Source: an uncultured Lachnospiraceae bacterium (GTDB lineage Bacteria > Bacillota > Clostridia > Lachnospirales > Lachnospiraceae). Taken from it: 64,000 nucleotides of DNA. Each line of letters starts with the position of its first letter. The stretch's first letter is position 1. The notes beneath the pieces were generated by a model. That model was given only the letters and a program-made list of their open reading frames with translations. It had not been told where the DNA came from and ran no database searches. Of this stretch, positions 1 through 64,000 are shown piece after piece. The DNA lies in the NCBI GenBank assembly GCA_947626915.1, contig CANQUA010000001.1, positions 62,001 through 126,000 of the forward strand. The letters are read 5' to 3'. The position numbers and the translations under genes are program-made.

Positions 1-816
1 GCCATGGCGGAAAAGGATCTGCTGGTGCTGGCGGTGCCGTCGGTTTATGTCAGGACGACGGCGGCCGCCATGAAAGCGTGGATCCGGCCGGGACAGCTGC
101 TGGTCAACGTGGCGAAGGGGATCGAGGAGCGGACGCTTATGACTCTGTCGGAGGTCATCGAAGAGGAGCTTCCGGAGGCGGTTACAGCCGTGCTTTCCGG
201 GCCCAGCCACGCGGAAGAGGTGAGCCGTGGGCTCCCGACCACCTGCGTGGCGGCCGCGCGGTCGAAAGGGACCGCCCAGACCGTACAGAATCTGTTTATG
301 AGCCCGGTGTTCAGGGTCTACACGAGCCCGGATGTCCTGGGCGTGGAGCTGGGGGGCTCTCTGAAAAATGTGATCGCTCTGGCGGCCGGCATCGCCGACG
401 GTCTGGGCTATGGGGATAACACGAAAGCGGCCCTGATCACCCGCGGCATCCACGAGATCGCCCGTCTGGGCATGGCGATGGGCGGCCGCTTCGAGACGTT
501 CAGCGGCCTGTCCGGGATCGGCGACCTGATCGTCACCTGCGCCAGTATGCACAGCCGCAACCGCCGGGCCGGCATCCTGATCGGTAAAGGCTATACCATG
601 GAGGCGGCCATGGCGGAGGTGAACATGGTGGTGGAGGGCGTCTATTCCGCGAAAGCGGCTTTAAAGCTGGCGCAGAAATATGAGATCCCGATGCCGATCA
701 TCGAGCAGGTCAACCATGTTCTGTTCGACGGGGAGCCCGCATCCGAGGCGGTGAAAGAGCTGATGATGCGGGACAAAGTTTCGGAAGCGCCAGCGCTTTC
801 GTGGCCGGAGGAATGA
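1..816 (+). CDS. gpsA: Glycerol-3-phosphate dehydrogenase [NAD(P)+], 5'-truncated by window edge
   Basis: This cytoplasmic enzyme reduces dihydroxyacetone phosphate to sn-glycerol 3-phosphate for phospholipid synthesis. The reading frame is open from base 1 and the N-terminal Rossmann part (about 65-70 residues of a roughly 335-residue family) lies outside the window. Visible family motifs are the second half of the nucleotide-binding domain (LVLAVPS), the substrate-domain block GGSLKNVIALAAG with the catalytic lysine, and GLGYGDNTKAALITRG. It ends at TGA 814-816 just before a strong terminator, so it is the last gene of its transcript and is unrelated to the glycan locus that follows. Identification is secure. 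Confidence 0.95.
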   Translation, partial: AMAEKDLLVLAVPSVYVRTTAAAMKAWIRPGQLLVNVAKGIEERTLMTLSEVIEEELPEAVTAVLSGPSHAEEVSRGLPTTCVAAARSKGTAQTVQNLFMSPVFRVYTSPDVLGVELGGSLKNVIALAAGIADGLGYGDNTKAALITRGIHEIARLGMAMGGRFETFSGLSGIGDLIVTCASMHSRNRRAGILIGKGYTMEAAMAEVNMVVEGVYSAKAALKLAQKYEIPMPIIEQVNHVLFDGEPASEAVKELMMRDKVSEAPALSWPEE

Positions 817-831
817 GAAAACGGCGGCTGG

Positions 832-900
832 AAACCCATTTGATTCCATTGCGGGCAAAAACCCGAAACGTAAAAAATGGAATCAAATGGGTTTTTGTTT
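832..900 (+). terminator. Rho-independent terminator after gpsA
   Basis: A perfect 19-bp inverted repeat (832-850 paired with 876-894) encloses a 25-nt loop that itself contains a small CGGG/CCCG hairpin, and is followed by a T-rich tract (TTTTTGTTTTCATTT). The stem is unusually long for an intrinsic terminator. It separates gpsA from the glycosidase operon. Confidence 0.9.
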
Positions 901-1135
901 TCATTTATTTTTAACAAAGGGCATCCCAGGCCGCCCCGGCTTCCGGCGAAAAAAATGACAAAAAATACCGTCTGCTTTTGTATAACTTAAATTTCTGTGA
1001 ATTTTTAAAAATCCATTGCGCAATACGGAAAAATATGTTAGAGTGGTGGCGTTGTCGGGACGTATGCGGCGTCCTGTAGGCCTATGAAAGCTTCCGGAAA
1101 ATGAGAACAGACGGCAAGCAGAAGAGGAGGAGACC
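901..1135. promoter_or_regulatory. AT-rich leader of the glycosidase operon with a 10-bp palindrome
   Basis: This gene-free stretch should contain the promoter of the GH38-led operon. I see no clean sigma-A pair; the best -10-like hexamers are TATAAC at 981 and TATGTT at 1034, neither with a convincing -35. A perfect palindrome ATTGCGCAAT at 1015-1024, with a central CG as in LacI-family operators, lies just upstream of the second one and is a candidate operator. An AGAGGAGG ribosome site at 1122-1129 serves the next gene. Confidence 0.3.
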
Positions 1136-7397
<6,262 letters not shown>

Positions 7398-7415
7398 AAG
7401 GAGCGGAAAAGAAAA

Positions 7416-8594
7416 ATGATGAACAGCGAGCAGGCGCAGGCATGTGTGAAGGATCTCTGGGAAGAACACTGTAAGAAGCTCAGAGAGGATCCGAAGCGTC
7501 AGAAGGAAGTGGAGGAACAGTGCATTTTCTTCGGAGACGTGAGGATGAAATACGGCCTGGAGGTGATCGGAGAGCCGGAGGAGGGCGGGTACCCCGTATA
7601 CATCGCCCTGCACGGCGGCGGCGGAGCGCCGTTTCCGGATATCAACAACCAGCAGTGGGCTCACATGGCCATCTATTACAAAGACAGCGTGAAAAGCGGG
7701 ATCTATGTCAATCCCAGGGGCGTCCGGGACACGTGGGATACCCACGCCAATCTGGAATCCTATCCGCTTTACGACCGGCTGATCGAGAATCTGATCGTGT
7801 TTTACGGGGCGGATCCCAACCGCATCTACCTGCTGGGCTTTTCGGCAGGCGGCGACGGCGTGTATCTGGTGGGCCCGCGGATGGCGGACCGGTTCGCGGC
7901 CCTGCATATGTCGGCCGGCCACCCCAACAAGGGGAGCCTGGTGAACCTGTACCATACGCCGATCCAGCTGCAGGTGGGCATGAACGATTTCGCCTACGAC
8001 CGGAACCACGAGACCGTGCGCTACCAGATGGTGCTGGACCGGCTGGAGAAGGAAAATCCGGACGGGTACACCCACAATGTGTACGTCCATGTGGACAAAC
8101 CTCATAATTTCCGGGACAATTCCCAGGAGCTGCAGCAGGTGATGATCGACAATCTGACCTGGCTGCATACGGGGCTGGTGACCAGGAGGACCGTGGATTC
8201 CAACGCGGTGCATTTCCTGCGGGAATTTACCAGGCAGCCCCTGCCGAAGCGGGTCATCTGGGACCTGGATACCAGGGACCGGCTGACGGACCGGGCCGTG
8301 GACAGTTTTTACTGGGTGAAGATTCCGCATAAGGTGGCGGAGGGAACCGTGATCCTGCGTCTGGAGGCCGAGGAAAACCGCATCGTGGTGGAGCGGGACG
8401 ACACCGGAGGGAAGATCACCGTGCTTCTGCGGGACGGGATGCTGGATCTGGACCGGCCCGTCACCGTGGAATATCCCGGCGGACAGACGAAGATTTTCCA
8501 TACGGACCGCTCGGAGGCCACCATGCGGGAGACCCTGGCGGAGCGGGGCGATCCCAATTATATTTTTAGTTCCAGTCTGGAACTTGGAGCATGA
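7416..8594 (+). CDS. Alpha/beta-hydrolase, putative carbohydrate esterase
   Basis: A 392-residue protein with an alpha/beta-hydrolase core: oxyanion-region ALHGGGGAPF, nucleophile elbow GFSAGG (S143), and likely acid and base near D191 (VGMNDF) and H230 (KPHNF). It resembles PHB-depolymerase-like or feruloyl/acetyl esterase-like bacterial hydrolases. There is no signal peptide. The C-terminal 130 residues form a separate beta-rich segment. It sits between beta-galactosidase and hexosaminidase genes, which suggests removal of O-acyl groups (for example O-acetyl on sialic acid or other sugars) that would block the glycosidases. Two adjacent ATGs (7416, 7419) are both possible starts after AAAGGAG. 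The substrate is unknown. Confidence 0.75.
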   Translation: MMNSEQAQACVKDLWEEHCKKLREDPKRQKEVEEQCIFFGDVRMKYGLEVIGEPEEGGYPVYIALHGGGGAPFPDINNQQWAHMAIYYKDSVKSGIYVNPRGVRDTWDTHANLESYPLYDRLIENLIVFYGADPNRIYLLGFSAGGDGVYLVGPRMADRFAALHMSAGHPNKGSLVNLYHTPIQLQVGMNDFAYDRNHETVRYQMVLDRLEKENPDGYTHNVYVHVDKPHNFRDNSQELQQVMIDNLTWLHTGLVTRRTVDSNAVHFLREFTRQPLPKRVIWDLDTRDRLTDRAVDSFYWVKIPHKVAEGTVILRLEAEENRIVVERDDTGGKITVLLRDGMLDLDRPVTVEYPGGQTKIFHTDRSEATMRETLAERGDPNYIFSSSLELGA

Positions 8595-8632
8595 AACAGG
8601 ACTGACTTGCGTAGACAGAAGGAGATTACAAT

Positions 8633-10489
8633 ATGATTTTATTGCCGGCGCCTGAAAAAGTAACTTTAATGGAGGGAAATCTGCCCCTGGGGCTCGGAAC
8701 CATGATCGTTCTGGACGCCTCCTGCCCGGCGGGAGTTTCGGTGTATGCGCGGATGCTGAAGCAGGAAGCCGCAAAATGGGCCGGAATCGAGCCGGACATC
8801 CTGCGGGGCGCGGCCCGGGCGGGGGACATCCTGCTGAAGCTGGATCCGAATCTGAAGGAACAGGCGTACCGTTTGAATATCACGGAGGAAGGGGCCGTTC
8901 TCTGCGGAGGCAGCGCCGCCGCCGTGGGTTATGCGGTGTCCACGCTGCGCCAGATCGTGCGCCAGTATGCCGGGCTTCTGCCCTGCCTGTCCATTGAGGA
9001 TGAGCCCATGCTTTTGAACCGCGGCTTTTACCATGATGTGACCAGAGGCAGGGTGCAGACCCTCGCGCATTTAAAAGAACTGGCGGATACCATGTCGTTC
9101 TATAAGCTGAACCAGCTGCAGCTGAACGTGGAGCATACCTACCTGTTCCGCGGCATGTCGGAGCTGTGGCGGGACGAGACGCCGCTGACCGCGGAGGAGA
9201 TTCTGGAACTGGACGATTATTGCTGGGAGAGAGGGATTGAACTGGTTCCGTCCCTGGCTTCGTTCGGGCATCTGTATAAGCTTTTAAGCACCAGGACCTA
9301 CGAACGGTTCTGCGAGACGCCGGACAGCGCCGGGAAGCCGTTCTCGTTTGAGAGCCGGATGGCCCTGCATACGGTGAATGTTTCCGATCCGGGATCCATG
9401 GAACTGATCAAATCCATGATCGCCGAATACATGAGCCTGTTTAGGACGGACAAATTCAATATCTGCGCCGATGAGACCTTTGAGCTGGGCAAAGGCAAAA
9501 GCAAGGCCCTGGCCGACGAGAAGGGAACCGGCGCGCTGTATGTGGATTATATCTGCGAGCTGTTCGATTTCCTGATGAAGCAGGGAAAAACGCCCATGTT
9601 CTGGGGCGATATCATCTGCCGTCATCCGGAGCTGACGGGGCGGATCCCTCACGAGGTGATCTGCTTAAACTGGGGCTACAGCCCGACCCAGAGGGAGGAC
9701 GAGACGCGGATCCTGGCCGAGACGGGGGTGGTCCAGTATGTGTGTCCGGGCACCTGCGGCTGGAATACCTGGGTCAATGTGTTGTCCAACAGCTATAAAA
9801 ATGTGAAGATCATGACCGGCTACGCGAAAAAATACGGCGCGGTCGGGATGCTGAATACCGACTGGGGTGATTTCGGCCATGTGAATCATCCCGTGTTTTC
9901 GATCCCTGGGCTGATCTACGGGGCGGTTTTCTCCTGGAGCGGGGACGCGCCGGATTTCGAGGAACTGAACCGGCAGATCTCGGTGCTGGAATTCGGGGAT
10001 GCGTTCGGCGCGCTGCTGGGCTGCATCGGCGGGATCAGCGACGAGATGCGCTTCTCCTGGCACAACGCGGTCATGCTGAAAGAGCATGTGCAGAAAGGCT
10101 TCCCGAGGGAGGCGCTGGCGAAGCTGTTTTACGGGGAAGACATGGGCAAGGTTCCGGCTTCCAATCAGAAGCTTGCGGAGACGGCGGAGAAGTTGCGCGT
10201 CGTCAGCCGCGGCATGGACAGTTCCCGCAGGGGCATCGTGTCCCTGACGCTGGCGGCCATCGACATCGTCCGAACGTTCAACGAGGTGGGCGTCTATCTG
10301 GCTTCGATGAAAGACGGGAAGGCCGGGGAAAAGCAGGATGGTTACGCGCTGGCGCAGAGGCTGGAGACCTGTCTGTACCATTATAAAAAATTCTGGAACG
10401 AGAACAGCAAACACGGGGATATTGACCGGATCGGGGACGTGTTCTTCTGGTACGCGGACCTGCTTCGGAAGGATGGAGATAGAGGATGA
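8633..10489 (+). CDS. Beta-N-acetylhexosaminidase, GH20 (first paralogue)
   Basis: A 618-residue GH20-type enzyme predicted to release beta-linked GlcNAc or GalNAc by substrate-assisted catalysis. It has an N-terminal GH20b-like domain (about 1-125), a barrel opening at NRGFYHDVTRGR, and the catalytic Asp-Glu pair in NICADETFELG (D280, E281). A helical C-terminal part ends in a WYADLLRK-type motif that is shared with the second GH20 at 20908. No signal peptide is seen. An AAGGAG site precedes ATG 8633, and its stop overlaps the next start (ATGA), implying translational coupling to the GH18 gene. Confidence 0.87.
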   Translation: MILLPAPEKVTLMEGNLPLGLGTMIVLDASCPAGVSVYARMLKQEAAKWAGIEPDILRGAARAGDILLKLDPNLKEQAYRLNITEEGAVLCGGSAAAVGYAVSTLRQIVRQYAGLLPCLSIEDEPMLLNRGFYHDVTRGRVQTLAHLKELADTMSFYKLNQLQLNVEHTYLFRGMSELWRDETPLTAEEILELDDYCWERGIELVPSLASFGHLYKLLSTRTYERFCETPDSAGKPFSFESRMALHTVNVSDPGSMELIKSMIAEYMSLFRTDKFNICADETFELGKGKSKALADEKGTGALYVDYICELFDFLMKQGKTPMFWGDIICRHPELTGRIPHEVICLNWGYSPTQREDETRILAETGVVQYVCPGTCGWNTWVNVLSNSYKNVKIMTGYAKKYGAVGMLNTDWGDFGHVNHPVFSIPGLIYGAVFSWSGDAPDFEELNRQISVLEFGDAFGALLGCIGGISDEMRFSWHNAVMLKEHVQKGFPREALAKLFYGEDMGKVPASNQKLAETAEKLRVVSRGMDSSRRGIVSLTLAAIDIVRTFNEVGVYLASMKDGKAGEKQDGYALAQRLETCLYHYKKFWNENSKHGDIDRIGDVFFWYADLLRKDGDRG

Positions 10490-11508
10490 AGAATGAGATC
10501 ATTGGCTATGTAGGGAGCGGACGCTTCGCGGAGGCGGACGCCAAAAAGCTTACGGGCATCAATCTGGCCTTCGGAGAGCTGCACAACGACGGGAGCCTGA
10601 CTGTGGCCGGGCGGCAGGATAAGATCGATCTGATCCCGCAGATCCGGCAGTGGAATCCGCAGCTTAGGATCATTCTGTCGATCGTGCAGAAGGAAAGGGA
10701 CGCCTTTACCCGCTGCTGCGCGGACGAAACGCTGCGCAGGACGGCGGCGGAATCGATGGCCGACGCGGTCGTCCGGTATGATCTGGACGGCGTGGATCTG
10801 GACTGGGAATATCCCTGCGTTCCCTCGAACGGAAGCATGGTTTCCCCCGAAGACAGGCACAATTTTACGCTTTTGTGCGCGGAGATCCGCAAAGCCCTGA
10901 CAGAGAAGGAGAACGGCCGCCATTATTATCTGACGATTGCGGCCGGCGCGGATCTGTACTACGTAAACTGCGTGGAGCTGCCGGAGCTTATGGATTACCT
11001 GGATTATATCAATGTGATGACCTATGACCTGAAATGCGGCTTCCACGCGCTGGCGGGCCATCACACCGCCCTGTATTCCAACCGGGGCGACGTGTTCTCC
11101 AACAGCTGCGCCCAGGCGCTGGCCCTGTTTGAATCCCGGGGCGTGCCTGCGGACCGGCTGCTGATGGGGGCGGCGTTCTATTCCCGCAAATGGACCGATC
11201 TGGCGGACAATGAAAACCACGGCCTTCTGGTCCTCTGCCCGAAGGGCGGCGGCTACGGGCCGGATTATGAAATCCTGGTGCGGGATTACCTGAATCAAAA
11301 CGGGTTTACCGCGTACTGGGACGACGAGGCGCAGGCCCCCTGGCTGTTTGACGGCTCCACGTTCCTTTCCTACGACGATCCCAGGTCCCTGGCGGCCAAG
11401 GCGGCGTATGTGAAAGAGAAAGGCTACGGCGGCATTTTCTATTGGGAGCATAAATGCGACGGGACCGGCGTTTTGCTGGATACCCTCTATAAGGGATTTA
11501 AGGAATAG
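10486..11508 (+). CDS. GH18 glycosidase (chitinase / endo-beta-N-acetylglucosaminidase type)
   Basis: A 340-residue single-domain GH18 protein. The diagnostic DxxDxDxE motif is present as DGVDLDWEYP, with D104, D106 and catalytic acid E108; further barrel motifs are INVMTYDL (substrate-stabilising Tyr) and GGIFYWEHKCDG near the C terminus. There is no signal peptide, so cleavage would be intracellular. It overlaps the preceding hexosaminidase gene by four bases. In an N-glycan locus it may split the GlcNAc-beta-1,4-GlcNAc core after import; extracellular chitin degradation is unlikely given the lack of secretion and binding domains. The exact substrate is inferred. Confidence 0.87.
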   Translation: MKNEIIGYVGSGRFAEADAKKLTGINLAFGELHNDGSLTVAGRQDKIDLIPQIRQWNPQLRIILSIVQKERDAFTRCCADETLRRTAAESMADAVVRYDLDGVDLDWEYPCVPSNGSMVSPEDRHNFTLLCAEIRKALTEKENGRHYYLTIAAGADLYYVNCVELPELMDYLDYINVMTYDLKCGFHALAGHHTALYSNRGDVFSNSCAQALALFESRGVPADRLLMGAAFYSRKWTDLADNENHGLLVLCPKGGGYGPDYEILVRDYLNQNGFTAYWDDEAQAPWLFDGSTFLSYDDPRSLAAKAAYVKEKGYGGIFYWEHKCDGTGVLLDTLYKGFKE

Positions 11509-11525
11509 GTTCGGAGGATTCGGAT

Positions 11526-14345
11526 ATGTTTTCAAACGCGTATTTTCAGGAGATCCGGCAGGAGTTTGACCGGCAGATGACGCTTCTGGACGGGGAGATC
11601 CGCCGCCTGGAGACCGGGGCGGCGGACGGAACTGCCGCAAACGAGGAGGCAGGCGCCCGGGACGGAGCGCTGTCCGGACTCTCCGACGCCGTGCTGACCG
11701 GCGGCCTGGCCGGACTGCGGCTTGCGATGCTTCGCGAAAAGAAGCAGGAGATTGAGACGGTCCTGGGACAGTGCGGCGAGGACGAGGCGCAGGCCATGAC
11801 ATTTCTCTACAGTGCCATGCCGCTGAGCGATCTTCTGGATTATCCGGCGGAGCTTTTCCTGGCGTACGCCAGACATGGGATATTTTTGTGGAAGGAAGGG
11901 CCGTTTGCCGGAAAGATTCCGGAACGGCTGTTTGCCAATTATGTGCTGCACCACCGGGTCAACAATGAGGACATTGCGGATACGAGGCCGTTTTTTTATG
12001 AAAAGGTGATCGGCCGGGTGCAACCGGAAAACATGGAGAGGACGATCGTGGAGGCCAATTACTGGTGTGCGCAGGAGGGGACCTACCGCTCTACGGACGG
12101 GAGGACCCAGAACGCCAGGACCATGTACCATACGGCGACCGGGCGCTGCGGCGAGGAGTCTACGTTTGCGGTCACGGTGCTGCGCAGCATCGGCATCCCG
12201 GCCCGCCAGGTCTACGCGCCTCTCTGGACCCATTGCGACGATAATCACGCCTGGGTGGAAGCCTGGTGTGACGGTAAATGGATCTTTTTCGGGGCCTGCG
12301 AGCCGGAGGAGCGGCTGAATTACGGATGGTTCATCGGGCCTTCGTCCCGGGCGATGCTTCTGCATTCCCGGTGGTTCGGCCCGGACGAGCCGCTGGACCC
12401 GGTCCTGGGCCGCAAGGGCATGAGCCGGATCCTGAATCATATGGAACGCTATGCCGAGACCACCTGGCTGACGATCCGGGTGGAAGAGGAAAACGGCCGT
12501 CCGGTTCCGGATGCGAAGGTGGAGTGCCAGGTGGTCAACGCCGGGGAGCTGCGTCCCATCGCGTTTCTGAGGACCGCCGGAGCCGGCGCGGAGGAAGAGA
12601 CCGGAACCGTGCGGATGCTGACCGGATACGGGGATCTGTATGTGGCAGCCTCGGCGGAGCTGCCGGAGCCGGAAAAAACCACGGCAGAAGGCTGCGGGAG
12701 CGGCAGCCATACATGGTACGGCGAGGCCAAGGTATCCATGATCGGGCTGAAGCCGGGAGAAAAGGGCGAGGTGACGGTGGTCCTGCACCGGGAGCCGGAA
12801 TGCGGGAATTCGTTCCGTGACCTTGAATTTTACGCGCCCAAACTGGGCAATAAAAACGACGATACCCTGACGGCGGAGCAGAAGGCCATAGGGCTGGCGC
12901 GGAACCAGGAGTGCGCCGAATACCGCGCCAGGAAGAAGGAAAGCTTTTATGACGCGGAGGCTGCCGGACAGGCGCTGGCGGGATTCGCGGAGCCGGACCG
13001 GGGCGAGCTGGACGGGCTTTTGCATAATTCCCTGGGAAATCTTCCGGAGATCCTGGCATTTCTCTCCTGGGATTCGGACTGCCTGGCGGCGCAGGACCGG
13101 CAGGCCGCGGAAACGGCGGAGAGGCCCGGCCACTGGAAGCTGGAGGTCCTGAAAGCGCTCCGGGAAAAGGATCTGTGGGACATAAAGGCGGAGACCCTGC
13201 AGGAATGCTGCGAGAGCGCGGCGCCCTATGCCGGGACCATGCCGGACGAGGTCTTTTACCGGTTCCTGGTCAATCCGAGGGTGGCCAACGAGATGGTGCG
13301 GCCCTGCAGGCGCTTCCTGGAGAACGGTCTGAGCCGGGAGCAGACGGAGGCGGTCCGCCAGAATCCCGCGGTGCTGCCTGCGCTGACGGAACGCTGGATC
13401 CGTTCGATCCCCAGTCAGGAGTATGAGGATCTGGTCACCTCGGCCCTGGGCTGCCTGCGGGGCGGGATCGGGAGCGCCATGTCGAAAATGGTCTTCTGCG
13501 TTACCCTGTACCGCGTCATGGGAATTCCCGCCCGGATCCGTATGATCGACCACAGCGTGGAGTATTATCAGGACGGAAGCTTCCGGCCGACGAAAACACA
13601 GGACGGGCCGAAAGCGGGGCTTACGCTTTGCGGAAACGACGCGCTGCATCTGACGGACTGGGCCCATTATTCCCTGGACCGTTTTGAAAAGGACTGGTAC
13701 AGGAGAGTGGGCATGTGGGAGCATTTCCGGGAATTACAGCAGAACCGGGTACATCTGGAGCTGGAGCCCGGAATCTACCGTCTGCTGACCTCCAACCGCC
13801 GTGCGGACGGGAGCCAGCTGGTTAAGACGATGACCTTTGAACTGCATGCGGGAGAGGAACGCACGGAAGAGCTTTCGCTCCGCGAGATCTCGCCGACGGC
13901 GCTCCGCACGGAGTATGGGGTCCGGGATCTGCAGCTGAAGACGCCGGAGGGAGAAACCGCGCAGCTGAAAGACCTGTCCGGCAGCGGGAAAGCGCTCCTG
14001 GTATGGCTGGAGGTGACCCGGGAGCCCACCGAGCATATTTTGAACGAGCTGTATGACAAGAGCGCGGAATTTTCTGCTTTGTCCGTGCCGCTGTATGTGG
14101 TTGTGAAATCCGCGGAGGAGCTGGAGGACAGGACGCTGAAGCGCACGCTGGAAGCGATCCCGAACATCTGTCCGCTGTTCCATGATTTCGGCGAGGATTA
14201 TAAGGCGCTGGCGGAGGAGATCGGCCTGACGCCCGGCAGGCTGCCGATGGCGATGGTGCTGGAAGCGGGTCTTACCTCCGTGTACGGGGACGCCGGATAT
14301 AATGTGGGCCTGGCGGATATGCTGTACCGCGTGCTGAGCGCCTGA
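11526..14345 (+). CDS. Large transglutaminase-fold protein with thioredoxin-like C terminus
   Basis: A 939-residue cytoplasmic protein (no signal peptide). Residues about 130-280 form a transglutaminase-like core: C208 in GRCGEES and H241 in DDNHAWVEAW. The usual third residue, Asp, appears replaced by a GACEPEE motif (E259), a form I recall from related Bacteroidetes and Firmicute proteins. After a beta-sandwich segment, residues about 646-675 resemble a second transglutaminase core that lacks the Cys (GGIGSAMSKMVF). The last 125 residues look thioredoxin-fold but show no CxxC. The superfamily includes cytosolic PNGase, so release of glycans from Asn is an attractive role here, but this is unproven. 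It lies 17 bp after the GH18 gene. Confidence 0.72.
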   Translation: MFSNAYFQEIRQEFDRQMTLLDGEIRRLETGAADGTAANEEAGARDGALSGLSDAVLTGGLAGLRLAMLREKKQEIETVLGQCGEDEAQAMTFLYSAMPLSDLLDYPAELFLAYARHGIFLWKEGPFAGKIPERLFANYVLHHRVNNEDIADTRPFFYEKVIGRVQPENMERTIVEANYWCAQEGTYRSTDGRTQNARTMYHTATGRCGEESTFAVTVLRSIGIPARQVYAPLWTHCDDNHAWVEAWCDGKWIFFGACEPEERLNYGWFIGPSSRAMLLHSRWFGPDEPLDPVLGRKGMSRILNHMERYAETTWLTIRVEEENGRPVPDAKVECQVVNAGELRPIAFLRTAGAGAEEETGTVRMLTGYGDLYVAASAELPEPEKTTAEGCGSGSHTWYGEAKVSMIGLKPGEKGEVTVVLHREPECGNSFRDLEFYAPKLGNKNDDTLTAEQKAIGLARNQECAEYRARKKESFYDAEAAGQALAGFAEPDRGELDGLLHNSLGNLPEILAFLSWDSDCLAAQDRQAAETAERPGHWKLEVLKALREKDLWDIKAETLQECCESAAPYAGTMPDEVFYRFLVNPRVANEMVRPCRRFLENGLSREQTEAVRQNPAVLPALTERWIRSIPSQEYEDLVTSALGCLRGGIGSAMSKMVFCVTLYRVMGIPARIRMIDHSVEYYQDGSFRPTKTQDGPKAGLTLCGNDALHLTDWAHYSLDRFEKDWYRRVGMWEHFRELQQNRVHLELEPGIYRLLTSNRRADGSQLVKTMTFELHAGEERTEELSLREISPTALRTEYGVRDLQLKTPEGETAQLKDLSGSGKALLVWLEVTREPTEHILNELYDKSAEFSALSVPLYVVVKSAEELEDRTLKRTLEAIPNICPLFHDFGEDYKALAEEIGLTPGRLPMAMVLEAGLTSVYGDAGYNVGLADMLYRVLSA

Positions 14346-14374
14346 CAGCGTTTTCAGAGGGAAGGAGGATACGG

Positions 14375-15748
14375 ATGGTATCGTTTCTGAAGGAAGCGGC
14401 GGCCGTCGTGCCGACGAAAAGGCAGCTGGACTGGTTTGACATGGGTTTCTATGCCTTTGTCCATTTTGGAATGAATACGTTTACGGACCGGGAATGGGGA
14501 GACGGGACGGAGAAGGAAGAATGGTTCGCGCCCACGGCCCTGGACTGCGATCAGTGGGTGGAGACGGTGAAGCAGGCAGGCATGAAGGGCCTGATCCTGA
14601 CGGCGAAGCACCACGACGGCTTCTGTTTGTGGCTCTCCAAATATACGGAGCATTGCGTTAAAAATTCTCCCGGAGCGCCCGACGTGGTAGGGGAGGCGGC
14701 CCGCGCCTGCAAAAAGGGCGGGATCCGTTTCGGCGTCTATCTGTCCCCATGGGACCGGAACAGCCCCTATTACGGCACGCCGGCCTATAACGATTATTAC
14801 TGCAGTCAGCTGGAGGAGCTTCTGACCGGATACGGCGAGCTTTTCTGCGTCTGGTTCGACGGGGCCTGCGGCGAGGGGCCCAACGGGAAACGCCAGGTAT
14901 ACGATTTTCCCAGGTATGTGGAACTGATCCGCCGGTACCAGCCCCAGGCCGTGATCTTTAACGACAAGGGCCCCGACATCCGCTGGTGCGGCAATGAGGC
15001 CGGCGTGGGCCGGATCTCGGAATGGTCGGTGGTGCCCGGCGAGCTGTGCGCGCTGGCGGAAAAACAGACCGGCCCGGGACCGATGGCGGGAGAGGGCAGC
15101 CTGAGTCATCTATACAATACGGACAAGTTCCTGGGCGGGCTGGCCGGCATCCTGTATGCAGACAGTCTGGCCTTTGTGCCGGCGGAGGTGGATACCTCGA
15201 TCCGCAAAGGATGGTTCTGGCATGAGGAAGAGGAGCCTAAGTCTCTGGAGAAGCTGTTCCAGATTTATAAGGCTTCCGTAGGCGGGAACGCCTGCCTGAA
15301 TTTGAATATTCCTCCGAACCGGGAGGGACGGATGGACGAGCGGGACGTGAAGCGGCTGAAAGAGCTGGGCGAACTTCTGCGGCGGGAATTCGGGACGCCG
15401 CTGGAGGCCTCGGTGGAGAAGCTGGAAGGCGGTTATCCGACCCAGCCCGAGTATCTGATCCGGCTGGCCCGGCCGGTGTCCCATGTGAGGCATGTGATCC
15501 TGGAGGAGGATATCGCGAGAGGACAGCGGATAGAGAATTTCCGGATCGAGGCCATGTTTGAGAGCGGGAGCCAGTTCCCGCTGTTTCAGGGGACAACCGT
15601 CGGACACAGGAAGATCTGCACCCTGACCGACCCCTTTGCCCAGCAGAACCGGCTTCTGGATGACCGGGCCGACAAGATCGACCGGCTGCTGGTGCGGGTA
15701 ACGGCGGCCAGGGACGAGGTGCTGCTGAAGAGCGTGAAAGTGTATTAG
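14375..15748 (+). CDS. Alpha-L-fucosidase, GH29 (first copy)
   Basis: A 457-residue retaining fucosidase. The GH29 barrel shows YAFVHFGMNTF, LILTAKHHDGFCLW and the nucleophile motif VWFDGACGEG with D162; a C-terminal F5/8-like beta-sandwich follows from about residue 350. Overall pattern and length resemble the GH29-B group (alpha-1,3/1,4-fucosidases), but that subdivision is tentative. There is no signal peptide. GAAGGAGG upstream supports ATG 14375. It is the last large gene of the operon begun at 1136 and would remove antennary or Lewis-type fucose before galactosidase and hexosaminidase action. Confidence 0.9.
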   Translation: MVSFLKEAAAVVPTKRQLDWFDMGFYAFVHFGMNTFTDREWGDGTEKEEWFAPTALDCDQWVETVKQAGMKGLILTAKHHDGFCLWLSKYTEHCVKNSPGAPDVVGEAARACKKGGIRFGVYLSPWDRNSPYYGTPAYNDYYCSQLEELLTGYGELFCVWFDGACGEGPNGKRQVYDFPRYVELIRRYQPQAVIFNDKGPDIRWCGNEAGVGRISEWSVVPGELCALAEKQTGPGPMAGEGSLSHLYNTDKFLGGLAGILYADSLAFVPAEVDTSIRKGWFWHEEEEPKSLEKLFQIYKASVGGNACLNLNIPPNREGRMDERDVKRLKELGELLRREFGTPLEASVEKLEGGYPTQPEYLIRLARPVSHVRHVILEEDIARGQRIENFRIEAMFESGSQFPLFQGTTVGHRKICTLTDPFAQQNRLLDDRADKIDRLLVRVTAARDEVLLKSVKVY

Positions 15749-15750
15749 GT

Positions 15751-15870
15751 ATGGCTGACCGGAAAGCGGAAGACCGGCGAAAGGGCATATTCCTGGAAAA
15801 CCTGGTCGGGACTTTGACGGTTTCGGAGGAAGCGGATATGTGTAAAAACTGTCCGGCAGGAGACGAATGA
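15751..15870 (+). CDS. Possible 39-residue ORF after the fucosidase
   Basis: An ATG two bases after the fucosidase stop opens a 39-codon frame rich in charged residues and ending CKNCPAGDE, with one CxxC. No good ribosome site precedes it, though reinitiation from the upstream gene is possible. It may be a chance frame; nothing similar comes to mind. The rest of 15749-16044 holds only the terminator of the opposing gene. Confidence 0.2.
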   Translation: MADRKAEDRRKGIFLENLVGTLTVSEEADMCKNCPAGDE

Positions 15871-15888
15871 TAAGAAGATTGGGATATC

Positions 15889-15932
15889 AAAAAAGGCCGC
15901 GGCACAATGGAAGAGACGCTCCATTGCCGCGG
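15889..15932 (-). terminator. Intrinsic terminator for the minus-strand CBM9-like gene
   Basis: Read on the minus strand, a 13-bp stem with a two-base bulge (15932-15920 against 15911-15897, GC-rich at the base) is followed by CC and six T (15894-15889). It lies 113 bp past the stop at 16045. On the plus strand only TCTTT follows, so bidirectional use for the fucosidase operon is possible but weak. Confidence 0.8.
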
Positions 15933-16044
15933 TCTTTGCGGGCCATCCGGAAAATGCGTCAGCGGCAGGGCGTTGGGGGCCGATGCGGTACAAGGATGTG
16001 CGCGTTGCCCGGATGCGGATTTTGTTTTGCAGTTTCGTGCCCAT

Positions 16045-17112
16045 TCAAGTAAATGTATCCGTTTTTCCGTCAGAGAAAATGGCAAGCGTACGGAGGCCGT
16101 CCTCCGCGGGGCAGGAGATCTCAAACGAATGGGGCGTGACGGACAGGGCGTACGGCAGATCCCGCAGCGTCCGGTTGGCGGCGCAGGGGCTGTTCTCTTC
16201 CAGGATCTGCGTCAGCGCGCCCAGATCGTCCGTGTAGCGGCCGTGCGCGTCCAGGTACGCCTGCTGGGCGTAGTAAAGCTTCCGCAGTTCCCATTTGCGG
16301 CGCTCGTCTTCGGGAATGTGAAACGCCGCCTCCGGATCGGTCTCTTTTCCGGCGAAGAAGACGAAGCTCCACAGTTCCGGATAATGGATGTTCACGACGC
16401 CGGTGGGGGCCCATACCCAGTTGTCCTCCGGGAGAGGCTGATCGCTGTCCGGGCGGAGCCGCTTGCGGTAAACGCCGTCTTCCGAATCGACCTTCCACTG
16501 CACGCGGGAGAAATTGACCCGGTAATAGTCCCCGTCTTTCGGCGGGCGGCTCGCGATATTGCACTCGGCCAGCGTGTAGAACGGGATCACGACCTCGACG
16601 GACCAGCGCCGGTTTTGCGGGCCCGGCTGATTCAGGGTCCCGTCGATCTGAACGGCGTTTCGGAGGCCGCGGATCTCCAGGCTGTTGACGGGTTTGCCCA
16701 TGTCGCGGTAGGCTTTCGTCAGCAGCAGATCCCAGGTGGTGTTTAACGCGTTCATCTCATATTCAAGATAGATCTGCGTATCGGAGTCGGTATCGATAAA
16801 GATCTCGAAATCGTTGTCCCGGAAGATCACATCGTCGTGTTCGGTCACGGTGGCCCAGATTTCGTCGCCTTCCAGGACGGCCCCTATGTAAAGATTCTCG
16901 TCGTCCCAGGCCAGCTTGGCGCGGGTCAGGAACCGGGGCTTGGGCCGAATGTCGCCCTCAATGTCCACGAACGGGCCGGTAAACGGGATGTCTTTCCAGA
17001 ACTCTTTGTTTAAGTCGCCGTCCAGTACGAAAGGTTTCGGGTTGTAACGGCAAACGTAGACCGGCGGCGCGAATGGAACCGCGGGTATGGGGATGCGTAA
17101 CTGGTTCTTCAT
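16045..17112 (-). CDS. CBM9-like carbohydrate-binding protein
   Basis: A 355-residue protein whose residues about 15-260 match the family-9-like carbohydrate-binding sandwich: FVLDGDLNKEFW, AKLAWDDENLYIGA, DNDFEIFIDTD and YRVNFSRVQW are typical. The C-terminal 80 residues are helical and uncharacterised. I place the start at ATG 17112 because a GAGG element precedes it; a longer frame to 17247 has an unlikely arginine-rich beginning and no ribosome site. Unusually, there is no signal peptide, so it is predicted to be cytoplasmic and not attached to an enzyme. It may bind an intermediate glycan or be a catalytic domain of unknown type. Confidence 0.75.
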   Translation of the reverse strand: MKNQLRIPIPAVPFAPPVYVCRYNPKPFVLDGDLNKEFWKDIPFTGPFVDIEGDIRPKPRFLTRAKLAWDDENLYIGAVLEGDEIWATVTEHDDVIFRDNDFEIFIDTDSDTQIYLEYEMNALNTTWDLLLTKAYRDMGKPVNSLEIRGLRNAVQIDGTLNQPGPQNRRWSVEVVIPFYTLAECNIASRPPKDGDYYRVNFSRVQWKVDSEDGVYRKRLRPDSDQPLPEDNWVWAPTGVVNIHYPELWSFVFFAGKETDPEAAFHIPEDERRKWELRKLYYAQQAYLDAHGRYTDDLGALTQILEENSPCAANRTLRDLPYALSVTPHSFEISCPAEDGLRTLAIFSDGKTDTFT

Positions 17113-17224
17113 AAAGATCCTCGCTTTCTTGGTAAGATCTGCGGGCGGTGCCGCAGCGATTGTATGATATAAAATGTAAAAGAACTGCCTGCGGCAATCG
17201 CCTGGCATGGCGGCGCTTCCGCAT

Positions 17225-18178
17225 TCACCGCGTCTGTTTGGCCGCAAGGTACCCGGCCGCGGCGCTCTCGGATAAATGATATTGCTCCATGATCCGGCGC
17301 GCTATCTCCGGGTCGCTGAGTCCGATATCACGGAGAATCGAAACGGTGCCCTGGATTCCCTGATCAAGTCCCTGGCCGATTCCCTGGCTGATGCCCTGAC
17401 GAATACCCTGACGAATACCCTGACTGATGCCCTGTTTATTTCCGCTGTCCCAGGCGGCGGCTTCCTTTTCCCGTATCACCGGCTCCATAATCTCCAATAA
17501 TGCTCCGCTCATCGTTTCTCCTCCTTCCAACAATGCCTTTACCGTTTCTTTATTGGCGCGGACACAGATGTCCAGCACCGAATCGGCCAGCTCCAGATCG
17601 TATTTTCCCGTGAGCCCCCGGACGTTTTCAAACAGCTGTTCCATGCTTTGCATATCCATCTGCTTCGAAAGCGCTTTCAGCCATATATGTTTTCCCGGAC
17701 CAAGCTCTCCCGTGACGATGATCTGAGTCGGGAACAGCACACGTCCCTCAACATAATAGAGTCCTTGGAAGGGCTGGGACACCGAATAGCCGCCGTACTT
17801 TTTAAAGGCTTCAAACAGTCTCACGGGACAGCGCTCCCTTACCAGCGATACCGTCACATCGTCCGCCCGTACTTCATCCAGAGTTCTGCCGTACGCTTTA
17901 TAAAGGCTGGCGTATGCCCCGACTTTGTAAAAGGTGTCGATATCCAGACGGTCGTCCGGCGATTTGTATTCTATAATATTGTGGCCGCGGAATATCCGGC
18001 CGATTTCATTATCGATCTGAACGTTCGCGTTCTTTTTGATTACCAGCAGATCGATCTCCAGCGGTTTCGTGTTCAGATTATGCTCCCGCTCAAACTTCAG
18101 ATCGGACCGGTTTTGCCGCAGTTCCAGATCCAGGGCCGCTGCAAAGCCCGGGTGCCATTGTATTTTTTTGTTGTCCAT
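17225..18178 (-). CDS. PD-(D/E)XK nuclease-like protein with C-terminal QGI repeats
   Basis: A 317-residue protein of a family common in Lachnospiraceae and related to Rpn-type recombination-promoting nucleases or putative transposases. A possible nuclease signature is D43 (EIDLLVI) followed by E70-Y-K72 (NIIEYKS). The C terminus carries seven QGIx tetrapeptides (about residues 248-276) and a small helical tail (SDPEIARRIMEQY). ATG 18178 follows an AGGGGGGA site and a good promoter. It is not part of glycan metabolism and looks like an insertion into the locus. DNA-cutting function is inferred from the fold pattern only. Confidence 0.65.
   Translation of the reverse strand: MDNKKIQWHPGFAAALDLELRQNRSDLKFEREHNLNTKPLEIDLLVIKKNANVQIDNEIGRIFRGHNIIEYKSPDDRLDIDTFYKVGAYASLYKAYGRTLDEVRADDVTVSLVRERCPVRLFEAFKKYGGYSVSQPFQGLYYVEGRVLFPTQIIVTGELGPGKHIWLKALSKQMDMQSMEQLFENVRGLTGKYDLELADSVLDICVRANKETVKALLEGGETMSGALLEIMEPVIREKEAAAWDSGNKQGISQGIRQGIRQGISQGIGQGLDQGIQGTVSILRDIGLSDPEIARRIMEQYHLSESAAAGYLAAKQTR
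17351..17434 (-). repeat. Seven 12-bp tandem repeats encoding QGI(S/R/G/D/Q)
   Basis: Seven consecutive 12-bp units, each encoding Gln-Gly-Ile/Leu plus a variable residue, lie inside the nuclease-like gene. Units differ mainly in the last codon. Such in-frame arrays can expand or contract without a frameshift. Confidence 0.85.
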
Positions 18179-18225
18179 ATATCCCCCCCTGGAACGGCCG
18201 CTGTTATGCGGCGGTTCCTGCTTTT

Positions 18226-18255
18226 ATTATACTTCAAGCATCCGCCGCGATGCAA
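18226..18255 (-). promoter_or_regulatory. Sigma-A promoter of the nuclease-like gene
   Basis: On the minus strand TTGCAT (18255-18250), an 18-bp spacer and a perfect TATAAT (18231-18226) lie about 48 bp before ATG 18178. Confidence 0.7.
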
Positions 18256-18397
18256 CCACTTTTTGCTTAAGTTTCGACGTCCCGGCCGCCCGCAGGATCT
18301 GAAAATGCTGTGTCCGGCGCCATTCTTTTCAGCACGCTCACTTGTCTGCCTGAAAAACACAATTTTATGTGAAAATACAAAAACAGCCGGTATTCAC

Positions 18398-18426
18398 TTG
18401 ACGTTTTTAGGAAAAAGTTACATAAT
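18398..18426 (+). promoter_or_regulatory. Sigma-A promoter of the sialidase-like gene
   Basis: TTGACG (18398-18403), a 17-bp spacer and CATAAT (18421-18426) lie about 80 bp before ATG 18507. It forms a divergent pair with the promoter at 18226-18255. The gap 18179-18506 otherwise holds only an AAAGGAG ribosome site at 18492. Confidence 0.7.
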
Positions 18427-18506
18427 AAGGCAGGAAGTGATCGCCTCAGGCAGACAGGCCGCGCAGCCGACGGAGTCTGTCTGCGCGGGCGGAAAGGAGC
18501 GGGCAC

Positions 18507-20555
18507 ATGGGACCGGAATACAAAGGGAAGATTCATCCCAACAGCGACTATTTTCACGGGCAGATCCCTTATGTGAAGGGGGCGCATCTGTATCAGGTGT
18601 CGCGGGCCAACCGGGAGGACCCGGCGGCGGACGACGGTACGGGACATACTTACAAGCATGCGCCGGACCTGTGCTGGTATAAGGGAAACTATTACATCCA
18701 ATATCTGACCAATCCGAAGGACGAACACGGAGGCGCGGGTGTGTCCGTGCTGGCTTCCTCTCCGGACGGGACGGCCTGGGGGAATTATCGGATTTCCTTT
18801 CCGGAATATCGGATACCGCCCTGCGAGGTGACGGATTACAAAGGGCAGCACCATGTTTTTGACGGAAGCACGCCGGCGTTTATGCACCAGAGGATGGCGT
18901 TCTATCAGGCGGCGAACGGCGTGATGCTGGTCCTGGGCTTTTACGGCTGGTCCCCGCAGCTGTGGATGACCAACTGGGACAATTACGGCGTCGGCCGGGT
19001 GGTGCGCCGGCTGTATCCGGACGGGAGCCTGGGAGACATTTATTTTATCCGTGTGAACTGGCAGGCCGGATGGAAAAAAGAACATCTGAATTATCCGCTT
19101 TTCGAGGAGAGCGGAGATGAGAAGCTGAAGGAGGCCTGCCGGGAGCTTCTGGGGAATCCGCTGGCGGTCCAGCAGTGGGCGGAAGAAAACGGGGACCGGG
19201 ATCCCATGATCCGTGTCAAGCACCCCCGGTCGGGGACCTATCAGGCGTTTTGCTGGTACCACCGGACGGAGCAGGAGGTAGTCGGCCTCTGGAAGCATTC
19301 GTTCGTATCGGAGAGCCACGACGGCGGGGAGAGCTGGGAGGAACCGCGGAAATCTCCGAGCCTGGTCATGAGCGGGCAGAAAATCTGGGGCTGCCGGACC
19401 GGGGACGGCCGGTTCGCCCTGGTTTATGATCCGACGCTGGAGACCCAGCACCGGTTCCCGCTCTGTATTGTGACCTCGGACGACGGACTGCATTTTGACG
19501 ATATGCGCCTGGTTCACGGGGAGGTGCCCCCGATCCGCTACGAGGGCTTCTGCAAGGATCTGGGGCCGCAGTATATGCGGGGCATCAGCGAGGGAAATCC
19601 CAGGCCCGACGGGGAACTGTGCCTGACTTATTCGGTCAACAAGGAGGATATCTGGTTCGCCCGGATTCCCCTGCCTGTGACGGGAGGGAGCAGCGCCGGT
19701 GAGAAAGAAATGCCGGCGAGACGGCAGAGCGGCGAAACAGAGGAAAGCTGCGCGGGAGAAAAACGGAACGCGGGGCCTTCCCGGGAAACCGCGGCGGCCG
19801 GAGCCGGGGCCGTTTCGGGCGTGCGGAATGGGGAAGAGGCTGCGGCGGGAGAACCGCTGCTGAGAGATACATTTTTCGATGGGGATGTGCTGCGGGAATG
19901 GAATCTCTATCAGCCGTCCTGGTGCAGGATCGCCTGCGGGAGCGGCGGAGAACTGCGGATTGAGGATGAGGAACCTTACGATTACGCCCGGCTGGTACGG
20001 GTCCTGCCTGCCTCCCGGACGATCCGTCTGGAGCTGCGGCTGCGGATCGGGCGCCTGGGCGGCGGCAAATCCTTCCAGATCGAGTTGTGCAATGAGAAGC
20101 ACCAGACGGCGGTGCGGCTGATTTTCCGGCCTGCGGGCAGGCTGCGCCACAGGACCGTGTGCGAGCTGGATCTGGGACGCTGGGAAGAGGGGCAGGAAAC
20201 CACGCTTCGGATCGATGCAGACTGCCGTACTTTTTCCTATACGGCAGAGATCAACGGAAAGGCCGTGACGGACGGAAGCGGCAGGAAAGCGCAGTTTTGT
20301 TTCATGGCGGCGGTCAATGAGATTGCCGAATTGTCCCTGCGGACGGGAGAGGCCAGGTATCTGTCAAATCTGGAACAGAATCCGGATCATCTGCCTCGGG
20401 AGCCGCTGACAGCGGGACGCCTCGCGGAAGGGGCGGAGATTACGGTGCTGGAAGCGGAAGTGGAAGCAGAAGCGGAAGTGGGAGCGGAAGTGGGAGCGGA
20501 AGGAGAAGCGGGGATAGAGGCAGATGCAGAGACGGAAGGAAAACAGAAGAATTAG
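18507..20555 (+). CDS. Sialidase-superfamily beta-propeller protein with C-terminal lectin-like domain
   Basis: A 682-residue protein. Residues about 1-395 look like a sialidase-type propeller: an Asp-box SESHDGGESWEEP, related SSPDGTAWG and TSDDGLHFD repeats, and a closing motif LTYSVNKEDIWFARIP. A variable Ala/Glu/Gly linker (about 398-450) leads to a jelly-roll or LamG-like domain (about 451-620), and the last 45 residues are a Glu/Ala/Val low-complexity tail. There is no signal peptide. A sialidase role fits the neighbourhood, but the catalytic Arg triad and nucleophile Tyr cannot be assigned confidently, so another exo-glycosidase or lyase is possible. AAAGGAG supports ATG 18507. Confidence 0.6.
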   Translation: MGPEYKGKIHPNSDYFHGQIPYVKGAHLYQVSRANREDPAADDGTGHTYKHAPDLCWYKGNYYIQYLTNPKDEHGGAGVSVLASSPDGTAWGNYRISFPEYRIPPCEVTDYKGQHHVFDGSTPAFMHQRMAFYQAANGVMLVLGFYGWSPQLWMTNWDNYGVGRVVRRLYPDGSLGDIYFIRVNWQAGWKKEHLNYPLFEESGDEKLKEACRELLGNPLAVQQWAEENGDRDPMIRVKHPRSGTYQAFCWYHRTEQEVVGLWKHSFVSESHDGGESWEEPRKSPSLVMSGQKIWGCRTGDGRFALVYDPTLETQHRFPLCIVTSDDGLHFDDMRLVHGEVPPIRYEGFCKDLGPQYMRGISEGNPRPDGELCLTYSVNKEDIWFARIPLPVTGGSSAGEKEMPARRQSGETEESCAGEKRNAGPSRETAAAGAGAVSGVRNGEEAAAGEPLLRDTFFDGDVLREWNLYQPSWCRIACGSGGELRIEDEEPYDYARLVRVLPASRTIRLELRLRIGRLGGGKSFQIELCNEKHQTAVRLIFRPAGRLRHRTVCELDLGRWEEGQETTLRIDADCRTFSYTAEINGKAVTDGSGRKAQFCFMAAVNEIAELSLRTGEARYLSNLEQNPDHLPREPLTAGRLAEGAEITVLEAEVEAEAEVGAEVGAEGEAGIEADAETEGKQKN

Positions 20556-20612
20556 AGACGGAAAGAAAGAGAAGCAGAGGCAGAAATAGAAACAGAAACA
20601 GAAACAGGAACA
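20455..20612 (+). repeat. Degenerate GAAGCG/GAAGTG hexamer tract at the 3' end of the propeller gene
   Basis: Purine-rich hexamer repeats encode the Glu/Ala/Val/Gly tail of the preceding protein and continue past its TAA as GAAACA-type units. Continuation beyond the stop suggests slippage-driven growth rather than a conserved domain. Confidence 0.7.
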
Positions 20613-20624
20613 AAAAATTCGCCT

Positions 20625-20880
20625 CTGTAACCTGCATATATAACCTGTAACCCTGTTAAAAACTTATACCATATGTCATATAACCTATTAATAATATTGC
20701 GTAACCTATCAACGCAATATTCGATGTAACCGCAGCACGTTTATGCAACCTGCCAGCCTATGTTGTAACCTATTATTTAAACTTATTTAAACTGCTTTTG
20801 AAATTATCCCGCACAAACTGCAACCTAATAACCTATAACCTAGTACCACACACCTGCAAATAACCTATAAACCCTTTAAA
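20625..20880 (+). repeat. AT-rich intergenic region with about ten dispersed AACCT motifs
   Basis: Within about 250 bp the pentamer AACCT occurs roughly ten times on the plus strand, mostly as TAACCTAT, TGTAACCT or GCAACCT, plus near-matches AACCC and AACCG. Spacing is irregular and the region is far more AT-rich than its flanks. No frame or RNA gene is evident. An AAGGAGG ribosome site (20895-20901) follows. It could hold clustered protein-binding sites controlling the GH20 gene. Confidence 0.75.
20693..20721. repeat. Perfect 10-bp inverted repeat within the AACCT region
   Basis: AATATTGCGT (20693-20702) and ACGCAATATT (20712-20721) flank a 9-nt loop that carries one AACCTAT copy. There is no T tract after it, so it is more likely an operator or structured leader than a terminator. 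Confidence 0.7.
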
Positions 20881-20907
20881 TATTCACATAAAACAAGGAG
20901 GAAACCG

Positions 20908-22890
20908 ATGATTTTACTGCCAATTCCTAAAAACGTTGCAGAACGAAAGGGCGCACTGCTTCTGTCCGGCCATACGATGCTGGTCCTGTCGCCGTCCTGC
21001 CCGCCGGGGGCGTCGGTTTACGCGGACCTGCTCAAGGAAGAACTGCACACCTGGTCCGGATTTACGGTGCCGGTCACGCGCGGCAGCGCGGAAAAAGGCG
21101 ATCTGGTCCTGAACATGGACCCGTCTCTCGGGGCGGATGCGTACCGCCTTTCCATCGATGAAAACGGCGTGTCGGTCTGCGGCGGCAGCCTCCGTTCCCT
21201 GGGCTGGGGCGTCCAGACTCTGCGCCAGATTGTGCGCCAGAGCGCCGGCATGCTGCCGTTTGTGACCATTGAGGATGAGCCGGACATCAAAAACCGCGGC
21301 TTTTACCACGATTTAGCCAGAGGACGCGTCCAGACGCTGGAAAACCTGAAAAAAATGATCGACATCCTGTCGTTTTACAAGCTGACCGAGTTCCAGCTTT
21401 ATATCGAACATACCTATCTGTTCCGCGATATTCCGGAGCTTTGGCGGCACGAGACGCCGCTGACGGCGGAGGAGATCCTGGAGCTGGACCGCTATGCCTG
21501 TGAGCGGGGCGTGGAGCTGGTGCCGTCCCTGTCCAGTTTCGGACATCTCTGCAATCTGCTCAGTACCAAAACCTACCAGGATCTGTGCGAGCTGCCGGGC
21601 AGCAACGACTGCCATAAAAAGCCGTTTTCCTATTATAACAGGATGAATCATCACACGATGAACGTTTCCGATCCGCGGTCCCTGGAGCTGTCCAAAAAGC
21701 TGATCGGCGAGTATATGCAGCTCTTCCGGACGAATAAATTCAATATCTGCGCCGACGAGACCTTTGATCTGGGCCAGGGCAGGAGCCGTGCGCTGGCGGA
21801 GGAAAAAGGAAAGGGAACGCTGTATCTGGAATTCATCAGCGGCCTGTTCGATTTCCTGACCGAAAACGGGAAGCAGCCCATGTTCTGGGGCGATATCATC
21901 TGCCGTTATCCGGAGCTTTTGGGCAAACTGCCGAAAAATGTCATCTGCCTGAACTGGGGCTACGGCGAGGAACAGCGGGATACGGAGTCCCGGATCCTCT
22001 ATGAAGCCGGAGCGACCCAGTATATCTGCCCCGGCGTCCGCAGCTGGAACTGCTGGGTCACCGATATCTGGAACGGCTACCGCAATATTGTCCGGATGTG
22101 CGGATTCGGCAGAAAATTCGGCGCGATCGGCGTGCTGAACACCGACTGGGGCGATTTCGGCCATATCAACCATCCGGTCTTCTCGGTTCCCGGCCTGATT
22201 TACGGCGCGGTCTTCTCCTGGGGCAATGCGGAGATCAGTTTTGATGAGCTGAACCGTCAGATTTCCATTCTGGAATTCGGAGACCCGTCCGGAGAACTGG
22301 TTGGCGTTCTGGCGAAAATCTATCCGGAGACCGTGTTCGGCTGGCACAATGTGGTTACCATAAAAGAATGGGCGCAGGAGGGCAGGCCCCGGGAGGAGAT
22401 CCGGAAACGGTTCCGCGAGGAGGACATGACCCGGGTGCCGGCCGCCAATGAGGCTCTTTTCCGCCTGGAAAAACAGCTGCAGCAGACCGCCCGCGGCATG
22501 GACAGCAGCTGCCGCCGGGTCTGCGCGGTCGCACAGAACGCCATAGAGATCATCCGGACCTGGAACGAAACAGGCAGCTGCCTTGCCTCCATGGACGCGG
22601 CTGCGCCCGCCCCGTCCGAAGTCCGGCCCGCGGCGGCTCCGGGAGTGATCCCGCCTGAATCACAGTCCGCGGCGGCCCCCGAAACGAAGCCCGCGCCCGC
22701 CCCGTCCGTAAACGGCATGGAGCTGGCGGACCGGCTGGAACGCGTGTTCACGTCCTACCAGGAGATCTGGCGGGAGAACAGCAAAGAGGGCGATATACAG
22801 AGAATTGCAGAAATATTCTATTGGTATGCAGACCTGCTCCGGGACGATTACAGGACAAAATGTGAAAACAACATTATGAATAATCACTAA
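20908..22890 (+). CDS. Beta-N-acetylhexosaminidase, GH20 (second paralogue)
   Basis: A 660-residue protein clearly homologous along its whole length to the GH20 at 8633, sharing NRGFYHD, the EHTYLFR block and the C-terminal WYADLLR motif; the catalytic pair is D283-E284 in NICADETFDLG. It differs by an Ala/Pro-rich insert (about residues 569-607) not present in the other copy. There is no signal peptide. AAGGAGG at 20895-20901 fixes ATG 20908. Having two such enzymes suggests different linkages, for example antennary beta-1,2-GlcNAc versus chitobiose-core GlcNAc. The gene ends just before the ABC-cluster promoter. Confidence 0.87.
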   Translation: MILLPIPKNVAERKGALLLSGHTMLVLSPSCPPGASVYADLLKEELHTWSGFTVPVTRGSAEKGDLVLNMDPSLGADAYRLSIDENGVSVCGGSLRSLGWGVQTLRQIVRQSAGMLPFVTIEDEPDIKNRGFYHDLARGRVQTLENLKKMIDILSFYKLTEFQLYIEHTYLFRDIPELWRHETPLTAEEILELDRYACERGVELVPSLSSFGHLCNLLSTKTYQDLCELPGSNDCHKKPFSYYNRMNHHTMNVSDPRSLELSKKLIGEYMQLFRTNKFNICADETFDLGQGRSRALAEEKGKGTLYLEFISGLFDFLTENGKQPMFWGDIICRYPELLGKLPKNVICLNWGYGEEQRDTESRILYEAGATQYICPGVRSWNCWVTDIWNGYRNIVRMCGFGRKFGAIGVLNTDWGDFGHINHPVFSVPGLIYGAVFSWGNAEISFDELNRQISILEFGDPSGELVGVLAKIYPETVFGWHNVVTIKEWAQEGRPREEIRKRFREEDMTRVPAANEALFRLEKQLQQTARGMDSSCRRVCAVAQNAIEIIRTWNETGSCLASMDAAAPAPSEVRPAAAPGVIPPESQSAAAPETKPAPAPSVNGMELADRLERVFTSYQEIWRENSKEGDIQRIAEIFYWYADLLRDDYRTKCENNIMNNH

Positions 22891-22917
22891 TCACGGCAAA
22901 TTTTTCAAAAAAAAACA

Positions 22918-22946
22918 TTGACAGATTGTTCAATTCTGCGTATAGT
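22918..22946 (+). promoter_or_regulatory. Strong sigma-A promoter of the ABC-import cluster
   Basis: Consensus TTGACA (22918-22923), exactly 17 bp, then TATAGT (22941-22946). It predicts a 5' leader of about 100 nt before ATG 23054, consistent with high expression of the first binding-protein gene. Confidence 0.85.
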
Positions 22947-23023
22947 AGAAACTGTGGTTTGTTTCTTTTTACGATAGTCACGGGCGCGCCTGTCGGCAAG
23001 AACGCGGCCGTAGCTATAGATTC

Positions 23024-23039
23024 TATACGAAAACGTATA
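23024..23039. promoter_or_regulatory. Small inverted repeat touching the ribosome site
   Basis: TATACG and CGTATA (6-bp arms) flank AAAA and abut the AAAGGAGG ribosome site at 23039-23046. It could be an operator or a hairpin modulating translation of the binding protein; the evidence is only the symmetry. Confidence 0.35.
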
Positions 23040-23053
23040 AAGGAGGACTAGGA

Positions 23054-24655
23054 ATGAAAAAATCAATCAAACAGTTGAGCTCCATTGCCCTTGCGGCGGC
23101 GATGGTAGGCAGCCTGGCAGCATGCGGCGGCGGCGGTGATACCACGACGACGACGGCAGCGGCCGGTACGACGGCAGCGGCGACGACTGCGGCAGCAGCA
23201 GCCGATACGACTGCGGCGGCGACGACTGCGGCAGCAGCAGCCGATACGACTGCGGCGGCAGCTGATACGACTGCGGCGGCCGAGACCACGGAAGCGGCTC
23301 CTCAGTATGACTTCGGGGGGGCGACCGTACGTATCAGCGGCGGTTACTTCGGAGATCTGAACGAGGATAACAAGGACAACCCCAGCTACACCACGAAGTG
23401 GGATGTCGCGCATCAGGTAGAAGAGAAGTACAACATTAAATTCCAGTACACCAAGCTGGAAGGCGACGACGGCTACACCACCATGGATGCGATTCTGGCT
23501 GGCATCACCAACGGCGAAGCGTATGCCGACATCTTCTGCCAGGGCGATGATATCGTTGTTGGTCTGCGTGATTATCTTGCCGACATCACGGCGGATGTAG
23601 ATCAGCTGCAGATGGGCTCCATCTATACGGAAGCCGGCACCTGGGCTGGCCATACCTACGGCTGGACCTATGATAACATGGGCAGCGTTTACGTTATGGT
23701 TTACAGCCGTGACTACCTCAAATCCATCGGTATGGACACGACCCCGACCGACCTGTTCCAGCAGGGCAAGTGGAGCTATGACGATGCGATCGAGTATCTG
23801 ACCGAGCTGAAGAGCAAACTGCCGGACGGCACCTATCCGATCGGCGTACATACCAACCACTGGGTATCCATGGCTCCCGCAGCCAACGGCGTGGTTTCCG
23901 TTGATTCCGACGGCAACATCCATATGGCTGACGAGGCTTACTGCTCCTCTCTGGACTTCTACAAGCAGCTGCTTCAGTTAGGTCTTGCATATCCGATCAC
24001 GGATGTTGAGATCGTAGACGGCGGCGGCATCTCCACCAACCAGACATACAGCCTGAGCACCCTGAGCGCGGTCGGCAACCCCGGCACCCATGTGATCTCC
24101 ATGGCAGAGGCCTGGCAGATGGAAGGTCTGCAGAGCAGCCTTGGCGAGTGGGGCATCGTTCCGTGGCCGTGGGATCCCAAGTACGTAACCTGCGACGGCG
24201 ACTACACGACCCTGAGTGAGAACTACAAGACGGCGCAGTCCATCTGGACCGACGTTCTGGTTCCGAAGGCAGAGTACCGTGCGGCTGACGCGAAGAACAT
24301 TCCGGACATCGTTCTTCATCTGATCGCGAAAGATTTCGTCGACCTGTGCAGCCCGACCGGCGCAGAGGGAAGATATAAGATGTGGGAAGCTGAGAGCAAG
24401 GGCGAAGAGTATGTGAACCTGGGCTACACGCCGGGCGATCCGGGCTCCTTCAGCACCGAGCAGGATATCGAGATCTACGACTGGCTGCACTCCAGAGTCG
24501 TCTGCGACTGGGGCCACTCCATGAACTCCAACGGCTATGTTATGGTGAACAGGAACGCCGCGTACGTAATCGCGAACGGCGACGATTCCAGATCCAGCGG
24601 CGAGTCCTTCACCGCTTCCGGCGACCAGGCCATGAAGGATCAGGGATTCAAATAA
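23054..24655 (+). CDS. Carbohydrate ABC transporter substrate-binding lipoprotein
   Basis: A 533-residue extracellular solute-binding protein of the family-1 type. It has a lipoprotein signal with lipobox LAAC (C24), a Thr/Ala-rich tether (about 30-82), then a binding domain starting at TVRISGGYFG. It would capture oligosaccharides at the outer membrane-free surface for the permeases downstream. The gene is first in the cluster, directly behind a strong promoter, and is followed by a hairpin that probably limits read-through so that more binding protein than permease is made. The exact ligand is not readable; host-glycan oligosaccharides are inferred from neighbours. Confidence 0.87.
   Translation: MKKSIKQLSSIALAAAMVGSLAACGGGGDTTTTTAAAGTTAAATTAAAAADTTAAATTAAAAADTTAAAADTTAAAETTEAAPQYDFGGATVRISGGYFGDLNEDNKDNPSYTTKWDVAHQVEEKYNIKFQYTKLEGDDGYTTMDAILAGITNGEAYADIFCQGDDIVVGLRDYLADITADVDQLQMGSIYTEAGTWAGHTYGWTYDNMGSVYVMVYSRDYLKSIGMDTTPTDLFQQGKWSYDDAIEYLTELKSKLPDGTYPIGVHTNHWVSMAPAANGVVSVDSDGNIHMADEAYCSSLDFYKQLLQLGLAYPITDVEIVDGGGISTNQTYSLSTLSAVGNPGTHVISMAEAWQMEGLQSSLGEWGIVPWPWDPKYVTCDGDYTTLSENYKTAQSIWTDVLVPKAEYRAADAKNIPDIVLHLIAKDFVDLCSPTGAEGRYKMWEAESKGEEYVNLGYTPGDPGSFSTEQDIEIYDWLHSRVVCDWGHSMNSNGYVMVNRNAAYVIANGDDSRSSGESFTASGDQAMKDQGFK
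23178..23255 (+). repeat. Two 39-bp tandem repeats in the binding-protein tether
   Basis: A 39-bp unit (13 codons, Ala/Thr with one Asp) occurs twice in tandem, followed by a partial copy. It lengthens the flexible tether between lipid anchor and binding domain. Confidence 0.8.
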
Positions 24656-24700
24656 ATCCTTAGAGTGACACGCAATACTGCATCTTTAATCTTAATCTCA

Positions 24701-24746
24701 ATATGTGGCTGCGGATTCTACGGCGAGTAGGGCCGTAGCCACATAT
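24701..24746 (+). terminator. Intercistronic hairpin, likely attenuator or mRNA stabiliser
   Basis: A 14-bp stem with one G-U pair (24701-24714 against 24733-24746) and an 18-nt loop lies between the binding-protein gene and the next cistron. It lacks a T run, so it is more likely a partial terminator or 3'-end protecting structure, as seen after malE-like genes, than a full stop. Confidence 0.6.
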
Positions 24747-24770
24747 ATTTAAAAAGAAAGGGTTAATGGC

Positions 24771-27716
24771 GTGAAAAAGAAAAAACAGCGTGCTCGCATT
24801 CGAAACATCTGTATCCTGGTCGCTCTGATCGTCGTGGCGGTCGTGGCGTTCAACCTGGCCTCCAGCGACGAATACGCACAGACCCGTGAGGATGTGCTGG
24901 CGAAAAACCTGAGTTATGAAGATTCATCCGAGGTCACCTACGAGGATTATATCGCGCTTCATCCGGGCGCGTATCCGTCCGCATCGGCGGGGACGGTCAC
25001 ACTGAAAGCCTCCGATTACGCGGAGACCGATATGGCCGGACTGACGCAGGACGGCGATGTCGTGTGGACCCAGGAGAATGGCTCCATTACTTATAAGTTT
25101 GACGTGGCAGAGGCCGGATTCTATCATATCCGGCTCACCTATTATCCGGACACTTCCGGGACACAGACCATACTGAGAGATGTGTATCTGAATGGCGAGA
25201 TACCGTTCGATGACTGTGAAGATCTGATCATCGCCCGTCTGTGGGTCGATGACAACAAAAACTGGCTGATGAATACCTCCGGCAACCAGGCGGCTCCCAC
25301 CCAGGTGCAGAGCGCGGGACCGGGCACAGCCTATATCGAGTCGGACGAGTGCGATACTCTGGGCAGCTATATGTTCTATCTGAACCAGGGCAGCAACACT
25401 CTGACCCTTGCCTCCAAGCAGGCGGTCCTTGGGCTTAGCGAGATCGATCTGGAGCCGGCGGCAGCGCTTCCGAGCTACAGCGAATACTACGCATCCGCCA
25501 AGGAAAAAGCGCCGCAGCTTTCCAGCGGCGATCTGACAGACGGCGCCATCGTCGTCCAGGCAGAGGACGCTTCCCTGAAATCCAGCTCCTCTCTCTCCGC
25601 AAACAACGACCGTACTTCCGTAGCGACTCAGCCTTATCATCCCTCTTATATCGTTTACAATACGATCGGCGGCGACAGCTGGGCTACGGCCGGGCAGAGG
25701 ATCAGCTGGACCGTGAACGCGCCCAAAGCCGGACTTTACAAGATCGGCGTGCGTTTCAAACAGTATCTGAACCGTGGTTTCTATTCCGCGAGATATCTGA
25801 CCGTCAACGGCCAGCTTCCGTTTAAAGAGGCTGCGCAGATCGACTTCTATTATGGTCCCGACTGGCAGATCGGTTATCTGGGCGGAGACGACGGCGACTA
25901 TTATTTCTACCTGGATCAGGGCGACAATACCATTTCCCTGACGGCGACGCTGGGCGATCTGGCGGACGCGGTGGATATGGCCAGCGTGAGCGTGGATAAT
26001 CTGAACGTACTTTACCGTGAACTGACAGCCGTAACCGGCACGGATCCGGACGAGTACCGTGATTATCAGATCCTGACCTATGTTCCCAATATTGCGGAAG
26101 TTCTGGAGAAAGAGTACACCCGTCTGAACGCGGTCGTAGAGGCGTTCGGCGAGACCATGGACTCCGCCAACAAGACCTCCCCCGTTGTGGACATGATGAA
26201 CGCGATGGTCAAGCTGATCAAAAAGCCTGACGACGTGGCCAAGTATCTGGGCGACTTCAACGACGCGCTTTCCGCACTGGCCGAGTGGCTGACCAGCGTG
26301 AACAACGTTCCGCTGGAACTGGATTACCTGCTGGTGACCGGCGACGGCTACAAGCTGCCGAAGGCAGAAGGCGGTTTCTTCGCGGGAATCGCGCATAACT
26401 GGAACGCGTTTATCGGATCGTTTACCAACGATTTCCAGGTACATTCCGAAGGCGAGTCGAAGGACAAGAAGACCTTGACCGTATGGGTGGCCGTAGACGC
26501 GAGAGCGCAGTACGATATCATCCAGAAGATGGTCACCGCCAGCTTTGCCGATTCTCCTTACAATGTGAATATCAACATGGTCGGCGGCGACACGGTTCTG
26601 CCCGCTACGGTAGCAGGCTCCGGCCCCGACGTGGTGCTCCAGTCCAGCTACAGCACGCCGGTCAACTTCGCGTACCGCAACGCGGCCCTGGACCTGACTC
26701 AGTTTGCTGATTTCGAAGAAGTTTTCAAACGGTTCCCGGCCGATACCAGGGCGTTTCTGCAGTATGAGGGCGGCGTATACGGACTGCCGGATCAGCTCAC
26801 GTTCCCGGTGACGATCTACCGCAAGGACATCTTTGAGGACAAGGGTCTGGAAGTGCCGGAAACCTGGGAGGATCTGATTTCGATCATCCCGTATCTGGAG
26901 GCCGACAATATGACCGTGTACCTGGGCAGCAACGAGTACACGACGCTGGGCGGCGGCACCAGCTCCACGACGGTGCCTGTGAACAGCATCTTCCTTTCCA
27001 TGCTGTACCAGAACGGCTATGAGCTCTACAACGACGATTTTACCGCCACGAACATGGATCAGGTCGATCTGATGGAAGTCTTCAAGTACTGGACGGAATA
27101 TTATACGAAGCAGGGCCTGAATTACTCGGTCAACTTCGTGACCCGTTTCCGTACCGGCGAGATTCCGCTGGCGGTCGTAGATTACAACTCCTATGTCAAC
27201 CAGCTGAACGTATCCGCTCCGGAGATCTCCGGCAAGTGGTCCATCGCCAGAATGCCCGGCACTCTGAAAGCGGACGGCACCGTGGATCATACGGCGGCCT
27301 GCATGATCAGCACCAGCTTCATCGTTTCCACGACGGTTGCGAAAGACGGTATGACCAATGAGGCGTGGGATTTCCTGAAATGGTGGACCAGTGCAGAGAC
27401 TCAGGCGAATTACGCGACGGAGCTGAAGGCGGAGAACGGCGAAGCTTCCGAGTTCCCGGTGGCGAACATGGACGCGATCGCCAACGGCGGCCTGAACCAG
27501 GAGTTTAAGCAGGTAGTGCTTTCGCTGCTCGGCGACCTTCGTGCGGAGCCGCAGGTTCCCGGCGGTTATATCACCGGCCGTGTGCTGCGCAATGCGTTCA
27601 CGACTGTGGTAACTGATAACGTGGATCCGGTGGATACGCTGTATATTCAGCTGGATGAGATCAATGCAGAGATCACCAGCAAGCGCACCGAGTTCGGCCT
27701 GAACACGAGAGAGTAG
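24771..27716 (+). CDS. Membrane-anchored solute-binding protein with two carbohydrate-binding modules
   Basis: A 981-residue composite protein. A Lys/Arg-rich start and one membrane segment (about 13-30) anchor it outside the cell. Two beta-sandwich modules of CBM6/CBM35 type follow (about 55-230 and 258-420; GIVVQAED-like and AGLYKIGVRF-like motifs), then a helical spacer (430-510), then a complete family-1 solute-binding domain (about 555-980, beginning TLTVWVAVDARAQYD). The start is GTG 24771 after AAAGGG; an ATG five bases earlier stops at once. This fusion of lectin-like modules with a binding domain is far longer than a normal binding protein (about 450-550). It lies 10 bp before the permease gene. 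Confidence 0.8.
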   Translation: MKKKKQRARIRNICILVALIVVAVVAFNLASSDEYAQTREDVLAKNLSYEDSSEVTYEDYIALHPGAYPSASAGTVTLKASDYAETDMAGLTQDGDVVWTQENGSITYKFDVAEAGFYHIRLTYYPDTSGTQTILRDVYLNGEIPFDDCEDLIIARLWVDDNKNWLMNTSGNQAAPTQVQSAGPGTAYIESDECDTLGSYMFYLNQGSNTLTLASKQAVLGLSEIDLEPAAALPSYSEYYASAKEKAPQLSSGDLTDGAIVVQAEDASLKSSSSLSANNDRTSVATQPYHPSYIVYNTIGGDSWATAGQRISWTVNAPKAGLYKIGVRFKQYLNRGFYSARYLTVNGQLPFKEAAQIDFYYGPDWQIGYLGGDDGDYYFYLDQGDNTISLTATLGDLADAVDMASVSVDNLNVLYRELTAVTGTDPDEYRDYQILTYVPNIAEVLEKEYTRLNAVVEAFGETMDSANKTSPVVDMMNAMVKLIKKPDDVAKYLGDFNDALSALAEWLTSVNNVPLELDYLLVTGDGYKLPKAEGGFFAGIAHNWNAFIGSFTNDFQVHSEGESKDKKTLTVWVAVDARAQYDIIQKMVTASFADSPYNVNINMVGGDTVLPATVAGSGPDVVLQSSYSTPVNFAYRNAALDLTQFADFEEVFKRFPADTRAFLQYEGGVYGLPDQLTFPVTIYRKDIFEDKGLEVPETWEDLISIIPYLEADNMTVYLGSNEYTTLGGGTSSTTVPVNSIFLSMLYQNGYELYNDDFTATNMDQVDLMEVFKYWTEYYTKQGLNYSVNFVTRFRTGEIPLAVVDYNSYVNQLNVSAPEISGKWSIARMPGTLKADGTVDHTAACMISTSFIVSTTVAKDGMTNEAWDFLKWWTSAETQANYATELKAENGEASEFPVANMDAIANGGLNQEFKQVVLSLLGDLRAEPQVPGGYITGRVLRNAFTTVVTDNVDPVDTLYIQLDEINAEITSKRTEFGLNTRE

Positions 27717-27726
27717 GAGGGATCCC

Positions 27727-28656
27727 ATGGCGTCTAATAAAATGTCTTTGAATCGAAGGGTGCATTTGACCCTCAGGGATATGAAGCGCAGCATTCCCCT
27801 GTATCTCATGATCGCTCCCTTTATGATCTTGTTTTTTGTGTTCGTTGTGTACCCGGTCCTGACGGCGATCTGGTACAGCTTTACGGATTTCAACGTATTG
27901 GAGAAAGCGAACTTCGTGGGACTGACGAACTATAAGAAGCTGTTTTTGGATGACAGCATCTTCATTACCGCCATCAAGAATACGCTGATCATCGCGGTTA
28001 TCGTAGGACCCGGCGGCTACATCATGTCATTTTTGCTGGCCTGGATGATCAACGAGCTGCCCCACAAGCTGGGCGTTGTGCTGACCGTGATCTTCTACGC
28101 GCCGAGTATGGCAGGCAGCGCGGTTCTGTCCGTGTTCCAGCAGATCTTCTCCAACGACAGCAACGGTTATCTGAACGCTTTCCTGCAGAACCTGGGGATC
28201 ATCAGCGAGCCGATCCTCTGGCTCTCGGATTCGGATTACGTAATGATCGTAGTCGTGCTGGCATCCCTGTGGACCAGCATGGGCGTAGGCTTCCTTTCGT
28301 TCGTCGCCGGTATTAAAGGCGTGGACGACGCGCAGTACGAGGCGGGCGCCATCGACGGCATCAAGAACCGCTGGCAGGAGCTGTGGTACATCACGCTTCC
28401 CAACATGAAGCCGCAGCTGATGTTCGGCGCGGTCATGGCGATCACCAGCTCCCTCTCCGTCGGCAGCGTCGGCGACGGCCTGGTCGGTTTCCCGAGCCCG
28501 AACTATGCGACCCATACGATCTACAACCACCTGATGGACTACGGTTCCATCCGCATGGAGATGGGATACGCGTCAGCGATCGCTTTCCTGCTTTTCCTGT
28601 TGATGATTGCCGCGAACATGCTGATCCAGAAGCTGCTTCGCAAGGTTGGCACGTGA
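27727..28656 (+). CDS. Sugar ABC permease, MalF/UgpA-like (pair 1)
   Basis: A 309-residue inner-membrane permease with six predicted membrane segments and the EAA loop that docks the ATPase (E205, YEAGAIDGIKNRWQELW). It pairs with the MalG-like protein encoded next. Membership in the carbohydrate CUT1 family is supported by the paired gene order and by upstream binding proteins. No ATPase gene is in the window, so a shared MsmK/UgpC-type ATPase encoded elsewhere is expected. Confidence 0.9.
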   Translation: MASNKMSLNRRVHLTLRDMKRSIPLYLMIAPFMILFFVFVVYPVLTAIWYSFTDFNVLEKANFVGLTNYKKLFLDDSIFITAIKNTLIIAVIVGPGGYIMSFLLAWMINELPHKLGVVLTVIFYAPSMAGSAVLSVFQQIFSNDSNGYLNAFLQNLGIISEPILWLSDSDYVMIVVVLASLWTSMGVGFLSFVAGIKGVDDAQYEAGAIDGIKNRWQELWYITLPNMKPQLMFGAVMAITSSLSVGSVGDGLVGFPSPNYATHTIYNHLMDYGSIRMEMGYASAIAFLLFLLMIAANMLIQKLLRKVGT

Positions 28657-28677
28657 TGGGTGAAAGGAGAAGTGACT

Positions 28678-29607
28678 ATGGATATCATTACTAAAATCAG
28701 AACGAATTACCAGAAAAAGAAGAAATCCAAGCTCGATTTCGCCCCTTCGGTCAAGAAGTCGGAGCGGAGCTTCTGGGGGAACGTGCTCCTCGGGCTGTTC
28801 CTGCTGGCAATGGGCTTTGCGTTCTTCTTCCCGGTAATTTTTATGCTGAGCCAGTCCTTAAAGCCGATGAACGAGATGTTCATCTTCCCGCCCAGGATTT
28901 TGGTGAGGAACCCGACGTTCAACAACTACCGCGACTTCGTGAACGTCCTGGCCAACACGGTGGTTCCCGTGACCCGGTCGCTGTATAACTCCCTGTTCGT
29001 CGTGGTGGTAGGTTCGATCGGCCATATCGTGATCGCGTCTTTGTGCGCGTTCCCGCTGGCAAAATTCAAGTTCCCCGGCTCCGCGTTCTTCAATCAGCTG
29101 ATCGTATATTCGCTGATGTTCAACGGCGCGGTAACGATGATCCCGAACTTCCTGACCATCGCGCATCTGGGCTTTCTGGATACGCAGTGGGCGATCATCA
29201 TCCCGGGCTTCGCTTCCACGCTGGGTCTGTACCTGATGAAGAACTTCATGGAGCAGATTCCGGACAGCCTGACGGAGGCGGCTCAGATCGACGGCGCGGG
29301 GTATCTCCGCATCCATTTTACGATCGTTATGCCGGTGGTAAAACCGGCGCTGGTAACGGCATTTATCATGGTGTTCCAGAGCTTCTGGACCAATACGGGC
29401 GCCAGCTTCATCTATGCGGAGGCTGAGAAAGGCTTCGCTTACGTGGTAGGCCAGCTGGCCAGCGGCAACGTCGCCGGCGTAGGCGCTTCCTATAAAGGTA
29501 TTTCGTCCGCATCTTCGGTGATCATGTTTGCCGTACCGCTTATCGTGTTCCTGATTATGCAGAACAACGTGGTATCTACGATGGCAACATCCGGCATGAA
29601 AGAATAA
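28678..29607 (+). CDS. Sugar ABC permease, MalG/UgpE-like (pair 1)
   Basis: A 309-residue permease with six membrane segments and the EAA motif TEAAQIDGAGYLRIHF (E200). I choose ATG 28678, seven bases after AAAGGAGA; a GTG at 28660 would leave the ribosome site inside the gene. It is 21 bp after its MalF-like partner and 10 bp before the YIP1-domain gene, in one operon. Confidence 0.9.
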   Translation: MDIITKIRTNYQKKKKSKLDFAPSVKKSERSFWGNVLLGLFLLAMGFAFFFPVIFMLSQSLKPMNEMFIFPPRILVRNPTFNNYRDFVNVLANTVVPVTRSLYNSLFVVVVGSIGHIVIASLCAFPLAKFKFPGSAFFNQLIVYSLMFNGAVTMIPNFLTIAHLGFLDTQWAIIIPGFASTLGLYLMKNFMEQIPDSLTEAAQIDGAGYLRIHFTIVMPVVKPALVTAFIMVFQSFWTNTGASFIYAEAEKGFAYVVGQLASGNVAGVGASYKGISSASSVIMFAVPLIVFLIMQNNVVSTMATSGMKE

Positions 29608-29617
29608 GAGGTGGCGT

Positions 29618-31690
29618 ATGCAGAGATCTGTTAAGATTAAGAGAAAGTGCGCGGCAGCGCTTGCTCTTGTATTAAGTGCCATCCTTGGATTTGGCACGGT
29701 GTCCTACGCGGCAGATACCTATTCCTATGACATCTGGGGCAATATTGTCGAGGCTCCGGTGGCGTACGAACTGGAACAGACCATCTATGGCGCGGATCTG
29801 GGACTCAGTTCCATGGCTTCCGCATCTGCCGTATTCTATCGGAATGATAAGCTGTACCTGGCTCTGAACGGTTATATTGTCATTACCGATAAAAATTTTG
29901 AGAATGCAAGCTATATTACGGAGTACACAAGAGAAGACGGTACGGTGAGTACCATCAAAGCCCCCACCGGCATTTTCGTCACAGAGGACGAGCACATCTA
30001 CATCTGCGAGAAGGACCAGGGGGAGATCATCGAGTTCGATGAAAAAGGCCAGTATGTACGCGCCATCGGCGACCCCCACTGCATCGGTCTGACGACGACC
30101 TATCGTCCGAAGCGCCTGGTGGTGGACAGCGTGGGACGTATCTACGTGCTGGTTGAGAACTGCTACGAGGGCTTCGCCGAGCTGGATCCGGAAGGCAACT
30201 TCAACCGCTATGTAGGCGCGACGGAAGTCACCTATTCGGCCATCGACCTGATATGGAGACAGCTGGCGACGGAAGAGCAGCTGGCCCGAAGCGAGCTGTG
30301 GCTGCCGACTTCCTACAGCGATCTGGCCATCGACCAGGACGGCTTCATTTTTGCCAGCGTGGCGGATTCCACGACGGAGAAGCCGATCAAGAAGCTGAAC
30401 TCCTCCGGTAAGGACGTTATGCCGGAGCACGATTTCGTCAATCCTCCCATCGGCGACTACGACGGCACGACCTCTCTGTCGAACCTGGTCAGCATCGCGG
30501 TGGCGGACGACGGACGGTTTGCGGTTCTGGATTCCAACTATTCCAGACTTTTCGTCTACAGCAGCGACGGCTATCTGCTCTATGAGCTGGGCGGCAGCGG
30601 CAACAAGCAGGGACTTTTAAGCTCTCCGTCCACGTTCTGCTTCATGGACGACAAGATCGTGGTCGTGGACATCGTGTTCCAGACCCTGGAGGTATTCGCC
30701 CCCACGACTTACGGCTCCCTGATCAATTCCGCGCTGGAAGCGCAGTCCAAATACGACTACGAGACGGCGGCCGGTTACTGGGAGCAGGTGCTGGACATCA
30801 ACAACAACTTCTACTACGCGAACCTGGGCCTGGGCAAGTACCAGATGCGTACGGGAGAGTATGACAAGGCCCTCGACAACTTCTACAAGGGCGCGGACCG
30901 TTCGTACTATTCCAGCGCGTACCAGCAGGTGAGCGGCGCGTGGATGGACAGCCACTTCAGCCTGGTGGTCGGAGTGATCGCGGCGATCATTATCCTGCTC
31001 GTCGCATGGACCATCTACAAGAAACACCGTCCGGAGCCGAAAGACACGAAGCTGCGCCGGGCGTGGGAGAAATTCAAATTCACGGTATTCAAATGGCCGC
31101 TCTACGTGCTGTCGAGCCCGTTCAAGGCCTTTGACGACGTGAAGTATTACGACGACGGCTCCCTGGCATTTTCCATCGTCGTCATCATCCTGTACGGCTG
31201 GATCGCATTGATCAAGTACAGGTACACGGGCTTTTTGGTCAGCTTCGTGGATATCGAGCATGTCAACGTGCCGATGATCGTGGGCAGCGCGATCCTTCCC
31301 TATGTGGCCTTTATCGCAGGCAACTGGGCGGTGGGCGTGCTCATGTCCGGCAAAGGCAAAGCGGTGCATTTGACCAAGGTCGTCGGATACGCGCTGTACC
31401 CGTCGCTCTGGCTGAACCTGCTGGGCACGATTTTGTCCAATTTCGTCAGCCTGAACGAGGCCGCGCTCGTAAGCGCCCTGTTCGTATTCGCTTACGTGCT
31501 GTTCTTCTTCTATCTGTTTATTGGTACGCTGATGGTGAACCAGTACACATTCACGAAGAACGTGGGTACGCTTCTGTTATCCGTCGTGGCCCTGCTGATC
31601 ATCTGCTTCGTAGCAATGCTGTTTGCAACGCTTCTCGGACAGTTTGTCAACGACTGGGTACAGATTGTCAGAGAGTTCATGATGCTGTAG
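29618..31690 (+). CDS. NHL-propeller / TPR / YIP1-domain membrane protein
   Basis: A 690-residue protein with a signal peptide (cleavage near VSYA-AD, residue 31), an extracellular NHL-type beta-propeller (about 40-370; repeated TGIFVTEDEHIYIC, VSIAVADDGRFAVL patterns), a short TPR-like segment (about 372-440), a membrane helix (about 447-466), a basic linker and a C-terminal YIP1-like domain with about five membrane helices. YIP1-family proteins in bacteria have no established role. Position between two permease pairs suggests a transporter accessory, perhaps a receptor or assembly factor. I recall such genes beside DUF5696 and sugar permeases in Firmicutes, but could not verify that here. 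Confidence 0.75.
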   Translation: MQRSVKIKRKCAAALALVLSAILGFGTVSYAADTYSYDIWGNIVEAPVAYELEQTIYGADLGLSSMASASAVFYRNDKLYLALNGYIVITDKNFENASYITEYTREDGTVSTIKAPTGIFVTEDEHIYICEKDQGEIIEFDEKGQYVRAIGDPHCIGLTTTYRPKRLVVDSVGRIYVLVENCYEGFAELDPEGNFNRYVGATEVTYSAIDLIWRQLATEEQLARSELWLPTSYSDLAIDQDGFIFASVADSTTEKPIKKLNSSGKDVMPEHDFVNPPIGDYDGTTSLSNLVSIAVADDGRFAVLDSNYSRLFVYSSDGYLLYELGGSGNKQGLLSSPSTFCFMDDKIVVVDIVFQTLEVFAPTTYGSLINSALEAQSKYDYETAAGYWEQVLDINNNFYYANLGLGKYQMRTGEYDKALDNFYKGADRSYYSSAYQQVSGAWMDSHFSLVVGVIAAIIILLVAWTIYKKHRPEPKDTKLRRAWEKFKFTVFKWPLYVLSSPFKAFDDVKYYDDGSLAFSIVVIILYGWIALIKYRYTGFLVSFVDIEHVNVPMIVGSAILPYVAFIAGNWAVGVLMSGKGKAVHLTKVVGYALYPSLWLNLLGTILSNFVSLNEAALVSALFVFAYVLFFFYLFIGTLMVNQYTFTKNVGTLLLSVVALLIICFVAMLFATLLGQFVNDWVQIVREFMML

Positions 31691-31706
31691 AAAGGAGGCG
31701 CAGAGA

Positions 31707-34295
31707 ATGAGAAAATTAGGAGTTTTATCCCTTGGTTTGGGAACCGTTCTTGGCCTTTCCCTTCTGTTTGGCTTCGCTCCCCAGAACGAAGTGAAAGCGG
31801 ATGAGTCGTCATCCGGGGAGACGGGGAGCTACTGGGAGACCCAGCAGTATGAAAACTTAAGCGGCGATGAATTTATCAAAGTGGGAGAGAGCGCGAAGAT
31901 GCAGCTTCTCCTGAACCCCGCGACCGGCACCATCCGCTGGCTGGAGACGGCGACCGGTATCTATCAGGATACCAACATGGCGAAAGACGAGGGCCTGGCC
32001 GGCGCTCTGTCCAACGCCGAGCAGTCCGACATGATCGTCCGCTATTTCTCCGGCTCCAAAAACGCCAACAAGCTGTACTGGTCCACCAGCACGTACGATT
32101 CCTACAGCATGTGCGCGAGCCTGGGACAGCTGTCCTACCAGCTTCTGGACAACGGCGTCCGCATCGTCTACGCGCTGGGCGACGACAGCGTAACGTACAA
32201 AAACTTCCCGACCCGGCTTTCCGACGAGAGGATGCAGGAGTACGTGATGCAGTACTTAACCGACGCCCAGAAAGAGAGCATGTTGAAATTCTATACGCAG
32301 ATTTCGTCCGGCGACTGGATCCGCGGCTTCGGCGGCGGCGAGGGCGGCGCGCAGAACCGTCTGGGCTCCCTGGCCATGAAACAGGTTTATCAGATGTTCT
32401 ACGAGGACGGCCATTATACCGACGAACTGCTGTATGAAGATCTGGAGACATGGGAAGTGGAATCGGATCAATATCCGAGCAACTTAAAGATCTACATCCC
32501 GGTCGAGTATTATCTGGACGGCGACGAGCTGGTCGTCAATATGGATACCTCGATGATCGAGGAGACCGGCGGGGTCAACCCGATCAACAACATCCAGCTT
32601 CTGCCGTACTTCCTGAATTCCAGCTCCACGGCGGACGCGGAAGAGGGATATATGTTTGTTCCCGACGGGAGCGGCGCCCTGATCTATCTGGACAGCACCA
32701 AGACGAAAGAGTACCATTTCCAGGGCAGCTACTACGGCGGCGATAAACTGGTGGGTTCCAAGACCTACAACGGCATCGACAACCGGATGCGCCTGCCGGT
32801 CCTGGGCATGAAGACGGCCGAGCATACGATCTTCGGAGTGATTGAAAACGGCGCTGAGATCGCGACGCTGGACGCTTACATCAGCGGCACCGACAATTCG
32901 GAGCCGTTCAGCAAGATGAAGCTCAGCTTTGAGATCCAGGCGCAGCAGATCATGGCGACCGGCGCTTCCTCCAGCAGCGGCGACTTCAGCCTTTACAAAG
33001 CCAGCGACGACGTCTACGACGACGACATTACGCTGCGGTATTTCTGGCTGGGCAAGGGCGCGGGCTATGTGCAGATGGCCCAGTGCTACACCGATTATCT
33101 GGAGGCCAACGGCACCCTGACCGAGAAAGCGAAAGAGGAGGATCCGCCGTTCTTCGTAGAGTTTTTGGGCGCGACCGACAAGACCCTGTATTTCCTGGGG
33201 ATCCCGTATGACGGCACCCAGTCCCTGACCACATTCAAGCAGGCGCAGCAAATCCTGCAGGATGTGACCGCCCAGGGCGTCAAGAACGTAAAAGTGATCT
33301 ACAGCGGCGTCGCCAACGGAGGCATCAACCAGAGGTCGCTGCAGGACGGCGTCAAGTACGCTCCGGGATTGGGCGGCAGCAGCGATTTCAAGGCGCTGAA
33401 AGCCTATGCGGATTCCGTGGGCGCGACGATCTTCCCGAACCTGCTGCTGCAGACCGCCAACACGAAGGCGAAGCTCTCCAACGAGACCGTGGCCTGGAAC
33501 ATCATCAATGAGAGGGCGCAGATCTACAAGTTCGACCATATCAAGCACCAGATCGATGCGGAAGACGAGTTCCCGCTCTTCATCATCAATCCGAACGCGC
33601 TGAGCTCCTACCTGCTGAACGCGAAGAATACGTTCTCCAAGCAGTTCGGGCTGACCACGATGGCTTCCGAGGACCTGTTTACCTTTATCCCCACCAACTA
33701 CGGCGAGGGCCAGGTCTCTCCGTCTACCGGAGAGGAGATGCTCGATTCGGCGGTATCGCAGTTTGCGGACGGCATGACGCTGATGCTTTCCAATCCGACC
33801 GTAGACGGCTATAAATACGCCAGCTACATCATGGACGTGCCGGTAGAGAACAGCGGTATGCGTGTACTGGACGCTTCGATCCCGTTCATGGGCATGGTCC
33901 TGGACGGCCATATCCAGTATTCCGCAGAGAGTTCCAACCGCGAGAGCACGGACGTGTTCCTGAACATCATGCACGCGATCGAGAGCAACGCGCAGCCGAA
34001 GTTCTCCCTGATGTATGAGAACAGTTCCCTGCTGACCGGCACGGAGCAGGAGCATTATTTCGCGGTCGATTACAGCTACTGGAAGGATCAGATCGGGTTC
34101 TATTACAACGAATACCGGAACTTCTACGATAAGACGAAGGATGCGAAGATCGTGGACCATGAGATCGTGGACCGCAACGACAAGCTCCGCGTAGTGACCT
34201 ACTCCAACGGCGTTAAGGCGTATTTCAACTACAGCGACCTTGACGAAGTGCTCGACGGAGTGACGGTGCCTGCGTTCTCTTATCTGGTACAGTAA
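31707..34295 (+). CDS. Secreted DUF5696-type protein
   Basis: An 862-residue exported protein with a signal peptide (hydrophobic 4-24, possible cleavage after VKA, residue 31). The N-terminal half (about 45-450) is beta-rich, like glycosidase super-sandwich domains; the second half (about 465-800) has alternating strand-helix patterns (VKNVKVIYSGVANGG, ATIFPNLLLQT) that look like a TIM barrel. The resemblance to the large endo-glycosidase architecture is my inference; catalytic carboxylates are not assigned. It lies 16 bp after the YIP1 gene and 13 bp before a permease gene, so it is a built-in part of the import system, either a surface hydrolase or a glycan-capturing subunit. Confidence 0.7.
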   Translation: MRKLGVLSLGLGTVLGLSLLFGFAPQNEVKADESSSGETGSYWETQQYENLSGDEFIKVGESAKMQLLLNPATGTIRWLETATGIYQDTNMAKDEGLAGALSNAEQSDMIVRYFSGSKNANKLYWSTSTYDSYSMCASLGQLSYQLLDNGVRIVYALGDDSVTYKNFPTRLSDERMQEYVMQYLTDAQKESMLKFYTQISSGDWIRGFGGGEGGAQNRLGSLAMKQVYQMFYEDGHYTDELLYEDLETWEVESDQYPSNLKIYIPVEYYLDGDELVVNMDTSMIEETGGVNPINNIQLLPYFLNSSSTADAEEGYMFVPDGSGALIYLDSTKTKEYHFQGSYYGGDKLVGSKTYNGIDNRMRLPVLGMKTAEHTIFGVIENGAEIATLDAYISGTDNSEPFSKMKLSFEIQAQQIMATGASSSSGDFSLYKASDDVYDDDITLRYFWLGKGAGYVQMAQCYTDYLEANGTLTEKAKEEDPPFFVEFLGATDKTLYFLGIPYDGTQSLTTFKQAQQILQDVTAQGVKNVKVIYSGVANGGINQRSLQDGVKYAPGLGGSSDFKALKAYADSVGATIFPNLLLQTANTKAKLSNETVAWNIINERAQIYKFDHIKHQIDAEDEFPLFIINPNALSSYLLNAKNTFSKQFGLTTMASEDLFTFIPTNYGEGQVSPSTGEEMLDSAVSQFADGMTLMLSNPTVDGYKYASYIMDVPVENSGMRVLDASIPFMGMVLDGHIQYSAESSNRESTDVFLNIMHAIESNAQPKFSLMYENSSLLTGTEQEHYFAVDYSYWKDQIGFYYNEYRNFYDKTKDAKIVDHEIVDRNDKLRVVTYSNGVKAYFNYSDLDEVLDGVTVPAFSYLVQ

Positions 34296-34308
34296 AGGAG
34301 GAGTTAAG

Positions 34309-35262
34309 ATGAGTAAAGAAAAGAAAAAGTCAGGAAATGCGTCGGCTCTCTCCTGGTATAAGAAAATGGACTTCTCCAAAAAGACGGCGATGTGGGGTAT
34401 CATTTTCCTGCTTCCGTGGCTGTTTGGTCTGATCTTCTTTTTCTTACGGCCCATGGTAAACACCCTGTGGTACTCGCTGTGCAGCATGCAGCTGGTCAAC
34501 GGCAAGTTTCAGGGGACCTTTATCGGAACCGAGAACTACAAATGGGTGATCGGCGTCAATACCAACTTCAACCGGATGTTCGTAGAGGCGTTCACCAATA
34601 TGGTCAAGGAAGTGCCGTTCCAGATCTTCCTGGCGCTGTTCATCGCGATCCTGCTGAACGGCGAATACAAGGGCAGAGGCTTCTTCCGCGCGATCTTCGT
34701 GATCCCGATCATCCTGGCGACCGGCGTGGCTTCCCCGACCCTTTCCTCCGCTGAGGCGCAGTTCGCGACGGAGACGGCGGAAGCGGTCATGGATATGAAA
34801 TGGCTGGAGGAGCTGGTCATCAATTCCGGTATTCCGGAACAGCTGACCACATTGCTGGTGACCTATGTGGAGAATATCTTCGACGTAGTAACGACCTGCG
34901 GCGTACAGGTGCTTCTGTTCCTGGCCGGCCTGCAGGCCATCTCCCCGTCTCTTTACGAGGTGGCGAAGATGGAAGGCTGCACGCAGTTTGAGACGTTCTG
35001 CAAGATCACGCTGCCGATGGTCTCCCCGACCATCCTGGTCTGCCTGGTCTACAGCATCGCCGAGTCCTTCGCCAACGCGCAGGTAACCAACGGCGATTCG
35101 ACGATTGCGTTCTCCAGCTACATCCGCAGCATTACGTTTAACGGCAACGCCGCCTATTACGGCTACGGCGCGGCCATGAGCTTTATCTACTTTGCAGGAA
35201 CTCTGGTAGCGATCGGCGTGATCTGCGGCATCGTCTCGAAGGGGGTGTTCTACTATGACTAA
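34309..35262 (+). CDS. Sugar ABC permease, MalF-like (pair 2)
   Basis: A 317-residue permease with about six membrane segments; the EAA loop is present in a modified form (YEVAKMEGCTQFETFCKITLP, E217), with Val-Ala-Lys instead of Ala-Ala-Ile. It is not a recent copy of the pair-1 MalF-like protein. The gene overlaps the next by eight bases, so the two products are probably made in equal amounts. Confidence 0.88.
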   Translation: MSKEKKKSGNASALSWYKKMDFSKKTAMWGIIFLLPWLFGLIFFFLRPMVNTLWYSLCSMQLVNGKFQGTFIGTENYKWVIGVNTNFNRMFVEAFTNMVKEVPFQIFLALFIAILLNGEYKGRGFFRAIFVIPIILATGVASPTLSSAEAQFATETAEAVMDMKWLEELVINSGIPEQLTTLLVTYVENIFDVVTTCGVQVLLFLAGLQAISPSLYEVAKMEGCTQFETFCKITLPMVSPTILVCLVYSIAESFANAQVTNGDSTIAFSSYIRSITFNGNAAYYGYGAAMSFIYFAGTLVAIGVICGIVSKGVFYYD

Positions 35263-36331
35263 AAAAGGAATGACCAGAAAAGAGAGACTTGCGAAAGCGG
35301 AGACAACTGCCGGCATCAGCTTCTGGGTAGACTTAAAGAAAGGCCGTCTGAGCAAGTATTATATCCAGAAGATCATCCGGAACTTCATCATGTCCCTGTT
35401 CCGCTATGTGATCCTGATCTGCCTGGGCTTCATCGTCATCAAGCCGCTGTGGACACTGCTGAAGAATGCGATCACGTCCCCGACGATGCTGGGCGACAAA
35501 TCCCTGATGTGGATCCCCCAGGAGGTATCGAGGATCTTCATCGACATGTCGATGTCCAAGAACCTGATGAACTACTGGTCCAGCCTGCTTTACACCCTGC
35601 CGACGACGCTGATTCTGACGGTCCTGCAGGTGATTTCGGCCGGCCTCGCGTCCTACGCGTTCGCCAGACTGAAATTCAAGGGAAGCAACATCCTGTTCTT
35701 CTTCGTGATCCTGACCATCGTCGTTCCCGGCGATTCGATCATGCTGGCGCAGTATGCTGCGTTCCGTAACTTTGATATCCTGGGCATCATCGGCCTGGTG
35801 AACGGAACCGGTTCGGGTATCAACCTGATCGGCAATCCGGCCTCCCTCTATATCCTGGCAGGAACCGGGATGGGCTTAAAGAGCGGCCTGTATATCTACT
35901 TCCTGCGCCAGGCGGTCCGCGGTCTTCCGATCTCGGTCGAAGAGGCGGCGTTCGTGGACGGCGCCGGATTCCTCCGCACGTTCTTCACGATCGTGCTTCC
36001 GAGTATGTCCGGTTCGATCCTGACGGTGTCGGTTCTGAGTTTCCTCTGGAACTACACGGATACCTACTACACCAGCCTGCTGAACCCGACCACCAGCCAT
36101 CTGGCCTACAACCTGTCTTCGCTGTCCGGCAACATCCGCTGGTACATCACCACGGCGGCCCAGACGAAACCGGAGTGGGTGACGACCATCGACGCGACCA
36201 ACCCGTTCGTGCAGCAGGCCATGATTTCCGCCTGCTCCCTGCTGACGGTGCTGCCGCTGCTGATCATGTACGCGTTTGTTCAGAAGCGGTTCGTCCAGGG
36301 CGCTGCTCGAAGCGGTCTCGGCGGAGATTGA
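35255..36331 (+). CDS. Sugar ABC permease, MalG-like (pair 2)
   Basis: A 358-residue permease with an N-terminal cytoplasmic extension of about 45 residues compared with pair 1, about six membrane segments and the EAA loop EEAAFVDGAGFLRTFF (E229-E230). Its start overlaps the end of the MalF-like gene. It closes the import cluster; a hairpin follows at 36357. Confidence 0.88.
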   Translation: MTKKGMTRKERLAKAETTAGISFWVDLKKGRLSKYYIQKIIRNFIMSLFRYVILICLGFIVIKPLWTLLKNAITSPTMLGDKSLMWIPQEVSRIFIDMSMSKNLMNYWSSLLYTLPTTLILTVLQVISAGLASYAFARLKFKGSNILFFFVILTIVVPGDSIMLAQYAAFRNFDILGIIGLVNGTGSGINLIGNPASLYILAGTGMGLKSGLYIYFLRQAVRGLPISVEEAAFVDGAGFLRTFFTIVLPSMSGSILTVSVLSFLWNYTDTYYTSLLNPTTSHLAYNLSSLSGNIRWYITTAAQTKPEWVTTIDATNPFVQQAMISACSLLTVLPLLIMYAFVQKRFVQGAARSGLGGD

Positions 36332-36356
36332 TCCGATTTTACAAAGTTTTTTTACA

Positions 36357-36389
36357 GGGCGGTGTCGGGAGAGCTTCCCGGCATCGCCC
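36357..36389 (+). terminator. GC-rich hairpin after the import cluster, weak terminator
   Basis: A 14-bp stem with two G-U pairs (36357-36370 against 36376-36389) and a 5-nt loop lies 26 bp after the last permease gene. There is no T tract downstream (one lies upstream), so it may only attenuate transcription into the fucosidase gene. Confidence 0.45.
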
Positions 36390-36530
36390 ATTGTGTAACC
36401 GGGGATCGGTTCGGGTTCGGACGCCCCGGTGCGGAATGGCGCGGCGGTATGGAGAGGCACCATGGCCGGCCGCCGGTTCTTGAGAGAGCGCGGAGGGAGA
36501 GATTCAGATTCATGTTCAGGAGGATGACTC

Positions 36531-37820
36531 ATGCAGGAATGGTTCAAGAAAGCGAAACTGGGCATTTTTATCCATTACGGGATCTATGCGGTAAAGGGAG
36601 TGTCGGAGTCCTGGTCGTTTTACCACGGTTCGATCTCCTATGAAGATTATATGAAACAACTGGAGGGGTTCACGGCATCGAATTTTGACGCGGACCATTG
36701 GGCGGATCTATTTAAAAAGAGCGGTGCGCGCTACGCGGTCCTGACCAGCAAGCATCATGACGGCGTGGCGTTGTTTGATACAAAATACAGTGATTTAAGC
36801 GTGGTGAAGAAATCGCCGGCGGCCAGGGATATTTTAAAAGAATATATCGAGGCGGTCCGCGGGGCGGGACTGAAGGTAGGCGTCTATTATTCGCTTCTCG
36901 ACTGGTCCCATCCGGATTACGCTTCGGTCTATCCGGACGGGAGGGTACCGGCGGATCTGAGCACGGTCAACCGATTCAGTTCCCCGACCGACGGGACCCA
37001 GGATCCGGCGGCCTGGCAGCGGTTCCTGGAATTTGACCGGGCGCAGCTTTCGGAGGTGCTGGGAAATTACGGGAAAATCGACCTGCTGTGGTTCGACGGC
37101 GACTGGGAGCGGAACGCAAAGCAGTGGGGACTGCCGGAGTTTAAGGAGTATCTGAAGAGCTTCAATCCGGATCTGATCATCAACAACCGGTTCGCCGGTT
37201 ATGGGGATTATCTGACGCCGGAGCAGGGGATCCCGGTCAACCGTCCGAAAGGAGTCTGGGAATTCTGCACGACGATCAATTCTTCCTGGGGCTACCAGCC
37301 CAGGGACCAGCATTATAAATCGCTGCGGCAGATCATCCATATGTTCTGCGACTGCCTGAGCATGGGCGGGAACCTGCTGCTGGATGTAGGACCGATGGAG
37401 GACGGAACGATCGTCCCGCGGCAGGAGGAGACGCTTCTGGGCCTGGGAGAATGGATCCGCGCCAACGAGGAGGCGGTCTACGAGTCCGTCGCGGGCGTCC
37501 CGGCCAATTATTACGGGGACGGAAGCGTGCTGTCGGCAGACGGGAAAACGCTGTACCTGTTCGTCCATAACCGCCCGGCGGAGGCCGTCTGCGTCAAAGG
37601 GCTTAAAAACCGTGTGACGCGGGCTTCGGTCCTCCATTCCGGCAGGGAGCTGCGCCGCGACGTCCACGGCGGCGCGCCCTGGAACGGGATCCCGGGGATC
37701 CTCTGGATCTATCTGACGGAGGAAGACTGCGCGGAAATGACGACGGTGGTGAAGCTGGAGCTGGACGGACCGGTTCAGCTCTACGACGGCGGCGGGGCCG
37801 TGATCACGAACAATCAGTGA
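36531..37820 (+). CDS. Alpha-L-fucosidase, GH29 (second copy)
   Basis: A 429-residue GH29 enzyme with KLGIFIHYGIYAV, AVLTSKHHDGVALFD and the nucleophile motif LLWFDGDWE (D189). Sequence pattern is closer to the GH29-A group (broad specificity, including alpha-1,6 core fucose) than the copy at 14375; the grouping is tentative. It has no signal peptide. CAGGAGG before ATG 36531 supports the start. Two dissimilar fucosidases in one locus would cover both antennary and core fucose of N-glycans. Confidence 0.88.
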   Translation: MQEWFKKAKLGIFIHYGIYAVKGVSESWSFYHGSISYEDYMKQLEGFTASNFDADHWADLFKKSGARYAVLTSKHHDGVALFDTKYSDLSVVKKSPAARDILKEYIEAVRGAGLKVGVYYSLLDWSHPDYASVYPDGRVPADLSTVNRFSSPTDGTQDPAAWQRFLEFDRAQLSEVLGNYGKIDLLWFDGDWERNAKQWGLPEFKEYLKSFNPDLIINNRFAGYGDYLTPEQGIPVNRPKGVWEFCTTINSSWGYQPRDQHYKSLRQIIHMFCDCLSMGGNLLLDVGPMEDGTIVPRQEETLLGLGEWIRANEEAVYESVAGVPANYYGDGSVLSADGKTLYLFVHNRPAEAVCVKGLKNRVTRASVLHSGRELRRDVHGGAPWNGIPGILWIYLTEEDCAEMTTVVKLELDGPVQLYDGGGAVITNNQ

Positions 37821-37831
37821 GCGGAAAGGAA

Positions 37832-37924
37832 CTGTCCCGGGTGTGCCGGCGGCGGGACGATGAAAGAGTGCCGCTGTTATATGCAGGATTGCAGGAGCTG
37901 TCCCGGGCGCGACGGCGGCGGGAC
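37832..37924 (+). repeat. Two 27-bp direct repeats with 66-bp period, each containing an inverted repeat
   Basis: Copies at 37832-37858 and 37898-37924 match at 24 of 27 positions. Each begins CTGTCCCGGG and ends GGCGGGAC, so each can fold by pairing GTCCCG with CGGGAC. They lie between the second fucosidase and GH3 genes. Confidence 0.75.
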
Positions 37925-37937
37925 AGGCAGCGGTTTA

Positions 37938-37973
37938 AACGGCCGGCAGGAAAATAACGGCCGGCAGGAAAAT
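37938..37973 (+). repeat. Perfect 18-bp tandem duplication
   Basis: An 18-bp unit (37938-37955) is repeated exactly (37956-37973) in the leader of the GH3 gene. A small hairpin, GTTCCGT/ACGGAAC (37979-38004), follows immediately and abuts the ribosome site. Confidence 0.85.
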
Positions 37974-38015
37974 AAAAGGTTCCGTTCGGTTTCCGGCACG
38001 GAACGAGGGAGGCAT

Positions 38016-40163
38016 ATGGAACTTACAGAGAATAAAGAGCTTCTGGAACAGTACCGGGAGCGGGCGAAAAAACTGGTGGAGCAGATGAGCCTGGAGGAGA
38101 AGGTGTTCCAGACTTTGTATAATGCTCCGGCCGTCGAGCGGCTGGGCGTCAAGGCTTACAACTGGTGGAACGAGGCGCTGCACGGGGTCGCCCGGGCCGG
38201 GGTGGCCACGGTCTTCCCGCAGGCCATCGGTCTCGCGGCGACCTTTGACGAGGATCTGGTCGAGGAGGTGGCCGACGCCATTTCCACGGAGGCCAGGGGC
38301 AAATTCAATCTCCAGCAGGCGAAAGAGGACACGGATATCTATAAGGGACTGACGTTCTGGTCGCCCAACGTGAATATTTTCCGCGACCCGCGGTGGGGCC
38401 GGGGTCACGAGACCTTCGGCGAGGATCCTTACTTGACTTCGCGGATGGGCGTGCGCTTCATCCGGGGGCTCCAGGGGCACGACGAGAAATACCTGAAGGC
38501 CGCGGCCTGCGCCAAGCATCTGGCGGTTCACAGCGGACCGGAGGCCATCCGCCACAGCTTCGACGCCGTCGTCAGCAAACAGGATCTCTACGAGACCTAT
38601 CTGGCCGCGTTCAAGGCGTGTATCCAGGAAGGACATGTGGAAGCGGTGATGGGGGCCTACAACCGTCTGAACGGGGTGCCTTGCTGCGCCAATGAAGAAT
38701 TGGTGGAGAAGATCGTCCGGGACGAGTTCGGTTTCGAGGGCCATATGGTCAGCGACTGCGGCGCGGTCCAGGACATCCGCGACGGCCACCATGTGGCGGC
38801 GACATTTAAGGAAGCGGCGGCCATGGCCATGAAAAACGGCTGCGATCTGAACTGTGGGAAGATGTTCTACTTCCTGAAGCAGGCGGCCGAGGACGGGTTG
38901 GTGTCGGAGGAGCGGATCAGTGAGGCGGTAGAGCGGCTGTTTACCACCCGGATCAAGCTGGGCGTGCTGGACCGGAAAGAGGAGAACCCCTACGACCGGA
39001 TCCCGTATTCGGTGGTGGACAGCGAGCCGATGCGGAAGCTGAATGAGGAAGCGGCCGCCCGCTGCGTGGTGCTTCTGAAAAATGACGGGCTGCTGCCGCT
39101 GGAGCTTTCTTCCATTCAGACCATCGGCGTCATCGGCCCCAACGCGGACAGCCGCCGGGCGCTGGCAGGCAATTATGAAGGGACTGCGTCCCATTACTGG
39201 ACGGTTCTGGAAGGGATCCAGGATTATGTCGGGGACCGGGCCAGGGTCATGTATTCGGAGGGCTGCCACCTCTATAAGGACCGTACCACCGGATTGGCGT
39301 ACGCCAATGACCGGCTCAGCGAGGTGAAGGGCGTCTGCGAGAACAGCGACGTGGTCGTGGTCTGCCTGGGTCTGGACGCCAGCATCGAGGGAGAAGAAGG
39401 CGACGCCAACAATGAATACGGCAGCGGCGACAAGCCGGACCTGAACCTGCCGGGGATCCAGCAGCAGATCCTGGAAGCGGCTTATGCAAGCGGCAAGCCG
39501 GTGATTCTGGTGCTTCTGTCCGGCAGCGCGCTGGCGGTGGACTGGGCCCAGGAGCATGTGCCGGCGATCCTGCAGGGCTGGTATCCGGGGGCCTGCGGCG
39601 GCAAAGCCATCGCAAAAATCCTTTTTGGCGAGCGCTGTCCCGAAGGAAAACTGCCGGTGACGTTTTACCATAAGGATGAGAAGCTGCCGGATTTCACGGA
39701 TTACAGCATGAAAGGCCGGACCTACCGCTATATGAAAGGCGAGGCTTTGTATCCCTTTGGCTACGGACTGTCGTATACGCGGTTCGCGTACGAAAACGTC
39801 CGCATCGAGAAACCGTCCGAAGACGGCGAGGACGGCCGCTTTGTGACGGCGCGCGCCCTGGTTAGGAACGTGGGAACGGCGGCCGGAGCGGAGACGGTTC
39901 AGGTTTACGTGAAGATCCCGGGGGAGGATACGCCCAACGCGCAGCTGAAGGGTCTGCGCAAGGTGCGTCTGGAGCCGGGCGAGGCGCGGGAAGTGGAGAT
40001 CGCGCTTCCCAAAGAGGCGTTCGGGCTCTATGACGAAGATGGACGATTTGGCATCTGCGAGGGAAACGCGCTGGTTTATGTCGGCGGGCACGGGCCGGAC
40101 GCGCGGTCGGCGGCGCTGACAGGACAGGAGGTCTGCTGTCTGGAAGTTGCAGTCGGAGAGTGA
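38016..40163 (+). CDS. Beta-glucosidase/beta-xylosidase-type enzyme, GH3
   Basis: A 715-residue retaining GH3 glycosidase: barrel domain with KAYNWWNEALHG, RDPRWGRGHETFGEDP and the nucleophile motif MVSDCGAVQD (D247), an alpha/beta sandwich domain (VIGPNADSRR), and a C-terminal fibronectin-III-like domain. I start at ATG 38016, just behind GAGGGAGG, instead of an in-frame ATG at 37860 that would read through the duplicated leader DNA. The SDCGA context resembles GH3 xylosidases and beta-glucosidases rather than NagZ. No signal peptide is seen. Its substrate in this locus is unclear, since N-glycans do not need a GH3 of this type. Confidence 0.85.
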   Translation: MELTENKELLEQYRERAKKLVEQMSLEEKVFQTLYNAPAVERLGVKAYNWWNEALHGVARAGVATVFPQAIGLAATFDEDLVEEVADAISTEARGKFNLQQAKEDTDIYKGLTFWSPNVNIFRDPRWGRGHETFGEDPYLTSRMGVRFIRGLQGHDEKYLKAAACAKHLAVHSGPEAIRHSFDAVVSKQDLYETYLAAFKACIQEGHVEAVMGAYNRLNGVPCCANEELVEKIVRDEFGFEGHMVSDCGAVQDIRDGHHVAATFKEAAAMAMKNGCDLNCGKMFYFLKQAAEDGLVSEERISEAVERLFTTRIKLGVLDRKEENPYDRIPYSVVDSEPMRKLNEEAAARCVVLLKNDGLLPLELSSIQTIGVIGPNADSRRALAGNYEGTASHYWTVLEGIQDYVGDRARVMYSEGCHLYKDRTTGLAYANDRLSEVKGVCENSDVVVVCLGLDASIEGEEGDANNEYGSGDKPDLNLPGIQQQILEAAYASGKPVILVLLSGSALAVDWAQEHVPAILQGWYPGACGGKAIAKILFGERCPEGKLPVTFYHKDEKLPDFTDYSMKGRTYRYMKGEALYPFGYGLSYTRFAYENVRIEKPSEDGEDGRFVTARALVRNVGTAAGAETVQVYVKIPGEDTPNAQLKGLRKVRLEPGEAREVEIALPKEAFGLYDEDGRFGICEGNALVYVGGHGPDARSAALTGQEVCCLEVAVGE

Positions 40164-40343
40164 GAGCGCAGAGCATACAGAGGGCGGCCGGAGACGTTGA
40201 CGTGGTAGGAGGTCTGCTGCCTGGGGGTTGCGGCCGGAGAGTGAGAGCGCAGAGAATACAGAGAGCGTGCGGCGGCGCTGACAGGACAGGAGGTCTGCTG
40301 CTTGGAAAGTGCAGTCGGACGGCGAGAATGTGCGGAGGGCATG
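40101..40343 (+). repeat. Three imperfect 81-bp tandem repeats spanning the end of the GH3 gene
   Basis: The element AGGAGGTCTGCTG recurs at 40126, 40207 and 40288, exactly 81 bp apart, and surrounding bases are conserved over about 243 bp. The first unit includes the last 20 codons and stop of the GH3 gene; the other two are noncoding. The gap 40164-40493 otherwise contains only the ribosome site GAGGAAAG for the next gene. Confidence 0.85.
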
Positions 40344-40493
40344 CGGCGGCCCGGACCGGCGTCAGGCGGATTATGGACGGCGTTTATCGGAAACGGAAGG
40401 ACGTTCCGGAAGGGCCTCCCTGACCGCCCGCTGCGTCTGCGGCCGGACCGCCGCAGGCAGGTGTTATCATAAAGGTGAGGAGGAAAGAAAACG

Positions 40494-43082
40494 ATGGTTC
40501 AGTTACGGATCGATCAGGGATGGCAGATGCGGGAGTGCGGGGCGGAGGCGTACATGAGCGCCCAGGTTCCCGGAAGCGTGTATCTGGATCTCCTGAAAAA
40601 CGGCAGGATCGAGGATCCGTTTTACCGGGACAACGAGCTGAAGACCCTGCCGCTCATTGACAGGGATTACGAGTACCGGACGGTGTTTCAGGTGCCGGCA
40701 GAGCTTTGGGAGTGCGGCGCGGTGCTGCTGCGCTTCGACGGCATTGATACCCTGGCCGCGATCTACTTAAACGGCGCGTATCTGGCCGATACGGACAATA
40801 TGCACCGGATCTGGGAGTTTTCGGTGAAGGAGCGGCTGCAGGAGGGGGAAAACGAGCTGCGGATCGTGCTGCATTCCCCGACGCAGTTTATCGCGAAGTC
40901 TTATGCCGAGGACCCGATCGAGGGCGACGCCAACGGCATGAAAGGCATGCCGCGGCTGCGCAAGGCCCACTGCATGTTCGGATGGGACTGGGCGCCCCGG
41001 CTGCCGGATGCCGGGATCTTCCGGCCGGTGTCGCTGATTGGCGTAAAGCAGGCGCGGCTGGACAGCGTCTATATCGCGCAGAAGCATGAGAAGCAGCTCT
41101 CTGATGAGACGCGGCAGCCTGGTAAGACGCGATCCCAGGAAGCCGCGCAGAACGCGCCGGAGAAAGAGGTTCTTTCGGATCCAGAGCAGGATCTGGTCCG
41201 CGTCACGCTGGAACTTACGGTCAAGGCGACGCCGGTTTCCGCCCTCTGCGGTGTCTGCGGAACGGCGAACGACCTGAACGAGTCGCTGACGGCCCCCTCG
41301 TACCGCGTCATGCTGACCGATCCCGACGGGAACGTCCGCGTTTACGGTGACAGCCCGTCGAAGATCGTGGTGGAGGAACCACAGCTCTGGTGGCCCAACG
41401 GTCTCGGTTCCCAGCCCCTCTATACGGTACGGGTGGAACTGCTGGATGAGGAAAACGGCGGCGTTCTCGACGTCTGGGAGCGGCGCATCGGCCTGCGGAC
41501 CATGACTATGCAGCGGAAGAAAGACGCGTACGGAGAATCTTTCGCCCATGAGGTCAACGGGCGGGCGTTCTTCGCCATGGGAGCTGATTACATTCCCATG
41601 GACAGCCTGGTGGCGCGGGTGGACGAGGCCCGGACCCGGAAATTCCTGGAGTCGGCCCGGGACGCCCATTTCAATGTGGTCCGCGTCTGGGGCGGCGGCT
41701 ATTATCCGGACGATTTCTTCTTCGATCTCTGTGACGAGCTGGGGCTGGTGGTGTGGCAGGATTTCATGTTCGCCTGCTGCGTCTACGAACTGACGGAAGC
41801 GTTCGAGAAGAACATTACCGAGGAGTTTATTGACAATGTGAAGCGGATCCGCCATCACGCTTCCCTGGGTCTGTGGTGCGGCAACAACGAGATGGAGCTG
41901 TTTTTGCGGGATGAGCGGCAGGTCTGGTGCAAGAATCCGCTGCTGTTCAGCGATTATATCAAGATGTACGAGTATATCATCCCGAAGGTGCTCAAGACCT
42001 ACGACCCGCAGACGTTTTACTGGCCGGCCAGCCCCTCCTGCGGCGGCGGCTTCGACAACCCCAACGACGAGAACCGGGGCGACGTCCATTACTGGAAAGT
42101 CTGGCACGGCGGGCTGCCGTTCGCGGCGTACCGGAAGCTGTTCCCGCGCTATATGTCGGAGTTCGGCTTCGAGTCCCTGCCTGCCCTGAAGACGGTGGAG
42201 ACCTTTACGGAGCCGGAGGACCGCAACCTCTTCTCCTATGTGATGGAGAAGCACCAGCGGTGCGCGTTCGGCAACGGCACGGTCATGCGCTATATGGAGC
42301 AGACGTTCCTCTACCCGACGGACTTCGATATGGTGATCTACGCCTCCCAGCTGATGCAGGCGGAGGCCATGCGCTACGGCGTCGAGCATTTCCGCAGGAA
42401 CCGGGGCCGCTGCATGGGCGGCGTGATCTGGCAGTTCAACGACTGCTGGCCGGTAGCCAGCTGGGCGATGGTCGACTATTTCGGCCGGTGGAAAGCGGTC
42501 ATGTACTACGCCAAACGGTTCTTCGCCCCGCTGATGCTTTCCTGCGAGGAAGAGGGCATGCACACCGCGGCCCCGAACCTGAACGTGCAGCCCTTTGAGT
42601 ATGAGAAGTCCATCCGGCTCTGCGCCGCCAATGAGACCCTTTCGGAGAAGAATGTGACGGTATTTTGGGAGCTGCGCGACGCTTCCGCGAAGATCCTGCG
42701 GTCTGAGAGCCGCGAGATGACGCTGCCGCCTCTTTCCGCAAACTGGCTGGAAAAAACGGAGCTGCCGGAGGCCGATGTGTTCGAGCATTACGTCAGCTAC
42801 CGGATGGAAGCGGACGGAGAGGTCTGCTCCCGGGGCACGGTGCTTTTCTGCTTCCCCAAGTATTTCCGGTTCCGGAAACCGGAGATCCGGGTCTCGGTGG
42901 AGGGAGACGAGCTGGTCGTCGCCTCCGACTGCTACGCGAAGGGCGTCCGGATCCTGAATGAGAACGACGATCTGCGCCTGGAGGACAATTATTTTGATTT
43001 GAACGGGGAGACCCGGCGGGTGAAGATCCTTTCGGGCGATCCTGCGGGGCTGACCGTGAAGAGCGTGTATGATATCCGGTGA
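40494..43082 (+). CDS. Beta-mannosidase, GH2
   Basis: An 862-residue GH2 enzyme of the beta-mannosidase branch: N-terminal sandwich (FDGIDTLAAIYLNG, HCMFGWDWAPRLPD), barrel with acid/base E466 in WCGNNEMELF and nucleophile E556 in YMSEFGFES, and a C-terminal sandwich. A charged, Gln/Lys-rich insert (about residues 199-236) interrupts the first domain and looks poorly ordered. There is no signal peptide. It would remove the single beta-1,4-mannose of the N-glycan core after alpha-mannosidase action, which strongly supports an N-glycan role for the locus. Tandem repeats lie on both sides of the gene. Confidence 0.92.
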   Translation: MVQLRIDQGWQMRECGAEAYMSAQVPGSVYLDLLKNGRIEDPFYRDNELKTLPLIDRDYEYRTVFQVPAELWECGAVLLRFDGIDTLAAIYLNGAYLADTDNMHRIWEFSVKERLQEGENELRIVLHSPTQFIAKSYAEDPIEGDANGMKGMPRLRKAHCMFGWDWAPRLPDAGIFRPVSLIGVKQARLDSVYIAQKHEKQLSDETRQPGKTRSQEAAQNAPEKEVLSDPEQDLVRVTLELTVKATPVSALCGVCGTANDLNESLTAPSYRVMLTDPDGNVRVYGDSPSKIVVEEPQLWWPNGLGSQPLYTVRVELLDEENGGVLDVWERRIGLRTMTMQRKKDAYGESFAHEVNGRAFFAMGADYIPMDSLVARVDEARTRKFLESARDAHFNVVRVWGGGYYPDDFFFDLCDELGLVVWQDFMFACCVYELTEAFEKNITEEFIDNVKRIRHHASLGLWCGNNEMELFLRDERQVWCKNPLLFSDYIKMYEYIIPKVLKTYDPQTFYWPASPSCGGGFDNPNDENRGDVHYWKVWHGGLPFAAYRKLFPRYMSEFGFESLPALKTVETFTEPEDRNLFSYVMEKHQRCAFGNGTVMRYMEQTFLYPTDFDMVIYASQLMQAEAMRYGVEHFRRNRGRCMGGVIWQFNDCWPVASWAMVDYFGRWKAVMYYAKRFFAPLMLSCEEEGMHTAAPNLNVQPFEYEKSIRLCAANETLSEKNVTVFWELRDASAKILRSESREMTLPPLSANWLEKTELPEADVFEHYVSYRMEADGEVCSRGTVLFCFPKYFRFRKPEIRVSVEGDELVVASDCYAKGVRILNENDDLRLEDNYFDLNGETRRVKILSGDPAGLTVKSVYDIR

Positions 43083-43096
43083 CGCCGCGGAGACGG

Positions 43097-43280
43097 GACG
43101 TAAACGAACGGGACAGCGCGGAAGCGAGACGGCGCATACGTCAAACGTGAGATGGCCGCGTTCCTCCGTATACGCGTAATCAGGACACCGCGGAAGCGAA
43201 CCGGTGCGTACGTCAAACATGAGATGGTCGCGTTCCTCCATATACGCGTAAACGGGACGGCACAGAAGCGAAACGTTGCG
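43097..43280 (+). repeat. 72-bp tandem repeat array after the beta-mannosidase gene
   Basis: GAAGCG recurs at 43121, 43193 and 43265, exactly 72 bp apart, with high identity over the first two units (for example CGTCAAAC, GAGATGG, GCGTTCCTCC) and a partial third. No gene is evident. The rest of the gap to 43541 holds a hairpin at 43327 and pyrimidine-rich repeats near 43515-43555. Confidence 0.85.
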
Positions 43281-43326
43281 TGAGCCGACCCAACTTAAAG
43301 TGATTTAAAAAGTGAAAACCTGTGAA

Positions 43327-43357
43327 CAGGCCGCGGCTGAGACAATGCCGCGGCCTG
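43327..43357. terminator. Perfect 11-bp hairpin between convergent genes
   Basis: CAGGCCGCGGC (43327-43337) pairs with GCCGCGGCCTG (43347-43357) around a 9-nt loop, midway between the plus-strand beta-mannosidase gene and the minus-strand ABC permease gene. Neither side has a strong T run; the minus side has TTCACAGGTTTTCACTTTTT. It is probably a weak bidirectional terminator. Confidence 0.5.
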
Positions 43358-43541
43358 CTGCGGTTATATGTTAGGTTATGATGCAGAGCATGCTGCCTTC
43401 TTCTTTTCCCGCCTGTACCAGTTTGCTGCCGGGTTGTGCGCAGTATCGCAGGTCTGTTCGGCCCTGCTGCAGTCCGGAAGAAGCCCCGCGTTTCACATTT
43501 CCCCAACTCCTTACTTCAGTTTCTTACTTTACTTCCGTCCC

Positions 43542-44765
43542 TCACTTCACTTCCGTTTTCCGGTAAATCCGGTACAGCGCGGGAAACAGCATGCCGGTCA
43601 GGAGGAAATAGGCCGCCAGAATAACCGGCGCCGCTCCCACGACCCAGCTCCCCAGCTGGTACGTGTTGAACAGCTGCACCGCCGTGCACATCTGAAGCAG
43701 CTGGTCCGGAAGGAGCCCCAGTATCCCGGACAGCGCGGAGATTCCCCGCAAAAACTCAGGAATGAACAGCAGGATAAAGGGAACTGTCACCGCAAGGATC
43801 CCTGAATGTGTCCCGGCGGAGACGAGCATGGAAAGCGTCAGGATGAACAGGCTTCCCAGGTAGCCTCCCAGCACCGTCAGAAGGTAGTCCTGCAGGTAGC
43901 TCAGAGAATAAAAGCTTTTCCAGTTTGACGAACCAAGCTGAATGGCGCACCCGGCCCCTTCAAAGCCCAGAGCGGTCAGGACGACGGCGGAATAGCACAG
44001 GAGGGTGATCCAGTAAACCGCCGTGATCAGCCAAAAACCCGCGCGGATTTTCGCGGCCACGGCTTTCGATCTGCCCAGTTTCGCTGAGAAGAAAACGGAA
44101 TCCGCCTTTAACTGCATTTCGTCGGAAAAGATGCCGTACACCAGAAAACCGGCGATCAGCAACGTCAGCATGATAATCATGGGCGCGTCCTGCAGAGCCG
44201 CTTCCCAGCCTCCAAAATACTCGTAATAAAGCGGCGTTTCAAGCTTTTGGTACCGGCCGATCAGATAGCGTTTCTCCGCTTCGGAAAAATGATGGACCGC
44301 CTCGTCTGAGTAGAGCCACTCCGTCAGGCCGTCGATCCTCCGCTCATAAAACGAGCCCATTTCCGCCGCAGTCAGGCTGTCGATCCGGTAATAATCATAT
44401 TCCCGGAAGCCGCAGAACGCCCGGTTGATCAGATCGCGGATATCCGAGAAACCCTGCTTTTTGGAATAGGCTTTTTCATTTTCCCTTGCGTCCTTTGAAA
44501 GGTACTCGTCCGAACGGCTGATCCGCGCGTTTTCCTCGACGACGCCGGCCAGCAGTTCTTCCGTCATGTATCCGCTCCACTGCATTTTGGCCTCTCTCAG
44601 GGCCCTCGCCGCGGCGATTCCCCGGATCGTATCCCCGTTTTCATCCACATAGCGCACGTTGCCGATGGCGATGGAACAGACGATACACAGGACCGCCGCC
44701 TGTACCAGAAGCGCGATCCTGCTGACCGGCTTAGAAATAATCTTTTTCAGTTCAAATCTCACCAT
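43542..44765 (-). CDS. ABC-2-type membrane protein
   Basis: A 407-residue membrane protein: one N-terminal helix (about 15-35), a large extracytoplasmic helical domain (about 40-195) and a C-terminal bundle of five to six helices (IIMLTLLIAGFLVYGIF onward), as in ABC-2 exporters of the BcrB/NatB kind. It starts at ATG 44765, 14 bp inside the end of the ATPase gene, and is coupled to it. The 3' end carries an imperfect 16-bp duplication (GAAGTRAAGT-like) across the stop codon. Substrate, possibly an antimicrobial peptide or lipid, is unknown. Confidence 0.75.
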   Translation of the reverse strand: MVRFELKKIISKPVSRIALLVQAAVLCIVCSIAIGNVRYVDENGDTIRGIAAARALREAKMQWSGYMTEELLAGVVEENARISRSDEYLSKDARENEKAYSKKQGFSDIRDLINRAFCGFREYDYYRIDSLTAAEMGSFYERRIDGLTEWLYSDEAVHHFSEAEKRYLIGRYQKLETPLYYEYFGGWEAALQDAPMIIMLTLLIAGFLVYGIFSDEMQLKADSVFFSAKLGRSKAVAAKIRAGFWLITAVYWITLLCYSAVVLTALGFEGAGCAIQLGSSNWKSFYSLSYLQDYLLTVLGGYLGSLFILTLSMLVSAGTHSGILAVTVPFILLFIPEFLRGISALSGILGLLPDQLLQMCTAVQLFNTYQLGSWVVGAAPVILAAYFLLTGMLFPALYRIYRKTEVK

Positions 44766-45639
44766 GTTCGCTGCCGCCCCTTTCTCCAAAATAAGACAAA
44801 AATACATCCTCCAGAGCCGGCTCGGCGCACACGGCAGTTTCACAGGGCTTTTCCGCCGAAATGATCCGCAGCTCCGCGTCGCGCCCGATCAGCTTCCTGT
44901 TGGAAACCTTGCAGCTCTGCGCCAGTTTGTGCGCCGCTTCCTGCGGAACCACGCAGTTCCAGACTTTCTCCGGCATGGAGCGGAGGATCTCCGAAAGCGT
45001 GCCCTGGCTGACGATGGCTCCGTCCTTCATCAGCAGGATCTGGTTTGCAATGTATTCCACATCCGGGACGATGTGAGTGGACAGCAGGACCAGCCGTTTT
45101 TCGGAAAGCTCGCTGATCAGATTGCGGAAGCGGATCCGTTCGTTGGGATCCAGTCCCGCCGTCGGTTCGTCGAGGATCAGGATCTTCGGATTGTTCAGGA
45201 TTGCCTGCGCGATACCGGCGCGCCGCTTCATTCCTCCGGAGAGCTTCTTCATTTTTTTGTCCGCCGCTTTCGCAAGTCCGACCCGTTCAATCAATTCCCC
45301 GGTCCGTTTCTGGGCGACGGCGGGCCGGATGCCCTTGATGGCGGAAATATAAAGAAGATAGTCCCGCACCGTGAACTCCGGGTAAAAGCCAAAGTCCTGG
45401 GGCAGATACCCCAGCAGGCCCCTGTAGGTCTGATCTATCTCCCGGATATCCCTGCCGTCACAGTAAATCTTCCCGCCGGTAGGCTTAAGAAGCGTACAAA
45501 GCATCCGCATCAGGGTCGTTTTTCCCGCCCCGTTTACGCCCAGCAGACCATACACCCCGTTCGTCATGGAGAGGTTCAGATGGTCGACCGCCGTAAAATT
45601 TCCAAATTCCTTTGTTAAATTATCCAGTACCAGATTCAT
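44752..45639 (-). CDS. ABC transporter ATPase
   Basis: A 295-residue ATPase with Walker A GVNGAGKTT (34-42), Q-loop LPQDFGFYPEF, signature LSGGMKRR (133-140), Walker B LILDEPTAGLD (154-164) and switch His in LLSTHIV. It is of the ABC-2 export group (BcrA/CcmA-like). ATG 45639 follows GGGAGG; the frame extends further upstream but only as an antisense-like Ala/Pro-rich stretch over the neighbouring gene. It overlaps the upstream membrane-protein gene by four bases. Confidence 0.92.
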   Translation of the reverse strand: MNLVLDNLTKEFGNFTAVDHLNLSMTNGVYGLLGVNGAGKTTLMRMLCTLLKPTGGKIYCDGRDIREIDQTYRGLLGYLPQDFGFYPEFTVRDYLLYISAIKGIRPAVAQKRTGELIERVGLAKAADKKMKKLSGGMKRRAGIAQAILNNPKILILDEPTAGLDPNERIRFRNLISELSEKRLVLLSTHIVPDVEYIANQILLMKDGAIVSQGTLSEILRSMPEKVWNCVVPQEAAHKLAQSCKVSNRKLIGRDAELRIISAEKPCETAVCAEPALEDVFLSYFGERGGSEHGEI

Positions 45640-46382
45640 CGAATTTCCTCCCAAACATAATCGCACATACGCAGCGTCCGGCGGACCGCAACCGCCGAAA
45701 ACAGCAGGGCCAAACCGAGAAGCAGCAGCCATACAGGACAGGCGACCGCCGCATAGATTCGTTCGTTCAAAACGATGAGCAGCCATATGCCGCTCCATCC
45801 GGCGCACATGAGAATCGCGGACGCTTCGCTCAGCCGCCGTCTGCCGCATAAGACGCCGAAACAGATGCAGGCGGTGACGGTCATCGGCAGGATAAACTGA
45901 ATCAGAAGCTGCAAAGGCATTACGCTCCGCGTGGAAAGCGACAGCCAGCAAAACAGGCTGAGCAGAACCAGATCCACAATCCCGAACAGCAAAAGCCGCG
46001 CGGCGTAAATCTGCCGCAGGGAATAGTAAGCCGCAGATTCGATCTCCATCGACCGGCAGGTCTGACTTCTCCACAATTCCGGTATGACCAGAATGATAAA
46101 CAAAGCGGCCGCCGCCCCCATGAGCCGCTGCGCGGACAGTTCTCCCTGCCGGAAGGGCAGCGCGGCCCACAGCGCCAGAAGGACCAGAAGCTGAAAGAAC
46201 CACCACCGTTTCCGGATCAGCCCAAGCTGCGTCCATAAAAATTCGTGGCAGGTCAGCAGCCGCCCTTCCTCCGCTGAACAATAGGTCTCGACGGATCGTC
46301 TTACCGTTTCCCGGACGCGGCGTTCATTTGGAATTACCTGCATGTCCGCCCTGCAATTTGTAAGCGCCTTTTCCAGATCCAT
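45636..46382 (-). CDS. Membrane protein between sigma factor and ABC ATPase (possible anti-sigma or transporter partner)
   Basis: A 248-residue protein with a soluble N-terminal region of about 60 residues and six predicted membrane helices. I choose ATG 46382 after GGAGAGGAG; a TTG at 46400 is also in frame but would overlap the sigma gene. By position, directly after an ECF sigma gene, it could act as anti-sigma factor, with the soluble N terminus holding the sigma factor. No zinc-binding anti-sigma motif (HxxxCxxC) is visible, so it might equally be a second transporter subunit. Confidence 0.65.
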   Translation of the reverse strand: MDLEKALTNCRADMQVIPNERRVRETVRRSVETYCSAEEGRLLTCHEFLWTQLGLIRKRWWFFQLLVLLALWAALPFRQGELSAQRLMGAAAALFIILVIPELWRSQTCRSMEIESAAYYSLRQIYAARLLLFGIVDLVLLSLFCWLSLSTRSVMPLQLLIQFILPMTVTACICFGVLCGRRRLSEASAILMCAGWSGIWLLIVLNERIYAAVACPVWLLLLGLALLFSAVAVRRTLRMCDYVWEEIR

Positions 46383-46386
46383 AAAA

Positions 46387-46911
46387 TCACTCCTCTCCAA
46401 GCAGCTGTTCCAGCCGTTTTTTGGCCTGTTTCATCCGGTATTTTACTAACGGCAGGCCGATGCCCAGAAGCCCGGCGATCTCGGCCAGCCTAAGTCCCTG
46501 AAAGTAATAAAGGATGATGATTTCCCTCCATTCTTCCGGCAGAGCGTTTACGGCCGCCTGAACCGTGAACTGATCCAGAATTTCTTCCTCTTCCGGGCCC
46601 TGCGGAGCTGCCTGCGCTTCCTCGGGCAGTTCCTCCAGCGAACATTCCTTTGTCTTTTTGTAATAGTCCCTGCAAAGATTTCCCGCTATCGTATACAGAT
46701 AATTCCGGGTCTTCCCCAGATAACGGTAATCGGAAAGCTTCTCAAAAAAGCGCAGAAAGGTCTCCTGCGTCAGATCTTCGGCATACGCCGCGTCAAAGCA
46801 GTGGTAATAGCAGTATTTCAGCAGCGCTTCATAGTGCCCGCGGACGAACAGGTCAAAGGCCTGCTCGTCGCCCCGCCGCATTTTTTGAATCAGCAGAAAA
46901 TCAGCGTTCAC
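46387..46911 (-). CDS. ECF-type RNA polymerase sigma factor
   Basis: A 174-residue sigma-70 family protein with region 2 (about 20-80: YCYYHCFDAAYAEDLTQETF, YLYTIAGNLCRDYYKK) and region 4 (about 115-170: ALPEEWREIIILYYFQGLRLAEIAG-type helix-turn-helix). The start is GTG 46911, four bases after AAAGGAGGG; a longer ATG frame lacks a site. It heads a four-gene minus-strand operon with a membrane protein and ABC exporter, a layout typical of envelope-stress or peptide-resistance modules that are self-regulated. Confidence 0.9.
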   Translation of the reverse strand: MNADFLLIQKMRRGDEQAFDLFVRGHYEALLKYCYYHCFDAAYAEDLTQETFLRFFEKLSDYRYLGKTRNYLYTIAGNLCRDYYKKTKECSLEELPEEAQAAPQGPEEEEILDQFTVQAAVNALPEEWREIIILYYFQGLRLAEIAGLLGIGLPLVKYRMKQAKKRLEQLLGEE

Positions 46912-47020
46912 AAAGCCCTCCTTTCCCGTGATTGAAAGCCGCCGCGCGCGTCCCTTTCTGTCAGGTATAACGAATGAAAGCGGCAAAAAGACAGCCTCGT
47001 CCGTTCTTTTTTTGCTTTTT

Positions 47021-47050
47021 TTGAAAACCGCGTTTCCATTTAATTATAGA
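47021..47050 (+). promoter_or_regulatory. Possible sigma-A promoter upstream of spoIVA
   Basis: TTGAAA (47021-47026), an 18-bp spacer and TATAGA (47045-47050). It is about 125 bp before the spoIVA start and less likely to be the sporulation promoter than the sigma-E-like element downstream. Confidence 0.4.
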
Positions 47051-47097
47051 CGGCGGGAGGGAGAATGGCAATCCTGGGCGCGGAACCATATTTTTCG

Positions 47098-47127
47098 GCA
47101 TACTCCCCCCGGGGCGGCGCATATATT
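47098..47127 (+). promoter_or_regulatory. Candidate sigma-E promoter of spoIVA
   Basis: GCATACT (47098-47104) matches the sigma-E -35 KMATATT at six of seven positions, and CATATATT (47120-47127) fits the -10 CATAYAHT fully, with a 15-bp spacer. spoIVA is a known mother-cell sigma-E target in Bacillus, so a match here, 48 bp before the start, is meaningful. Confidence 0.65.
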
Positions 47128-47175
47128 GTACCAGCACGAGACAGTGTCAAGGAAACCACTGCAAGGGGGTTATTT

Positions 47176-48651
47176 ATGGAAATGTATTCAGTATACAGGG
47201 ATATCCAGGCGAGGACGGGCGGAGAGATCTATATGGGCGTCGTGGGCCCGGTGCGCACCGGAAAATCCACGTTTATCAAACGTTTCATGGAGGTCATGGT
47301 GCTTCCGGGGATGGAAGACGAGCACTGCCGGACCCAGGCCAGGGATGAACTGCCCCAGAGCGCGGCCGGAAAAACGATCATGACGACGGAGCCCAAATTC
47401 ATTCCGAAGGAAGCGGCCCCGATCCGGCTGGACGAGGGGATCGAGGCCAAGGTGCGTCTGATCGACTGCGTGGGCTTTATGGTGGACGGCGCGGCGGGGC
47501 ATGTGGAAAACGACAGCGAGCGGCTGGTGCGGACGCCCTGGTTCGATTACCAGATCCCGTTTACGAAAGCGGCGGAGATCGGGACCAGGAAGGTGATCAC
47601 GGACCATTCCACCATCGGCCTGGTGGTGACGACGGACGGGAGCATCGGGGATCTGAAGCGGCCGGCCTACGTACCGGCGGAGGAAAAAACGGTGCAGGAA
47701 CTGAAGGCCCTGGGGAAACCGTTTCTGATCCTTCTGAATTCCATGAAGCCCTATTCGGAGGAGACGGAGAAGCTGGCGAAGGAGATGGAGGCGAAATACG
47801 GGGTTTCCGTGCTGCCGGTCAACTGCGAACAGCTGCGGAAAGAGGACATTTTCCGGATCCTCCAGACGGTGCTGAATGAATTTCCGGTGACCCGGATGAA
47901 TTTCTATATACCCAAATGGCTGGAGATCCTGCCGGCGGACCACTGGCTGAAAGCCGGGGTGCTGCAGGCGGTCAAAGAGCTTCTGGGAAAAGTGAACCAG
48001 ATGAAGGACGTGGCCGCCGCGCTTGTGACGGCCGCCGCCGACGCGGTGCGCGGCATGAAAGCGGATAAGATGGACCTGTCCGACGGGGCCGTGGACGTGA
48101 CGGTGGATGTGGACGACAGCTATTATTACCAGATCCTCAGCGATTACATAGGGATGCCGGTCTCCGGCGAGTACCAGCTGATGCAGACGCTGGGAGAGCT
48201 GGCCCGGATGAAAAAGGAGTACGATAAGGTACAGAACGCCATCAGCCAGGTCCGCCTGCGCGGCTACGGCGTCGTGACCCCGGAACGGTCGGAGATCGTG
48301 CTGGATGAGCCGCAGGTGATTAAACACGGCAATAAATACGGCGTGAAGATGCGGGCGGAGGCCCCTTCCATCAATATGATCAAGGCCCACATCGAGACGG
48401 AGATCGCCCCCATCGTAGGCAGCGAACAGCAGGCAAAAGACCTGATCGCCTATATCAAACAGAATGCGGCGGAGAGCGAGGACGGCATCTGGAACACCAA
48501 TATTTTCGGCAAATCCATCGAGCAGATCGTGGAGGACGGGATCCAGGCCAAGGTGTCCCAGCTGACCGAGGACTGCCAGATGAAGCTGCAGGATACCCTG
48601 CAGAAGATCATCAACGACTCAAACGGCGGCATGATCTGTATTATTATTTGA
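47176..48651 (+). CDS. spoIVA: Stage IV sporulation protein A, spore-coat morphogenetic ATPase
   Basis: A 491-residue protein, the same length as Bacillus SpoIVA (492), which polymerises around the forespore and forms the coat base layer. It opens with YRDIQARTGGEIYMG and a Walker A GPVRTGKST (24-32), followed by the family-specific QARDELPQSAAGKTIMTTEP block. I start at ATG 47176 after AAGGGGG, matching the Bacillus N terminus; a frame extending to 47065 is not conserved. It marks the organism as an endospore former. A sigma-E-like promoter lies upstream. Confidence 0.97.
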   Translation: MEMYSVYRDIQARTGGEIYMGVVGPVRTGKSTFIKRFMEVMVLPGMEDEHCRTQARDELPQSAAGKTIMTTEPKFIPKEAAPIRLDEGIEAKVRLIDCVGFMVDGAAGHVENDSERLVRTPWFDYQIPFTKAAEIGTRKVITDHSTIGLVVTTDGSIGDLKRPAYVPAEEKTVQELKALGKPFLILLNSMKPYSEETEKLAKEMEAKYGVSVLPVNCEQLRKEDIFRILQTVLNEFPVTRMNFYIPKWLEILPADHWLKAGVLQAVKELLGKVNQMKDVAAALVTAAADAVRGMKADKMDLSDGAVDVTVDVDDSYYYQILSDYIGMPVSGEYQLMQTLGELARMKKEYDKVQNAISQVRLRGYGVVTPERSEIVLDEPQVIKHGNKYGVKMRAEAPSINMIKAHIETEIAPIVGSEQQAKDLIAYIKQNAAESEDGIWNTNIFGKSIEQIVEDGIQAKVSQLTEDCQMKLQDTLQKIINDSNGGMICIII

Positions 48652-48656
48652 TTCCG

Positions 48657-48685
48657 TTGTCAAAGCCGGCAGAATATGGTATACT
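48657..48685 (+). promoter_or_regulatory. Sigma-A promoter of the metallohydrolase gene
   Basis: TTGTCA (48657-48662), 17 bp, TATACT (48680-48685) with a TGG extended -10, about 90 bp before ATG 48778. Confidence 0.7.
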
Positions 48686-48777
48686 TTTAGCAGAGGCCGG
48701 GGCGGTATATCTGCTTTCCGAAGCGGCGCCGCGGCCTGTGGATTTCCACGGACAAATCGAAAAGGGGGTACACACGC

Positions 48778-50397
48778 ATGAAACTGACTTTTATCGGAGC
48801 CGACCATGAGGTGACCGGAAGCTGCCATTATCTGGAATGCGGGCAGACCCGGCTTTTAGTAGACTGCGGCATGGAGCAGGGCGCCAATGTTTACGTCAAC
48901 GCGGACCTGCCGGTCAGCTACGCGGAGATCGATTACGTGCTTCTGACCCATGCCCATGTGGACCATACGGGATACCTGCCTCTGATCTACGCCAGAGGCT
49001 TTAGGGGAACCGTGGTGGCCACCGTGGCGACCGGCGATCTCTGCGGGATTATGCTGAAGGACAGCGCGCACATTCAGGAAATGGAGGCGGAATGGAAGAA
49101 CCGCAAGGCGCGGCGCGCCGGGCGGGAGGAGGAGCCGCCCCTCTATACTATTCAGGACGCGGAGGGAGTGCTTACCCATCTGCGGGTGGAGGAATACGAT
49201 ACGGTCGTAAAGCTGACCGACGATGTGACGATCCGCTTTATCGACGCGGGACATCTGCTGGGATCCGCGTCCATCGAGGTCTGGTGCCGGGAGGACGGGG
49301 TGGAGAAAAAGATCGTGTTCTCCGGCGACATCGGCAACCAGAACAAGCCTCTGATCCGGAACCCCCAGTATATCAGGGAGGCTGATTATGTGGTGATGGA
49401 ATGTACCTACGGCGACCGGAGCCACGATGTGGCTTCCACCCACAGGACGACCGCGGACCACATCGCCAGGTTTGCCCGGATCATCCAGGAGACCCTGGAC
49501 CGCGGGGGCAATGTGGTTATCCCGGCTTTTGCCGTAGGACGCACCCAGGAGCTTCTGTATTTCCTGCGGAAGATCAAGCTGGACCATATGATCCAGGGGC
49601 ACGATGATTTCGAGGTATACGTGGACAGTCCGCTGGCCATTGAGGCGACCCATATTTTCAAGCGGAACCTGCTGCGCTGCTACGACGAGGAGACGAAAGC
49701 CCTGGTGGAGCAGGGCATCAACCCCATTGATTTTCCCGGACTCAGGCTGGCCGTCACCAGCGAGGAGTCCATTGCGATCAATCTGAACGCGGCCCCCAAG
49801 GTGATCATCTCCGCGTCCGGCATGTGCGACGCGGGGCGCATCCGCCACCATCTGAAGCACAATCTGTGGCGGCCGGAGTGCAGCGTGGTCTTTGCGGGCT
49901 ATCAGGCGGTCTCGACCCTGGGACGGAGCCTGCTGGACGGCGCGGCGTCGGTCAAGCTGTTCGGAGAGACCATCGACGTGGAAGCGAAGATCGAGGAGCT
50001 GCCGGGCTTAAGCGGACATGCGGACCGGGAGGGGCTTCTGACCTGGATCCGCGCGTTCGAGAAAAAACCGGACATGGTGTTCATGGTTCACGGCGACGAC
50101 AAGGTCTGCGATCTGTTTGCGGATCATTTGAATCATGTGGAGAAGATCTGCGCCTCCGCGCCGTTTTCCGGCTCGGTCTACGATCTGGCAGAGGGCAGAT
50201 GGCTCACCGTGACCGAGGGCGTGCCGGCTGCGAAGGTTTCTGCGGGACGGAAGCGCGCGGACAGCGTATTTGCGAGACTGCTGGCGGCCGGACAGAGGCT
50301 GCTGGCGGTGATCCAGAAAAACGAGGGCGGTTCCAACAAGGATCTGGCGAAATTCACCAATCAGATCCATTCGCTCTGCGATAAATGGGACAGATAG
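48778..50397 (+). CDS. Beta-CASP metallo-beta-lactamase-fold RNA/nucleic-acid hydrolase
   Basis: A 539-residue protein with the metallo-beta-lactamase motif HAHVDHTG (58-65), the later metal ligands in [11 protein letters not shown] and FSGDIGN, a beta-CASP insert (about 180-390; [33 protein letters not shown]) and the closing His motif LSGHADRE. This arrangement is that of CPSF-73-like RNA nucleases (YsH1/RNase J relatives). The C-terminal 80 residues are an additional helical region. It is close to rnhA (15 bp), suggesting a nucleic-acid-processing pair. The exact substrate is unknown. Confidence 0.9.
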
Positions 50398-50411
50398 GAG
50401 ACCATCGGCGC

Positions 50412-50903
50412 ATGGGAAAAGTATTGATTTTTACGGACGGTGCCGCCAGGGGCAATCCCGACGGGCCCGGCGGCTACGGCGTGGTGCTGCAGTACACGGA
50501 CAAGCAGGGGCGGGTTTACGAGAAGACCCTTTCCGCCGGCTATGTGCGGACGACCAATAACCGGATGGAACTGATGGCGGCCATCGCGGGGCTGGAGGCG
50601 TTAAACCGGCCCTGCGAGGTGGAGCTCTACTCGGATTCCCGGTACCTGACCGACGCCTTCAACCAGGGCTGGATCGACAACTGGGTCAAACATAACTGGA
50701 AGCGGGGCAAGAGCGGCCCCGTGAAGAACGTGGACCTGTGGGAGAGGCTTCTCGACGCCAAGCGGGACCACCGCGTGACGTTCATCTGGGTCCGGGGACA
50801 CGCCGGCCACCCGATGAATGAGCGCTGCGACAAGCTGGCCACCTCGGCGGCAGACGGAGAGGATCTGCTGATCGACGAGGGCGTAGAGTATACGATTGCG
50901 TGA
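50412..50903 (+). CDS. rnhA: Ribonuclease HI
   Basis: A 163-residue type-1 RNase H that cuts the RNA strand of RNA-DNA hybrids. The four metal-binding carboxylates are present: D9 ([10 protein letters not shown]), E53 (NNRMELMA), D75 (YSDSRY) and D140 (NERCDKLA); the basic handle [12 protein letters not shown] is also present. ATG 50412 follows AGGAG at 50396-50400; an ATG at 50385 would overlap the upstream gene. No terminator is clear in the 286 bp that follow, which are AT-rich and hold only a 7-bp AT hairpin at 51011-51030. Confidence 0.96.
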
Positions 50904-51189
50904 AGCTGGATTTGAACCTATGAATATAAAGGCCGGATGGACAATATTTGGAATTGAGTCGGTGTCACATTGAGCAGGAGGAAAATAATTAAAGTCGTTT
51001 TGTAAGCCGGAATCAAAGTGTATTTTGATTTTGTACGATAGTAGGTCTGAAACAAATATGTCATCCGGGCATAATTTAGATTATTAATTTAATCTTACAA
51101 AATATTACTAATTTTTGCTGTCTATTCCATTTCGATTCCATTTATGTTATGTTAAGCGTAACACAGTTTATCATGACGAGGGAAGAGAT

Positions 51190-52158
51190 ATGAAAGAGCG
51201 GAAAATCATATTCCTGCTGGTTTTTGTGATCGTCATCGGTATGGGAATTACGTTTCTGACCGGCTATCTGACCGGCTCCGTGACGCGCGTTGTACCCAGA
51301 CAGCAGGTGGCTGTCAGTGCCGGAGCAGAGCAGGTTCAGACGCGGGAACAGGCCGTGGTGGTCCTGACGACGGCTGCCGATTGGCCGGAGGAGGCTCCGG
51401 AAGAAGAAACCCAGGCAGAGAACACGGCCCAGGTGTATGAGACGCTGGCGGCAGCCGGGGCGGACGGCGGTTCCTGGAATATTCCCGCGCCTGCAGGGAC
51501 AGATCCCCAGACGGCGGAAACGGTTCCTGCGCAGGAGGAACCGTCCGGGCCGGTGCAGGAAGCGTCGATGGATCCGGAGGCGGACGGTCCCGGAGCGGAA
51601 ATACCGGATGCAATGCCTGCGGATCCGTCTGCGGAGACCGTGGAAGCTCCCCAAAGCTATATCATACGGTCCGGCAGCGCGGCGGGGTACCCGCTGGACG
51701 CGGCCGAAAACGGTATGCTGACCGCGGGAGAAGAAGTCCCGAATGAGGTCGACGGGGGGGTGGTCTTGGCGGGAGAGAACCCCTATCTGGTCAGGTTTGA
51801 AGAGCTGAACGCCCAGATCCAGAAAAACCGCGAGGAACAGGAAAGCTTTTCGAACAGCGGCGCAAACAGCAGCCAGATCGCGAAAAACACGGCGAATACG
51901 GAACTGCGTCTGTGGGACAACGAGTTAAACGCCATTTACAATGTGATCCTGGAGAAGCTGGATGAAGAGCGGGCGGCGGAGCTGGTAGGCGAGGAACGGG
52001 AATGGCTGAAGCTGCGGGACGCGGCCGCTGCGGAGGCGGCGAGCAAATCGGCCGGAGGTTCTCTGGAAAGCGTGGAGTATACGGCGTCCCTGGCCGAAAG
52101 CACCCGGTCCCGGTGCTATGAGCTGGCGGAGATTTACGGAGATATTTTGGAGGAATGA
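51190..52158 (+). CDS. Membrane-anchored protein with LprI-like (DUF1311) C-terminal domain
   Basis: A 322-residue protein with one N-terminal membrane helix (about 7-29), a long Pro/Glu/Ala-rich low-complexity stalk (about 45-215) and a C-terminal helical domain (about 225-320) with the pattern LWDNELNAIYNVILEKLDEE...EWLKLRDAA, like the lysozyme-inhibitor LprI family. It would sit on the outside of the cell on a flexible stalk. Function is unproven; lysozyme defence is a family-based guess. ATG 51190 follows AGGGAAGAG. A strong terminator follows directly. Confidence 0.7.
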   Translation: MKERKIIFLLVFVIVIGMGITFLTGYLTGSVTRVVPRQQVAVSAGAEQVQTREQAVVVLTTAADWPEEAPEEETQAENTAQVYETLAAAGADGGSWNIPAPAGTDPQTAETVPAQEEPSGPVQEASMDPEADGPGAEIPDAMPADPSAETVEAPQSYIIRSGSAAGYPLDAAENGMLTAGEEVPNEVDGGVVLAGENPYLVRFEELNAQIQKNREEQESFSNSGANSSQIAKNTANTELRLWDNELNAIYNVILEKLDEERAAELVGEEREWLKLRDAAAAEAASKSAGGSLESVEYTASLAESTRSRCYELAEIYGDILEE

Positions 52159-52203
52159 ACCGTGCGGGGATTCGGCTGGCCCGTGCGGTTCGTTTTTATT
52201 TTT
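52157..52203 (+). terminator. Intrinsic terminator after the LprI-like gene
   Basis: A 12-bp stem with two G-U pairs (52157-52168 against 52180-52191) overlaps the stop codon and is followed by GTTTTTATTTTT. Confidence 0.88.
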
Positions 52204-52291
52204 CGGATCGATAGCATGGGTGGCTTTGCGTCTTTATCTGTTCGACAGGGGTGGAAAGGAAATCATTAAAACGGAAGTCCGAAAACAGAGA

Positions 52292-52335
52292 CCGCCTGCG
52301 CACCGGCTCCCCGGTGAAAAGCAGGCGGCCTTTTT
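52292..52335 (+). terminator. Nested-hairpin intrinsic terminator
   Basis: CCGCCTGC (52292-52299) pairs with GCAGGCGG (52321-52328) around an inner CACCGG/CCGGTG hairpin, followed by CCTTTTT. It is the second terminator within 100 bp, with no recognisable gene between the two; the gap 52159-52513 then carries the XRE promoter. Confidence 0.85.
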
Positions 52336-52449
52336 ATCCCCAAAATCGAATGCTGACAGGAACCATATAAACTGTAAAACGAAAATGAAAAGAGAATATG
52401 AACGCCATCTATATAAACTGAAAGGAATTTATATATATTAATTGCAATA

Positions 52450-52496
52450 TATACTTGACATCCATTCCGGCATGCTGTATACTTGTGGTATACTTG
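52450..52496 (+). promoter_or_regulatory. Promoter and candidate operator repeats of the XRE regulator
   Basis: TTGACA (52455-52460), 17 bp, TATACT (52478-52483) is a near-consensus sigma-A promoter. The octamer TATACTTG occurs three times: overlapping the -35 (52450), at the -10 (52478) and 11 bp further (52489). This placement suits autorepression by the XRE protein encoded next. Confidence 0.75.
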
Positions 52497-52513
52497 TCAA
52501 CAGGAGGTGGATG

Positions 52514-52729
52514 ATGAGAAATTTGAAACTCAAATTCAGACGTATTGAGCTGGAAATGTCACAAACAACACTTGCAAGGAAAGTCGGCGTCACCAGACAG
52601 ACGATCGGGCTGATTGAAGCCGGAGATTATAATCCGTCGCTTAAGCTCTGTATCGCGATCTGCAGGGCGTTGGGCACTACATTGAATGACTTATTCTGGG
52701 AGGAGGATGTTGAAAATGAAAAACAATAA
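52514..52729 (+). CDS. Small XRE/Cro-type transcriptional regulator
   Basis: A 71-residue protein made almost wholly of a helix-turn-helix domain (KFRRIELEMSQTTLARKVGV, VTRQTIGLIEAGDYNPSL), of the YgzD/Cro-CI type with the usual end LNDLFWEE. I prefer ATG 52514, six bases after AGGAGG, over ATG 52511. It overlaps the next gene by 14 bp, a common pairing of a small XRE regulator with a membrane protein of unknown role. Confidence 0.88.
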   Translation: MRNLKLKFRRIELEMSQTTLARKVGVTRQTIGLIEAGDYNPSLKLCIAICRALGTTLNDLFWEEDVENEKQ

Positions 52730-53186
52730 GAACATTTTGGATGAACGGCAGGAGCAGATATTGCTGCGGATCGAACACAATGGGTGCTGGCTGGCTTTCT
52801 GGGGCCTGCTGGCAGCTATCATCGTGCAGCTTGTTTTAGACATTGATTTCAGGAATCTTGCGGGGAAATGGATCGTTTTTATGCTGCTTTCCCTGTATTT
52901 ATCCGTGGGATGTATCAGGCAGGGAATATGGGACCGCCGCCGGAAACCGGATGAGTCGTCGAACGTCGTCAATTCTCTGATAGTCGCGCTTGCTATGGGA
53001 ATTCTGGGCTTCGTTCGTACAGTCAAACGATTTCCTGACAAGATAGCAGGTTCCATTGCAGCCGGAATCGTATATGCGGGCATGGCATTCGCCGTCTGTT
53101 TTGTCATACTGCAGTTTTTTGCCAGTCAGTTTAAGAAAAAACAGTCCCAGCTGGAAGAGGAACCCTTAGAGGAAGAGGAAGAATAG
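52716..53186 (+). CDS. Small membrane protein paired with the XRE regulator
   Basis: A 156-residue protein with four predicted membrane helices (about 24-45, 52-70, 85-103, 115-140) and an acidic Glu-rich tail. It resembles the DUF6773-type proteins often cotranscribed with XRE regulators in Firmicutes, but I cannot confirm family membership. ATG 52716 lies nine bases after GGAGGAGG; ATG 52707 is also in frame but too close to the site. Function unknown. Confidence 0.7.
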   Translation: MKNNKNILDERQEQILLRIEHNGCWLAFWGLLAAIIVQLVLDIDFRNLAGKWIVFMLLSLYLSVGCIRQGIWDRRRKPDESSNVVNSLIVALAMGILGFVRTVKRFPDKIAGSIAAGIVYAGMAFAVCFVILQFFASQFKKKQSQLEEEPLEEEEE

Positions 53187-53189
53187 AAA

Positions 53190-53250
53190 GCCGGCGTTAC
53201 AAGACAAGCTGAAAAGGGCCGTCTGCTTCGCCGGCGCGGCCGCATTTTTT
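53190..53250 (+). terminator. Probable terminator after the XRE/membrane pair
   Basis: GC-rich complementary segments (GCCGGCG 53190-53196 with CGCCGGC 53229-53235; GGCCG 53217-53221 with CGGCC 53237-53241) precede GCATTTTTT. Alternative pairings compete, so the exact fold is uncertain. Confidence 0.55.
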
Positions 53251-53262
53251 CATATTCCCGTC

Positions 53263-53291
53263 TTGATAATTCCGATTTCTTATGTTACGAT
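53263..53291 (+). promoter_or_regulatory. Sigma-A promoter upstream of the small membrane protein and alaS
   Basis: TTGATA (53263-53268), 17 bp, TACGAT (53286-53291), about 55 bp before ATG 53347. Confidence 0.6.
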
Positions 53292-53346
53292 AAGGGATGA
53301 TCGTTGGATTCTGAACAAAGCAGAACATTGAAGGAGGTTTTAAGAT

Positions 53347-53496
53347 ATGACTGCCATATTGAGCAGTATCGCCGGCAATCTGCTGGAAATGATCGTTCTG
53401 GCCGCTGTAGCCGCGGCAGGCGTCGTCTGCGGACATAAATACCGCGATCATAAAGAGGCGCAGAAAGCCGCCGCGGGAGAGAAAGAGACAAAATAA
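53347..53496 (+). CDS. 49-residue single-helix membrane protein
   Basis: A short frame with an excellent AAGGAGG site at 53331-53337, one hydrophobic helix (about residues 13-29, LLEMIVLAAVAAAGVVCG) and a charged cytoplasmic tail ending KEAQKAAAGEKETK. It ends 15 bp before alaS and shares its promoter. The ribosome site, promoter and membrane-protein composition argue for a real gene. No function is recognised. Confidence 0.6.
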   Translation: MTAILSSIAGNLLEMIVLAAVAAAGVVCGHKYRDHKEAQKAAAGEKETK

Positions 53497-53511
53497 TCGG
53501 AGGACAAGACA

Positions 53512-56154
53512 TTGGAAAAGTACGGCGTAAACCAGCTCAGGAAAATGTTCCTGGAATTTTTTGAAAGCAAGGGCCACCTGGCGATGAAGAGCTTCTCGCT
53601 GGTGCCCCATAACGATAACAGCCTGCTGCTGATCAATTCCGGCATGGCGCCCCTGAAACCCTATTTCACCGGACAGGAGATTCCGCCCTGCAGGCGCGTT
53701 ACCACCTGCCAGAAGTGCATCCGGACCGGCGATATCGAGAACATCGGCAAGACGGCCCGTCACGGCACTTTTTTTGAGATGCTGGGCAATTTTTCATTTG
53801 GAGATTACTTTAAGAACGAGGCCATTTCCTGGTCCTGGGAGTTTCTGACCCAGGTGGTGGGGCTGGATCCGGACCGGCTCTATCCGTCCGTCTATCTGGA
53901 CGACGACGAGGCCTACGAGATCTGGAATAAGAAGATCGGCGTTCCGAAGGAGAAGATCTTCCGGTTCGGCAAGGAGGATAATTTCTGGGAGCATGGCGCA
54001 GGCCCCTGCGGCCCCTGTTCCGAGATCTATTATGACCGGGGCGAAAAATACGGCTGCGGCAAGCCGACCTGCACCGTGGGCTGCGACTGCGACCGCTACA
54101 TCGAGGTCTGGAACAACGTGTTTACCCAGTTCGACAACGACGGCCACGGCCATTATACGGAACTGAAGCAGAAAAACATCGACACCGGCATGGGCCTGGA
54201 GCGCCTGGCTGTGGTGGTACAGGACGTGGATTCTCTGTTTACCGTGGATACGAACCGGGCGCTTCTGGACGAGGTGTGCGCGCTGGCCCATACGCAGTAC
54301 CAGGCCGACGAGAAGAAGGACGTGTCCCTGCGCATCATCGCGGACCATGTGAAGTCCTGCACGTTCATGATTTCCGACGGCATCATGCCCAGCAACGAGG
54401 GCCGGGGCTATGTGCTGCGCCGTCTGCTGCGCAGGGCCGTCCGTCACGGCAGGATCCTGGGCATCGAGGGCCGGTTCATGGCGGATCTGGCTAAAACCGT
54501 GATCGAACTGTCCAGGGACGGTTATCCGGAGCTGGAGGAAAAGAAGGCCATGATCCTGAAGGTGCTGGCCGAGGAAGAGGAAAAATTCAACCGGACCATC
54601 GACCAGGGCCTGGAGATCTTAAACGATATGGAGCAGCGGATGGCGGCGGATGGCGTGAAAGTCCTTTCCGGCGCGGACGCGTTCAAATTGTACGATACCT
54701 ACGGCTTCCCGCTGGATCTGACCGTGGAGATCCTGGCGGAGCGCAATTATCAGGTGGACGAGGAAGGGTTCGCGGCCGCGATGAAGGAGCAGCGGGAGAA
54801 AGCGAGAGCCGCCCGCAAGACCACCAATTATATGGGCGCGGATGTGACGGTTTACCAGTCCATTCCCGCCGAGATCACGTCGAAATTCGTCGGCTACGAC
54901 CGTCTGGTCCACGAATCGAAGATCACGGTGCTGACCACAGAGGACGAGATCGTGGAGGCCTTGACCGATGGGGAGACCGGCACGATCCTGGTGGATGAGA
55001 CCCCGTTCTACGGCACCATGGGCGGCCAGCAGGCCGACACCGGCGTGATCGAAAACGGCAGCGGCACGTTTGTTGTGAAAGACACGATCCATCTGCAGGG
55101 CGGCAAGATCGGCCATGTAGGCGTGATGACCGGCGGCATGTTCAAGATCGGCGATACGGTTGCGCTGAAGGTGGACGAGGCCAGCCGCGTTTCCACCTGC
55201 AAGAACCACAGCGCGACCCACCTGCTGCAGAAAGCCCTGCGGCTGGTGCTGGGAGACCATGTGGAGCAGGCGGGTTCCTATGTGGACGCCGGCAGGCTGC
55301 GTTTTGACTTTACCCATTTTTCAGCCATGACGGCGGACGAGCTGAAGCGCGTGGAGGATCTGGTGAATGAGGAGATCCGCGCGTCCCTGCCGGTCGTGAC
55401 GAAGGAGATGAGCCTGGAGGAGGCCAAAAAGACCGGGGCCATGGCGCTGTTCGGCGAGAAGTACGGCCAGGTGGTCCGCGTCGTGTCCATGGGAGATTTC
55501 TCCGTGGAGCTCTGCGGCGGCACCCATGTGGCGAACACAGGCGTGATCTCCTGCTTCAAGATCCTTTCCGAGACCGGGATCGCAGCCGGCGTCCGCAGGA
55601 TCGAGGCCCTGACCGGGGACGGGCTGATGGCGTACTATAAGAGCGTGGAGGAGGAGCTTCACGCGGCGGTGCGCGCGGCGAAGACCACGCCCGCGGAGCT
55701 GACCCGCAAGATCGAGTCCATGTCCGAGGAGATCAAGGCTCTCCATGCAGAGAATGAGAAGCTGAAGAGCAAACTGGCGGGCAGCGCCCTGGGCGACGTG
55801 ATGAGCCAGGTGAAGGAGATCGCGGGGATGAAGGTTCTGATCACCCGCGTCGCCGATGTGGATATGAACGGTCTGCGGGGCCTGGGCGACCAGATGCGCG
55901 ACAAGCTGGGAGAAGGTGTCGTCGTCATCGCTTCGGCCCAGAACGGCAAGGTGAACCTGATGGCGACGGCGACGGACGGAGCCCAGAAGAAGGGCGCTCA
56001 CGCCGGCAATCTGATCAAGGCCATCGCTTCCCTGGTAGGAGGGGGCGGCGGCGGACGCCCGGCTATGGCCCAGGCGGGCGGCAAGGACCCGTCCGGCATC
56101 GGCGCAGCCCTGGAAAAAGCGGAAGAGGTATTGAAAGCACAGTTACATGGTTAA
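53512..56154 (+). CDS. alaS: Alanyl-tRNA synthetase
   Basis: An 880-residue class II synthetase charging tRNA-Ala. The catalytic domain opens GVNQLRKMFLEFFESKGH and NSGMAPLKPYFTG; the editing domain has its zinc ligands in HSATH (H566, H570) and CGGTH (C668, H672); the C-terminal C-Ala domain ends with the Gly-rich GGGGGGRPAMAQAGG motif. The start is TTG 53512 after CGGAGGA, matching the usual N-terminal length. No T-box leader is visible. It lies directly after the small membrane-protein gene. Confidence 0.97.
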   Translation: MEKYGVNQLRKMFLEFFESKGHLAMKSFSLVPHNDNSLLLINSGMAPLKPYFTGQEIPPCRRVTTCQKCIRTGDIENIGKTARHGTFFEMLGNFSFGDYFKNEAISWSWEFLTQVVGLDPDRLYPSVYLDDDEAYEIWNKKIGVPKEKIFRFGKEDNFWEHGAGPCGPCSEIYYDRGEKYGCGKPTCTVGCDCDRYIEVWNNVFTQFDNDGHGHYTELKQKNIDTGMGLERLAVVVQDVDSLFTVDTNRALLDEVCALAHTQYQADEKKDVSLRIIADHVKSCTFMISDGIMPSNEGRGYVLRRLLRRAVRHGRILGIEGRFMADLAKTVIELSRDGYPELEEKKAMILKVLAEEEEKFNRTIDQGLEILNDMEQRMAADGVKVLSGADAFKLYDTYGFPLDLTVEILAERNYQVDEEGFAAAMKEQREKARAARKTTNYMGADVTVYQSIPAEITSKFVGYDRLVHESKITVLTTEDEIVEALTDGETGTILVDETPFYGTMGGQQADTGVIENGSGTFVVKDTIHLQGGKIGHVGVMTGGMFKIGDTVALKVDEASRVSTCKNHSATHLLQKALRLVLGDHVEQAGSYVDAGRLRFDFTHFSAMTADELKRVEDLVNEEIRASLPVVTKEMSLEEAKKTGAMALFGEKYGQVVRVVSMGDFSVELCGGTHVANTGVISCFKILSETGIAAGVRRIEALTGDGLMAYYKSVEEELHAAVRAAKTTPAELTRKIESMSEEIKALHAENEKLKSKLAGSALGDVMSQVKEIAGMKVLITRVADVDMNGLRGLGDQMRDKLGEGVVVIASAQNGKVNLMATATDGAQKKGAHAGNLIKAIASLVGGGGGGRPAMAQAGGKDPSGIGAALEKAEEVLKAQLHG

Positions 56155-56191
56155 AAATATAAAAAAATTAAAAAACTGTGAAAAAAACCAG

Positions 56192-56219
56192 TTGACGAAA
56201 CCCATTTTTATGGTATAAT
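56192..56219 (+). promoter_or_regulatory. Strong sigma-A promoter of rpsU
   Basis: TTGACG (56192-56197), 16 bp, consensus TATAAT (56214-56219) with a TGG extended -10. The leader contains a 7-bp hairpin, CAGTTGT/ACAACTG (56246-56252 with 56268-56274), just before the GGAGGGAGG ribosome site. Confidence 0.85.
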
Positions 56220-56295
56220 CAGGACAGTGCTAGGAAATACCCAAACAGTTGTATGATGCACAAATACACAACTGGAGGGAGGTTAGGTGTGAGCT

Positions 56296-56472
56296 ATGTC
56301 GAACGTAATCGTGAAAGACAATGAATCTCTGGACAGTGCGCTGCGCAGATTTAAGAGAAATTGCGCGAAGGCCGGTATTCAGCAGGAGATTCGCAAGAGA
56401 GAACATTACGAGAAGCCCAGCGTTAGACGTAAGAAAAAGTCTGAAGCTGCGAGAAAAAGGAAGTATAATTAA
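56296..56472 (+). CDS. rpsU: 30S ribosomal protein S21
   Basis: A 58-residue, very basic protein beginning [20 protein letters not shown] and ending in the [15 protein letters not shown] tail, the standard S21 sequence; it joins the small subunit near the anti-Shine-Dalgarno site. It has its own promoter and a strong terminator directly after. Confidence 0.97.
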
Positions 56473-56480
56473 TCGGATGC

Positions 56481-56513
56481 AAGTCCTCAGTCGGTTGATT
56501 GAGGACTTTTTTC
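56481..56513 (+). terminator. Intrinsic terminator after rpsU
   Basis: A perfect 9-bp stem AAGTCCTCA/TGAGGACTT (56481-56489 with 56500-56508) followed by a run of T. Confidence 0.92.
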
Positions 56514-56561
56514 TGTCTGCGGCGCATAGATTTTTAGAAACGGCAGGGACGGAGGCCTGGG

Positions 56562-56831
56562 ATGTTCGAGGTTTTCAGGGCGCAGGCGGCGTCCGCTCTC
56601 CATCTCCCGCAGGATGTGGTCCAGGGGGAACCGGTCATTACCGTCGCCGGCAGGCAGAAGGTCTATATCGAAAATTACAGCCGTATTGCGAGTTTTCACG
56701 AAGAGGAGATCCGGCTCCAGGCCAGGACCTGCCGGATTGTGGTCAGCGGAAAACGGCTGCGGATCGAATATTATACGAAGGACGATATGATGATCGCCGG
56801 ACAGATCGGGTCCGTGCGCATGGAGACGTAA
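56562..56831 (+). CDS. yqfC: Sporulation protein YqfC (YabP/YqfC family)
   Basis: An 89-residue protein of the YabP/YqfC family (VVQGEPVITVAGRQKVYIENYSR-type opening, IRLQARTCRIVVSGKRLRIEYYT core). In Bacillus yqfC and yqfD are mother-cell sporulation genes; here the same order, with phoH and ybeY behind, is kept. ATG 56562 follows GGAGG. A CATAGATT element at 56525 is a weak sigma-E -10 match with no good -35. The 191 bp up to yqfD contain only a basic, Arg-rich frame that I do not accept as a gene. Confidence 0.9.
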   Translation: MFEVFRAQAASALHLPQDVVQGEPVITVAGRQKVYIENYSRIASFHEEEIRLQARTCRIVVSGKRLRIEYYTKDDMMIAGQIGSVRMET

Positions 56832-57022
56832 AATCATGAAGGCGCAAAATAGAAGGCGGCGAAACGAAGCCGGGCCGCGCGGGCGTTTTCATATGGCGGG
56901 AATGGCCGGGCACGCGGGAAATACGGCAGAGCGGAAACGGGAATCACCCCGGCGCAGAGTGCACAAAAGCGGGCTCCCCGAGGAGCCGGAGCGAAATCGG
57001 GACAGACGGAGGAGATCACGGA

Positions 57023-58353
57023 TTGCTGAACAGATTCACCTGTTACCGGAAAGGCTTTTTGCGCCTTCATGTCAGCGGCCATGGGCAGGAACGCTTTTTA
57101 AACCTGTGCTGCGCCAACCAGATGGATCCCTGGGACATTTGCCCGCGCGGGGAAGGGATCGAGTGCTGTATGCTTCTGCCGCATTTTTGGCGGATCCGCC
57201 CGCTGGCGAAAAAGGCGGGCGTGCGGGTCCATGTCCTGGGCAGATACGGGGCGCCTTTTTGGATCCGCCGCAGCCGGAAGCGGGAAGGGCTTCTTCTGGG
57301 GGCCTGCGCCTGCTTCGCCCTGGTTTATGCCCTTTCTCTTTTTATCTGGAATATTTCCTTTGAGGGGAATTACCATTACAGCCGGGATACGCTTCTGGAC
57401 TATCTGGAATCGCTGGATATCCGGTACGGGATGCGCAAAAACGCCGTTTCCTGCGAGGACCTGGAGGATTCCATCCGCAGCGCGTTCCCGGAGATCACCT
57501 GGGTGTCCGCCAGCGTCACCGGCACCCGCCTGGTGGTGCGGGTCAAAGAAAACGAAGTGCTTTCCTCCGTTCCCCCGAAGGATGATTCCCCCTGCGAGCT
57601 GATAGCCGGTTCCGCCGGGGAGATCACCCGGATGATCGTAAGGCAGGGAAAGGCGGACGTGACGGTTGGGGACACGGTGGAGGCGGGGCAGATCCTGGTT
57701 TCTTCTGCCCTGTCGGTCATGAACGATAACGGGGAGACGGTCCGCGTCAAATATGTCCACGCCGACGCGGATGTCTATGCGCGGACCAGCTACGCGTATC
57801 GGACGGAGGAACCGATTCTTTTGCGGACGGAGACGCCGACCGGACGGAGACGCCTGCGCATGACGCTGTCCGCGGGAAGGTTCCGGGCCAGCCTGTCGAT
57901 TCCGGCGAAAGGCGAGCTTTGGAACGCGCTAAAGGAGACGGCCGTTTCTTTCGGGCGCTGGGTGCTGGCGCAGGCCGGCGCGGACCCGGGCGCGGAGACG
58001 GGGGCGGAACAGGAGCGGCCGGTCTGGAAGGAGACCACGCAGCTCCGCCAGCTCTGCCTGTTCGGAGATTTCTATCTTCCGGTCTACTGGGAGCAGACCG
58101 TGGGGGAAGAAACGGTGTTTTATGAGCGGCCTTACACGGAAAAGGAGCTGAAAGTCCGTTCCGAATACATAAATGGAAAATATATTGAAAATTTATTGCA
58201 AAAGGGGGTACACATTATCGAAAATAATGTTAAAATACTTAAGAATGGCTTATCCTATACCATAGAGTGTTCGGTGACGGCTGAGGAGGAGATTTCCGTC
58301 AGCCGGCCGGTCAGCACGCAGGATACGCCGGGTGAGGAGATGACAGAGGGTAC

Positions 58354-58357
<4 letters not shown>
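57023..58357 (+). CDS. yqfD: Sporulation protein YqfD
   Basis: A 444-residue YqfD-family protein: N-terminal soluble region (GFLRLHVSGHGQERFLNLC), one membrane helix (about 89-110), then an external POTRA-like and SpoIVFB-associated region with PPKDDSPCELIAGSAGEI. The start is TTG 57023, seven bases after GGAGGAG. It is about 50 residues longer than Bacillus YqfD, in part from an Ala/Glu/Gly linker near residues 320-340. Its last four bases overlap phoH. Confidence 0.92.
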
Positions 58358-59414
<1,057 letters not shown>

Positions 59415-59418
<4 letters not shown>

Positions 59419-59912
59419 CGGTACGGATCGATTACGAGGCGGAGACGGAGCTTCCGGCGCCTTATACGGAGATTATAAACGATGTGGTGGAGGCGGCTCT
59501 GGACTATGAGAAATGCCCCTATGAGGCCGAGGTGAACGTGGTCCTTACGGGAAACGAGGAGATCCGCGAGATCAACCGCCGGTTCCGCCAGGTGGACATG
59601 CCTACGGACGTGCTTTCCTTCCCGTCGCTGGAATATGGGACGCCGTCGGATTTTGAACACGTGGAAGAGGACTTTGCGGACTGTTTTAATCCGGAATCGG
59701 GGGAGCTGATGCTGGGAGACGTGATGATCTCCGTCGATAAGGTATTGGAGCAGGCGGAAAAATACGGACATTCCCCCGCCAGGGAGCTGGCGTTTCTGAC
59801 GGCCCACAGTATGCTGCATCTGTGCGGCTATGACCATATGGAAGACGAAGAACGGCTTTTAATGGAGAAAAAACAGGAAGAAATCTTACAGAGCAGAGGA
59901 TATACGAGATGA
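59415..59912 (+). CDS. ybeY: Endoribonuclease YbeY, rRNA maturation factor
   Basis: A 165-residue metalloendonuclease needed for 16S rRNA 3'-end maturation and 70S quality control. The zinc motif HSMLHLCGYDH gives H131, H135 and H141; MPTDVLSFP and GDVMIS are also family blocks. It overlaps phoH by four bases and the following lipoprotein gene by four bases. Confidence 0.96.
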
Positions 59913-61066
59913 AGAGAGCGATCATATGCCTGACGGCCGTGATGCTGGCGCTGACGGCGGTATCATGCGGAAAAAAAGAGGAGGAGGTTTCTGCGACGGC
60001 GGAAGCCACGATGGAATCGGAGACCGCTGAGAGCGAGACGGAGAAGGAATCGACCAGCGCCCCGATTGTGATCACCACCGCCGCCGATGAGGAGACCGAA
60101 CCGGAGGAAACAGAACCATGGCAGGAGGAGCGGGTCGAAGTGGACGGGAAGATCCGGAGCTACCTGACCGGCGAGATGGTGGACGTGGAGATCGGGAACC
60201 GCAGGCCGCTGGCGATCATGATCAGCAACGACAAGGCCGCCCTGCCTCATTACGGCATCAACCGGGCGGGGGTCGTCTATGAAGCGCCGGTGGAAGCCGG
60301 CATGAACCGCTACATGGCGATCATCGAGGACTATGACGATCTGGACCGGATCGGGTCGGTGCGGAGCTGCCGGACCTATTACGTCTATTTCGCCAGAGAG
60401 TTCGACGCGGTTTACGCTCATTTCGGACAGAGCACCTTTGCCAAGCCCTATCTGGAATATATTGACAATATCAACGGCATCGAGGGGATCGGAACCATCG
60501 CCTATTACCGTTCCAAGGACAGGAAGGCCCCCCACAACGCATACGCCAGCGCCGACGGGATCAAGGAATCCATTGAAAAGATGGGCTACCGGCAGGAGTA
60601 CGCGGAGGATTACGAGGGCCATTACCATTTTGCCAGAGACGGGGAGGAGGTACAGCTTCCGAATTCCATGGAAGCCTACGAGGTCATTCCCGGTTACGCC
60701 TACAATCAGCCGTATTTTTTGTATAATGAGGAGGACGGGCTCTATTACCGGTACCAGTACGGAGCGGAGCACGAGGGGAACGAGGGGCAGATCGCCGTTA
60801 AGAATATCATCATCCAGTTCTGCTCCATGGGATTTTACGCTACGACCCAGTACCGGGATATCGACGTACATAATCCTCTGTATGGATTTTATATCACCAA
60901 CGGCCGCGCCATCGGCATCCGGTGGGAGAAGGACGGGGAGTTCGGTGTCACCCATTATTATAATGAGAAGAATGAGGAAATCACGCTGAATCAGGGCAAG
61001 ACCTGGGTCTGCATTGTTTCATCGGCGGATTTCGATAAGACGGAGATCCATGGAAAGAATGAATAG
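59909..61066 (+). CDS. DUF3048 (YerB-like) lipoprotein
   Basis: A 385-residue predicted lipoprotein (lipobox AVSC, C20) with a Glu/Thr-rich linker (about 22-72) and a DUF3048 domain (about 95-380) recognised from PLAIMISNDKAALPHYGI, GSVRSCRTYYVYFAREFDAVYAHFG-type and HNAYAS motifs. Bacillus YerB is the best-known relative; its molecular role is unknown. It is translationally coupled to ybeY and overlaps the flippase gene by 17 bp. Confidence 0.88.
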   Translation: MKRAIICLTAVMLALTAVSCGKKEEEVSATAEATMESETAESETEKESTSAPIVITTAADEETEPEETEPWQEERVEVDGKIRSYLTGEMVDVEIGNRRPLAIMISNDKAALPHYGINRAGVVYEAPVEAGMNRYMAIIEDYDDLDRIGSVRSCRTYYVYFAREFDAVYAHFGQSTFAKPYLEYIDNINGIEGIGTIAYYRSKDRKAPHNAYASADGIKESIEKMGYRQEYAEDYEGHYHFARDGEEVQLPNSMEAYEVIPGYAYNQPYFLYNEEDGLYYRYQYGAEHEGNEGQIAVKNIIIQFCSMGFYATTQYRDIDVHNPLYGFYITNGRAIGIRWEKDGEFGVTHYYNEKNEEITLNQGKTWVCIVSSADFDKTEIHGKNE

Positions 61067-62741
61067 CGGAAGAAGCAGAGCAAAATATGGAAAACGTTCG
61101 GGGGCCGGCGCAGGATCGAATTTTCTGGTGCAGGGCAGCATCCTGGCGGCGGCCGGCATTCTCGTAAGACTGATCGGCATGCTTTACCGGATCCCTCTGG
61201 CCAACATGATCGGCGACGAGGGCAACGGCTATTATGGGGCCGCCTACGGCATTTATTCGATGCTGCTGATCATGTCTTCCTACAGCCTGCCGGTGGCGGT
61301 TTCCAAGATGGTGGCTTCGCGGATCGCCGTCAGGCGCTACCGCAATACCATGCGGATCCTGAAAGCCTCCCTGTTTTACGCGACCGTGGCCGGAGGACTT
61401 TGCTTCTGCATCATGTGGTTCGGGGCGGATTTTTTTGCTGTAGAGATCCTGAAGATGCCCTACTGTTCCTTTGCGCTGCGGGCCCTGGCCCCCACCGTGT
61501 GGATCATGGCGTATCTGGGCGTGTTCCGGGGCTATTTCCAGGGACATTCGACCATGACGCCCACGGCCTTTTCCCAGATCGTGGAACAGATCGTGAACGC
61601 GGCGGTGAGCCTGGCGGCGGCCAGGGTATTGTTTGATATCGGGCTGAAATCCAATCTGGTCTACGGGACGACGGAGTATTCCTACGCCTTCGGCGCGGTA
61701 GGCGCGACCCTGGGCACCGGGGCGGGAGCCCTGACGGCGCTTGTGTGCTTTCTGCTGCTGTTTTTCTCCGGGCGGCGCGCGATCCGGCGGCGGCTCAGAA
61801 TCGACCGCAGCGGGCGTCTGGAAAGTTACAGGAGCATTTCCCGCGTCATGGCGCTGACGATCCTGCCGATCCTGATCAGCAGCACGATCTACAACAGCGG
61901 CACGGTGATCGACAATATCGTATTCGGGCAGGTCATGGACGGCATGGGCGCGCAGGCGGATATCGCGGTTCAATGGGGCGTCTATTCGGGGCGCTATCAT
62001 CTGCTGTTTAATATTCCGGTGGCGATCGCAAACGCGCTGTCGTCTTCCCTGATCCCGTCGCTCTCCATGGCCATGGCGGAGCGGAACCGGAGCCAGATCC
62101 TGTCGAGGACCGCCCTGGCGATCCGGTTTTCCATGATCATCGCGATCCCGTCGGCTGTGGGGCTGGCGGTGCTGGCCGAGCCCATCTCCGGCCTGCTGTT
62201 TTCCGGTATGGACAATACGATGCTGATCGATATGCTGCGGTACGGTTCTGCGGCGGTGGTGGTCTTTTCCCTGTCTACGGTGACAAACGGCGTTCTGCAG
62301 GGGATCAACCGGATGGAGGCCCCGATGATCAACGCCGGCATTTCCATGGTGATCCATGTGATCCTTCTGTATGGGATGCTCAAAGTGTTTAAGCTGGGGA
62401 TCTACGGGGTTCTTTACGCCAATATCATCTTCGCGCTTTTGGTCTGCATCATGAACGCGGCGTCCATCGCCAGGTATGTGCGGTACCGGCAGGAATGGCG
62501 CAGGACGTTTCTCGTTCCGGTTCTGGCTTCCGCGGTGATGGGAGGGGCGGCCTGGGCCGTGTACCGGCTCTGCGGCAGGCTGGGCAATCTGGCCGGCACG
62601 GTTGTTTCGATCTGCGCGGCGGTACTGATCTATTTTGTGCTCCTGATTCGGCTCCGCGGCATTACCGAGCAGGAAATGCGCAGGATGCCCGGAGGAACGA
62701 AGCTTTTGAAAGCGGCGCGGCTCCTGCATCTTTGTTCCTGA
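61050..62741 (+). CDS. Polysaccharide/lipid II flippase of the SpoVB/MurJ (MVF) type
   Basis: A 563-residue membrane protein with about 14 predicted helices and the MOP-superfamily start LVQGSILAAAGILVRLIGMLYRIPLANMIG, as in SpoVB and related Firmicute proteins. It probably flips a lipid-linked cell-wall or spore-cortex precursor. I take ATG 61050 behind ACGGAGAT; it overlaps the preceding gene by 17 bp, and ATG 61059 is an alternative. Which of SpoVB, YtgP or MurJ it corresponds to cannot be decided from sequence inspection. Confidence 0.88.
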   Translation: MERMNSGRSRAKYGKRSGAGAGSNFLVQGSILAAAGILVRLIGMLYRIPLANMIGDEGNGYYGAAYGIYSMLLIMSSYSLPVAVSKMVASRIAVRRYRNTMRILKASLFYATVAGGLCFCIMWFGADFFAVEILKMPYCSFALRALAPTVWIMAYLGVFRGYFQGHSTMTPTAFSQIVEQIVNAAVSLAAARVLFDIGLKSNLVYGTTEYSYAFGAVGATLGTGAGALTALVCFLLLFFSGRRAIRRRLRIDRSGRLESYRSISRVMALTILPILISSTIYNSGTVIDNIVFGQVMDGMGAQADIAVQWGVYSGRYHLLFNIPVAIANALSSSLIPSLSMAMAERNRSQILSRTALAIRFSMIIAIPSAVGLAVLAEPISGLLFSGMDNTMLIDMLRYGSAAVVVFSLSTVTNGVLQGINRMEAPMINAGISMVIHVILLYGMLKVFKLGIYGVLYANIIFALLVCIMNAASIARYVRYRQEWRRTFLVPVLASAVMGGAAWAVYRLCGRLGNLAGTVVSICAAVLIYFVLLIRLRGITEQEMRRMPGGTKLLKAARLLHLCS

Positions 62742-62828
62742 TGGCGGATGCGGGGCTTCTGCTGCGGAACCGCAGGTTTAAAAGACCGCAGGCCGGCAGA
62801 TACTATACGCATAAGGAGGAAGCTTCCT

Positions 62829-63218
62829 ATGAGAAAGTATAGTATCTGCTTTTTGCTTCTTTTGACCGCGGCGGCGCTGGGGTTTGCCCTGGGCTACAGC
62901 ATGACCAGGAGCCGGGTGCGGTATGAAACGGCGATCCCCGACCCGGTGTATGAGACGGAAACGGCGGCGGACTATCAGGTGGTCATCCGGCAGGAACCGG
63001 CGGAGACCGCTCCCGGTGCGCCGGAAAAGGAACGGTATTACCTGGTGTCGGAAACAGGTTATCTTCTGGTCGTATCGGAAAACGACGATGGCGAATGCCT
63101 CCGGACGCATATTCCGGTCACGGATTTCCCGCTGGAGGAACAGGACAGGCTGCGGGAGGGGATCTGGTTTGAATCCATGATGGAGGTACTTTTCTATCTG
63201 GAATCCTACACCAGCTGA
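62829..63218 (+). CDS. Membrane-anchored BofC-like C-terminal-domain protein
   Basis: A 129-residue protein with one N-terminal helix (about 5-24), a short linker and a C-terminal domain with YYLVSETGYLLVVSEND, THIPVTDFPLEEQDRLREGI-type and LESYTS motifs, which resemble the C-terminal domain of BofC, the forespore inhibitor of SpoIVB signalling. ATG 62829 follows AAGGAGGA. Assignment to BofC proper is uncertain because the N-terminal domain is missing. Confidence 0.6.
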   Translation: MRKYSICFLLLLTAAALGFALGYSMTRSRVRYETAIPDPVYETETAADYQVVIRQEPAETAPGAPEKERYYLVSETGYLLVVSENDDGECLRTHIPVTDFPLEEQDRLREGIWFESMMEVLFYLESYTS

Positions 63219-63271
63219 AGTTGGAATATTAGAATTTGGAATGAAGAAAAACAGCGGACAGGAGGCGGAAG

Positions 63272-64000
63272 ATGGACAACGGGATCAAGACAGGCAGGCG
63301 CGTCGCGGTCATCGGCGGAGGCGCGTCCGGCATGATGGCCGCGATCCAGGCCGCGCGCCTGGGGGCTTCGGTAACGGTCCTGGAACATACGGACCGGGTC
63401 GGGAAAAAAATCCTGTCCACCGGGAACGGCCGGTGCAATTTTACCAACCGGAACCAGAGGCCGGAATATTACCGCTGCAGCCAGGCGGATTTTCCGTGGC
63501 GGGTGATCGAACGGTTCCCCGTCGGCGAGACGCTGCGTTTTTTCGGGGAGCTGGGGATCCTGCCGAAGGACCGGAACGGATACCTCTATCCCAATTCCGA
63601 CCAGGCGTCGTCCGTGCTGGACGTGCTGAGAATGGAACTGGACCGCCTGGGAGTTGTTGTGCGCACCGGCTGCGCGGCAGGGAAGATCCGGAAACAGAAC
63701 GGACGGTTCCGGATTGAGACGAATCAGGGAACGCTGGAGGCGGACGCGCTGGTCCTGGCGGCAGGCTCCCGGGCGGCTCCCTCGACCGGCTCTGACGGCA
63801 GCGGCTATGAGCTGGCGCGGATGCTGGGTCACCGGATCCGGACGCCTCTGCCGGCCCTGGTGCAGCTGCGCTGTTCGGAAAAGGATTATAAGCAGATGGC
63901 CGGAGTCAGGACGGAGGCAGAGGTGACGCTGTTTGGAAGGACGCCGTCCGGCCGGGGGCGCTCCGAGACCGCAGGATGGGTCAGGCTGGCCGGGGACAGG
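63272..64000 (+). CDS. HI0933-family NAD(P)/FAD-dependent oxidoreductase, 3'-truncated by window edge
   Basis: The first 243 codons of a flavoprotein of the HI0933/YhiN family. The FAD-binding dinucleotide fold is clear (VAVIGGGASGMMAAIQAARLG), followed by the family block GKKILSTGNGRCNFTN and the later LVLAAGSRAAPSTGSDGSGYELA. GGAGG at 63261-63265 supports ATG 63272. The frame is open at base 64000. The physiological reaction of this family is not established. Confidence 0.93.
   Translation, partial: MDNGIKTGRRVAVIGGGASGMMAAIQAARLGASVTVLEHTDRVGKKILSTGNGRCNFTNRNQRPEYYRCSQADFPWRVIERFPVGETLRFFGELGILPKDRNGYLYPNSDQASSVLDVLRMELDRLGVVVRTGCAAGKIRKQNGRFRIETNQGTLEADALVLAAGSRAAPSTGSDGSGYELARMLGHRIRTPLPALVQLRCSEKDYKQMAGVRTEAEVTLFGRTPSGRGRSETAGWVRLAGDR

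Follow-up and report, generated by a model that had tools for sequence, protein, structure and literature searches.

A conserved Bacillota gene set combining two CUT1-type permease pairs with NHL-TPR-Yip1-like and DUF5696 proteins, a probable glycan-uptake system

Why does a single operon carry genes for two sugar importers together with a YIP1-type membrane protein and a secreted DUF5696 protein? This question is raised by positions 23054-36331 of the window, the whole stretch of 64,000 nucleotides from an uncultured Lachnospiraceae bacterium analysed here. A sequence-only reading had recognized there eight genes on one strand, encoding two binding proteins, two permease pairs, a YIP1 protein and a DUF5696 protein. 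The ORF list, combined with the Pfam and NCBIfam profiles used for the domain calls on the window proteins, confirmed eight + strand ORFs with this composition, the YIP1 protein being an NHL/TPR/Yip1-like membrane protein (Table 1). The gaps after the second gene, given earlier as 8-21 bp, were 10, 3, 10, 16, 13, and -8 bp when the longest start codons were used; alternative starts would account for the earlier range. We consider that the operon probably represents one conserved Bacillota glycan-uptake system, in which two cooperating CUT1-type importers would share a surface apparatus.

Table 1. Genes of the operon and its enzyme neighbourhood in the window
Feature	Position	Strand	Basis
GH38, GH2 beta-galactosidase, GH20, GH18, transglutaminase-like, fucosidase genes; no N-terminal hydrophobic segments	1136..15748	+	
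GH20 gene, directly upstream of the operon; no N-terminal hydrophobic segment	20908..22890	+	Pfam
SBPa: lipoprotein-type solute-binding protein, 533 aa	23054..24655	+	ORF, N-terminus, family profile
SBPb: membrane-anchored long solute-binding protein, 981 aa	24771..27716	+	SBP_bac_8, profile, TM
PermA: MalF/UgpA-type permease, EAA loop at 205	27727..28656	+	BPD_transp_1, UgpA-type NCBIfam, motif
PermB: MalG/UgpE-type permease, EAA loop at 206	28660..29607	+	Pfam, NCBIfam, motif
NHL-TPR-Yip1-like membrane protein, 690 aa	29618..31690	+	NHL Pfam, family profiles, hydrophobic segments
DUF5696 protein, 862 aa, N-terminal signal-like segment	31707..34295	+	PF18952, E 3.6e-131
PermC: MalF/UgpA-type permease, EAA-type loop at 217	34309..35262	+	Pfam, NCBIfam, motif
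PermD: MalG/UgpE-type permease, EAA loop at 230	35255..36331	+	NCBIfam, motif
GH29 alpha-L-fucosidase, directly downstream of the operon; no N-terminal hydrophobic segment	36531..37820	+	Pfam
GH3 and mannosidase-type GH2 genes	37860..43082	+	Context

The EAA-type loop motif was kept in all four permeases, and each pair provides the two permeases of a CUT1 importer. PermD remained below the Pfam cut-off (21.2 vs 26.4 bits), yet it matched the MalG and UgpE profiles of NCBIfam. The extracytoplasmic sugar-binding protein of such an importer was also found, by the SBP_bac_8 domain of SBPb (Pfam, residues 608-883) and by the family profile of SBPa. The operon contains no ATPase gene, as had been stated, but the suggestion that this is an oddity did not hold. 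A search of the window genome with NF008653, which we take to be UgpC, gave 88 matches, of which a single one exceeded the cut-off (488.6 vs 432 bits). Since this match (C10) is located on another contig, an operon without its own ATPase is the usual CUT1 arrangement, and an unlinked UgpC/MsmX-type ATPase may drive both permease pairs. For the Streptococcus pneumoniae importer NgtS-NgtP1-NgtP2, an unlinked ATPase has been suggested (PMC5215778); for that of Anaerocellum bescii, which imports xyloglucan, it is stated (PMC12710961). Such Gram-positive CUT1 oligosaccharide importers with an unlinked MsmK/MsmX ATPase are the closest known systems, sharing with the window operon a binding protein with similar permeases, the lack of an ATPase gene, an oligosaccharide cargo, and nearby enzymes. 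The window operon differs from them in its second permease pair, its two types of binding protein, the long membrane-anchored SBPb arm of putative carbohydrate-binding function, and the near-constant NHL-TPR-Yip1 and DUF5696 proteins. Since the plain S. pneumoniae importer is reported to take up N-glycan fragments without extra parts (PMC5215778), a large cargo alone does not explain the additional proteins.

The two binding proteins are of different construction. In SBPa, a Thr/Ala-rich linker comes after a lipobox-like LAAC. Although the window copy had no Pfam match at E 0.001, the SBPa family profile, whose alignment covers 34 of the 46 listed SBPa genes, matched solved sugar-binding proteins, the best being the arabino-oligosaccharide-binding protein 6rjy (E 2.5e-50). 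SBPb consists of an N-terminal TM segment (13-31), a CBM35-like region, a probably helical linker, and a C-terminal SBP domain. The window copy gave a weak CBM_35 match (E 0.0041), and 8 of 34 members contained the domain. Among the matches of the SBPb profile, the binding protein Lin1841 came out at 1.2e-29, a CBM region of cycloisomaltooligosaccharide glucanotransferase at 3.5e-9, and a designed coiled coil at 6.9e-7.

The departure from an operon with one binding protein and one permease pair proved to be a conserved set. Within a sample of 398 genomes from the phylum, including that of the window, one and the same group of 37 contained strong DUF5696, strong NHL-Yip1, and long SBPb, the last counted whether full-length or edge-cut. 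At 60 DUF5696 loci, the Yip1 gene was present in 59, PermC in 56, and PermD in 55, and the genes for NHL-Yip1, DUF5696, PermC, and PermD were contiguous in 52. SBPb was present at 42 of these loci, including ordinary or fragmentary binding proteins at L064 and L084 (L064 is also included in the PermA and PermB counts), and its long form at 40. In a second set, the best 80 of 577 relatives, 62 of the 62 named loci whose flanks were long enough had all seven core parts, and 61 of these 62 had SBPa; this set is rich in Paenibacillus and overlaps the first one, and the two counts are thus not independent. The neighbourhood survey proposed earlier therefore revealed conserved DUF5696 and Yip1 genes beside permease pairs (59/60; 62/62) rather than genes scattered without permeases, and a chance neighbourhood was rejected on the basis of the 37 of 37 genomes and these loci. 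Against the proposed system, in six genomes that lack a strong DUF5696 a protein matched SBPb in its C-terminal SBP part alone, and two others, G104 and G154, had SBPb but no strong DUF5696, the contigs measuring 3.8 and 4.3 kb. The partners also diverged together, with Pearson r of 0.82-0.95 over 23 loci from which L064, L046, and the near-copies L077, L079, L082, L086, and L090 were omitted. The 'SBPb' of L064 is an ordinary binding protein of 420 aa and that of L046 is cut by the contig end; when both loci were kept, the between-block r dropped to 0.49-0.75. Shared ancestry also produces co-divergence.

The gene set can be divided into two blocks: block 1 consists of SBPb-PermA-PermB, and block 2 of NHL/Yip1-DUF5696-PermC-PermD, usually with SBPa. 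The blocks were found apart in some genomes, and they co-occur within genomes. In three related genomes, 5 to 7 copies of block 2 had no block 1 in the stretch examined around each locus (up to 19.5 kb; L053 is cut by the contig end, L220 has ~2 kb of contig downstream, and three edge or partial DUF5696 matches of G135, C101, C97, and C104, were left out), and one free block 1 was located elsewhere. The FastTree tree used for the separability of the blocks has long branches, that of the window included, and also omits L042, L044, L060, and L073. The window genome itself has five DUF5696 and five SBPb genes. Since 5-7 copies of block 2 lack a block 1 within that stretch and a single free one exists elsewhere, these data suggest that a free block 1 is a partner shared by several block 2 copies. 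The separation also agrees with two independent and merely co-regulated CUT1 importers, in which PermC-PermD takes up the main oligosaccharide and block 1 another product, such as a sugar released by DUF5696, the NHL-Yip1 protein being an accessory of one of them. Each permease pair has a plausible binding protein of its own, and the EAA-type motif is intact in every permease, in agreement with this explanation. However, the joint presence is nearly absolute (37/37 genomes, and 62/62 loci from the best 80 of 577) despite differing enzymes (96 of 151 neighbour proteins scanned), and a common side product is hard to name across such different neighbourhoods. We thus regard independent importers as rather unlikely. 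The proposal that two transporters cooperate agrees with separable blocks that co-occur in genomes; physical cooperation and complex formation of their proteins are predictions.

The NHL-TPR-Yip1 protein is composed of a signal-like segment, an NHL propeller, a TPR-like stretch, a TM segment, and a Yip1-like TM bundle. The earlier Yip1 label fits the family better than the window copy: Yip1 (PF04893) was matched by 31 of 32 aligned members, and the window copy is the sole one in which it was not detected at E 0.01. NHL was found in 32/32 and TPR_16 in 20/32. In many relatives, two separate but neighbouring genes encode the Yip1 and the NHL part, and in others the two are fused, which provides a fusion link between them. 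NHL propellers and TPRs serve as interaction modules, and of bacterial Yip1-type proteins little is understood. Both points are compatible with the idea that the NHL-Yip1 and DUF5696 proteins are sensors, or cell-wall or membrane maintenance proteins, which report or adapt to glycan supply rather than take part in transport; so is the loss, in the window clade, of DUF5696 residues conserved in most others. In such a case, neither the constant position of both proteins beside the permeases, with the contiguity noted above, nor their staying with PermC-PermD in modules without block 1 would be expected, and DUF5696 is distantly related to glycoside hydrolases. This idea is thus very improbable. 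The claim that the two proteins are working parts of an uptake machine is strengthened by their near-constant permease partners, from which we infer their function.

The window DUF5696 protein scored 439 bits against PF18952 (cut-off 25.6). The family profile matched 5opq (1.7e-12), 8rzg/8rzk (2.1e-11), and 5wzn (7.5e-8); 5wzn, an alpha-N-acetylgalactosaminidase, and 5opq, a 3,6-anhydro-D-galactosidase, presumably carry the GH129-type family label. The matches are weak but collinear over the N-terminal, barrel, and C-terminal parts, whereas the second half of the barrel fails to align, even with a sub-profile of the barrel. On this comparison, DUF5696 is a distant relative of GH129-type hydrolases. 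Its assignment to GH129 was rejected, since the GH129 profile PF11308 was listed for 0 of 53 members at E 0.1 (the alignment covers 53 of 60 loci) and half of the barrel is unaligned; the PF11308 search of the genomes was uninformative, as it gave no match anywhere, controls included. Three residues that most other members keep are missing from the window copy (substitutions at 535, 664, and 672, a feature of the window clade), and because of this its enzymatic role is doubtful. The substitutions and the relationship to hydrolase structures could also mean that DUF5696 is an ordinary secreted hydrolase beside an importer of the standard type that has a permease pair to spare, and that the window copy is a decaying pseudoenzyme. 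Against decay, D320, D346, and Y454 are invariant in 80/80 named loci, the nearest relatives of the window included, and N744 and E759 are kept in 79/80, one being truncated (best 80 of 577 relatives); moreover, none of the five copies in the window genome has internal stops. An ordinary hydrolase also leaves the NHL-Yip1 protein unexplained, and we judge this account distinctly unlikely. Among 46 genomes with DUF5696 matches, nine had weak ones only. Of the weak matches, two were looked into: the one in G301, a genome with a strong DUF5696 as well, is a GH13 alpha-amylase, and the one in G302 is a DUF6259 protein.

In the conserved uptake system that we favour, block 2 would be the substrate-specific part. 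SBPa, a lipoprotein, may pass the glycan on to PermC-PermD. Binding, positioning, or trimming of the chain at the cell surface may fall to the secreted GH129-like DUF5696 protein and to the NHL/TPR propeller, which the Yip1 part would keep at the membrane. Block 1, with its long anchored SBPb, would be a partner transporter that is encoded beside block 2 or elsewhere and can be shared. SusCD-type glycan uptake of Bacteroidota is a multi-protein surface capture linked to an import gate and inner processing, with a TonB-dependent porin and a SusD lid. The proposed system resembles it in tying surface capture to a gate and inner processing, a likeness that is functional at most; the window operon uses ABC importers instead of a TonB-dependent porin, and no porin or SusD-type family was matched among its eight proteins (Pfam, E 0.001). 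We put forward only tentatively that SBPb-PermA-PermB acts in trans as a shared core for interchangeable glycan-specific block 2 modules, so that the two importers work as one SusCD-like device. If this is true, losing a single free-standing SBPb-PermA-PermB would be expected to reduce growth on several glycans together. A literature search, in which subscription journals were thinly covered and which does not prove absence, found no description of the operon, no paper naming DUF5696, and none in which Yip1 appears together with polysaccharide utilization and a permease. If the proposal is correct, a widespread glycan-uptake route of Bacillota (37 of 398 sampled genomes) lies undescribed behind the names DUF5696 and YIP1. 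Two orphan families would gain a function, the surface uptake complexes of Bacteroidota would have a Gram-positive counterpart, and gut and soil bacteria that take up intact complex glycans could be better predicted.

The enzyme context gives a hint to the cargo. Since the GH38, GH18, GH20, GH29, GH2, and GH3 genes of the window encode no N-terminal hydrophobic segment, their products are probably cytosolic, and the location of the operon among such genes makes uptake of large oligosaccharides plausible. The window cargo would most likely be a host-type complex glycan, which these enzymes would take apart in the cytosol. Three other copies in the window genome have different neighbours, namely GH43 with araA, GH32 with LacI, and GH30_2. 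Because the enzyme neighbours differ between copies, the predicted machine is a general one whose substrate varies by locus.

This eight-gene set is genuine and widely conserved, and represents a variant of the CUT1 importer. The same-strand run of eight genes that the sequence-only reading placed at 23054..36331 was confirmed, as all eight ORFs were found on the plus strand (table below). With the longest starts, the gaps downstream of the second gene are 10, 3, 10, 16, 13 and -8 bp. Pfam and NCBIfam assigned all four permeases to the MalF/MalG or UgpA/UgpE type, and an EAA-type loop is kept in each of them; both pairs therefore look functional. SBPa gave no Pfam match at E 0.001, and the best match of its family profile among solved sugar-binding proteins was 6rjy, an arabino-oligosaccharide-binding protein.

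Genes of the operon in window coordinates
Feature	Position	Strand	Evidence
SBPa, first binding protein	23054-24655	+	ORF listing; sugar-binding profile matches
SBPb, 981-aa binding protein	24771-27716	+	ORF listing; Pfam SBP_bac_8 at 608-883
PermA	27727-28656	+	ORF listing; Pfam/NCBIfam permease
PermB	28660-29607	+	ORF listing; Pfam/NCBIfam permease
NHL-Yip1 protein, 690 aa	29618-31690	+	ORF listing; NHL repeat match
DUF5696 protein, 862 aa	31707-34295	+	ORF listing; DUF5696 match 439 bits
PermC	34309-35262	+	ORF listing; Pfam/NCBIfam permease
PermD	35255-36331	+	ORF listing; score under Pfam cut-off

Topology was called by simple hydropathy. The N-terminus of SBPa is lipobox-like, SBPb has a single strong N-terminal hydrophobic segment of anchor-like appearance, and the DUF5696 protein has one signal-like segment, at its N-terminus. 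In the NHL-Yip1 protein, a signal-like segment is followed by the propeller, a TPR-like region and five hydrophobic segments, the first at 448-466 and the others reaching to 670. Since the signal-like segment precedes the propeller and TPR region and the hydrophobic segments follow, both are probably outside the cell. NHL was matched in all 32 fused members, TPR_16 in 20 and Yip1 (PF04893) in 31, the window copy being the sole miss; in many relatives the NHL-TPR and Yip1 parts are two neighbouring genes of ~490 and ~210 aa. Behind its lipobox-like cysteine, SBPa carries a Thr/Ala-rich repetitive linker (~residues 30-80), of a kind able to vary in length.

Gene neighbourhoods were compared at 59 fetched DUF5696 loci plus the window, within 9 kb and on the same strand. 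A Yip1 gene was present at 59 of the 60 loci, and at the exception the DUF5696 gene starts at a contig end. PermC was found at 56, PermD at 55, SBPa at 44, SBPb at 42 (long form at 40), PermB at 40 and PermA at 39. Block 2 (Yip1-DUF5696-PermC-PermD) was contiguous at 52/60 loci and block 1 (SBPb-PermA-PermB) at 38/60. A partly overlapping set, the best 80 of 577 named relatives, consists mostly of Paenibacillus; Cohnella, Lederbergia and MAGs of Lachnospiraceae or other clostridia make up the rest. A Yip1 gene is present in every one of the 80. Of these loci, 62 have room, with flanks of at least 8 kb before and 5 kb after; each of them holds SBPb, the four permeases and the Yip1 gene, and 61 also hold SBPa. 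The proposed association of DUF5696 and YIP1 genes with permeases thus held. Among the matches listed, the window's DUF5696 is closest, at 97% identity, to one in a Lachnospiraceae MAG labelled 'Lapin'. One record labelled Bacillus subtilis DE0224 (L119) also has a DUF5696 gene; it may be mislabelled, since the short segment compared is almost the same as in Lederbergia galactosidilytica (L115). Behind PermD, five SBPa-type genes stand in tandem in L046 (after 10400) and L051 (after 13000), some cut by the stretch end, and L221 and L227 have three each, as if several binding proteins fed one permease pair.

Across 398 genomes of the phylum, including the window's own, PF18952 matched 46 at E 1e-3 (39 over the cut-off); DUF5696 was strong (E < 1e-100) in 37 and represented by weak matches alone in nine. 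Two of the weak matches were examined: one is a GH13 alpha-amylase, the other a DUF6259 protein. The NHL-Yip1 profile matched 100 genomes at E 1e-10, mostly through NHL repeats alone. With E < 1e-60 it retained those 37 genomes and G243, whose match is fragmentary and lies where an 8.5-kb contig ends. SBPb (E 1e-60) was found in 45 genomes, including the same 37 (cut by a contig end in G103). Beyond these, G104 and G154 have it beside a PermA fragment, their contigs being 3.8 and 4.3 kb long; in G080 it is a C-terminal partial, and in five genomes of one family the match is in the SBP domain only.

DUF5696 genes outnumber SBPb genes in some lineages. Block 1 accompanies three of the ten distinct DUF5696 genes in G062, three of eight in G165, and three in G135 with five lacking it (one cut by a contig end; three further edge or partial matches excluded). 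Each of these genomes has one free block 1 that lacks a block 2 gene in its vicinity (L223, L229, L235), and G040 has one as well (L243); in a quick tree, the free SBPb of the first three fell into a single starred group. The flanking proteins scanned in L223 (four) and L229 (two) were M42 peptidases, patatins, a YqeH-like GTPase and anaerobic ribonucleotide reductase, with no glycan genes among them; the two in L243 were an adjoining GH32 and a protein without a Pfam match. As all 37 block 2 genomes have a block 1 SBPb, it is suggested that block 1 is a partner working in trans. In a FastTree of 68 DUF5696 proteins (41 with block 1, 18 without, 9 undecided), loci without block 1 were nested inside those with it, and four label changes were needed versus a shuffled mean of 15.5, although starred branches force only two. 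Since the deep branches have block 1 linked, the eight-gene form is probably ancestral.

Pairwise distance matrices of 23 loci with all eight parts gave Pearson values of 0.82-0.95, the maximum being DUF5696 versus NHL-Yip1 (0.95); SBPa was lowest by Spearman (0.67-0.75). When seven parts were compared, across 30 loci, Pearson gave 0.77-0.92 and Spearman 0.62-0.87. When L064 and L046 were added (25 loci), the between-block correlation fell to 0.49-0.75. The high values could be explained by common ancestry alone.

The DUF5696 family profile matched solved hydrolases, namely 5opq (1.7e-12), 8rzg/8rzk (2.1e-11) and 5wzn (7.5e-8), all of which we take to be GH129. The matches are weak, collinear segments; for the second half of the barrel no alignment was obtained, and no DUF5696 member was listed with a Pfam GH129 match. 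A weak DUF5696 match within a GH13 alpha-amylase barrel (L239, 857-2632) is a further hint of a TIM-barrel fold. Across the best 80 of the 577 named relatives, D320, D346 and Y454 are invariant, while 79 keep N744 and E759, the remaining one being truncated; in a 53-member alignment these five were kept in 50, 49, 53, 53 and 52. W535, D664 and R672 were found in 60, 66 and 63 of the 80 and in 50, 46 and 51 of the 53. The window protein has V, N and P there, and all three residues are also absent from nine near relatives (L094-L099, L102, L103, L105) labelled Lachnospiraceae or Acetatifactor. L100, L101, L104 and L112 keep D664 without W535 and R672; in L133 and L155, residue 664 is N and the other two are kept. 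This clade-wise pattern suggests that putative catalysis was changed or lost in the window clade, with the scaffold retained.

NF008653, presumably UgpC, had 88 matches in the window's own genome, one of them over the cut-off (contig C10, 488.6 versus 432 bits). Each of the 14 control genomes also had matches, and in eight of them the cut-off was exceeded. A 509-aa ORF with an ABC-type ATPase domain at 44752-46281 on the minus strand was rejected both as a UgpC-type ATPase (101.8 versus 432 bits) and as part of the operon.

Within the literature collection searched, no paper mentions DUF5696, none joins Yip1 with polysaccharide utilization and permease, and no description of the operon was found; the variant has apparently not been described before. 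According to PMC5215778, an N-glycan importer, with MsmK suggested as its ATPase, gets by with one SBP and two permeases, so large cargo alone need not demand the extra parts of the operon. It is likely that the gene set takes part in glycan uptake, and plausible that two transporters co-operate.

The window's neighbouring glycosidases comprise GH38, GH2 (beta-galactosidase and mannosidase types), two GH20, GH18, two GH29 and one GH3, and by simple hydropathy none has an N-terminal hydrophobic segment. This set fits host-type complex glycans dismantled in the cytosol. By tblastn, at least one homologue of these enzymes was found in 9 of 20 near-relative loci, several of which are short contigs. 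In the window's own genome, three other copies lie beside GH43 and arabinose isomerase, GH32 and a LacI regulator, and GH30_2, and the most populous families among 96 neighbour proteins scanned from 151 candidates at other loci include GH10 (5), GH42 (4), GH3 (3) and GH43 (3). Because the enzymes beside different copies and loci differ, the device is general and its cargo is set locally. A gene at 18507-20555 encodes a BT_1020-like propeller and a sialidase-like CBM; of 20 close relatives checked, 6 have homologues of it near their operon. Within the glycosidase cluster, a transglutaminase-like protein of 939 aa without a signal-like segment (11526-14345) has such homologues in 4 of 20.
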